34,537 nucleotides of DNA. Origin: Syntrophorhabdaceae bacterium (lineage in GTDB: Bacteria; Desulfobacterota; Syntrophorhabdia; Syntrophorhabdales; Syntrophorhabdaceae). Each line of letters begins with the position of its first letter. The first letter of the stretch is position 1. The notes beneath the pieces are model-generated. The model saw only the letters and a list, made by a program, of their open reading frames with translations, had not been told where the DNA came from and ran no database searches. Positions 1 to 34,537 of the stretch are shown piece by piece. The translations under genes and the position numbers were made by a program. The DNA lies in NCBI GenBank assembly GCA_028713955.1, contig JAQTNJ010000013.1:1-34537 (forward strand). Reading direction: 5' to 3'.

Positions 1-390
1 GGAGGATATGGTTATGGCCCTGGCTCAAACCTCAATCTCAGCAAGGAGCAGACGGACAAGATATGGCAGCTCAAAGAAAAGCAGCGGAACGAGACATCGG
101 CCATGAGGTACGAGCTTTTCCAGAAAAGGAGTGAACTGAGATCTCTGTATACGAACCCAGGCGCTGACGACGCCACGATCCTTGCCAGACAGAAAGAGAT
201 CAATGCCTTGAGGACGAAATTACAGGACAAGATGGTGCAGTTTAAACTCGACGAGAGGAAGATACTGACACCGGAACAATTGAAACAGATCAATGAGTCC
301 GGACGTGGATTTGGCTTCGGTGGAAGAGGCTTTAGCGGAAGAGGCTTCGGTGGAAGAGGCTTCGGTCCCGGCGCATGCGGCAGACTGTAG
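1..390 (+). CDS. Spy/CpxP/ZraP-like periplasmic protein, 5' truncated
   Basis: The frame is open from base 1, so the start and signal peptide lie outside the window; 129 residues remain. Two LTxxQ-type motifs are visible, LSKEQ near the left edge and LTPEQ about 35 residues before the end. They flank a charged, probably coiled-coil helical stretch, which is the Spy/CpxP/ZraP pattern of periplasmic chaperones or metal-stress sensors. The C-terminus is a Gly/Arg/Phe-rich tail built from GRGFG units. A histidine kinase and an NtrC-type regulator follow, as in zraP-zraSR, so a role as stress-sensing periplasmic partner is inferred. A hairpin follows the stop. The family is fairly clear; the ligand is unknown. 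Confidence 0.75.
   Translation, partial: GGYGYGPGSNLNLSKEQTDKIWQLKEKQRNETSAMRYELFQKRSELRSLYTNPGADDATILARQKEINALRTKLQDKMVQFKLDERKILTPEQLKQINESGRGFGFGGRGFSGRGFGGRGFGPGACGRL
322..366 (+). repeat. three tandem 15-bp units encoding GRGF(S/G)
   Basis: Units at 322-336, 337-351 and 352-366 read GGAAGAGGCTT plus four variable bases. They are in frame with the Spy/CpxP-like gene and encode GRGFS, GRGFG and GRGFG. The near-identity at DNA level points to recent slippage expansion of the Gly-rich tail. Confidence 0.8.
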
Positions 391-403
391 TAGGCAGACT
401 GTA

Positions 404-435
404 GGGAAAGGGCTGGTCACCAGCCCTCCTTTCCC
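404..435 (+). terminator. hairpin between the first Spy-like gene and the lipoprotein gene
   Basis: An inverted repeat with inner stem AGGGCTGG/CCAGCCCT and loop TCA (417-419) extends outward through GGGAAAG/CTTTCCC with a 3-nt bulge. No run of T follows, so it may be a processing or attenuation hairpin rather than a full intrinsic terminator. It would lower expression of the downstream genes relative to the abundant periplasmic protein upstream. Just before it, GGCAGACTGTAG occurs twice (379-390 and 393-404), and the first copy holds the stop codon. Confidence 0.45.
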
Positions 436-455
436 TTATGAGAAGGAGGTATACA

Positions 456-854
456 ATGAGAAAAGGTCTCTTGTTAATAATAATGATAATAACAGTAAGC
501 TTTCTGACCGTTTCCTGCGCCTCGACGGGTTATAACACCCAGAAAGGCGCAGCGATCGGCGCCGGCGTGGGCGCCCTGGCAGGACAGGTAATCGGCGGCA
601 ATACGGCTTCAACGCTCATCGGTGCGGCAGTAGGCGGACTTGCCGGTGTTATCGGGGGGAATGCCGTCGATCAGAGCGTTACAAATGAAAAGATCGATGC
701 CGCGTCACGACAACCAACGAGCACAGCCGCCGCGTATCCTGCGGGGGGCCAGTCCCTTGAAGGCCCTCCGGGACAGTGGGTTGATGTTCCCGGGCAGTGG
801 GTCGACGGGAAATGGGTACCTTCCCATAAAGTGTGGGTGCCGGTTAATCCATGA
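456..854 (+). CDS. glycine-zipper outer-membrane lipoprotein
   Basis: This encodes a 132-residue lipoprotein. The ATG at 456 is chosen because AAGGAGGT (443-450) lies just upstream; an earlier in-frame ATG at 438 has no such site. Residues 1-20 form a lipoprotein signal with lipobox LTVSC, so Cys21 would be lipidated. Residues about 33-75 are Gly/Ala-rich with a GxxxG pattern (glycine-zipper, 17-kDa-antigen-like), expected to insert in a membrane. The C-terminus carries Trp/Val/Pro repeats (GQWVDVPGQWVDGKWVP) often seen in small envelope proteins. Its stop overlaps the next start in ATGA, so the two are translationally coupled. A structural or stress-related envelope role is inferred. Confidence 0.75.
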   Translation: MRKGLLLIIMIITVSFLTVSCASTGYNTQKGAAIGAGVGALAGQVIGGNTASTLIGAAVGGLAGVIGGNAVDQSVTNEKIDAASRQPTSTAAAYPAGGQSLEGPPGQWVDVPGQWVDGKWVPSHKVWVPVNP

Positions 855-1267
855 CGCTACTCATCCCATTCCTCCTCCTCCTCCTTTTCGTGCCCCCTCT
901 CTACGGACAGAACTCCTATTCCGAGTTCGAGAGGGGGCTCGGACTCACCAATTCCCAGAAAACACAGGTGGAAGGGATCAGGAACAGATATATCAACGAA
1001 TGGAGGGCGTTAAAACAGGAATCCATAAAGAAACGCCTCGAGCTTCAGGAGCTTAATAAAAATCCCGCAGCGAATCCTGAAAGGGTCGACAAACTCCGCA
1101 GCGAGATCGGGGACATAGAACAGTCAAGGGATAGCCTCTATCATCAGTACAGGGGGGAGGTATCGAGAACCCTTAATAAGGAACAGAGGGAAAGATATAA
1201 CAGCTTCTGCGACACCGAGCAGAGACATGGGGTGCGCTCTTTCCGGCAGAGAAGGTATGGGAGATAA
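851..1267 (+). CDS. second Spy/CpxP/ZraP-like periplasmic protein
   Basis: This 138-residue protein begins at ATG 851 inside the lipoprotein stop (ATGA overlap). Residues 1-20 form a signal peptide (Leu/Pro-rich core, ending LYGQ). Two LTxxQ-like motifs, LTNSQ near residue 32 and LNKEQ near residue 117, bracket a long charged helical region, the Spy/CpxP layout. It has no Gly-rich tail, unlike the paralogue at the left edge. It lies just upstream of a sensor kinase and overlaps its start, so it may be the periplasmic repressor or co-sensor of that kinase, as ZraP is for ZraS. The family is inferred from motif and layout only, because these proteins are poorly conserved. Confidence 0.7.
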   Translation: MTLLIPFLLLLLFVPPLYGQNSYSEFERGLGLTNSQKTQVEGIRNRYINEWRALKQESIKKRLELQELNKNPAANPERVDKLRSEIGDIEQSRDSLYHQYRGEVSRTLNKEQRERYNSFCDTEQRHGVRSFRQRRYGR

Positions 1268-2840
1268 AAAGACAATACCCTTTCCCTCACTTCTATTTGC
1301 GATTCTTTTCCTCCTTATTACTATAACCGGCTATTTCCAGATCAGTGTCATCGAGAAGAACATCGAGAATCTCCTCCGTGGAGAGGGCGAGATCGTCTAT
1401 ACGCATATCAGGCGTGAAATAGATATCAACCTGGAATATCTCGACCTCCTTGAAAGGTCACCCACTATTATTACGCCGAATTTTCTCAATGCCATGATCT
1501 CTGATGAGGCTATTCTGGAGGACCTCTACAATCTCTTCAGCACCATGCAGGTCGTTGATGCCGGCAATATTCCCCTCTCCAATTTCGCACTCATCGACCC
1601 AAACGGCGATGTCATATTTAAAAAAGGTGATTTTACAATACCACCGGCATCATTGAAGATCCTTCTCACGAAAAGGCAGGATACGGTCCTCAAAATGCCT
1701 ACGCATAAAGATCCCACGCTTGTTATGGGGATATGGGTGAAAGGAAGGATCGTTTTTTTCAGTATTGACAGGCAGGAACTGGACGCGTTGAGGAAAAAAT
1801 TCGTTATTAAAGACATCCTCGAAAGGGAAGAACAAAGATTCAACGTTGTCGGTATTAAGATATATGACGAAAAGGGTTCGCCCTATTTAACGGTCACCGG
1901 CGAAAAGGCGAACACCTTTGAGCTTTCAAAGCCCCTTGATTCACACTTCCTGCCCGGATACAGGATGGAGGTTTTCATTTCAAAGAAACTTGCCGATGAT
2001 ACCTTGCAAAGGACCACGTTCAGTTTCATCATTATCCTCATCTTCCTTGCCATATCCGGAGCGATCAGCACATTCGCCATCTTCATCCTGAAGAAAAAAC
2101 ACGAAAAGAAGGTGGAAGAGATGGAAAAAGAGCTGGCGCTCAAGGAAAGGCTTGTCTCTCTCGGTAAGCTTGCCTCGGGCATGGCGCACGAAATCCGCAA
2201 CCCGCTCAACGCCATCAGCCTGTCTGTTCAGCGGTTAAAAAGAGAATTCTCCCCTGCCGCAGAGAAAAGGCAGGAATACGATCAATTTCTCGATATCGTC
2301 AGAAGTGAACTGATAAGGGTCGACAGGATCGTAGAGGAATTCCTGCTCTCGACAAAAGCAAACATACCCTTCTCGCAAGAAAAACTTTATACTATTGTAG
2401 AAGAAGTGCTTATGATAATCAGAGAAAAGGCGGCCTCACGGAACGTGGATGTCAGGAACAACATCCATACCGATATTATTGTGGAATCACAAAAAGACAG
2501 GCTCAAACAGGCCTTTTACAACATCATTGTCAATGGCGTTGAAGCAATTCAAGCAAGCGGCGTCGTTGAATTATCCACAGAAAAGCATGGCGGTATGGTC
2601 GACGTCATTATCAAAGACTCCGGCGTCGGCATCAAAGAAGAAGAAAAGGATAAGATCTTCGAATATTATTTTACAACAAAGGATAAGGGGATAGGGCTTG
2701 GACTTCCTATCTCCTATATTATCATCAAAGACCATAACGGCGATATTAAGGTAAGCAGCGAAGAAGGCGCGGGCACCACGTTTGTCATAACGTTACCCTT
2801 GAAACAGCCCGTAAAAGAAAAGGGGAGCAAGAATGGATAG
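1227..2840 (+). CDS. membrane sensor histidine kinase (ZraS/NtrB-like)
   Basis: This is a 537-residue kinase when started at ATG 1227. An ATG at 1257 (MGDKK) is equally possible, and neither has a clear ribosome binding site. A membrane segment at about 17-38, a periplasmic sensor domain at about 40-260 and a second membrane segment at about 264-288 are followed by a linker. The HisKA motif MAHEIRNPL carries the phospho-accepting His321. The ATPase domain shows an N box near 432-436, G1 DSGVGI at 464-469 and G2 GIGLGL at 488-493. It overlaps the response regulator by 8 bases. With Spy-like genes upstream it resembles ZraPSR, an envelope or metal-stress system; the actual signal is not visible. 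Confidence 0.9.
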   Translation: MGCALSGREGMGDKKTIPFPSLLFAILFLLITITGYFQISVIEKNIENLLRGEGEIVYTHIRREIDINLEYLDLLERSPTIITPNFLNAMISDEAILEDLYNLFSTMQVVDAGNIPLSNFALIDPNGDVIFKKGDFTIPPASLKILLTKRQDTVLKMPTHKDPTLVMGIWVKGRIVFFSIDRQELDALRKKFVIKDILEREEQRFNVVGIKIYDEKGSPYLTVTGEKANTFELSKPLDSHFLPGYRMEVFISKKLADDTLQRTTFSFIIILIFLAISGAISTFAIFILKKKHEKKVEEMEKELALKERLVSLGKLASGMAHEIRNPLNAISLSVQRLKREFSPAAEKRQEYDQFLDIVRSELIRVDRIVEEFLLSTKANIPFSQEKLYTIVEEVLMIIREKAASRNVDVRNNIHTDIIVESQKDRLKQAFYNIIVNGVEAIQASGVVELSTEKHGGMVDVIIKDSGVGIKEEEKDKIFEYYFTTKDKGIGLGLPISYIIIKDHNGDIKVSSEEGAGTTFVITLPLKQPVKEKGSKNG

Positions 2841-4179
2841 GGCACGCATATTGATTGTGGAGGATGAGGAGACCCAGCGGGTATTGCTCGGAGGTCTCCT
2901 GGAAAAAGAGGGGCATGTTGTTGCAGCCGCAGGAAACGGCGCTGATGCAATTGACCTGTACAGAAAAAATACCTTTGAGATAGTCTTTCTCGATTATAAG
3001 CTGCCCGACACCGATGGGTTGACGCTCCTCAAGACGTTCAAGGAGATAAATCCTGAAGTTGATATCATCATGATTACTGCCTTCGGGACCATTGAAAATG
3101 CTGTTGATGCCCTGAAGGCAGGCGCAACCGATTATCTGACAAAACCCGTAGACCTCGACGATCTCCTCTTTAAAATAAAAAAGATCGAGGAAAAAACACA
3201 CCTTGTCCGGGAGAACAAGGTTCTGAAAGAGACACTGAAAGACAGGTTCAAATCCGAGAACTTCATATACCAGAGCGATGCAATGCACGAGGTGGCGAGT
3301 CTCATTGTGAGGGTGGCAAAGACCGATTCAACCTGCATCATTGAAGGGGAAAGCGGGGTGGGGAAAGAGGTTATTGTCAACCTCCTTCACGAATTAAGTG
3401 AAAGGAAAAACCATCCCCTCATTAAGGTAAATTGTGCGGCAATCCCGGAAACGCTTCTGGAGAGTGAATTATTCGGATATGAAAAGGGGGCCTTTACCGG
3501 CGCATACCAGAGAAAGGTGGGAAAGTTTGAACTGGCAAACAAAGGGACGATCTTCCTCGATGAGATAGGGGACATACCGCTTTTCCTCCAGTCCAAGCTT
3601 TTACGGGTCATCCAGGAAAAAGAGGTGGAAAGACTTGGAGGGATCCATCCTGTCAAGGTAGATGTGAGGATCATTACTGCAACAAACAAAGACATCGACG
3701 AAGAGGTTAAAAGGGGGACCTTTCGGGAAGACCTCTATTACAGGCTGAAAGTGGTGGCCATACCGCTGCCCCCCTTAAGAGAGAGAAGAGAGGACATCCC
3801 GCTTCTCATCGATCATTTTCTGAAAAGATTCAACGACAGGCATAACCGGAACATCAAGGGCATTACCAGCGAAGCGCGGGATGTGCTCATAAAGCACGAC
3901 TACCCCGGCAATGTAAGGGAGCTTGAAAATGTCATAGAAAGGGCCATTGTCCTGACGAGAGGAGACTATATATCCAAAGAAGATCTACCGCTATCCTCCG
4001 CACAGACAGATAGTACGTCAGAAAAAAGGATGAAAGACACCGTTGGGGCACTTGAGAAGAGGATGATCACCGAGGCGCTTATCAATGCCGACTGGGTCCA
4101 GACAAAGGCCGCTTCAACGCTTGGCCTCAGTGAGCGGATGCTGAGATACAAGATCAAAAAGTATAATATCTCAAAATGA
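2833..4179 (+). CDS. NtrC-family sigma-54-dependent response regulator (ZraR-like)
   Basis: This 448-residue activator has the full NtrC architecture. The receiver domain spans residues 1-120 with phospho-acceptor Asp54 and conserved Lys104. The AAA+ domain (about 145-375) has Walker A GESGVGKE at 172-179, the sigma-54 contact loop GAFTGA at 219-224, Walker B TIFLDE near 239-244 and a FREDLYYRL arginine-finger region near 298-305. A Fis-type helix-turn-helix lies at about 424-443. It overlaps the kinase gene by 8 bases, so the pair is surely co-translated. It should activate RpoN-dependent promoters, most likely that of the Spy-like operon outside the left edge. It converges on the next gene with only 11 bases between stops. 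Confidence 0.94.
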   Translation: MDRARILIVEDEETQRVLLGGLLEKEGHVVAAAGNGADAIDLYRKNTFEIVFLDYKLPDTDGLTLLKTFKEINPEVDIIMITAFGTIENAVDALKAGATDYLTKPVDLDDLLFKIKKIEEKTHLVRENKVLKETLKDRFKSENFIYQSDAMHEVASLIVRVAKTDSTCIIEGESGVGKEVIVNLLHELSERKNHPLIKVNCAAIPETLLESELFGYEKGAFTGAYQRKVGKFELANKGTIFLDEIGDIPLFLQSKLLRVIQEKEVERLGGIHPVKVDVRIITATNKDIDEEVKRGTFREDLYYRLKVVAIPLPPLRERREDIPLLIDHFLKRFNDRHNRNIKGITSEARDVLIKHDYPGNVRELENVIERAIVLTRGDYISKEDLPLSSAQTDSTSEKRMKDTVGALEKRMITEALINADWVQTKAASTLGLSERMLRYKIKKYNISK

Positions 4180-4190
4180 AAATCCCTTAA

Positions 4191-6809
4191 CTACTTTATC
4201 ATTGCCTTCCAGACAAGCTGGGTGATATCCAACACATTGAGTGGTGCCTTCTTTGCTGTTTTCGCCATTGTGAGGGATCTCACGCAGGAGGGGCATGCGG
4301 TTATTACTGTCTTTGCCCCGGTAAACAAAATTTCATTAACCTTACGTTTCGCAATACCAAGGGAGAGGTCCTGATTTGAGACGAGCAGGTCGCCACCGGA
4401 GCCGCAGCAGTTGGAATATTCCCCGTTGTCCTTGAGCTCAATAAAATCAAGACCCGGTATGCTTCTGATTATAGCACGGGGTTGATCAAATATCCCGCTC
4501 ACTCTTCCGAGATCACAGGGGTCATGATACGTAGTGGTATCGTTCAATGCGTTAAGAATAATCCGGTTCTCTTCCATGAGTCTTACAATAAATTCTGTGG
4601 AATGTAAAACCTCAATGCCAAGATTCTCACCAGTGATATGGCGGTATTCGGTTTTCCACATCCGGTAGCATCCCGGGCAGGTCACAACCACAGTTTTTGC
4701 GCCAATAGCATTTACAGCCTCGATGTTATGTCTCATGGACATTGCCGCATCTGCTTTGTGACCGGCAGAGATCAACGGATACCCGCAGCACCACTCCTCA
4801 CCGCCAAGGAGGACAAGATTAACACCTGCAGTGTCAAGAATCTGTATAAAGGATCGTGCAATATCCTGCACCATCGGATAAAAAGATGTGACACACCCCA
4901 CAAAATAGACAATCCCGGCGCTCCTTGTGTTCTCAATGGCTGAGTGAAGCTTTACCCTCTTAGCCCAGTTTGTCCTCTGATCGTTCGGCTTCCCAGCGAT
5001 ATTGTGCGTCTCATTAATCATTTTTGTCATTGCCTTTAAACAGTCAAGTTCAATACCTTTCGTTACAAGCTCACTCCTCAAATCCACCCACATAGCCGGC
5101 GAATCTATAGAAACGCTGCACTCCACTGCGCACCTGCCACAGAGGCTGCACTCGAAGATGCTCTTTACATATTCGTGGGTTACTTGTGCACTATCCAGCG
5201 ACCCGTTTGTGCGTATTTCATTGGTCATGAGAATCCTGCCCCGTGGGGTCGAAGACATCCACTCTCCTCTTGTGGGACAATAATTCATACAGTATCCGCA
5301 CTGTACACAGGTCTCAAAACCGTGACGGAATCCATGGTCTTTTGCTGCTGTGATGCGTGCAGGAAAAACCTTATCCAGGTAAGAGGCAATCTTCATCCCT
5401 ATATTGTAGATACCTGGTTTGAAGACCAAAGACGTATCGGGCCACATACCAGGATTCAAGATGCCTTTCGGATCAAGCTCTTTCTTTCTTCTCCGCATAC
5501 CTTCCGCCCGGCCCTGAGACAGTATTGCCTTACTGTACGGGGCATTCCAGACCCCCACGCCCCCTCCCGGCCTGCCGCCCAGCGATAAGGCCAGCCTGAA
5601 GATCTCGCTCGGTACATGGAGTGAAAGGGCATGCTCTATGAAATTATTTTCATCCGTGATGAGCGTAAGTATAAACATACAATCTTTTCCGGATACAACA
5701 TGTCCCAAAAATCCTATTGTTCTTTTGTTTAGTTGTTGCATATCCATATAAAACTGGTGCATTTTATCTAATGGGATATGTACCCCGATGGGCACAATTG
5801 TGGGAACAGCTCTTTTGATCCTGAGTATATTAAAACGTTGTTCCCATTCCTTGTCTGCACCTTCTCTTTTCTCGCCATGATACAGGGCAGTTATTTTCTC
5901 GATAAGTTTTTTACCCGTTTTAACCTGTTCTTCTTCGCCGTTACACGTGACTAATACCGTCCCCCCGCCCAGACCGATCTCTGTCACCTCATATCCCGAT
6001 GCTTTGACGAGGGTAAGATACGTGTGGTCAAAGACCTCCACAGCATACGGATGAACAGACGAATTGGCGAGAACATAGACAAAGTCAGAGAGATTCCTCA
6101 TGTCATGGAAATAGATAAGGTGGTGGGATTCAGCATCAGGGGCCTTTCTGGCGGCCAGCGACACAGCGGTGACAATACCAAGTGTTCCTTCCGTCTCACA
6201 GAACTGGTTAAGCTCTTGTTCCCCGGAAAACGTCTCCACTGTGCCATCGGCAAAGACCACCTCCACAGAGAGAAGCTGGTCACATACGGGACCGTACAGC
6301 AGGCTCCCTATCCCGAGACCGCTGCCCATCACCCAGCCGCCGATTGTGGCAGAGCGTGCGCTGGAGGGGTAGCTCTTGAGGGTAAGTCCCTCCTCTTTCA
6401 GTCTCCGGTCCAATTCCCACCAGGTGAGGCCCGCCTGGACAGTGACACGATTTGCAGAGGCATCAATTTCGGTGACTGCCGATAATCCCCGCAGGTCCAG
6501 TACGACACCACCTTTCTTAGGCACAGCACCAAAAAGACCCGAAGTACCACCTCCTCGTGGCACCACGGGTATATTCTTTTCAAAACAGTATCTCAAAAGA
6601 CCGCTCACTTCTTCCACGGTCCCCGGCTTTACTATTGCATCAGGCATGGTCCTGAAAAAGGTCTTTACCCAATTGGGGATAGGAACAAAGTCGCCGGCAT
6701 AGAACCGGCGCTCAAACTCACTGGTAGTTACCCTTTCACCGACAATCGCTTTAAGGTCTCTTTCTAATGTGCGCATATCCATCGATACTCGATCCTTACT
6801 CTTCTGCAC
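4191..6809 (-). CDS. FAD/4Fe-4S D-lactate (2-hydroxyacid) dehydrogenase, GlcD-GlcF fusion
   Basis: This 872-residue fusion oxidises a 2-hydroxyacid, probably D-lactate or glycolate, and passes electrons through Fe-S centres to the respiratory chain. The FAD-binding-4 domain (about 55-215) contains PRGGGTSG at 84-91. The FAD-linked oxidase C domain runs to the ELDPKGILNPG motif at 444-454. Two ferredoxin motifs follow, CVQCGYCMNYC from 501 and CSLCGRCAVEC from 554, then two CCG domains with CCGYP at 674-678 and CCGSGG at 801-806. The layout matches Dld-II-type D-lactate dehydrogenases. The start is GTG 6809, with GGAGGAGG ten bases upstream inside a hairpin; ATG 6782 is an alternative with its own AAGGA. 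It is last in the dehydrogenase/lipoate operon, which fits feeding pyruvate to that complex. The substrate is inferred. Confidence 0.88.
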   Translation of the reverse strand: MQKSKDRVSMDMRTLERDLKAIVGERVTTSEFERRFYAGDFVPIPNWVKTFFRTMPDAIVKPGTVEEVSGLLRYCFEKNIPVVPRGGGTSGLFGAVPKKGGVVLDLRGLSAVTEIDASANRVTVQAGLTWWELDRRLKEEGLTLKSYPSSARSATIGGWVMGSGLGIGSLLYGPVCDQLLSVEVVFADGTVETFSGEQELNQFCETEGTLGIVTAVSLAARKAPDAESHHLIYFHDMRNLSDFVYVLANSSVHPYAVEVFDHTYLTLVKASGYEVTEIGLGGGTVLVTCNGEEEQVKTGKKLIEKITALYHGEKREGADKEWEQRFNILRIKRAVPTIVPIGVHIPLDKMHQFYMDMQQLNKRTIGFLGHVVSGKDCMFILTLITDENNFIEHALSLHVPSEIFRLALSLGGRPGGGVGVWNAPYSKAILSQGRAEGMRRRKKELDPKGILNPGMWPDTSLVFKPGIYNIGMKIASYLDKVFPARITAAKDHGFRHGFETCVQCGYCMNYCPTRGEWMSSTPRGRILMTNEIRTNGSLDSAQVTHEYVKSIFECSLCGRCAVECSVSIDSPAMWVDLRSELVTKGIELDCLKAMTKMINETHNIAGKPNDQRTNWAKRVKLHSAIENTRSAGIVYFVGCVTSFYPMVQDIARSFIQILDTAGVNLVLLGGEEWCCGYPLISAGHKADAAMSMRHNIEAVNAIGAKTVVVTCPGCYRMWKTEYRHITGENLGIEVLHSTEFIVRLMEENRIILNALNDTTTYHDPCDLGRVSGIFDQPRAIIRSIPGLDFIELKDNGEYSNCCGSGGDLLVSNQDLSLGIAKRKVNEILFTGAKTVITACPSCVRSLTMAKTAKKAPLNVLDITQLVWKAMIK

Positions 6810-6819
6810 AAACTGTTAT

Positions 6820-6855
6820 CCTCCTCCCTCCCCCACGAGCGGGGGAAGGAGGAGG
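6820..6855 (-). promoter_or_regulatory. 15-bp hairpin that contains the ribosome binding site of the hydroxyacid dehydrogenase
   Basis: Arms 6820-6834 and 6841-6855 pair over 15 positions with one mismatch around a 6-nt loop. In the mRNA the downstream arm ends in GGAGGAGG, ten bases before GTG 6809, so the Shine-Dalgarno sequence is fully paired. The hairpin starts 12 bases after the lipA stop and has no T-run behind it. It could be an RNA-level switch, an attenuator or a processing site. Confidence 0.6.
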
Positions 6856-6867
6856 AATGTAGGGGGG

Positions 6868-7752
6868 TTATCCATGAAAAAGAGGGTATAAAAACCTGAC
6901 TTTTTTATAGAGCTCTGCAGCCTTATATGAGCTTCTCACCAGGGGACCCGATGCCACTGCCTTGAAGCCCAGATCCAGCCCTATCGTTTCATATTCCCCG
7001 AACTCCTCCGGCGTCACAAAATATACTATTTGATGATGGTTCGGGGAAGGTTGCAGATATTGCCCGATCGTAAGCAGGTCACAATCTGCTTTGCGTAAAT
7101 CTTTCATCACCCCTATCACTTCGCCTTTTGTTTCTCCCAGACCTACCATCAATCCGGATTTGGTGACAATATTTGGGTCTAATTCCTTCACCGTGGAGAG
7201 AAGCCTTACAGAACGGGCACATTCTGCCTGTGGTCTCACCTTATTGTAGAGGCGGGGAACTGTTTCTACATTATGGTTGATTACCTGAGGGCCGGCCAGT
7301 ATAACTGTTTTCAATGATTCAACAGAACCACAAAAATCAGGGATGAGAACTTCAACGCCAATATCCCTGTCTTCCTCATGAAGCGCCTTTAACGTTTGTG
7401 CAAACTGCGAGGCGCCGCCGTCAGCAAGATCATCCCTTGTTACCGAGGTAATAACAACATATCTGAGCCCCAGGGCTCTCGTCGCTTCACATATACGTTG
7501 GGGCTCTTCTTCATCCGGCGCGACAGGCATTCCTTTCTTCACGGCGCAGAAGGTACAGCGTCTCGTACAGGTATCCCCCAGGATCATAAAGGTTGCCGTT
7601 CTCCTTGCGAAACACTGTCCCATATTCGGGCAGAGGGCACTCTCGCAAACGGTATGCAGGCCCTTTTTTCTGAGGAGCTTCTCCATGTCGTGCATTGCTG
7701 CCGGTTCAGGTATCTTCTGAGTAAACCAGGATGGGAGTCGTCTGTGCATCAT
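6868..7752 (-). CDS. lipA: lipoyl synthase LipA
   Basis: This 294-residue radical-SAM enzyme inserts two sulfurs into protein-bound octanoyl groups to make lipoyl groups. The auxiliary-cluster motif has Cys36, Cys41 and Cys47 (CESALCPNMGQC). The radical-SAM motif CTRRCTFC has Cys62, Cys66 and Cys69. The C-terminal RSSY at 273-276 supplies the conserved serine ligand of the auxiliary cluster. Length and all landmarks fit LipA. The start ATG 7752 (or 7749) overlaps the lipB stop by one base (TGATG), so the two are translationally coupled. Its position behind E3 and LipB implies that its main targets are the E2 and GcvH-like lipoyl domains of the same operon. Confidence 0.97.
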   Translation of the reverse strand: MMHRRLPSWFTQKIPEPAAMHDMEKLLRKKGLHTVCESALCPNMGQCFARRTATFMILGDTCTRRCTFCAVKKGMPVAPDEEEPQRICEATRALGLRYVVITSVTRDDLADGGASQFAQTLKALHEEDRDIGVEVLIPDFCGSVESLKTVILAGPQVINHNVETVPRLYNKVRPQAECARSVRLLSTVKELDPNIVTKSGLMVGLGETKGEVIGVMKDLRKADCDLLTIGQYLQPSPNHHQIVYFVTPEEFGEYETIGLDLGFKAVASGPLVRSSYKAAELYKKVRFLYPLFHG

Positions 7753-8411
7753 CAGGTATGAATGGTTGTTTTCAAATCCACAGGGGCATCAAAGATCCCG
7801 GAAAAATGTGCAATCAACCGCTCTTTAATCGCACCTGTCTTCAATGTCTCTCCAAGGAGTTGGGACATGGAAATCGCCTCCCTGTCATTGAGGCCGCATG
7901 GATTAATAAGGGAAAAATGCTCCATGTTAGGGTTTACATTGATTGCAAACCCGTGCATGCTGACCCATCTCCGGATAGCAAGCCCGATTGCGGCGAGTTC
8001 CTTCCCGTCTACCCACACTCCGGGATGACTTTCATCCCGCCCGGCATCGATGGAAAAATCCTTCATCGTCCGGATAATCACTTCTTCAATATCATAGACA
8101 AATCTGCGGATATCCTTCCTCCTTTGCTTCAGATCTATAATAGGGTAACCGACGATTTGGCCGGGACCATGGTAGGTCACATCGCCGCCCCTGTCTATGA
8201 AAAAAAGGGAGACCCCCTCTTTCGACAATGCCTCCCTGGAGACAAGCACATTCTCTATACTGCCTGATTTACCGATGGTGATGGTAGGGGGATGCTCCAG
8301 GAGGAGGAGCACGTCGGGGATCTCCTCCATTAACCTCTGCCGGTGAAGTCTCCGCTGGACATTATAGGCAATACCGTACTCTACTAATCCGAGTTCCCAG
8401 ACAAGGCTCAT
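7752..8411 (-). CDS. lipB: lipoyl(octanoyl) transferase LipB
   Basis: This 219-residue enzyme moves octanoate from acyl-carrier protein to the lipoyl-domain lysine. The signature RGGDVTYHGPGQ lies at 74-85, the catalytic Lys137 is in DGKELAAIG and the acyl-thioester Cys172 is in INPCG. These match the Lys/Cys dyad of the family. The gene lies 9 bases after the dehydrogenase E3 gene and overlaps lipA by one base. The upstream ribosome binding site is weak (TAGGT), which suggests translational coupling to the gene before it. With LipA it gives a full de novo lipoylation route encoded beside its substrates. Confidence 0.96.
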   Translation of the reverse strand: MSLVWELGLVEYGIAYNVQRRLHRQRLMEEIPDVLLLLEHPPTITIGKSGSIENVLVSREALSKEGVSLFFIDRGGDVTYHGPGQIVGYPIIDLKQRRKDIRRFVYDIEEVIIRTMKDFSIDAGRDESHPGVWVDGKELAAIGLAIRRWVSMHGFAINVNPNMEHFSLINPCGLNDREAISMSQLLGETLKTGAIKERLIAHFSGIFDAPVDLKTTIHT

Positions 8412-8420
8412 GGGATAGAC

Positions 8421-9824
8421 CTAACGACGTTGTGTAAGAAAGTGGATTGCTTCACCGTTTACATCCCTCGCTGCCTCCCATATAGCCTCTGAAAGTGAGG
8501 GGTGGGCATGGAGTGTTGCGCCGATGTCCTCGGGGGTCACGTCGAGCCGTATGGCAAGCGCAGCTCCGGCAATAAGATCGGTCGCACCGGGGCCTACGAT
8601 ATGGACACCGAGTATCTGATGGTACCGTTCATCTACTATGATCTTCACCATTCCCGTCCTTTGCCCGAGTATCGTCGCCATCCCGTTTGCAGCAAAAGGG
8701 AACCTCCCGACATTTACCGTGTATCCCTTCTCGATCGCCTCCTCCTCTGTCATACCTACGGCAGACATCTCGGGAACTGTGCTGATCCAGTAAGGCACTG
8801 CACTGTAATCAACCTCTTTGTTCAGCCCCATGGCATTATCCGCGGCGGTGATTCCTTCCACGTAGGCAACCGGCGTCCACATATGCTCCATCGTCACATC
8901 GCCTGCCGCAAGTATGCCGGAGATGTTTGTCTCCATCTTTTTGTTTACGACAACGCCTGCCTTGTCATTGAGCTGAATGCCTGCCTTTTCCAAGCGGAGT
9001 TCACCAATGTTTGATTCCCTTGCCTCCGCCATGAGAACGTACTGTGTAGAGACGGTAACCGGCTGCCCCTTCCCGTTAATATCAACATGCAGCTCACCGT
9101 TATCATCTTTTATACCTACTATACGGGCATCCGTATAAGTCCTGATCCTGCTGCTCTTGAGTTCTTTTTCAAGGATAGCGACGATCTCGCTGTCAATCTG
9201 TGGGAGTATGCGGGATGATTCTTCCACAATACTTGCCGTTGCGCCCAGTTTTGAGAAGATTGTGGCAAGGGTAACGCCGATAAACCCACCGCCTACAACC
9301 AGCAGGGACTTGGGCAATTCAGCAAGGCTGAGCGCCTGCGTCGTATTGATGACCCGTGTCCCTCCGTTCTGAACAGGCATGTCCTTGCACCGGGAGCCGG
9401 CGGCCATAATGACCTTCCGCGCCCTGAGCGTTTTCTTTGTTTTATCTTTCAGGGATACCTCTATTTGCGACGGCGAAAGGAATCTCCCGATCCCTTCGAC
9501 AAGTTCAACCTTGTTGGCGTTGAGAAGGAGCTTCACGCCGGCCACAAGGGTTTTGACCACGGTCTCCTTTCGCGCCATCATCTTTGCAAAATCGATTGAT
9601 ATGTCATTATAGGTTATCCCATAGTCATTTGCATCTTTACCCATATCAAACAGCTCTGCTGCTCGTGCTAGCGATCTGGTGGGGATACACCCACGGTTCA
9701 GGCAGGTACCGCCCAGGGTTTCGTTTTCAACAAGTGTGGCCTTGCCGCCAAGTTGAGATACCCTGATCGCTGCCGCATATCCTGCTGGGCCGCCTCCAAT
9801 GATTACCACATCCCTTTCTTCCAT
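8421..9824 (-). CDS. lpdA: dihydrolipoamide dehydrogenase (E3)
   Basis: This 467-residue flavoprotein reoxidises dihydrolipoyl groups with NAD+. The N-terminal FAD motif GGGPAGYAAA starts near residue 10. The redox-active disulfide is Cys41/Cys46 in GGTCLNRGCIPTR, the NAD-binding GGGFIG lies near 178, and the C-terminal catalytic His441-Glu446 pair is in HPSLSE. The residue usually Lys after CIP(S/T) is Arg50 here, a small departure from most E3 enzymes. AAAGGA lies upstream of ATG 9824. The gene follows E2 by 27 bases and precedes lipB by 9. It probably serves both E2 and the GcvH-like protein. Confidence 0.95.
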   Translation of the reverse strand: MEERDVVIIGGGPAGYAAAIRVSQLGGKATLVENETLGGTCLNRGCIPTRSLARAAELFDMGKDANDYGITYNDISIDFAKMMARKETVVKTLVAGVKLLLNANKVELVEGIGRFLSPSQIEVSLKDKTKKTLRARKVIMAAGSRCKDMPVQNGGTRVINTTQALSLAELPKSLLVVGGGFIGVTLATIFSKLGATASIVEESSRILPQIDSEIVAILEKELKSSRIRTYTDARIVGIKDDNGELHVDINGKGQPVTVSTQYVLMAEARESNIGELRLEKAGIQLNDKAGVVVNKKMETNISGILAAGDVTMEHMWTPVAYVEGITAADNAMGLNKEVDYSAVPYWISTVPEMSAVGMTEEEAIEKGYTVNVGRFPFAANGMATILGQRTGMVKIIVDERYHQILGVHIVGPGATDLIAGAALAIRLDVTPEDIGATLHAHPSLSEAIWEAARDVNGEAIHFLTQRR

Positions 9825-9851
9825 AGTACCATCCTTTCCCTGATTCCGGAA

Positions 9852-11087
9852 TTAAAGTAAAAGAAGACTCGGTGTCTTCAGGAGCCTCTGCAATGTCCCT
9901 AAAAATTGTTCCGCTCCAAAACCATTAATCGCCCTGTGATCAAAGGTAAGACTGTATGGCATGATCGGGGCAATGACAATCTTCCCATTTTCTACAACCG
10001 GTCTGTCTTTGATCGGCCCTGTCGCCAGTATTGCGGATTCCGGCTGATTGATGATGGGGGTTTGAAAGTAGCTCACACCTCCTTTCCCCAGACTGGTGAG
10101 TGTAAAAGTTCCACCCGTAACATCGTCGGGCGTAAGCTTTCCTGTTTGTGCCTTCTCCATTTGCAGCTTCACTGCCCGCGATATCTCAATGAGAGATTTC
10201 CGGTCAGCGTTTTTTACTACGGGCACGATCAACCCCTCAATTCCAATGGCAACAGCAACTCCAATATTTGTATCTTCCCATATTTTCAGTTCATTCTCGA
10301 TCAAGCTACAATTTATATCACGGTGATTCTTGAGTGCCTTTACTATCACAAAAACCAGGATATCAATATAGCTGATTCTCACCCCGATGGTACTCTCCTG
10401 CCTCACTAAGGATTCCCTGAAATTCACCATCTCTGTCATGTCAAATTCACCCATGATCGTCATCTGGGCGGCCGTGGCAAGGCTCCTGTGCATATGCTCG
10501 GCGATCGACTTTCTCATTCCCCTGAGGGGTATCGTTTCCCTTACCTTTTTGCCCTGGAAGATTTCCGGTATTATCTCTTCAGGAGGAGGTGCCACCTCTT
10601 TCCGTTCCTCTATTGCCTTCTGGATATCCTCCCTGGTAATCCTTCCTCCGGGACCCGTTCCCTGTATTATCGTTATATCAATCATATGTTCCTCTGCCAT
10701 CTTGCGGGCTACAGGGGTAATTCTGATTCGATCTTCCGGTCTGTCAGAGGCAGCCCCGGCAGGCTGTGTTTCGCCCCGGGACCTGACCGTTTCCGAAGGG
10801 GCAGCATTTGTATTTTCGGACAGCTCTTTCCGGAGACCTTCATACTCTTCCTTCGTTCCCGCAATGAGTCCAACTATACTGCCCACCTTTGCCTTATTCC
10901 CTTCTGCTACAAGGATATGGAGAAGGCCCGCTTCTTCAGCCTCAATGTTCCACTCCGTCTTCTGGGTCTCGATGACAAGGACGACGGAACCTTTCTCAAC
11001 ATGGCACTCTTCTTTCACCTTCCATTCCACGAGATTCACATCATCCACGGTCATACCAAGTTTTGGTATCACTATCTGTACTGCCAT
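9852..11087 (-). CDS. 2-oxoacid dehydrogenase E2 acyltransferase
   Basis: This 411-residue protein has one N-terminal lipoyl domain (about 1-77, lipoyl Lys43 in ETQKTEW), a linker, a peripheral-subunit-binding domain (about 121-160, GTGPGGRITREDI) and a C-terminal catalytic domain. The active-site motif is DHRAING with His384. The usual Asp of HRxxDG is Asn388 here, a variant I recall from some other E2-like enzymes. A strong GGGAGG site precedes ATG 11087. Neighbouring E1 and E3 genes make it the core of the complex. Whether the substrate is pyruvate, acetoin or a branched-chain acid cannot be read from the sequence; a single lipoyl domain is common in all three types. Confidence 0.92.
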   Translation of the reverse strand: MAVQIVIPKLGMTVDDVNLVEWKVKEECHVEKGSVVLVIETQKTEWNIEAEEAGLLHILVAEGNKAKVGSIVGLIAGTKEEYEGLRKELSENTNAAPSETVRSRGETQPAGAASDRPEDRIRITPVARKMAEEHMIDITIIQGTGPGGRITREDIQKAIEERKEVAPPPEEIIPEIFQGKKVRETIPLRGMRKSIAEHMHRSLATAAQMTIMGEFDMTEMVNFRESLVRQESTIGVRISYIDILVFVIVKALKNHRDINCSLIENELKIWEDTNIGVAVAIGIEGLIVPVVKNADRKSLIEISRAVKLQMEKAQTGKLTPDDVTGGTFTLTSLGKGGVSYFQTPIINQPESAILATGPIKDRPVVENGKIVIAPIMPYSLTFDHRAINGFGAEQFLGTLQRLLKTPSLLLL

Positions 11088-11115
11088 ATCTTTATCCTCC
11101 CGGGATATCTATATT

Positions 11116-11496
11116 TTACTTTTCAACAAGCGCCCCGTACGCTTCTGCTGACATGAGGGAGCCAAGCTCGGCAGGGTTCGTCAACTCAACGACGATCATC
11201 CAGCCTTGCCCGTAAGGGTCCTGATTGACGATACCGGGGTCATCCTTTAGCATATCGTTTACCTTGATTACCACACCGCTCACAGGACTAAAAAGGTCAT
11301 TTGTTGCCTTAACAGACTCAATCACCCCGAAAGGCTCCATGTGGACCACTTCGGCGCCTACTTCGGGAAGTTCTATAAAGACTACATCCTTCAACTGTTC
11401 CTGTGCATAGTGGGTTATGCCAACCCGTCCTTTGCGCATTCCTTCGATGAGAAGCCAAGTATGCTCTTCGTTGTACCTGAGCTCATCAGGACACAT
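11116..11496 (-). CDS. gcvH: GcvH-type lipoyl carrier protein
   Basis: This 126-residue protein is the normal length for glycine cleavage H protein when started at ATG 11496, which has GAAAGGAG just upstream; an earlier in-frame ATG at 11529 would add 11 residues. The lipoyl-lysine motif is ESVKATND with Lys63. The flanking GVGIT- and DPYGQGWM-like elements are typical of H proteins. It lies between E1 beta and E2 in a 2-oxoacid dehydrogenase operon, with no T or P protein in the window. A role as octanoyl or lipoyl relay to E2, or as a second substrate of the shared E3, is inferred. Family assignment is firm; the job is open. Confidence 0.9.
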   Translation of the reverse strand: MCPDELRYNEEHTWLLIEGMRKGRVGITHYAQEQLKDVVFIELPEVGAEVVHMEPFGVIESVKATNDLFSPVSGVVIKVNDMLKDDPGIVNQDPYGQGWMIVVELTNPAELGSLMSAEAYGALVEK

Positions 11497-11533
11497 CTCG
11501 TCTCCTTTCAAAATCCTTAATACCTCCATTTAT

Positions 11534-12508
11534 TTAAAGTGTCCGTTTCACCGCCTGAATGATCGAATCCTTATTGGGCAGGTACATATCCTCTAAGATA
11601 GGGCTTCCCGCGATAGGGACCATGGGGGCTGCAACCCTCTGGACAGGTGCATCAAGCAGATCGAAATACTCTCCGCACGCCATCGCCGCGATTTCTGCTC
11701 CGATGCCACCTCTTATCCGTCCTTCTTCGACGGTGATAAGTCGACCAGTCTTTTCTACTGATTTGAATATTGCTGCCTTATCGAGAGGCACTATTGTTCT
11801 CAGGTCAACGACCTCCACATTGATACCCTCCGCAAAAAGGTCCTGTGCCGCCCCTAATGCCTCGTGTACCATGAATCCTAAAGCAACGACTGTTGCGTCT
11901 TTACCAGATCTGCAGACCGCCGCTTCCCCAAAGGGAATTGTGTAGTCTTCCTCGGGCACCTCCCCCGATATTCCACCAAGGATAAGCCTTTTATGTTCAA
12001 AGAAAATTACTGGATCATTGCTGCGAATGGCTGATTTCAAAAGACCTTTCGCATCATAGGGCGTAGAGGGCTCCACAAGAATAAGACCGGGTGCTTGGAT
12101 GAACTGTGACTCGAGACACTGCGAGTGACCGTACCCTGCCCGGACTCCACCTCCAACATTAGTTCGTATAGTTATAGGAATTGAATACTGGTTGCCTGTC
12201 ACGTACCGCCACTGACCAAGCTGGTTACATAATTGATCCATCGCAAGCATTGCAAAATCGCAAAACATGATTTCCAAAATCGGTCGATAACCGTACATGG
12301 CAACTCCCATTGCAACGCCTGTAATTGCGCTCTCGGCTATGGGGGTGTTGAGTACCCTGTCTGGGCCGAATTCTTTTACCAGCCCCGCGGTCTGTCCAAA
12401 AGGCGAAATCCGCACATCTTCACCCAGGACAAAGACTTTGGGGTCGCGCCTCATCTCTTCTGTCATAGCTTCATTCAATGCCTGTAAGAACGTGATTGTC
12501 CTCCCCAT
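11534..12508 (-). CDS. 2-oxoacid dehydrogenase E1 component, beta subunit (PdhB/AcoB-like)
   Basis: This 324-residue subunit forms the thiamine-diphosphate active site with E1 alpha. It has the pyrimidine-binding domain at the N-terminus (GEDVRISPFGQT, then LNTPIAESAITGVAMG with the conserved catalytic-type Glu) and the transketolase C-terminal domain (VVDLRTIVPLD). The HSQ element around GHSQCLES is also present. The start ATG 12508 overlaps the E1 alpha stop in TAATG, with AAGGGAG upstream. Its length fits pyruvate, acetoin and branched-chain enzymes of the alpha2beta2 type. Substrate specificity cannot be told from motifs alone. Confidence 0.93.
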   Translation of the reverse strand: MGRTITFLQALNEAMTEEMRRDPKVFVLGEDVRISPFGQTAGLVKEFGPDRVLNTPIAESAITGVAMGVAMYGYRPILEIMFCDFAMLAMDQLCNQLGQWRYVTGNQYSIPITIRTNVGGGVRAGYGHSQCLESQFIQAPGLILVEPSTPYDAKGLLKSAIRSNDPVIFFEHKRLILGGISGEVPEEDYTIPFGEAAVCRSGKDATVVALGFMVHEALGAAQDLFAEGINVEVVDLRTIVPLDKAAIFKSVEKTGRLITVEEGRIRGGIGAEIAAMACGEYFDLLDAPVQRVAAPMVPIAGSPILEDMYLPNKDSIIQAVKRTL

Positions 12509-13479
12509 TAGAGCACTCCCTTCTGTTCGTAGATGTCGGTTATAAAATCCTCTGTTGTGGGATCGGGGTCGGACAATGCTGTTTCTACGGCCATATCGAC
12601 CTCCTCCCGGACCTCTGCCCAGAGCTTGTTATCCTGTGCGGAGGTTATGACCTTTTTCTCGAGGAGCTTCTTCCGGCACAGATCAATAGGGTCTCTCTTG
12701 GCCCATTTCTCAAGGTCTTCTCGTTTGACGTATTCAGCACGTTCCCCTATGAAATGAGCACCCATGCGGAAGGTTTTGTATTCCACGAGATAGGGTCCTT
12801 TTCCGTCCCTTGCATGTTTTACCGCCTTCTCTGTCGCCTTATAGGTCGTTTCTATGTCCTGCCCGTCTACGATCTCATAAGGGATGCCATACCCTGCTGC
12901 CCTGGGGGCAATGTCTTCCGTCGGACAATGTTCACTCATGTAGGACATCTCGCAGAATTGATTTGTACACACTGCAAAAACAATGGGGAGCTGCCAAAGA
13001 GCAGCCATGCACATCGATGGATGGGCATCGGACTGGTTGCAAGTGCCTTCTCCGACAAAGTACATGGTTACACAATTCTTGTTTTGCATCTTAGAAGCAA
13101 GGGCCGTTCCCACGGCAATGGGGAAATCAGACCCCAAACTTGCAACCAAACCAGGAATATTCTGAGTTCGGTCGGCAAGATGCAGGGTTCCCTTGCCTTT
13201 GCACAGACCTGTCCTCTTGCCTAAATATTCCGCCCAAATATCTCTCGGTCTCATCCCTTTACCGATATACTCCCCAACACCCCGGTGCGTTCCAAAAAGA
13301 ATATCATCCTTAGATAACGGCGCGGTCACCCCTATGGATACCGCTTCCTGGCCAGTACCCAAGTGTGCATGGAGATGTATTTTCCCTCCCGCCAAAAGCT
13401 GGGCCCACTTTTCCTCCATAGTCCGAACAAGTAGCATCTTCTTGTATACTTCTATAAGTTTTTCATTCGGCAATTCCAC
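12508..13479 (-). CDS. 2-oxoacid dehydrogenase E1 component, alpha subunit (PdhA/AcoA-like), divergent
   Basis: This 323-residue subunit binds thiamine diphosphate. I prefer GTG 13479 because AAGGGGG lies 8 bases upstream; GTG 13488 would sit directly on that site. The HRGVGEYIGKG and GLVASLGSDFPIAVGTALA elements are typical of E1 alpha. The diphosphate/Mg motif, normally GDG about 27 residues before NN, reads GEG (Glu144) and later TN (Asn173), so the metal ligands are altered but plausible. The insert between them is Cys-rich (GTCNQSDAHPSMCM). It is the first clear gene of the operon down to 4191. It could be a pyruvate or acetoin dehydrogenase, or an enzyme with another substrate. Confidence 0.9.
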   Translation of the reverse strand: MELPNEKLIEVYKKMLLVRTMEEKWAQLLAGGKIHLHAHLGTGQEAVSIGVTAPLSKDDILFGTHRGVGEYIGKGMRPRDIWAEYLGKRTGLCKGKGTLHLADRTQNIPGLVASLGSDFPIAVGTALASKMQNKNCVTMYFVGEGTCNQSDAHPSMCMAALWQLPIVFAVCTNQFCEMSYMSEHCPTEDIAPRAAGYGIPYEIVDGQDIETTYKATEKAVKHARDGKGPYLVEYKTFRMGAHFIGERAEYVKREDLEKWAKRDPIDLCRKKLLEKKVITSAQDNKLWAEVREEVDMAVETALSDPDPTTEDFITDIYEQKGVL

Positions 13480-13503
13480 GATAAGCACCCCCTTCTTTAA
13501 CCC

Positions 13504-13692
13504 TCAACCACCAATGAAACGCTCCTTCTCACCAGCGAACCAATATGTCGTTCTAGCATTGGTCATCTTAATGATTATGGTAATTCACCCAATAATGCCA
13601 ATCAATAGCGGGAATCCGTCAATTATGGCGAATATCGCTAAGTTTAGGCCAACAGGGTGTGCAGCATGAGTGGGTGCTTTCTGTTCGGACAT
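13504..13692 (-). pseudogene. small membrane-protein ORF interrupted by an in-frame TGA
   Basis: From ATG 13692 the frame gives 35 residues with a hydrophobic stretch (LNLAIFAIIDGFPLLIGIIG) and then TGA at 13587-13585. The same frame continues through ITIIIK and MTNARTTYWFAGEKERFIGG to a second TGA at 13506-13504, 24 bases before the E1 alpha start. Read through, it would be a 62-residue one-helix protein. The YWFAGE tail faintly recalls the segment after the first helix of sodium:solute symporters, but I do not claim homology. The ribosome binding site is weak. It may be a broken gene, two tiny ORFs, a recoded TGA, or chance. Confidence 0.35.
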
Positions 13693-13922
13693 CCTGCAGT
13701 CCACTGCGCAGAAACCATTGGGATAGATTAGTTCCCCCAAAAGATTAGCGTATTAGATTTGACCGTAATATGTTCTTCATCTATCGATCTTTATAGTAAA
13801 TGATATTAAGAGAGTTTAACGATCACAGCTATCAGATACGGCCGGCGATAGATCTCATCCTGCAACCTTGTCATGAATTCCTATATTGTGGGGCATGGAC
13901 GATGAAGAGAACTTCTGAAAAA
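13693..13922 (-). promoter_or_regulatory. leader region of the dehydrogenase operon with a weak promoter candidate
   Basis: This is non-coding DNA between the LuxR-type gene and the small ORF that precedes E1 alpha. A candidate promoter on the minus strand is TTAAAC (13814-13819), an 18-bp gap and TATAAA (13790-13795). The -35 is poor, so an activator would be needed. Nearby partial dyads such as CTATC...GATAG (about 13830-13852) could be binding sites. I see no clear terminator for the LuxR-type gene, so read-through into the operon is possible. Confidence 0.3.
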
Positions 13923-15041
13923 TCAGTGGTCCGTTCTCGTTATTCGACTTAGTTCGCAGGCTAGGCTAGTACGGTTCTTTACGCTTAGCTTCTCATATAT
14001 GGACCTCAAATGATTTTCGACCGTATATTCGCTGATAAATAGTTTTTGTCCAATTTCGCTGTTCTTCAATCCCTCGCTGACGAGAAAAACGACCTCAATT
14101 TCGCGTTTCGTAAGCCCCAATTCTGCCAGTTTCTTGCAGGCATTCGGTTTGGATTCGTTCTGACCAAGAAGAATAACGGAGATCTCGCTGCCCCTTGAAG
14201 TCCTCACAACACGAAGCTGGAAAGGAGCCATCTCCACAGCGTTCTTTTCAGCAGTACTATCGTTATTCTTTATTCCAGCATCTCCGCCTCGCCCGTTTGC
14301 TTTTACGGGCTTGATGCATTGTCTATTGGGGTTATTTGGCAGAGAAATAAAATAATTCTGCCAGTTGTCTTCATCCGTATCCAAAGAAGATACCAGTTGC
14401 CTTGCCTCATCATTCATATAAATGGGTTCTAAGCGATCATCAAGAGCTATTAAGCCCTTATATGGCAGATCTGTGCAGATTGAGTTTATGATTTCCTGGA
14501 CCTTACAGACCTTGTCAAAGAGAATAAACCTTTCCAACGCTGTCGATAGATAGAATGCTGCCTGCTCCATTTTGCTCTTTTCGGTAGATGAAAAATTACG
14601 CTCATTCTTGGACCGATACAGCGCCAAACCTCCGAGCAAAATCTTTCCCGACCTGAACTGCACAGCCAGCTCGTGGTGAATAGACTGAGGTTTTAAGGTC
14701 TCATTATAGTATTCAAGGTTTTCATAAGCCTTATAGGGTATCAAATCATCAACAGTCATAACCGTCTTGGCAAACGGTAAAGCCTTTAAAAATGGACTGA
14801 ATTTATAGTATTTTTCTCGAAAGTTTCTCCAATATTTTTCAACTATGTTTAGTTTAACAACGCTGTTCAGATTGAATCTGTCCGGGCAATTCGGCCTGGC
14901 CAAAAGGAAGATGCCCTGTTCACAACCAAACCAGCCTGATAAAAACCTAAGTATCTCTTTGCGAAATTCGTCTGTGTCGGAACATTCAAGTGCGGTTCGA
15001 GATAGGTTTTCAATAATGGTGATATTTTTTATATTTGTCAT
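13923..15041 (-). CDS. LuxR-family transcriptional regulator with GAF-like sensor region
   Basis: This 372-residue regulator has a C-terminal LuxR/GerE helix-turn-helix at about 308-370: GLTKREIEVVFLVSEGLKNSEIG, then TVENHLRSIYEKL. Residues 1-180 look like a GAF-type sensory domain, and 190-295 contain a PAS-like start (LIALDDRLEPIYMNDEA). No receiver domain or autoinducer-domain signature is seen, so it probably senses a small molecule directly. It has its own near-consensus promoter 27 bases upstream. It lies between the catabolic set (DUF296 to MFS) and the dehydrogenase operon, all on one strand, and may control either. The ligand is unknown. Confidence 0.85.
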   Translation of the reverse strand: MTNIKNITIIENLSRTALECSDTDEFRKEILRFLSGWFGCEQGIFLLARPNCPDRFNLNSVVKLNIVEKYWRNFREKYYKFSPFLKALPFAKTVMTVDDLIPYKAYENLEYYNETLKPQSIHHELAVQFRSGKILLGGLALYRSKNERNFSSTEKSKMEQAAFYLSTALERFILFDKVCKVQEIINSICTDLPYKGLIALDDRLEPIYMNDEARQLVSSLDTDEDNWQNYFISLPNNPNRQCIKPVKANGRGGDAGIKNNDSTAEKNAVEMAPFQLRVVRTSRGSEISVILLGQNESKPNACKKLAELGLTKREIEVVFLVSEGLKNSEIGQKLFISEYTVENHLRSIYEKLSVKNRTSLACELSRITRTDH

Positions 15042-15067
15042 AACGGGTAGCCTGCTTCACTATATAA

Positions 15068-15096
15068 ATTATAACATTAACCCTATAACGCGTCAA
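15068..15096 (-). promoter_or_regulatory. near-consensus sigma-70 promoter of the LuxR-type gene
   Basis: On the minus strand TTGACG (15096-15091) and TATAAT (15073-15068) are separated by exactly 17 bp. Transcription would start near 15061, about 20 bases before ATG 15041. It is the best housekeeping promoter match I found in the window. Confidence 0.75.
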
Positions 15097-15371
15097 TCGA
15101 GGCGGCGGGTTTTCTGGCACGCTACGTGGGCGTGAAAGTTGCGAGTATATATGTGCGGGAGGTTCTTGGCATAAAAATACGACGACTTTTCGCTCTGACC
15201 GCGGTGAACTAATAAAACCCCGCCGGTTTTCCTCAAGTATAGGCTCAATATCAAAACCCATATCCTGCCCTTCCCATCATCCGTTACGGTCGCTTCATCT
15301 GCCTTGTCTTGGCCCACTGATTTCTATCCTGTCAAAAACAATAATCTTCGAGAACCACCATCTTCTAGACC
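15097..15371. other. intergenic stretch with no gene seen
   Basis: Together with the promoter region this makes a 330-bp gap (15042-15371) between the PPC/DUF296 gene and the LuxR-type gene. I find no convincing ORF, RNA gene, repeat or clear terminator in it. A possible 83-residue minus-strand frame across 15010-15261 looks non-coding because it is Arg/Pro-rich, has no ribosome binding site and overlaps the LuxR start and its promoter. Confidence 0.5.
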
Positions 15372-15875
15372 TTAGTCGCCTTCTGGCAATATTGCATTCA
15401 CTCCAGACTGGGGATCAATTTTTCGTGAGAGCCTTGCCCCCTCATGTGCTAGTACGGTAAAATCTACAGTCGCCAAAACTTTGTTTCCACCTTTTAGTCT
15501 CTGCCCGTCGGCCAACATGGTACCTTCTCTGTAGAAATGCCCTCCAAGGGCCATACCATTTTGATCGGCTACTACTCCGTGAAAATGGTAGAAAACCTCA
15601 TCACCTTCCATAACAATAGGGCCCTGCATAGAAAGCAACTCAAGAGGACCTTCAAGAATCGTTGGCCCATCGTAGCCCGCATCCATTAGTCCACCAGGTT
15701 TTGATTTGATATAAATGAAACTGGCTTGCCTCAAGCTTCCTACACATGAAACAAGATTCCCTGAGGTGAATCCTGAGACCCGAAAAGCATCCTCTATTCC
15801 CTTGATAAAATCATGGCCAGGCAAAACTCTGCCGATCAACACCCTGTTGCCTACCACATAGGATACGTTCTCCAT
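15372..15875 (-). CDS. PPC-domain (DUF296) protein
   Basis: This 167-residue protein is a stand-alone PPC/DUF296 domain, the fold shared with plant AT-hook proteins and present as single-domain proteins in bacteria and archaea. The putative metal-binding histidines His97 and His99 (FYHFHG) and His113 (GGHF) are present. AGGAG precedes ATG 15875. It has no AT-hook, so DNA binding should not be assumed from the common name. It lies 247 bases after the CocE-type hydrolase on the same strand, near racemase and MFS genes, so a metabolite-binding or enzymatic role in that set is as likely as regulation. Function is unknown. Confidence 0.8.
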   Translation of the reverse strand: MENVSYVVGNRVLIGRVLPGHDFIKGIEDAFRVSGFTSGNLVSCVGSLRQASFIYIKSKPGGLMDAGYDGPTILEGPLELLSMQGPIVMEGDEVFYHFHGVVADQNGMALGGHFYREGTMLADGQRLKGGNKVLATVDFTVLAHEGARLSRKIDPQSGVNAILPEGD

Positions 15876-16122
15876 TTGTTTTCTCCTCGTCGCACTCCGT
15901 CCTTCTAAGAAAATTATTCACCAATTTATTCCGCAGACCGAATCTGGAAGTGAGAAAATCATGCCCATGTTCAATCCACACACATACCGAACCAGTTACC
16001 TTTTTATGTGCCTGCACACCAGCCAAAGATTTATACTCATTATGTTCGCTCCGATTATTAGCATCTGAACATAGATTACCGTCAGCCCCTCTATTACACC
16101 AAAACCATAACTGAGCCATCTC

Positions 16123-17847
16123 TCAACGCGGAATCAACGGCAAGACCACATGGGAAGGTCTCGCGCGATCGTGGAATATCGTTTGCCTCGCCACACGGGT
16201 TTCGGCATCCACACCAATGTCATGACCCGTATTCGGGTTACGGTCATACTTCGGAAAATTACTGCTCGAGATTTCCAGGCGAATCCTGTGCCCGGCCTTG
16301 AACACGTTGCTGGTTCCCATCATATCGATGGTGTATTCATAAACCCGATCCGGCTCGATTAAAGACGGGAACTCGTCCGAGTCTCGGTAGCGTGCCCGAG
16401 TGATACCGTCGGCCAAAATGTATGCCTTGCCGTTCGGCCACACATCGACCAGCTTAGCGGTGAAGTCGGTGTCCGGGGCGGAGGATTGGGCGTAAAGCTT
16501 CATCATGATCGGCCCGGTTACTTCCAGATCAGCCACGAGGGGCTGTGTGGAATAGACCAGTACATCCTTTCTTTGCTCAATTTCACTTTGGTCGATAGCG
16601 CCGGCATCTCTGATCAGACGTCCGCCAAGAGTCGGTACCGGGTCAAGCGGATCGTAGTGAAAAATATCCTGCGGTTCCTTCTCGGCAACTTCAGTGGTCA
16701 AAAAACCGTCTCCGCTGATTCCGTTGGCGTTGCCACCACTATGGAGGTAGTAGTTGGCGTACGCCGCTCTTGCCAGAGGCCACTCATTCTCGTTGCGCCA
16801 GACGTTGTCACCCATAACGAAAATCCGGACTGGGGGCTCATCAATGACACCGTTATCGATACCCTTCAACCAGTAATCGAACCACCGTAGGTAGACACCG
16901 ATCAGGTCCGTTGCCGCACCTGTGGAGAGAATCCCAAAGTCGATCTCACCGACGACCGAGTTGAGTTCCACCCCGTGTACCCAGGGACCTATAATCAACT
17001 TAACGTTCTTTCTCGCGTGCTCCGTCCCACCCCGCGTCTTCATACCGGTGTAACTTGCCAATCCACCAGTTTCACTGGTGAAGTCGTACCAACTGCAAAC
17101 GATGCAAGTAGGTACCACGGTTTTCTCATAGACGGCAAATTCCAGCTCTCGCCAGTATTCATCATTCGTAGGGTGCTCTAAAAAATCGAAGTAAAAATTC
17201 ATGAGTCTGGATCTTTTGCCGACCGGCCATGCCCTGAGCGGCAAATAGCTGGCTTCCCGTTCCCTGTTGTCGAATGCGTTCAGGACTTCCCGCATGAGTC
17301 CCGGTAGCTCACTTGGAGCATGATATCTTCTGGCATGCATCGCCATGAGTCCGAGTGTCAGGAATTGGACAGTTTTCAACTGGAACACACCGCCTTTAAA
17401 CATCATGTTTCTCGCACTCGAGGGCGACACCATCGGTGCCATGGCGACCAGGTGGGGCGGCTGCGCATGCGCAGACATCCATTGTACCGTTCCCAGGTAC
17501 GAACCGCCGTACATGCCCACTTTTTGATTTGACCACGGCTGTGCTGCAGCCCATTCAACCGTGTCGTAGCCATCTAAAGCATCGTCACGGTGTGGATACC
17601 ACTCCCCGTCGGAGGCATGGCAACCACGGCAGTCTTGAATTACCACTGCATATCCGTTTCTCGCAAACCGCATGGGATCACATGACATCATCACCACCGA
17701 TGGGTTGCCTTTGTCATAGGGCAACCGCACAACCAGTGTCGGCAGCGGTTGATCAACGTTGGGACGATAAATATCTGCGCGCAGCACCGTGCCGTCCCTC
17801 ATCGGAACTGCTACATTTATCTCAACTTTGATTTCGTGAATTGCCAT
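16123..17847 (-). CDS. CocE/NonD-family serine hydrolase
   Basis: This 574-residue alpha/beta hydrolase is related to cocaine esterase, glutaryl-7-ACA acylase and X-Pro dipeptidyl peptidases. Nucleophile Ser116 is in GGSYLG. The likely triad partners are Asp255 (SWYDFTSE) and His291 (GPWVHG), close to Ser117/Asp259/His287 of CocE. The C-terminal third is the jelly-roll domain of the family (SSPDTDFTAKLVDVWPNGKA, then AGHRIRLEISSSNFPKYDRNPNTG). No signal peptide is seen, so it is cytoplasmic. It follows the racemase-like gene by 77 bases, which suggests cleavage of an ester or amide after uptake by the nearby MFS carrier. The substrate cannot be named. Confidence 0.9.
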   Translation of the reverse strand: MAIHEIKVEINVAVPMRDGTVLRADIYRPNVDQPLPTLVVRLPYDKGNPSVVMMSCDPMRFARNGYAVVIQDCRGCHASDGEWYPHRDDALDGYDTVEWAAAQPWSNQKVGMYGGSYLGTVQWMSAHAQPPHLVAMAPMVSPSSARNMMFKGGVFQLKTVQFLTLGLMAMHARRYHAPSELPGLMREVLNAFDNREREASYLPLRAWPVGKRSRLMNFYFDFLEHPTNDEYWRELEFAVYEKTVVPTCIVCSWYDFTSETGGLASYTGMKTRGGTEHARKNVKLIIGPWVHGVELNSVVGEIDFGILSTGAATDLIGVYLRWFDYWLKGIDNGVIDEPPVRIFVMGDNVWRNENEWPLARAAYANYYLHSGGNANGISGDGFLTTEVAEKEPQDIFHYDPLDPVPTLGGRLIRDAGAIDQSEIEQRKDVLVYSTQPLVADLEVTGPIMMKLYAQSSAPDTDFTAKLVDVWPNGKAYILADGITRARYRDSDEFPSLIEPDRVYEYTIDMMGTSNVFKAGHRIRLEISSSNFPKYDRNPNTGHDIGVDAETRVARQTIFHDRARPSHVVLPLIPR

Positions 17848-17924
17848 GACTGCTGTCCCCCTATTCCTGACGCCTCATCAGTTCTTTAAAGTAACTATTT
17901 CCCAGCGGTTGCGCCTCATGACCG

Positions 17925-18659
17925 TTATCGTCTCTCACCGATGATTTTTCTGGCAGCTTCTACTGCTGTGTCGATAGACGCCTGTGCAGGGATACCGAGT
18001 TCCTCCATTGTTGCCCTGCTCAGGACTCCGGCAAATTCGGACAAGTCCGGTGATGCACATGCTAACAATACGACTCGGGCCCCTTTTTTCACGGCATTGC
18101 GCACCAGAGGCATTGCAACAGCCACGAGCTCTTCGTAATTAGGCTTCTTTTCCTCAACCATCCACTGATACACATCGATATCGAATATTTCAGTTGACAC
18201 GTAGCTCTCCCAGAAACCCAAATCTTTAATCCGTTGCTCATTGCGGGGAGCCATTTCCGGGAGGTGGTTATGGATAAGCGAGAATCGTCCGTATGTTTGG
18301 ACTGCCTTCGTATATCCCGACAAGGACATCCCTACGACCGGCATGGAAAGCTTTTTCCGGGCATCGTCGACTCCGCCATCACCCCAACTGGGGCAGATGG
18401 CCGCACCGTATCCCACACGGTCAGCTTCACAGTATGCTTGAAAAAGAGGTTCACCAATGATATGGCCGTACTTCTTCGCATATTCCAAGTCGAGTTCCGA
18501 TACCGATTTTGGTACAAACAGTGGGGTTGATGAAAATCGATCCGCGCTCCAGACATCTACCTCTGGGAATTTCTTGAGATACTCCACAGTGTTCCGGAAC
18601 CCGTAATGGTTCGATGGAGTATGAGACACAAATACAATCCTTTCTTTCAACAGCATCAT
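17925..18659 (-). CDS. Asp/Glu/hydantoin racemase-superfamily protein
   Basis: This 244-residue protein has the two-cysteine signature of cofactor-independent racemases: Cys89 in AAICPSWGDGGVDDAR and Cys201 in LLACASPDL. The first matches the hydantoin-racemase CxxxxDPGLDAAR pattern. Members also include aspartate racemases, arylmalonate decarboxylases and maleate isomerases, so racemisation, isomerisation or decarboxylation are all possible. Two ATGs (18659 and 18656) follow GGAGG; the second has better spacing. It lies between the MFS carrier and the CocE-type hydrolase, so all three probably act on one imported compound. The superfamily call is good; the reaction is unknown. Confidence 0.75.
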   Translation of the reverse strand: MMLLKERIVFVSHTPSNHYGFRNTVEYLKKFPEVDVWSADRFSSTPLFVPKSVSELDLEYAKKYGHIIGEPLFQAYCEADRVGYGAAICPSWGDGGVDDARKKLSMPVVGMSLSGYTKAVQTYGRFSLIHNHLPEMAPRNEQRIKDLGFWESYVSTEIFDIDVYQWMVEEKKPNYEELVAVAMPLVRNAVKKGARVVLLACASPDLSEFAGVLSRATMEELGIPAQASIDTAVEAARKIIGERR

Positions 18660-18756
18660 AAGCCTCCTTGAATTAGTAGTAACTTATAGACGGTCTTACG
18701 AACGCTCAGTAAAATCAAGCTGCAGTCGCGTAGGACCGCTTCTTACAGGTCATTAA

Positions 18757-20058
18757 TTAACAATCAGGTTCGGCATGTTTTACTATGTCACCGGGGTCCT
18801 GGGGAACCTCTACGCGTGCATACTGATAGCGACCAAGTGTGAGCAGCGCCAAACCACAAGCACACAAAAGTATTGCGGATACTTGAAAAGCTGGTATATA
18901 CGATTTGAAAAGATCAAACGACCATCCATAAGCATATGAACCCACACCGCTCCCAAACCCAACTGCTCCCATCAGGGTTCCATAAATGCTTCCAAAGGCG
19001 ACGACCCCAAAATATTTTTTAACCAAGAATGGAACCAGATCGCCTTCAGCCCCGGTCGCAACACCGACGAGGATTGCTGCCAGCGGTAAAATCCAGACAG
19101 ACGGAAGTATATTGATACTGAGCAAATAGAGTCCTGTGGCACCGAGAAAGAGTGCAACGCAGGCAACTATGGGCGCGAAAATTTTGTCCAGTATGAAACC
19201 AACGCCAGTGCGAGCTGCAGCTATGCCGAATCCCATCCATGCTGCAGACTGTGCTGCAAATGCGGGACCGATTCCGCGATCGGTGGCATACGATACCAGA
19301 TGAACAAGCGCACCCATTGTTATACCACCTGCAAACACAGTGGCAATGCCAATCACCCAAAAACGATAACCGGCAATCGCGTGGTAAAAGGAAATTCCTA
19401 CTCCAGCATTAGTTATTTTTTTTGAAGCAAGGGAAGTCTTGTTGCTGCCGGGATTGGATTTCATTGCACCCGACGAGCGAAAGATCAACTGGTGTGCCGA
19501 GAGGCCAAACAGTAGAATCAATCCGCTGACGCACAAATAAGCCTGACGCCAATCCATGACCTCGATGAGCTTGCTTACGATGATGGGCATTGCCATTGAG
19601 CCCACGCCGGTGCCTATCGCCGCCAATCCCAACGCCATCCCAAGCCGGCGGTCAAATGCAAGGGAAATTACCGCGATGTATCCCGCAGGCGTTGTACCGA
19701 CTCCCACAATGCCGGTGAATAATCCTACGGCAATAATGTAGGCGTAGCTCACTGGCGCCACAGAGACTGCCAAGAGCCCCAGAGCAAAGAGTACGACCGA
19801 GAACAGAATTACCTTGTTCCATCCCTTTCGATCAGCAATATAACCTATGAGAGGCGCGCCTATTGAGGCACCGAGCATTCCCACCATAGGCAAGACCGCG
19901 ATATCCCCGCGGCCCCAGTTGAAGGAAGCCGCCATTTGCTTCAGGAGTATCCCCAAGGTTCCGAAAAATGCCGGCCCGAATCCACACGCGAGCCCTAATG
20001 CGGCGCCAAAAACGACGAGTACCTTTTGACGTGATTTTATTGACAAACCGTTCAGCAT
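18757..20058 (-). CDS. MFS transporter (OFA/monocarboxylate-type)
   Basis: This 433-residue protein has about 12 hydrophobic segments. The MFS motif A, GYIADRKG, is at residues 72-79 between helices 2 and 3, and a central cytoplasmic loop lies near 205-220. Helix packing and length resemble oxalate/formate and monocarboxylate carriers, so uptake or exchange of an organic acid is the best guess. AGGAGG lies 11 bases before ATG 20058. It is followed by the racemase-like gene after 98 bases. A 265-bp gap separates it from the KAS III-like gene upstream, so it may begin its own transcript. The substrate is inferred from family only. Confidence 0.85.
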   Translation of the reverse strand: MLNGLSIKSRQKVLVVFGAALGLACGFGPAFFGTLGILLKQMAASFNWGRGDIAVLPMVGMLGASIGAPLIGYIADRKGWNKVILFSVVLFALGLLAVSVAPVSYAYIIAVGLFTGIVGVGTTPAGYIAVISLAFDRRLGMALGLAAIGTGVGSMAMPIIVSKLIEVMDWRQAYLCVSGLILLFGLSAHQLIFRSSGAMKSNPGSNKTSLASKKITNAGVGISFYHAIAGYRFWVIGIATVFAGGITMGALVHLVSYATDRGIGPAFAAQSAAWMGFGIAAARTGVGFILDKIFAPIVACVALFLGATGLYLLSINILPSVWILPLAAILVGVATGAEGDLVPFLVKKYFGVVAFGSIYGTLMGAVGFGSGVGSYAYGWSFDLFKSYIPAFQVSAILLCACGLALLTLGRYQYARVEVPQDPGDIVKHAEPDC

Positions 20059-20323
20059 GACTTGTTAAGCCTCCTAGCCGAGGTGTGGCCAGACTCTGGC
20101 GGCAAGAGCATCAGCGGACTATCCGTATGTTCGGTCACGGACTGAACGGTGTAAAAAAAGTTAGACGATAACATGGCCAAACATCCAACTTGATGTTGCT
20201 TCCATATTCGAAACTGCTTTTCCCTTAACATGGTCATCCTTCCCATAATAAAATAAATTGAAGAACATTTGTTTACCGTTCCCACACCTCAGCTTTCCTA
20301 CTTCCTGGCTTTGGCTTCGACTT

Positions 20324-21355
20324 TTAAAGCCACCGTACTATCATGCACGGACAGTGCCCTCCTAATCCCGGAGCGTAGAGCATAATGACAGAACCGCTTC
20401 GAATCGACCCATGTTCTGAAAGTTCAGCAAGAACATATGCGATATCGACATTTCCGCAGTTCCCTATCTTGTCGTAGCCCAGCTTCCACTTTTCTTTACC
20501 TATCCCCGCCTCTATCCCATCTTTGACCCATTGGTCATGCAGGGCAGCAACAGGGTGATGAATAATGGCTATGTCAATATCGGACAGATTTAAACCTGCT
20601 TTCTCCAAAGCTTCGTGAATGGTTGGCATCATATGGTCTTTACCAAGCAGCACACCAAAATCCATGGCCCATTGGTCCATTGTTAAAAATACGCCCGAAT
20701 CTGCCTGGACCCCTGCTATTTCTTTAAGGGCTGGGTTCATAATCGGCGTATTCAGCATCCTGGAATGGTTATACCTTTCACCGCACGTTCTGTTCGTATA
20801 GGAAAGGAACTCGCACTTGAGATGCTGGGCAGAAACTATGGCAGCCCCTGCCCCATCTCCAACAAATTTCGCGGGTGGGCTTGTATGGTCAATTCCCCAA
20901 CCAGTTTTCGCAATATCGTGACCGCAAGAGGTGACTACTGAGACAAGAACTTTTTTGTAGTGCCCTCCAAGGACAAGGTTCCAAGCCAGGTGTATTCCAT
21001 CGACAAAGCTTGCACAGAAGTTCTGAATGTTGACAACTGGCGTATCTTTCTTAAATCCAATTTTGTCATGTATATACGTCCCAACCATCGGAAAGACCTG
21101 TTTCCCCCCGATATTGCCAGAAATAATAAAATCAATATCAGAAGGTTGCAGGCTGGCAGCCTCTAACACTTTTCTCGTTACTCCCTCTGCCATAATTTCC
21201 ACTGCATTTTCATCTCTCAACTCCCTCACCTCTTCGGGCCCCTTGAAGAGCGCCAAATGCTCTTCGGGGATCAGACAATCAAGGTACGACCGTTCCTCTC
21301 TTTTCACGATGGTTTCCGGGAGATATGACACCACTGCTTCCAATCCGACTTTCAT
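20324..21355 (-). CDS. KAS III-like (FabH/thiolase-fold) condensing enzyme
   Basis: This 343-residue enzyme has the Cys-His-Asn triad of beta-ketoacyl-ACP synthase III: Cys114 in NFCASF, His266 or His267 in IIHHPV and Asn299 in IGNCGN. The flanking sequences differ from housekeeping FabH (ACSGF, HQAN, GNTS), so it belongs to a divergent branch, such as those that condense unusual acyl-CoAs. The late GLGG turn (PGLGGHC) is present. AAAGGAGG precedes ATG 21355. It starts 30 bases after DUF1329 and is in line with the RND exporter genes, so it may make or modify the lipid that they move. The substrate is unknown. Confidence 0.85.
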   Translation of the reverse strand: MKVGLEAVVSYLPETIVKREERSYLDCLIPEEHLALFKGPEEVRELRDENAVEIMAEGVTRKVLEAASLQPSDIDFIISGNIGGKQVFPMVGTYIHDKIGFKKDTPVVNIQNFCASFVDGIHLAWNLVLGGHYKKVLVSVVTSCGHDIAKTGWGIDHTSPPAKFVGDGAGAAIVSAQHLKCEFLSYTNRTCGERYNHSRMLNTPIMNPALKEIAGVQADSGVFLTMDQWAMDFGVLLGKDHMMPTIHEALEKAGLNLSDIDIAIIHHPVAALHDQWVKDGIEAGIGKEKWKLGYDKIGNCGNVDIAYVLAELSEHGSIRSGSVIMLYAPGLGGHCPCMIVRWL

Positions 21356-21385
21356 CTACTGCCTCCTTTGCGTAAACGTTTGACA

Positions 21386-22846
21386 CTATTTCACTGCGTC
21401 CTGCAAACTGGTGATATCAAACTTGTTGCGCTGTGACCAACCCACGGTGGGCATGAAGTAGGCCTGGTTGATTGAGGTGTGCACGTCCAGATGATCCTGT
21501 ATAAGCTGCTTTGTCATGGAGTGTATTCCTGTCCCGGTGTCATAGTAAGAGAGATGAGTATAAGTACGCCACAGGCGTCCCTTCTGGTCGTACATCTCTG
21601 CATGAAGGATCTGAAATGTCTCCTTATCCACGTAGATCATACGCTTGCTATAAATGAAATTTTTGTCCAATTGCGTCAGCTTCAACACGACCACCGGTCG
21701 GCGTTCGAACTTGAGGCCGTGCCACTCTGCACCTTTTGAAGTAAGGTAATCAGACCCATCAATGGTGTAAGGGAAGAGATATTCCCGGTCTTCGACTATC
21801 TCGTACTTATAGGGATATAGGGTAGGGGACATTTTTTGTGAAAAACCAAAGCTATCCAAATAGGTGTAATCCGACCCCCCCGTAGTATCCTGGGTATCGG
21901 TATTCGACAGCTTTCGCACTCGCCTCAGTGCCCCTATATACATGAATATCGTGTCTAACTTGTCGACATCATTGTAGTATGTTGAAAGCAAGGCGTCACC
22001 AAATCTGTCCCGAGGAGCATAAAACTCAACACGGAAATTCAGGGTCTCATCCCTCGCCTTTGCCCGCTCATCAAAAAAGCCATCAGGTCTGGTCGGCGTT
22101 ACCGCCCGGCCCTGAAGTCGTAAATAACAAATTATACCTTTTGACCCGTAGTCCGGCTTAAGGTTCTTGCTAAATCCTGTCTGACGAATAACGCCGTAGC
22201 TATCCTCGCCAGTTATGTAGTTCTGCCTATTGTTATACAGATATTGCTGGGCTGCGAACTTCCCCGATGGCTTCGGAAAGGGGAAACCCGGGCGCAACGT
22301 CTTGCTGATTAAGTATCCCTTTTCATCAAGCTTCGCCTGCCCCGCGTTGTCTTTTGTCGCCTGGGCAATTTTCAGGTTCCACGGGTACTGCCGGGTGGGA
22401 ACGATCTCCATTTCAGGAAAATTTCCGGCAAGAGAAGGAGCAACCCCTGGCTTAAAGCGTTCATATAATGCCGGCACCATAAGGGCCTTGAGCCCCGGGT
22501 ATTTCTCTTTATCATTATAGGAATACTTCCCCGGTTTTATCTCCGGTGCGATCTTGCCGACCACATCGGGTGCCTTGAACCCAATGGTCTCAGCCCAAAG
22601 CCTTTTCGTGACCTCGGGATCAGACGCATACACGGCGTACTGCTCGGGAGGCATATTCTTCTTCCAGCTCCAGTTTGTAAACACCGGCCTCGGATCATCA
22701 AAGTAGCGTTTGTGCTTGTCAAACTCCGGATGGATGATCCTCTCCACCACATAGTCCCGTTCCGCACTCCATAGGGGTAACGCAATCGAACACAATACAA
22801 CCGCGATGAACAAAAAGAATGTCCCAAATGTTTTAATCTTTTTCAT
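21386..22846 (-). CDS. DUF1329 periplasmic/outer-membrane protein
   Basis: This 486-residue protein has a signal peptide (residues about 1-28, KKIKTFGTFFLF core, ending LWSA). The body matches DUF1329, which from memory has a LolA/LolB-like lipid-carrier fold: RMIYVDKETFQILHAEMYDQ and GRLWRTYTHLSYYD are typical. AGGAGG lies before ATG 22846. It sits between DUF1302 and the KAS III-like gene. DUF1329, DUF1302, an RND exporter and a YCF48-like protein recur together in Proteobacteria, so it likely carries a hydrophobic molecule across the periplasm. That role is inferred from fold and neighbours. Confidence 0.85.
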   Translation of the reverse strand: MKKIKTFGTFFLFIAVVLCSIALPLWSAERDYVVERIIHPEFDKHKRYFDDPRPVFTNWSWKKNMPPEQYAVYASDPEVTKRLWAETIGFKAPDVVGKIAPEIKPGKYSYNDKEKYPGLKALMVPALYERFKPGVAPSLAGNFPEMEIVPTRQYPWNLKIAQATKDNAGQAKLDEKGYLISKTLRPGFPFPKPSGKFAAQQYLYNNRQNYITGEDSYGVIRQTGFSKNLKPDYGSKGIICYLRLQGRAVTPTRPDGFFDERAKARDETLNFRVEFYAPRDRFGDALLSTYYNDVDKLDTIFMYIGALRRVRKLSNTDTQDTTGGSDYTYLDSFGFSQKMSPTLYPYKYEIVEDREYLFPYTIDGSDYLTSKGAEWHGLKFERRPVVVLKLTQLDKNFIYSKRMIYVDKETFQILHAEMYDQKGRLWRTYTHLSYYDTGTGIHSMTKQLIQDHLDVHTSINQAYFMPTVGWSQRNKFDITSLQDAVK

Positions 22847-22883
22847 TATTTCCTCCTCCTGTAAGAGAACGTTTTTGTCCTCC

Positions 22884-22898
22884 AGCCTGCATCAGGCT
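22884..22898 (-). other. short hairpin overlapping the DUF1302 stop
   Basis: AGCCTG/CAGGCT with a 3-nt loop overlaps the TAG stop codon of the DUF1302 gene on the minus strand. There is no T-run, so it is at most an attenuation or RNA-stability element between DUF1302 and DUF1329. Confidence 0.3.
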
Positions 22899-24408
22899 AA
22901 TTGAACGTGCGCACTACCTTCAGGAACATATAATCTTTGTGCTCCATTGGGTTGAGCCCGGCCCCATTCTTGTTTCCGCTCACCAAGATTGCTGCTCCGA
23001 CATAGCGCCATTCGTTGTTGGGCTGGTAAGTTAGCTGAAATCGGAACATGTCTGCCAGATTGTTATGATCGTGCTGCCAGACAACCTGTGGGGTTATCCT
23101 GTTATGCCAGTAGGATGTTTGCAACATCATGAGGGTCGTGTAATTGTTTTCGTAGACATTATTCGCCAGTCCGTATATTGCCCCTGCATATTTAGGATAA
23201 TCCAATATTTTCCTGTGATAGAACTGGCCCGTGATACTGAAATAGTTTGTCGGGTTGAGGAAGGGCACCTTAAACTTCCAGTCTACGGCACCTGCCCAGC
23301 GTATCTCGTCATGCTGCTCGAAATAGTTCTTCGCATTCAAGAAGGTATTGTTGAATGCGTAGAATCCTTCCCACCTGATGGTGGGGGATACGCCTCCAAG
23401 AAAATCTGCCTTCACAGACGTAATATCCCTCGAAAAGGTGGCGCCCACGTACCTGAAAAGAGGGTATTTGCCAACCTGAGTGGGATGAACGAGCCGCGCT
23501 CCGTCGTCATCCGTCGTAAAAGTGGGAGCAACGGGCGCGTTCTTCAACACCGGGTCCTTGTCAAGACCGTAATAGTAGTTAAGGCTGACAATAGCGTCAT
23601 AAATTACCGCCCTGACCCTTGCGGCATATTCAAACCCGTCGGAACTGAAAGCGTTGACCTTGTCAATACTCTTTGTAATTGAGCCGACCCTCATATTGGG
23701 CCCGGCCACAACATAGGGTGCCCAGATACCTGAAACGTCATTCCCTGGCCCCACGGGTTGATTACGAATGAACTCTACATTGGGGTTAAACACGAAATCA
23801 TACCCCAGATCCTGAAGCCACGTTGGTTTGTTCTTCTGGCTGTATCCGAGCCTCACGAGCCATATGGGAATCCTCGATGTCTCAAGCTCCACGTCCGCCA
23901 GTACACGGCGCTGATCCAGGGGGTTGATCTGGTCCATGATGCGGACCCCATCCGTCTCTCCCCAGACGACAACCTGTTTTCCCACGCGGACAAGGCCGTT
24001 GGGCGGCGTCCAGGTGAAATGGGCCTCTTTCAGGAGCTGCCAGTCTTGATTATCCATGTAGAGATATCTGCGCGACTTGGCAAATCCCTTGTCATTCCAT
24101 GCCGACTCGTTGCTCTTGATATCATAGATCCAGTCCATGGAGAACATGCCCGACACAAAGAGTTTCGTATTGTCGGTAGGCTGGTATGCGGTTTCCAACA
24201 AGACGTTGGTGAGTGCGCCGTTGAGACCCCGCTCGAAGTCGGGGTAGCTCTTGTCGTTCAAACTGAACTGCGCATTCTGTGTCAGGTACCCTATGACTCT
24301 GAGCGGCTTCCCGCCGATCATGATCTCATAGGCGCCAGCCGTACTTACCAGCAAGAACAACATCGTCAAGCCGATACAAAAGCCATAGCTTGTCTTTTTG
24401 ATCTTCAT
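22897..24408 (-). CDS. DUF1302 outer-membrane-type protein
   Basis: This 503-residue protein has a clear signal peptide (residues 1-26, ending STAGA). The rest alternates aromatic and polar residues, as in an outer-membrane beta-barrel, and it ends in a terminal aromatic (RTFN). Motifs such as GKQVVVWGETDGVRIMDQINPLD and RVGYSQ are typical of DUF1302 (porin-like) proteins. A strong AGGAGGGG site precedes ATG 24408. It lies 73 bases after the RND gene, in the usual exporter cluster. I infer that it forms the outer-membrane exit or acceptor for the substrate of the RND protein. Its structure has not been shown here. Confidence 0.85.
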   Translation of the reverse strand: MKIKKTSYGFCIGLTMLFLLVSTAGAYEIMIGGKPLRVIGYLTQNAQFSLNDKSYPDFERGLNGALTNVLLETAYQPTDNTKLFVSGMFSMDWIYDIKSNESAWNDKGFAKSRRYLYMDNQDWQLLKEAHFTWTPPNGLVRVGKQVVVWGETDGVRIMDQINPLDQRRVLADVELETSRIPIWLVRLGYSQKNKPTWLQDLGYDFVFNPNVEFIRNQPVGPGNDVSGIWAPYVVAGPNMRVGSITKSIDKVNAFSSDGFEYAARVRAVIYDAIVSLNYYYGLDKDPVLKNAPVAPTFTTDDDGARLVHPTQVGKYPLFRYVGATFSRDITSVKADFLGGVSPTIRWEGFYAFNNTFLNAKNYFEQHDEIRWAGAVDWKFKVPFLNPTNYFSITGQFYHRKILDYPKYAGAIYGLANNVYENNYTTLMMLQTSYWHNRITPQVVWQHDHNNLADMFRFQLTYQPNNEWRYVGAAILVSGNKNGAGLNPMEHKDYMFLKVVRTFN

Positions 24409-24481
24409 ATCCCCTCCTTATTTTAGGTCTGTAAGCTGCTCTTCCCCGGAGTGATGCTTTTGTACCCGACTCACAAAACCT

Positions 24482-26902
24482 CTATCTCTTTGCCAATGTA
24501 GGCTCTATCACCCCCTTTATATTCTCTGCGGGGACTGTGGCACCCCTGCTTATAAAACGTGGCTTAATGATATAGATCATGAGAGGATGGAGCGTCAGTG
24601 TAAGTATCACGTTGACCCCCATGATCATGGAGAGAAAAAAACCTACCTCTGCTTGGAATTTCATGTCAGAAAAGAAATACCAGGTAAGGATTGGGAGGAT
24701 GACAGTGATGCCCGTATAGACCACAGCCTTGCCGCAGGTACAGATGGACTGTATGATTGTCCCGTACCAGTCTCCGTTCTGGAGAGAAAACTCTTCCTGG
24801 CAGCGGCTGTAAAGATAGATCGCGAAATCTACTCCCACTCCCACTCCTATGGCCGCGATAGGGAGCGTATTGATGGAAAGACCAATCCCCTTCATGGCCA
24901 TGTACGCGGCTGCCACGCTGTTCGCGAGGAGCAGGGGAAGGGTAAGCATCAGGCCTGCAACTATCGACTTGAACGACAACACGCAAAGGATGAAGATGGC
25001 GGCGAGGACGGTAAGGTCGATGATGATGTGAGACCTCTTCATCTCCTCGTTGAGGGCTATCTCCATACCAACCCGGCCGCCGGCAAGCAGGAACTCCCCT
25101 TTGTCCGTTTTCATGGGGTGAGTCTTGAAAAACCCATAGGCAGCATCACGGATGCGCATTAGGTTATCTGAGGTGTGATCGGAGAAATAGAGGCTGATCT
25201 GGGATCTCTCCAGTATCCCATCGACAAAGCGGGCCAAGGTGGATTTGTCGGTATTTGCCCGCACCTGCCCCATGAGGCCGGACAGGAGAGCTTCTTGGCG
25301 GGGCAACTGATACCACAGCTTATCCCCGTCATGGAGGGTCATATTGATCATCTTCACCATATTGATGAGGGAGGTTGACGACTTGTAGATGTCCGGGAGT
25401 TCCTGTTTCATATGGCGGCTAAAAGCCTCGAAGGTGTTGAGGATCGCCGGGTCATAGACGGAGTTCGGCTGGCCCTCGTAGAAAAGCATTAAGTTCTCCG
25501 AAGAGGCGTCGAAGGTCTTATCGATCACGGCCTGATCCTTGTTGTAGGTATGGCTCGCATAGAAGATGGGGGAGCCGGGGGTGGGATCTCCGATCTTAAG
25601 CTTCCCCATCTGCCAGAAACAGAAGACGGCAAGGAGAATGATCAGAGCCCCCACCACAAACCTGCTCCGGGGACCGATGGCAAAACCGGTGATCTTCATC
25701 ATGATCCTGGCCTTCCAGTCGACCTGACATTTAGCCTTGTCCCACTCCTCGCTTTTAACCTTGAGGGGGATGAGGCTGCAGACGATGGGAACCAGGACCC
25801 CTGTCATGATGATGCTCATCATCCAGAAGGTCATGATAATAGCGAGATGCTGCATAAGGACGATCTTCGCGAGGAAGAGCACGGAAAAGCCTGCGGCATC
25901 GGTGGCAACTGCGGCAAAGTTGGGGACGAGCATGGTCCGCATGGTCTCGTAGCAGGCCTTGAAGCGATCACCCCCGCTGCCGTTCAGTTCCTCGAAGTAA
26001 CGGTAGGCGATCTGGTGCGAGTTGCCGATCATGCGGGAGCCTACAAGGAAGGCAAGGACATAGAGCATGGGGCTGAAATTGATCCCTGTGAAGCCGATGA
26101 ACCCCAGACCCCAGACGGTGAGTATCCCGGCATTCACAAGGGGTGAGATCATGCCCGGGAAGTTGAGGAAGACAAGCCAGAGAACCAGGGCTATGGCAGC
26201 GATGCTGATGCCGAAAACTACGAACATCTGCGTCTTCATGTTGTAGATCCAGCCCATGAGCATGGGATATCCCACAATATGGACCGAGGTATTGGCATCG
26301 CCGTACTTTTGCACCAACTGCCGGAGGAGGGCGAAGGCCCTCTCGTAAGAGATATTTTCCTTGAACTCGGTGACGAGAAGCACCCCGGTGCCGTCCCTTG
26401 AGACAAGCATCCCATTGTATGCGGGAGAGGAAAATATGTTCTTCTTCAGTTGCGCCATATCCTGGGGTGTCGCCGGGATATCGGGCCACATGAGGGGGTT
26501 GATCTTGATCTCACCCCGTGCCAGGGTCTTCACCACCTTTATGGAGCGACTGGCGATGGAGATCGTGAGGGGGCGGTAGACCTCATCCCACATCTCGACC
26601 TCTTCCTGCATGGCCTTCAGCTTCTTGAGGGTGCCCTCGTTGAATACGTCCCCTGCCTTGACCTTGAGGGCAATGACAGCCCCCGAGCCCCCACTCCCGA
26701 AGATCTTGGAGAACTTCGCATGGAGCTTAAGATAGGGATGATCATAGGGAAGCATGTCCCGGAGGATGACCTCACCCCGGATTTGGAAAGCGCCATATAG
26801 AAAAACCCCGGTGATGGCCAGAACAGCCAGGAAGAATGTCAGTCTGTGGCGTGCCAGGAGCCAGGAGAACTTATCCAGCATGGTTCGATGATCGTTATTC
26901 AT
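24482..26902 (-). CDS. RND/MMPL-family exporter
   Basis: This protein has 806 residues from ATG 26902, which has CGGAG seven bases upstream; an earlier ATG at 26917 lacks a site. There are 12 predicted helices in two halves, each a first helix, a large periplasmic domain and five more helices. The second half has the family Asp in GVGVDFAIYLYSR (about residue 692, TM10). The matching position in the first half is replaced by GSRMIGNSHQIAYRYFEE, so only one half carries the classical acidic residue. It starts 17 bases after the YCF48-like gene. It is probably proton-driven and lipid-directed like MmpL and HpnN, working with DUF1302 and DUF1329. Confidence 0.9.
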   Translation of the reverse strand: MNNDHRTMLDKFSWLLARHRLTFFLAVLAITGVFLYGAFQIRGEVILRDMLPYDHPYLKLHAKFSKIFGSGGSGAVIALKVKAGDVFNEGTLKKLKAMQEEVEMWDEVYRPLTISIASRSIKVVKTLARGEIKINPLMWPDIPATPQDMAQLKKNIFSSPAYNGMLVSRDGTGVLLVTEFKENISYERAFALLRQLVQKYGDANTSVHIVGYPMLMGWIYNMKTQMFVVFGISIAAIALVLWLVFLNFPGMISPLVNAGILTVWGLGFIGFTGINFSPMLYVLAFLVGSRMIGNSHQIAYRYFEELNGSGGDRFKACYETMRTMLVPNFAAVATDAAGFSVLFLAKIVLMQHLAIIMTFWMMSIIMTGVLVPIVCSLIPLKVKSEEWDKAKCQVDWKARIMMKITGFAIGPRSRFVVGALIILLAVFCFWQMGKLKIGDPTPGSPIFYASHTYNKDQAVIDKTFDASSENLMLFYEGQPNSVYDPAILNTFEAFSRHMKQELPDIYKSSTSLINMVKMINMTLHDGDKLWYQLPRQEALLSGLMGQVRANTDKSTLARFVDGILERSQISLYFSDHTSDNLMRIRDAAYGFFKTHPMKTDKGEFLLAGGRVGMEIALNEEMKRSHIIIDLTVLAAIFILCVLSFKSIVAGLMLTLPLLLANSVAAAYMAMKGIGLSINTLPIAAIGVGVGVDFAIYLYSRCQEEFSLQNGDWYGTIIQSICTCGKAVVYTGITVILPILTWYFFSDMKFQAEVGFFLSMIMGVNVILTLTLHPLMIYIIKPRFISRGATVPAENIKGVIEPTLAKR

Positions 26903-26919
26903 GTTTTCGCTCCGCATTA

Positions 26920-27978
26920 CTAATTCACTTTTACCCAGTTACCAGAGGATGTCTGCTGGTACACCGCCCCTTCGAATCCCACTGTGACGAATCCCGGGGT
27001 TCCCCTTCGTGCGAGGCCATACAGCCAACTATAGGTAATGGGCGGACCGAATTGGGGGGCCTTCCAGGTCCTGCCCCCATCGGTGGAAGTCAGGAATATG
27101 CCGTCACCCCCGGCGTTGATGGTGTTCCGTTTATCTCCTCCGATGCAAAAGAGGGTACTCTTGGGTGCACCTGTGTCGACCTTCTTCCAGGTCTTGCCGC
27201 CATCGGTCGTCCGTGTCACATGTCCCTCTATACCCACGGCCCAGGCATTCTGTGCATCTACTGCCATCACATCGAACAAGTATGGGTCAGCAACAATGTC
27301 GCCGGTTTCTGGGGATACCCCAAACCCGCCTGCCTCTTTCACCCACTTCCTCCCGCCATCCCGGGTGTGATAGATCAGTCCGTATTCTCCCACGGCCCAC
27401 CCGTTCTGGGCATCAGAGAAGGAGACGGCCTTAAGGATGAAGTCGCCCTCCTTAAACTGGACTGTCCATGTCTTGCCACCATCATTTGTGTTGAGGATGT
27501 GTGTACGCTCCGTGACGACCCAGCCTTTGTTAGGGGATACGAAGACCACATCCATGAGGAAGAAGGGCACAGGGCTCTTCTGACTCTTCCAGGTTTTTCC
27601 TCCATCCGCAGTGTGGATGATGGTCCCTTCGTCCCCCACTGCCCATCCGTGCTTTGTATCGACAAAAAAGATAGAAGTGAGGGTATAGTCCGTTCCCGTC
27701 TCCTGGGCATTCCAAGTTTTTCCTCCATCCGCAGTGTGCAGCACAGTGCCCCAGCGGCCGCAGGCCCAGCCATTATTCTCATTCGGGAACGTAACAGAAA
27801 ACAAGTCGTAATTAGGTTTTTTCTGGTTAGCCGCAAGAGTAGCCGACTCGCTGTGTAGAACAACAAAAAAGAGAAGGATGCAGATTAGCGCGATTGCGCT
27901 TGGAATACTGTTCAGTCTCTGATTATTAACAAATCTTCGGGGCAATGTTTTGTGATGACTCTTAGAAACCTCCTGCAT
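26920..27978 (-). CDS. YCF48/BNR-repeat beta-propeller, exported
   Basis: This 352-residue protein has an N-terminal hydrophobic stretch (about residues 28-48, ALICILLFFVV) acting as signal or anchor. Six or so repeats follow with the consensus GWAVGxxGxIxxTxDGGKTWxxQ, the YCF48/photosystem-stability (HCF136) type seven-bladed propeller. Start ATG 27978 follows AGGGG at good spacing. It is the first gene of the transcript through RND, DUF1302, DUF1329 and KAS III, and has its own promoter at 28039-28067. Such proteins regularly neighbour RND exporters of this class. An assembly-factor or periplasmic scaffold role is inferred. Confidence 0.88.
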   Translation of the reverse strand: MQEVSKSHHKTLPRRFVNNQRLNSIPSAIALICILLFFVVLHSESATLAANQKKPNYDLFSVTFPNENNGWACGRWGTVLHTADGGKTWNAQETGTDYTLTSIFFVDTKHGWAVGDEGTIIHTADGGKTWKSQKSPVPFFLMDVVFVSPNKGWVVTERTHILNTNDGGKTWTVQFKEGDFILKAVSFSDAQNGWAVGEYGLIYHTRDGGRKWVKEAGGFGVSPETGDIVADPYLFDVMAVDAQNAWAVGIEGHVTRTTDGGKTWKKVDTGAPKSTLFCIGGDKRNTINAGGDGIFLTSTDGGRTWKAPQFGPPITYSWLYGLARRGTPGFVTVGFEGAVYQQTSSGNWVKVN

Positions 27979-28038
27979 ATCTATCCCCTTTGCAGCAAAA
28001 AACGCATAGTTTTTCTAAAATATTTATAATAATTTTTG

Positions 28039-28067
28039 TTTATATCCCACATAATGGGTTTAATCAA
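28039..28067 (-). promoter_or_regulatory. sigma-70-type promoter of the YCF48-RND operon
   Basis: On the minus strand TTGATT (28067-28062) and TATAAA (28044-28039) are separated by 17 bp. The spacer contains CCCATTATGTGGG, a small dyad that could be an operator. Transcription would begin near 28032, giving a leader of about 54 bases before ATG 27978. The region is AT-rich. Confidence 0.5.
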
Positions 28068-28253
28068 TAGCTGAAAACCGTCATTTTTCCATTTTTGATT
28101 TGCTATGCATACACATTCATAAAGCTTTTTTGTGAAGGCAATATAATAAAAAATTGCAGGCTACCGCAGTTCAGGCTATCACACTCCCATCTATAACTTC
28201 CTGCATCGGCTTGCGTTTTCAATCATCAAGACCCGAACCTATATAAATTGCCC

Positions 28254-28284
28254 GTTGAGTATCATTTTAATGTAATGATACAAC
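28254..28284. promoter_or_regulatory. inverted repeat between divergent promoters
   Basis: GTATCATT and AATGATAC form an 8-bp perfect dyad around TTAATGT, with GTTG/CAAC just outside after a 2-base bulge. It lies in the AT-rich gap 27979-28463 between the RND operon and the plus-strand Adhesin_E-like gene. It may be a regulator site or a weak hairpin. The rest of this gap holds only the two promoter candidates; I see no other gene in it. Confidence 0.35.
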
Positions 28285-28390
28285 CATGTATATAGCGGAA
28301 ATCCGTCATTTTTTACCGGGCCTTGAGAGACAAAAACAGATTTAAAGCCGCAAAAAAACATCATGTATACCTTGCTGGAATAACTTTTTC

Positions 28391-28418
28391 TTGAAGATTT
28401 GTAAAAAAGAGGTATCAT
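28391..28418 (+). promoter_or_regulatory. promoter candidate for the Adhesin_E-like gene
   Basis: TTGAAG (28391-28396) and TATCAT (28413-28418) are separated by 16 bp. This lies about 40 bases before the TTG start at 28464, so a leader of around 39 bases is expected. Confidence 0.4.
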
Positions 28419-28463
28419 CTTTATGAATCGCAAGTAATATTTTTCATGAAGGAGAGTTGGATA

Positions 28464-28871
28464 TTGAAAAAGCTTGCAATATTTTCAGTGATATTCATTT
28501 GCATTGTTTGGGTCTCACAGGTAAGCTCACAAGCAGAAGAATGGCAACATTTTTTTACAAATTCTTCCGGTGACCGTTTTTATTATGACCGGCAAAGCAT
28601 CACATATCCCTCGGATTCGGTTGTAAAGATACAATCAAAGGTGTCAAACGCAAGAGAAGGCACCAAACAACGCGAATTGAGGATGCTTATGGAGATCGAC
28701 TGTTCCAAGCAGATGTATCGCAAACTGGAATCGCAGATACTGAACAGTGACGGTACAATCCGTGCCTCCTCGCAGCCTTCTGGATGGAGTGATATAATAC
28801 CTCAATCCAACATCGCAACTCTTGCCGACAAGGTCTGTAAAAAAACAATAGGGCGACATCATGACCGGTAG
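28464..28871 (+). CDS. small secreted protein, surface-adhesin E (Adhesin_E)-like
   Basis: I choose TTG 28464 because AAGGAG (28449-28454) lies nine bases upstream and the protein then begins MKKLAIFSVIF, a standard signal peptide ending near SSQA. The ATG at 28446 lacks a site and contains the ribosome binding site. The mature part of about 110 residues shows FYYDRQSITYP, a conserved EIDC motif, W and IIPQS elements, and a late Cys (DKVC) that could pair with the earlier one. This is the Adhesin_E (haemophilus surface protein E type) pattern, common in small proteobacterial exported proteins. A role in adhesion is not implied by the family name alone. Confidence 0.65.
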   Translation: MKKLAIFSVIFICIVWVSQVSSQAEEWQHFFTNSSGDRFYYDRQSITYPSDSVVKIQSKVSNAREGTKQRELRMLMEIDCSKQMYRKLESQILNSDGTIRASSQPSGWSDIIPQSNIATLADKVCKKTIGRHHDR

Positions 28872-28981
28872 ATTTAATCCACGGCAAGGCTTTATCGGTC
28901 ATCTTTTTAATCCTGCTGGGCACCCGTAAACCGTAGGTTCGTGCTTATCATCAGGGGATAGTACTTTTTATTTGACTTTTT

Positions 28982-29761
28982 ATGCCCCAAAAGAACATAT
29001 TACAGAGTGAGGTGCAGGCAGTGATACGCAAAGATCCGCTTGTCGACTTACTGATCCATGACCTGACAGGACCACTTTCAATCGTCTCAACAAGTATTAA
29101 CAGTCTATTAAGCAAAGAGGACAGATTCGGGCCTATCCCGGATGCCCAGCGGGAAACCCTGGAGAGGATCCTCAGAAATGCAAATAAGGCAAAGGCACTC
29201 CTCCAGGAAATGATCGAGGTCTATCGGTCAGAAGAAGGTCTGTTCAGAAAAGACGAAATAGTAATTGTCGAGGTCGTAAGAGAGGCGCTCCTGGATGCCG
29301 TTGAGATCATCAATCCCGATATGGCCTCAAAACTCGCAAAAACAGGTAACGAAAAAGAGTTCATGCATATACTCAGTAAAAACGGCATCTCCGTCGAGGT
29401 CTCCGGCAGATATGGTCAATCTTCCTTTGTCCATGATCGCAAGAAGATCCAGCAGATCATGAGAAACCTCATTACCAACGCCCTTAAATACCGCAAAGAA
29501 AAGATGAAGCTCACCATCAGCGGTGATCTCGACCTTGTGATCACTGTCGAGGACGATGGAGAAGGGATCCCGGAGGAAAAACAGGATTATATCTTTAAAC
29601 GCTTCTTTCACCTGAAGAACAAGACAGAATGCGGCGCCGAAGGCCTTGGATTCGGCCTTTCATGCGTAAAATCCCTTGTCGAAACGATGAGAGGGGAGAT
29701 AGTGTTAAAAAGCGGAGAAGGAGAAGGCTCATGCTTCACTGTCCGTATCCCTTCCCTTTAA
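28982..29761 (+). CDS. soluble sensor histidine kinase
   Basis: This 259-residue kinase has no membrane segment. His26 in LLIHDLTGPLS is the likely phospho-acceptor. The ATPase domain shows the N box RNLITNALKYR, G1 DDGEGI and G2 GLGFGLS. The ATG at 28982 has no good ribosome binding site; GTG 29021, with GAGG upstream, is an alternative start and would still keep His26. It lies 20 bases before a receiver-only regulator, so the two form a pair. No input domain precedes the HisKA region, so sensing is probably cytoplasmic or by a partner protein. The 110-bp gap upstream carries no clear promoter. Confidence 0.88.
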   Translation: MPQKNILQSEVQAVIRKDPLVDLLIHDLTGPLSIVSTSINSLLSKEDRFGPIPDAQRETLERILRNANKAKALLQEMIEVYRSEEGLFRKDEIVIVEVVREALLDAVEIINPDMASKLAKTGNEKEFMHILSKNGISVEVSGRYGQSSFVHDRKKIQQIMRNLITNALKYRKEKMKLTISGDLDLVITVEDDGEGIPEEKQDYIFKRFFHLKNKTECGAEGLGFGLSCVKSLVETMRGEIVLKSGEGEGSCFTVRIPSL

Positions 29762-29780
29762 AACTAAAAAGGAGGATGTC

Positions 29781-30281
29781 ATGAGTGAATCCATTTTAAA
29801 CGGGAAAAAGATCCTGGCTGTTGATGATGAGCCTGATGTGTTAACAGTCCTTGAAGAAGAGATTACCGATGCATGTCCGCAATGCACATTTGACAAGGCC
29901 ACGACCTTTGATGCTGCGTCCAGGTTGCTTGAATCCAAACCCTATGACGTGGTCATACTGGATATTATGGGTGTACGGGGTTTTGACCTCCTGGACCTGG
30001 CAGTCAAAAAGAATCTGAAGGTCGTCATGCTTACCGCACGTGCTTTAAGTTCCGAGGCCCTGAAAAAATCATATGACATGAAGGCGCGGGCATATCTGCC
30101 GAAAGACAAACTCGGCGAGGTCGTTCCTTTCCTTGAAGACGTCCTCAAGCACGACTTTGAATCAGGGTGGAAGAGCCTTTTTGAAAAGCTCCACGGGTTC
30201 TTCACCGACAAATTCGAGTCAGACTGGGAAAAGAAGACTGGCCTCAACTGGCGTGAATGGGGAAGATCGTCAGGAGTGTAG
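29781..30281 (+). CDS. receiver-domain response regulator with short C-terminal tail
   Basis: This 166-residue protein is a CheY-like receiver: acidic pair Asp15/Asp16 with phospho-acceptor Asp61 (VILDIMG), Thr85 and Lys108. AAAGGAGG precedes ATG 29781. After the receiver there is only a tail of about 45 charged and aromatic residues (FESGWKSLFEKLHGFF). It has no DNA-binding or enzyme domain, so it likely acts by protein contact or in a phosphorelay. It follows the soluble kinase directly. The tail is rich in Trp and Lys and could dock a partner. Confidence 0.88.
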   Translation: MSESILNGKKILAVDDEPDVLTVLEEEITDACPQCTFDKATTFDAASRLLESKPYDVVILDIMGVRGFDLLDLAVKKNLKVVMLTARALSSEALKKSYDMKARAYLPKDKLGEVVPFLEDVLKHDFESGWKSLFEKLHGFFTDKFESDWEKKTGLNWREWGRSSGV

Positions 30282-30316
30282 CAAGGCGATTCAGTATTTA
30301 CAATGCATTGGTTTAC

Positions 30317-30346
30317 TTAACCTGAACCTTAACCTCAGCCTGAATT
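30317..30346 (+). repeat. degenerate hexamer repeat (TNARCC-type)
   Basis: Five consecutive hexamers read TTAACC, TGAACC, TTAACC, TCAGCC and TGAATT, lying between the receiver gene and the methyltransferase start. It is short and imperfect. It could be a leftover of slippage. Confidence 0.4.
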
Positions 30347-30366
30347 TGTTCTTAGCATTTAATACT

Positions 30367-31002
30367 ATGACATCAGAAACCGGGCACAGGCAATATATCA
30401 TCAGCCACTACAAAAAAATAGCGAAGGTATATGGGATCGCCGACCTGTTCCTGACAGCGGTGAAACGGGAAGTGGTCCGCCTCATAGGTAAAAAAAACGG
30501 AAAGATACTCGATGTGGCATGTGGCACGGGGCCTCAGGCGGCAGCGCTCGCGCGGACTGGCCACAATGTAATCGGGTTAGACATCTCCGATGCCATGCTC
30601 CGCAAGGCAAAAAGAAAAAATCAATCATTGACGAATGTGACGCTGATCCAGGCTGATTCGGCACAGATGCCTTTCAGAGATTCTGTCTTCGATGTTGCGA
30701 CAGTCTCCTTTGCCCTCCATGAAATGCCGGAGGCCATTGCAATCGTAACGCTGGAGGAGATGAAGCGGGTAACAAAAAAGGACGGGCAAATCATCATAGT
30801 GGACCTCAATCTATCGGGAAGAAGGTTTATTCAATATGTAGTCAGTCAAATCCTGTTGATCGTGGAGCCGAAATACTACAGAGAATATTTGAAAAAAGGG
30901 CTGGAGGAATATACCGCTAAAGCGAAATTAACGAAGGTATCACACACTACCCTGTATTTCGGACTTGCCTCGATCATCGTATGCCGACCTGTTTCCGCGT
31001 GA
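30367..31002 (+). CDS. class I SAM-dependent methyltransferase (UbiE/Methyltransf_11-like)
   Basis: This 211-residue protein has motif I LDVACGTG at 48-55, the ribose-binding acidic Asp72 (GLDIS), DSAQMPF before 105, and VSFALHEM after 112, all typical of Rossmann methyltransferases of the UbiE type. ATG 30367 is the first good start, but no Shine-Dalgarno sequence is seen, so a start further upstream is possible. It follows the receiver gene by 85 bases and ends before a strong terminator. Small lipid, quinone or other small-molecule substrates are all possible. Confidence 0.85.
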   Translation: MTSETGHRQYIISHYKKIAKVYGIADLFLTAVKREVVRLIGKKNGKILDVACGTGPQAAALARTGHNVIGLDISDAMLRKAKRKNQSLTNVTLIQADSAQMPFRDSVFDVATVSFALHEMPEAIAIVTLEEMKRVTKKDGQIIIVDLNLSGRRFIQYVVSQILLIVEPKYYREYLKKGLEEYTAKAKLTKVSHTTLYFGLASIIVCRPVSA

Positions 31003-31035
31003 ATATAAGCCAACAAATAAAGTGAAGTAAAAAAA

Positions 31036-31061
31036 GAGAGGAGGCCCTGATGCCTCCTCTC
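31036..31061. terminator. bidirectional intrinsic terminator
   Basis: A perfect 10-bp stem GAGAGGAGGC/GCCTCCTCTC with a 6-nt loop lies between the convergent methyltransferase and molybdenum-hydroxylase genes. On the minus strand it is followed by TTTTTTT, a classical terminator for the hydroxylase operon. On the plus strand the tail CTGGTTTTC is weaker. Confidence 0.85.
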
Positions 31062-31117
31062 CTGGTTTTCTGAAGAACTGTTTTGCCTGCCGCCTTACGC
31101 CTACCGGGCTTTAGTCT

Positions 31118-33400
31118 TTATGCCCCTTTCTTCTTTTCCTTGAGCGCCTTCAAAATCTTTTCCGGCGTTATGGGCAGATCCTTGATCCGCACGCCCACTG
31201 CATCGTAAATGGCATTGGCAATTGCCGGCGCAGTCGGGACAAGACCCGGTTCACCGATACCCTTCGCGCCAAAGGGTCCGTCCTGCTCATCGGACTCGAC
31301 GATGACCGCTTGTACCGGCGGTACATCCTTTACCGTAGGTACCTTGTAATCAAGGAAATTGCCGTTCTTCAGGTATCCCTTTTCGTAGATCATCTTCTCA
31401 CCCAGGGCGTAGCCGAGACCCATGAGACCACCCCCGTAGATCTGTCCCTCGAGCAACATGGGGTTGATCGCCTTCCCCACATCGTGGGCCGCAATGTAGT
31501 TGAGTATCTTCACCTGGCCCGTCTCTTTATCGACCTCGACCTCAACGCCATGGGCGCCGTACGCGTAAGCAACAGAGAGGTTCCCCTTGAATTCCTTGTC
31601 AAAGTTCTCATTGGCAGGGTCATAAAAATATTCTGCCATGAGCATATTACCGCCTAAGGTATAATGTACTTTTCGGAGCACCTTTCCGAGAGGGGCATTC
31701 TTCTCGTTGTTCTTTGTGGAAAAGACAACACCGTTTTTAATATCCAACGATGCAGGGTCTTCCTCAAGGAGTTTTGCTGCGACCTCCAGTATCTGTGCCT
31801 TTATCTTCTTTGCCGCACCAAGCGCTGCATTGCCTGCTACGAAGGTTGTTCTGCTCGCATGAACTCCTACATCCCACGGGCATATGTCAGTATCATTATT
31901 GATAACGTTCACGTCATCAATGGGGATGCCGAGCACCTCTGCTACGATCTGTGCAATAATCGTCTCCGAGCCCTGGCCGATATCACTGGCGCCGGTAAAG
32001 ACATCGACCTTTCCGAAATCATCCATCTTGATGATGGTGCCACACCCGTCGGACTTATAGACGCGGGCCCCGCCGCCAACGTGGATGAGCGATGCCATAC
32101 CGACTCCCCTGTTACCCCCTTTTCCTTTCTTGCCTTTCCAGTCAAGCCTTTTTACCACCTCATCGATACACTCTTTCATGCCGCAGGATGTAATCTTGAA
32201 GCGCTGCGGGGTAAGCTCGCCAGGCTCGTTGGCGTTTTTTAACCTCAGTTCATAGGGATCGATCCCTGCCTTTTCAGCAAGCTGGTCGAGGGATGATTCG
32301 ATGGCAAAGGTCGCCTGCGGGTTTCCGTAGCCGCGCATGGCCTGACTGTATGTGTTGTTCGTGTATACGCACTTTGCGATATATTTGACGTTTGGCACCT
32401 TGTAAAGCGACGAGATGGGGAGCATCATGACCGAGGGGGTTGTTGCTCCCCACGATGTATATGCGCCGTTATCAAGTACCATCTCTATCTCCCTGAATGT
32501 GAGCCGTCCTTCCTTGTCACAGCCATGGGAGATCTTCGTGATCGTGCATTGACGGGGTGATGTGGCAAAGAACTCTTCTTCCCGGGAAAAGACTATCTTT
32601 ATGGGTTTTCTCGTTTTTATCGCCAGGAGAATAGCGATATATTCATAGGCATAGGTGTCGAGTTTGCTCCCGAATCCGCCACCAATAACAGACTGGACAA
32701 CTCGAACGCGCTTGTTCTTGAATCCGAAGGCATTGAGCGCATCGATATAATCGTTCTGTGCGAGTGATGGGATCTGGGTGTTGCTGTACATGGTGAGGTT
32801 GTTGTTCGTATCCAGCTGGGCAATACATCCGCTTGTGCCGAGGCAGCAGTGTGTTACCCACTGGGTGCTGAAGGTATCCTCCACGATAAAGGCCGATTCC
32901 TTTTTGGCAGCTTCAACATCGCCGCAGGTGAGTTTCCAGGGCATCTTGAGGACATTTGATTTCGCCTCTTCGTGGACAAGCTGCGCCCCTTCCTTCATCG
33001 CCTCCAGCGGGTCGAATATTCCCGGCAGTTCCTCGTACTCGACATCGATGAGGGAGAGGGCCTCTTCGGCGATCTCCAGGCTCGTTGCCGCAACGGCCGC
33101 GATCTCGTCACGGATCGACAGGACCTTCCCTGTTTTAAGCGGTGGGTTATCCTTCATGACGCCGATCCTGAAGGTAGCAGGCATATCAGAAGCGGTGACA
33201 ACTGCCCTTACGCCGGGGAGCTTTTCCGCTTTTGATGTATCGAGTTTGAGTATCCGGGCATGGGGGTATTTACTGTAGAGAATCTTTCCATGGAGCATAT
33301 TGGGGATCTTAAGGTCCTGGATATATATGGCGCTGCCCATTGCCTTGGGGGGCGCATCGCGTTTCGGGATCTTCTGTCCGACTGTTGTGAGATTGTTCAT
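31118..33400 (-). CDS. molybdenum-hydroxylase large (Mo) subunit, xanthine dehydrogenase family
   Basis: This 760-residue subunit binds the molybdopterin cofactor. ATG 33400 is chosen because GGAGGTG lies just upstream and it follows the 2Fe-2S gene stop by two bases; an earlier in-frame start at 33460 would overlap that gene. Landmarks are GGGFGSK at 240-246, the RGYGNPQ element and the C-terminal GIGEPG with the catalytic-type Glu717. The CO-dehydrogenase AYRCSFR loop is not seen. The protein probably hydroxylates an aromatic heterocycle, aldehyde or purine-like substrate. Substrate identity cannot be read from these motifs. Confidence 0.92.
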   Translation of the reverse strand: MNNLTTVGQKIPKRDAPPKAMGSAIYIQDLKIPNMLHGKILYSKYPHARILKLDTSKAEKLPGVRAVVTASDMPATFRIGVMKDNPPLKTGKVLSIRDEIAAVAATSLEIAEEALSLIDVEYEELPGIFDPLEAMKEGAQLVHEEAKSNVLKMPWKLTCGDVEAAKKESAFIVEDTFSTQWVTHCCLGTSGCIAQLDTNNNLTMYSNTQIPSLAQNDYIDALNAFGFKNKRVRVVQSVIGGGFGSKLDTYAYEYIAILLAIKTRKPIKIVFSREEEFFATSPRQCTITKISHGCDKEGRLTFREIEMVLDNGAYTSWGATTPSVMMLPISSLYKVPNVKYIAKCVYTNNTYSQAMRGYGNPQATFAIESSLDQLAEKAGIDPYELRLKNANEPGELTPQRFKITSCGMKECIDEVVKRLDWKGKKGKGGNRGVGMASLIHVGGGARVYKSDGCGTIIKMDDFGKVDVFTGASDIGQGSETIIAQIVAEVLGIPIDDVNVINNDTDICPWDVGVHASRTTFVAGNAALGAAKKIKAQILEVAAKLLEEDPASLDIKNGVVFSTKNNEKNAPLGKVLRKVHYTLGGNMLMAEYFYDPANENFDKEFKGNLSVAYAYGAHGVEVEVDKETGQVKILNYIAAHDVGKAINPMLLEGQIYGGGLMGLGYALGEKMIYEKGYLKNGNFLDYKVPTVKDVPPVQAVIVESDEQDGPFGAKGIGEPGLVPTAPAIANAIYDAVGVRIKDLPITPEKILKALKEKKKGA

Positions 33401-33402
33401 GT

Positions 33403-33870
33403 TCACCTCCCGCCTGCAACTGATTTTATGGCATCCATTATCTTGACGTACCCTGTGCATCTGCAGAGATTGCCTTCAATGGCCTCTTTGATCTCATCCT
33501 CTGTCGGTTTCTCCTTTGTATCGAGGAGGGCCTTGGCAGACATGATCATGCCCGGTGTGCAGAACCCGCACTGGACCGCACCCTCATTGACGAATGCCGT
33601 CTGGAGGGGGTGCATTGAGCCGTCCCTGGAGGCAATGCCTTCTATGGTTGTAACGCTCTTACCCTCAACTTCCATGACAGGGAATAGGCAGGAATTCACC
33701 GCCTGACCATCGATAATCACCGTACAGGCGCCGCATTCACCATATCCGCAGCCTTCTTTTGTGCCTGTCATTTCAAGGACCTCTCTGAGCAGATAGAGGA
33801 GTGTCCACTGGGGATCAACCTCTATGGTCACCTGTTCGTTGTTCAGTGTAAATGCTATCTCTTTTTTCAT
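33403..33870 (-). CDS. molybdenum-hydroxylase small (2Fe-2S) subunit
   Basis: This 155-residue protein starts at ATG 33870 (33873 also possible), with GGGAGG just upstream. The plant-type 2Fe-2S cluster ligands are Cys41, Cys46, Cys49 and Cys61 (CGYGECGAC). The second, helical cluster is held by Cys101, Cys104, Cys136 and Cys138 (CGFC, then CRC). Length and order are those of CoxS/HcrC-type subunits. Seven bases separate the FAD subunit stop at 33881 from ATG 33873 (ten from ATG 33870), and the Mo subunit follows after two bases, so the three are made together. It passes electrons from Mo to FAD. Confidence 0.95.
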   Translation of the reverse strand: MKKEIAFTLNNEQVTIEVDPQWTLLYLLREVLEMTGTKEGCGYGECGACTVIIDGQAVNSCLFPVMEVEGKSVTTIEGIASRDGSMHPLQTAFVNEGAVQCGFCTPGMIMSAKALLDTKEKPTEDEIKEAIEGNLCRCTGYVKIMDAIKSVAGGR

Positions 33871-33880
33871 CATGGCCTCC

Positions 33881-34537
33881 CTACCAGAGTCTCTCGGGAT
33901 AAATAGCCTCATCGGGCCGTATTATCCTGTCGATCGATTTTATCAGCGCCCTTTTTACAAGAACCTTTATCATCTCGCTCCTGTACCATGCCTCTCCGCG
34001 TATGCTGTCTCTTGGCTGGGCCTCTCCGGCCGCGATGTTCCCTATCTCTTCAAAAAGCTCGGGCGAGACGATCTGTCCCTTCAACGCTGCTTCCGCCTTT
34101 TTTGCCCGTATAGGCCGCGGCGCGACGACACCCATGGCAATCCTCGCGTCTTCGCATTTCAGCCCCTCATCTTTGAGTCTGGACAGTATGTTTGAGATGC
34201 TGTCGACGGTACAGAACATATCTCTGCAGCGCACCTCGCTTCCGCTCTTGACGGAAATCGTTATCCTGGCTGCCACGCCGAGGATGGGAAGATCCATGGC
34301 CTGTCTGCGGGTATGTTTGATATAGGCGGACCCGGTGTTTTCATCAAATCCGGGCATAACAAATTCTTTCACGATCTCGCCTTTCGAAAGGGCCGTCCTG
34401 CCGGGTCCAAGAAAGAAATCATCAAGATCCAGCTCCCGTGAGCCCTTTGGTCCTACGATGATTGCCCTCGCATCAAGGACAAGAAGTGGACAGGCGGTAT
34501 CAGCGGAAGGGGCTGCATTGCAGATATTCCCCCCGAT
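33881..34537 (-). CDS. molybdenum-hydroxylase medium (FAD) subunit, 5' truncated by window
   Basis: The frame is open to the window edge and 218 residues remain of an expected 280-300. The visible part begins with IGGNICNAAPSADT, the family FAD-binding element, runs through LDLDDFFLGPGRT and ends with the CO-dehydrogenase-flavoprotein C-terminal domain (RIAMGVVAPRPIRAKKAE). The extra 4Fe-4S insert that 4-hydroxybenzoyl-CoA reductases carry right after this GGN element is absent. It heads the operon order FAD, 2Fe-2S, Mo. The start and any promoter lie outside the window. Confidence 0.9.
   Translation of the reverse strand: MGGNICNAAPSADTACPLLVLDARAIIVGPKGSRELDLDDFFLGPGRTALSKGEIVKEFVMPGFDENTGSAYIKHTRRQAMDLPILGVAARITISVKSGSEVRCRDMFCTVDSISNILSRLKDEGLKCEDARIAMGVVAPRPIRAKKAEAALKGQIVSPELFEEIGNIAAGEAQPRDSIRGEAWYRSEMIKVLVKRALIKSIDRIIRPDEAIYPERLW

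Follow-up and report, generated by a model that had tools for sequence, protein, structure and literature searches.

A divergent KAS III-like enzyme gene behind an AmeABCD-type transport cassette in a Syntrophorhabdaceae genome

The window analysed here, a stretch of 34,537 nucleotides from a Syntrophorhabdaceae bacterium (GCA_028713955.1, contig JAQTNJ010000013.1; assembly of 3.45 Mb in 371 contigs), carries five intact open reading frames on the minus strand, which in reading order encode a YCF48-like propeller protein, an RND transporter, a DUF1302 protein, a DUF1329 protein and a KAS III-like condensing enzyme (KAS). Each scores above the curated Pfam cut-offs, and the coordinates give spacers of 2 (YCF48–RND), 73 (RND–DUF1302), 50 (DUF1302–DUF1329) and 30 bases (DUF1329–KAS); the gene identities and the short spacers of 2–73 bases reported in a preliminary description of this DNA were thus confirmed.

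The propeller protein (26920..27978, minus strand) is predicted to be periplasmic and of AmeC type (PSII_BNR/YCF48, PF14870, E = 8e-37), with a hydrophobic segment at residues 21–50. The RND/MMPL transporter (24482..26917, minus strand; PF03176, E = 2e-17) is HAE3-like and of AmeD type; among NCBIfam models it matches TIGR00921 best (HAE3, E = 2e-43), at 148.5 bits under a cut-off of 351.9. For the AmeA-type DUF1302 outer-membrane beta-barrel (22897..24408, minus strand; PF06980, E = 1.6e-10), the predicted structure (pLDDT 83) retrieved porin barrels with Foldseek, for example OmpF (E = 5e-11). The AmeB-type DUF1329 protein (21386..22846, minus strand; PF07044, E = 1.6e-35) is a LolA-like periplasmic protein (LolA_like, PF17131, E = 4e-17). 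Hydrophobic segments of the signal type mark the N-termini of the YCF48, DUF1302 and DUF1329 proteins; the RND protein is rich in membrane segments, and none occur in KAS. All four genes that cluster in an AmeABCD-type cassette are therefore present and, judged by sequence, the first four genes are this already described transport cassette.

Co-transcription of all five genes is plausible from the sequence layout. None of the four intergenic gaps contains a terminator-like or promoter-like site on the minus strand, not even that between DUF1329 and KAS, where according to the preliminary description such signals would speak against a joint unit; this 30-base gap has a strong ribosome-binding site (aaaggagg) for the KAS gene. 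The single promoter that had been claimed is not demonstrable, as 12 promoter-like sites occur across the region against 14.3 expected in shuffled sequences, and a search for sigma-54 promoters gave 11 sites against 15 expected. The five genes were also taken as the whole array; they are there, but the minus-strand run continues to about position 4191, across three gaps of 266–434 bases.

The KAS gene (20324..21355, minus strand) encodes both domains of the family (ACP_syn_III and ACP_syn_III_C, PF08541/PF08545). The catalytic triad, C114, H266 and N299, is kept and is invariant across 23 aligned sequences, and scores fall far under every NCBIfam cut-off (89.1 versus 292.1 bits for FabH, TIGR00747; 89.9 versus 249 bits for PRK09352). 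Both in KAS and in a relative from the Syntrophaceae bacterium UBA2208 (a MAG), the FabH residues that contact CoA or ACP (W32, R36, R151, N247 and R249, E. coli numbering) are replaced or gapped in a single MAFFT alignment, in which 21 other KAS III proteins conserve them almost without exception. The two enzymes form a two-member clade of their own in the tree (support 100/100, stem 2.69), the grouping for which the preliminary description had proposed to look, and the divergence of this Cys-His-Asn enzyme is borne out. Because the triad is intact but the FabH contact residues are lost, KAS is not an ordinary ACP-dependent FabH; that identity was rejected on the model score, the contact residues and the separate clade, and KAS is best described as a superfamily member that looks catalytically competent.

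The predicted structure has the KAS III fold (pLDDT 82; residues 199–226 are poorly modelled). Its closest solved structures are tied, with OleA at Z 37.2, FabH at 36.8 and PqsD also among them, and show no clear preference for OleA. Archaeal HMG-CoA synthase resembles KAS only weakly in sequence (E = 2e-6), as does 6esq_I; sequence searches of solved structures with KAS returned no match to PhlA, to which it may nevertheless be related.

We compared the locus with 40 others, comprising 37 named loci recovered with the DUF1329 profile, a second copy in the source genome and two loci from the same family. Complete four-gene sets occur at 19 of the 40, and the statement that the first four genes recur together in other bacteria therefore holds. 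The RND protein is 50–71% identical to the copies in other complete cassettes, the maximum being that of the same-genus relative Syntrophorhabdus sp. PtaU1.Bin058 (locus L102, contig MVRS01000229, 627-2993), beside whose counterparts the FabH and the second DUF1329 of the source genome sit in trees. The second complete cassette of the source genome adjoins thiolase, DUF35, URO-D and B12-binding genes and is without KAS. Conservation of all five genes, the check that the preliminary description had proposed, was not found: a KAS relative (44–46% identical, same strand, about 4.4 kb downstream of DUF1329) is present at one of the 40 loci, that of UBA2208, where 33 loci with at least 1.5 kb and 22 with at least 5.5 kb beyond DUF1329 were able to show one. 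Two outcomes had been named in advance as telling against the proposed link; absence of KAS from most clusters is what we observed, and grouping with ordinary FabH is not.

Broader searches gave the same picture. At E < 1e-20, a search of 99 relatives, and of 395 genomes sampled from the phylum, yielded FabH-level proteins only (28–30% identical, two of the three in plsX-fabH-fabD order), which were rejected as members of the KAS clade. With both sequences as queries, searches of 17 genomes that carry the cassette, of UBA2208's order and class and of further samples of the phylum revealed no third member. Genome contigs scanned with KAS alone gave no match in a search that needs near-exact 8-residue words and misses moderate relatives; viral contigs gave none with the two-row KAS alignment as query, and plasmids gave FabH-level matches only (at most 28.5%). 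On this sequence evidence the cassette is of a known kind and KAS is an uncommon addition to it, not a standard part.

The two KAS-linked DUF1329 proteins are sisters in 0% of bootstrap trees; that of UBA2208 groups with Desulfatitalea copies, at whose loci no KAS was seen. Inheritance of KAS and cassette as a single unit was rejected on this ground. Because the DUF1329 partners are not sisters and KAS occurs at only two cassette loci, the five genes are no conserved unit, and because the partners do not group, KAS was either recruited twice or moved. Double recruitment would favour a functional tie, and movement a passenger gene, that is, a housekeeping-like or horizontally gained KAS placed behind the cassette without functional connection. 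We regard a passenger as unlikely. It would account for the failure of the DUF1329 partners to group, for the absence of KAS from the same-genus and same-family genomes and from the paralogous cassette, and for the lower GC3 of its gene (48 versus 59–73 in the cassette genes). It sits less well with the intact triad and reading frame, with the position of both clade members downstream of DUF1302–DUF1329 on the same strand, and with the finding of no unlinked clade member in about 400 sampled genomes of the phylum and 39 of the family, a check that covers sampled genomes of one phylum and a linkage that is partly search-driven, as the UBA2208 locus was located via its DUF1329.

The rest of the minus-strand array is largely degradative in character. 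The KAS gene is followed, 266 bases on, by the gene for an MFS transporter (18757..20058, minus strand; PF07690); MFS genes also come after KAS in UBA2208 and after the cassette in PtaU1.Bin058, although these are not close homologues. Then come an Asp/Glu racemase-superfamily enzyme (17925..18659, minus strand; PF01177, E = 3e-12), a CocE/NonD-type hydrolase (16123..17847, minus strand; TIGR00976, 488.8 bits, above the cut-off) and a LuxR-type regulator (13923..15041, minus strand; PF00196); an open reading frame of 102 amino acids at 15811-16119 overlaps its neighbour and has no Pfam match. A TPP-dependent 2-oxoacid/acetoin-dehydrogenase-type complex (E1alpha, E1beta, lipoyl H-like, E2 and E3, by Pfam) occupies 8421..13488, and lipoate ligase-like and lipoyl synthase-like genes (6868..8411, minus strand, as is the complex; PF21948 and PF04055/PF16881) would serve it. 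These degradative genes lie 7–15 kb from KAS and the cassette, behind the gaps of 266–434 bases. Pfam and NCBIfam searches of the window found no ACP, second synthase or tailoring set, and neither DUF35 nor thiolase.

This inventory bears on the function first proposed for the locus, a self-contained system that would synthesise an unusual acyl or polyketide-like lipid by means of KAS and export it through the cassette. Direct adjacency across 30 bases, the ribosome-binding site of the KAS gene, the structural likeness to OleA and PqsD (makers of ketones and quinolone signals) and the description of AmeABCD as an efflux system would all suit that scheme. The cluster has no carrier protein, other synthase or tailoring genes, its neighbours are degradative CoA- and TPP-dependent enzymes, and KAS is missing at 39 of the 40 other loci, and we therefore judge make-and-export to be unlikely, behind even the passenger reading.

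Surroundings of cassettes in other genomes point the same way. Among 120 flanking open reading frames at 15 cassette or DUF1329 loci, the commonest families were SDRs (9), MFS transporters (6), sigma-54 activators, thiolases (4) and URO-D (4), followed by 3HCDH (3), E1 (2) and acyl-CoA dehydrogenases (2). In the window, and likewise in UBA2188 (L087), at L091 and in a same-family genome (L153, which also carries a CoA ligase and BKACE), homologous TPP-dependent E1 genes stand close to the cassette, and the window LuxR protein is 45.5% identical to the one closing the PtaU1.Bin058 locus, with weaker homologues at L091 and the end of L153; this recurrence of TPP-dependent dehydrogenases and LuxR regulators at several cassette loci was noticed after the fact. 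Taken together, SDRs, thiolases, CoA ligases, E1 genes and LuxR regulators suggest that cassette surroundings, the window included, are mostly degradative.

In UBA2208, the run reads DUF1302, DUF1329, two alpha/beta hydrolases, a 3-hydroxyacyl-CoA dehydrogenase, two SDRs and KAS, followed by MFS, CoA ligase, DUF35 and thiolase genes, of which the DUF35–thiolase pair resembles the benzoylsuccinyl-CoA thiolase BbsA/BbsB, under those models' cut-offs. With a second such pair beside the other cassette of the source genome, and with three-part complexes of this kind known (PMC6392133), KAS might be a structural partner in a thiolase–DUF35 complex, like PhlA or archaeal HMG-CoA synthase. This is very improbable: PhlA has lost the catalytic Cys, whereas the window KAS keeps Cys, His and Asn, and the window has neither DUF35 nor thiolase.

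The reading that we favour, with a probability of roughly 0.55, is that KAS is a CoA-thioester C–C enzyme in the degradation of a hydrophobic compound by a Syntrophorhabdus-type anaerobe. Members of this group degrade aromatic compounds syntrophically. In such a scheme, the HAE3-like RND pump, the LolA-like carrier, the YCF48 propeller and the outer-membrane barrel would move the compound across the envelope, and the cassette genes lead a cluster of degradative genes. Cys114 of KAS would be acylated by a CoA thioester of the pathway, and the acylated enzyme would then make or break a C–C bond of a beta-keto intermediate, filling the role of the thiolase or BKACE found beside other cassette copies. 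We infer the CoA-thioester role from the sequence context; given the lost FabH CoA-contact residues, the carrier may be CoA, ACP or a free acyl group. Characterised KAS III relatives are mostly biosynthetic, which counts against a catabolic reading, as do the distance of the degradative genes in the window and the occurrence of KAS at only two cassette loci, and our literature search found no catabolic KAS III of this kind. A bolder version, which we consider a long shot, is that KAS is a novel CoA-dependent C–C enzyme recruited at least twice to transporters of hydrophobic compounds, and that it acylates or cleaves the substrate as this crosses the inner membrane, coupling transport to the first metabolic step.

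Related cassettes have been tied to growth on hydrophobic substrates, which also argues against make-and-export. AmeABCD of Castellaniella defragrans, described as an efflux system, is needed for growth on monoterpenes (PMC6394551), and DUF1302, DUF1329, periplasmic and RND genes of P. putida are required for use of Tween 20 (PMC10866462). Nanopods of Delftia grown on phenanthrene contain DUF1302 and DUF1329 proteins (PMC3110197), and the ‘Nanopod’ gene cluster of the benzene degrader ORM2a is highly expressed during benzene degradation (PMC13101534). By analogy with the mutants and expression of these homologous systems, we infer that the window cassette transports a hydrophobic compound. The cassette belongs to the widespread yet poorly understood envelope machinery on which bacteria depend for using oily compounds, and its repeated place at the head of degradative clusters, in anaerobic syntrophs as well as in bacteria related to them, points to the purpose that it may serve. 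KAS adds a small, apparently new branch to the KAS III superfamily, in which the carrier-binding residues of FabH have been lost.

Compared with known enzymes, KAS shares its fold (VIA-align Z 35–37 over about 300 residues) and its Cys-His-Asn triad with FabH, PqsD and OleA, but is only 17–27% identical to them, and unlike in the FabH context neither plsX nor fabD is adjacent. With regard to BbsAB, PhlACB and the archaeal thiolase/HMG-CoA synthase, UBA2208 has its BbsA/BbsB-like pair a few genes from KAS, whereas a DUF35–thiolase pair of the BbsAB/PhlACB kind is absent near the window KAS. The ORM2a cluster, compared by description, likewise comes from the Desulfobacterota, combines DUF1329, YCF48, MMPL and a porin-like protein and is linked to hydrocarbon degradation, but has interspersed universal stress and small hypothetical proteins and lists no KAS III-like gene (PMC13101534). 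AmeABCD, for which a KAS III-like gene such as that of the window is not reported, has the same four parts (DUF1302 barrel, LolA-like DUF1329, YCF48/COG4447 and an RND pump, of HAE3 type there and HAE3-like in the window); its order by accession, DUF1302-DUF1329-YCF48-RND, is a cyclic shift of the YCF48-RND-DUF1302-DUF1329 order in the window, and it too stands beside a pathway for hydrophobic compounds, as the window cassette appears to do (PMC6394551).

TPP-dependent E1 genes repeatedly lie near the cassette, the four-gene YCF48, RND, DUF1302 and DUF1329 envelope transport set, in different bacteria: in the window (8421-15041, reverse strand), in UBA2188 (L087), in a genome of the same family (L153) and at a further cassette locus, L091. 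This recurrence, accompanied by a LuxR regulator at several of the four loci, hints at cleavage of an alpha-hydroxyketone or diketone as a step common to them. At the far end of the window, a small kinase-regulator-methyltransferase set (28982-31002) faces molybdenum hydroxylase subunits (31118-34372; a MoCo-binding protein of 780 aa and a CO dehydrogenase flavoprotein C-terminal domain).

The second cassette of the same genome (contig C3, L008:2998-17903) lies in a region with 81-95% conservation in Syntrophorhabdus PtaU1.Bin058 and UBA7527. A DUF35-thiolase flanks it, along with a B12-binding protein and a pair of URO-D-like methyltransferases; read from these neighbours, the transporter may be tied to a corrinoid-dependent demethylation or C1 route.

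In two cassettes of Deltaproteobacteria nDJH13bin5, a very long ORF starts 29 bases after DUF1329 (L085:6047-11014, 1656 aa before it runs off the contig; L086:4325-11443, 2372 aa). The serine/threonine kinase-like beginnings of both ORFs and a histidine kinase match for one suggest a giant cassette-linked sensor.

The cassette is greatly expanded in the Desulfatitalea MAG Site_C24, which alone has at least 14 distinct loci of the examined DUF1329 clade (L089, L092, L093, L095, L096, L100, L101, L103, L106, L109, L111, L114, L115 and L120). Gene order is permuted at L098, L106, L109, L111 and L115, and the cassette therefore seems to consist of two two-gene modules that have swapped position. 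With DUF1302-DUF1329 ahead of YCF48-RND, these five loci resemble AmeABCD of Castellaniella defragrans.
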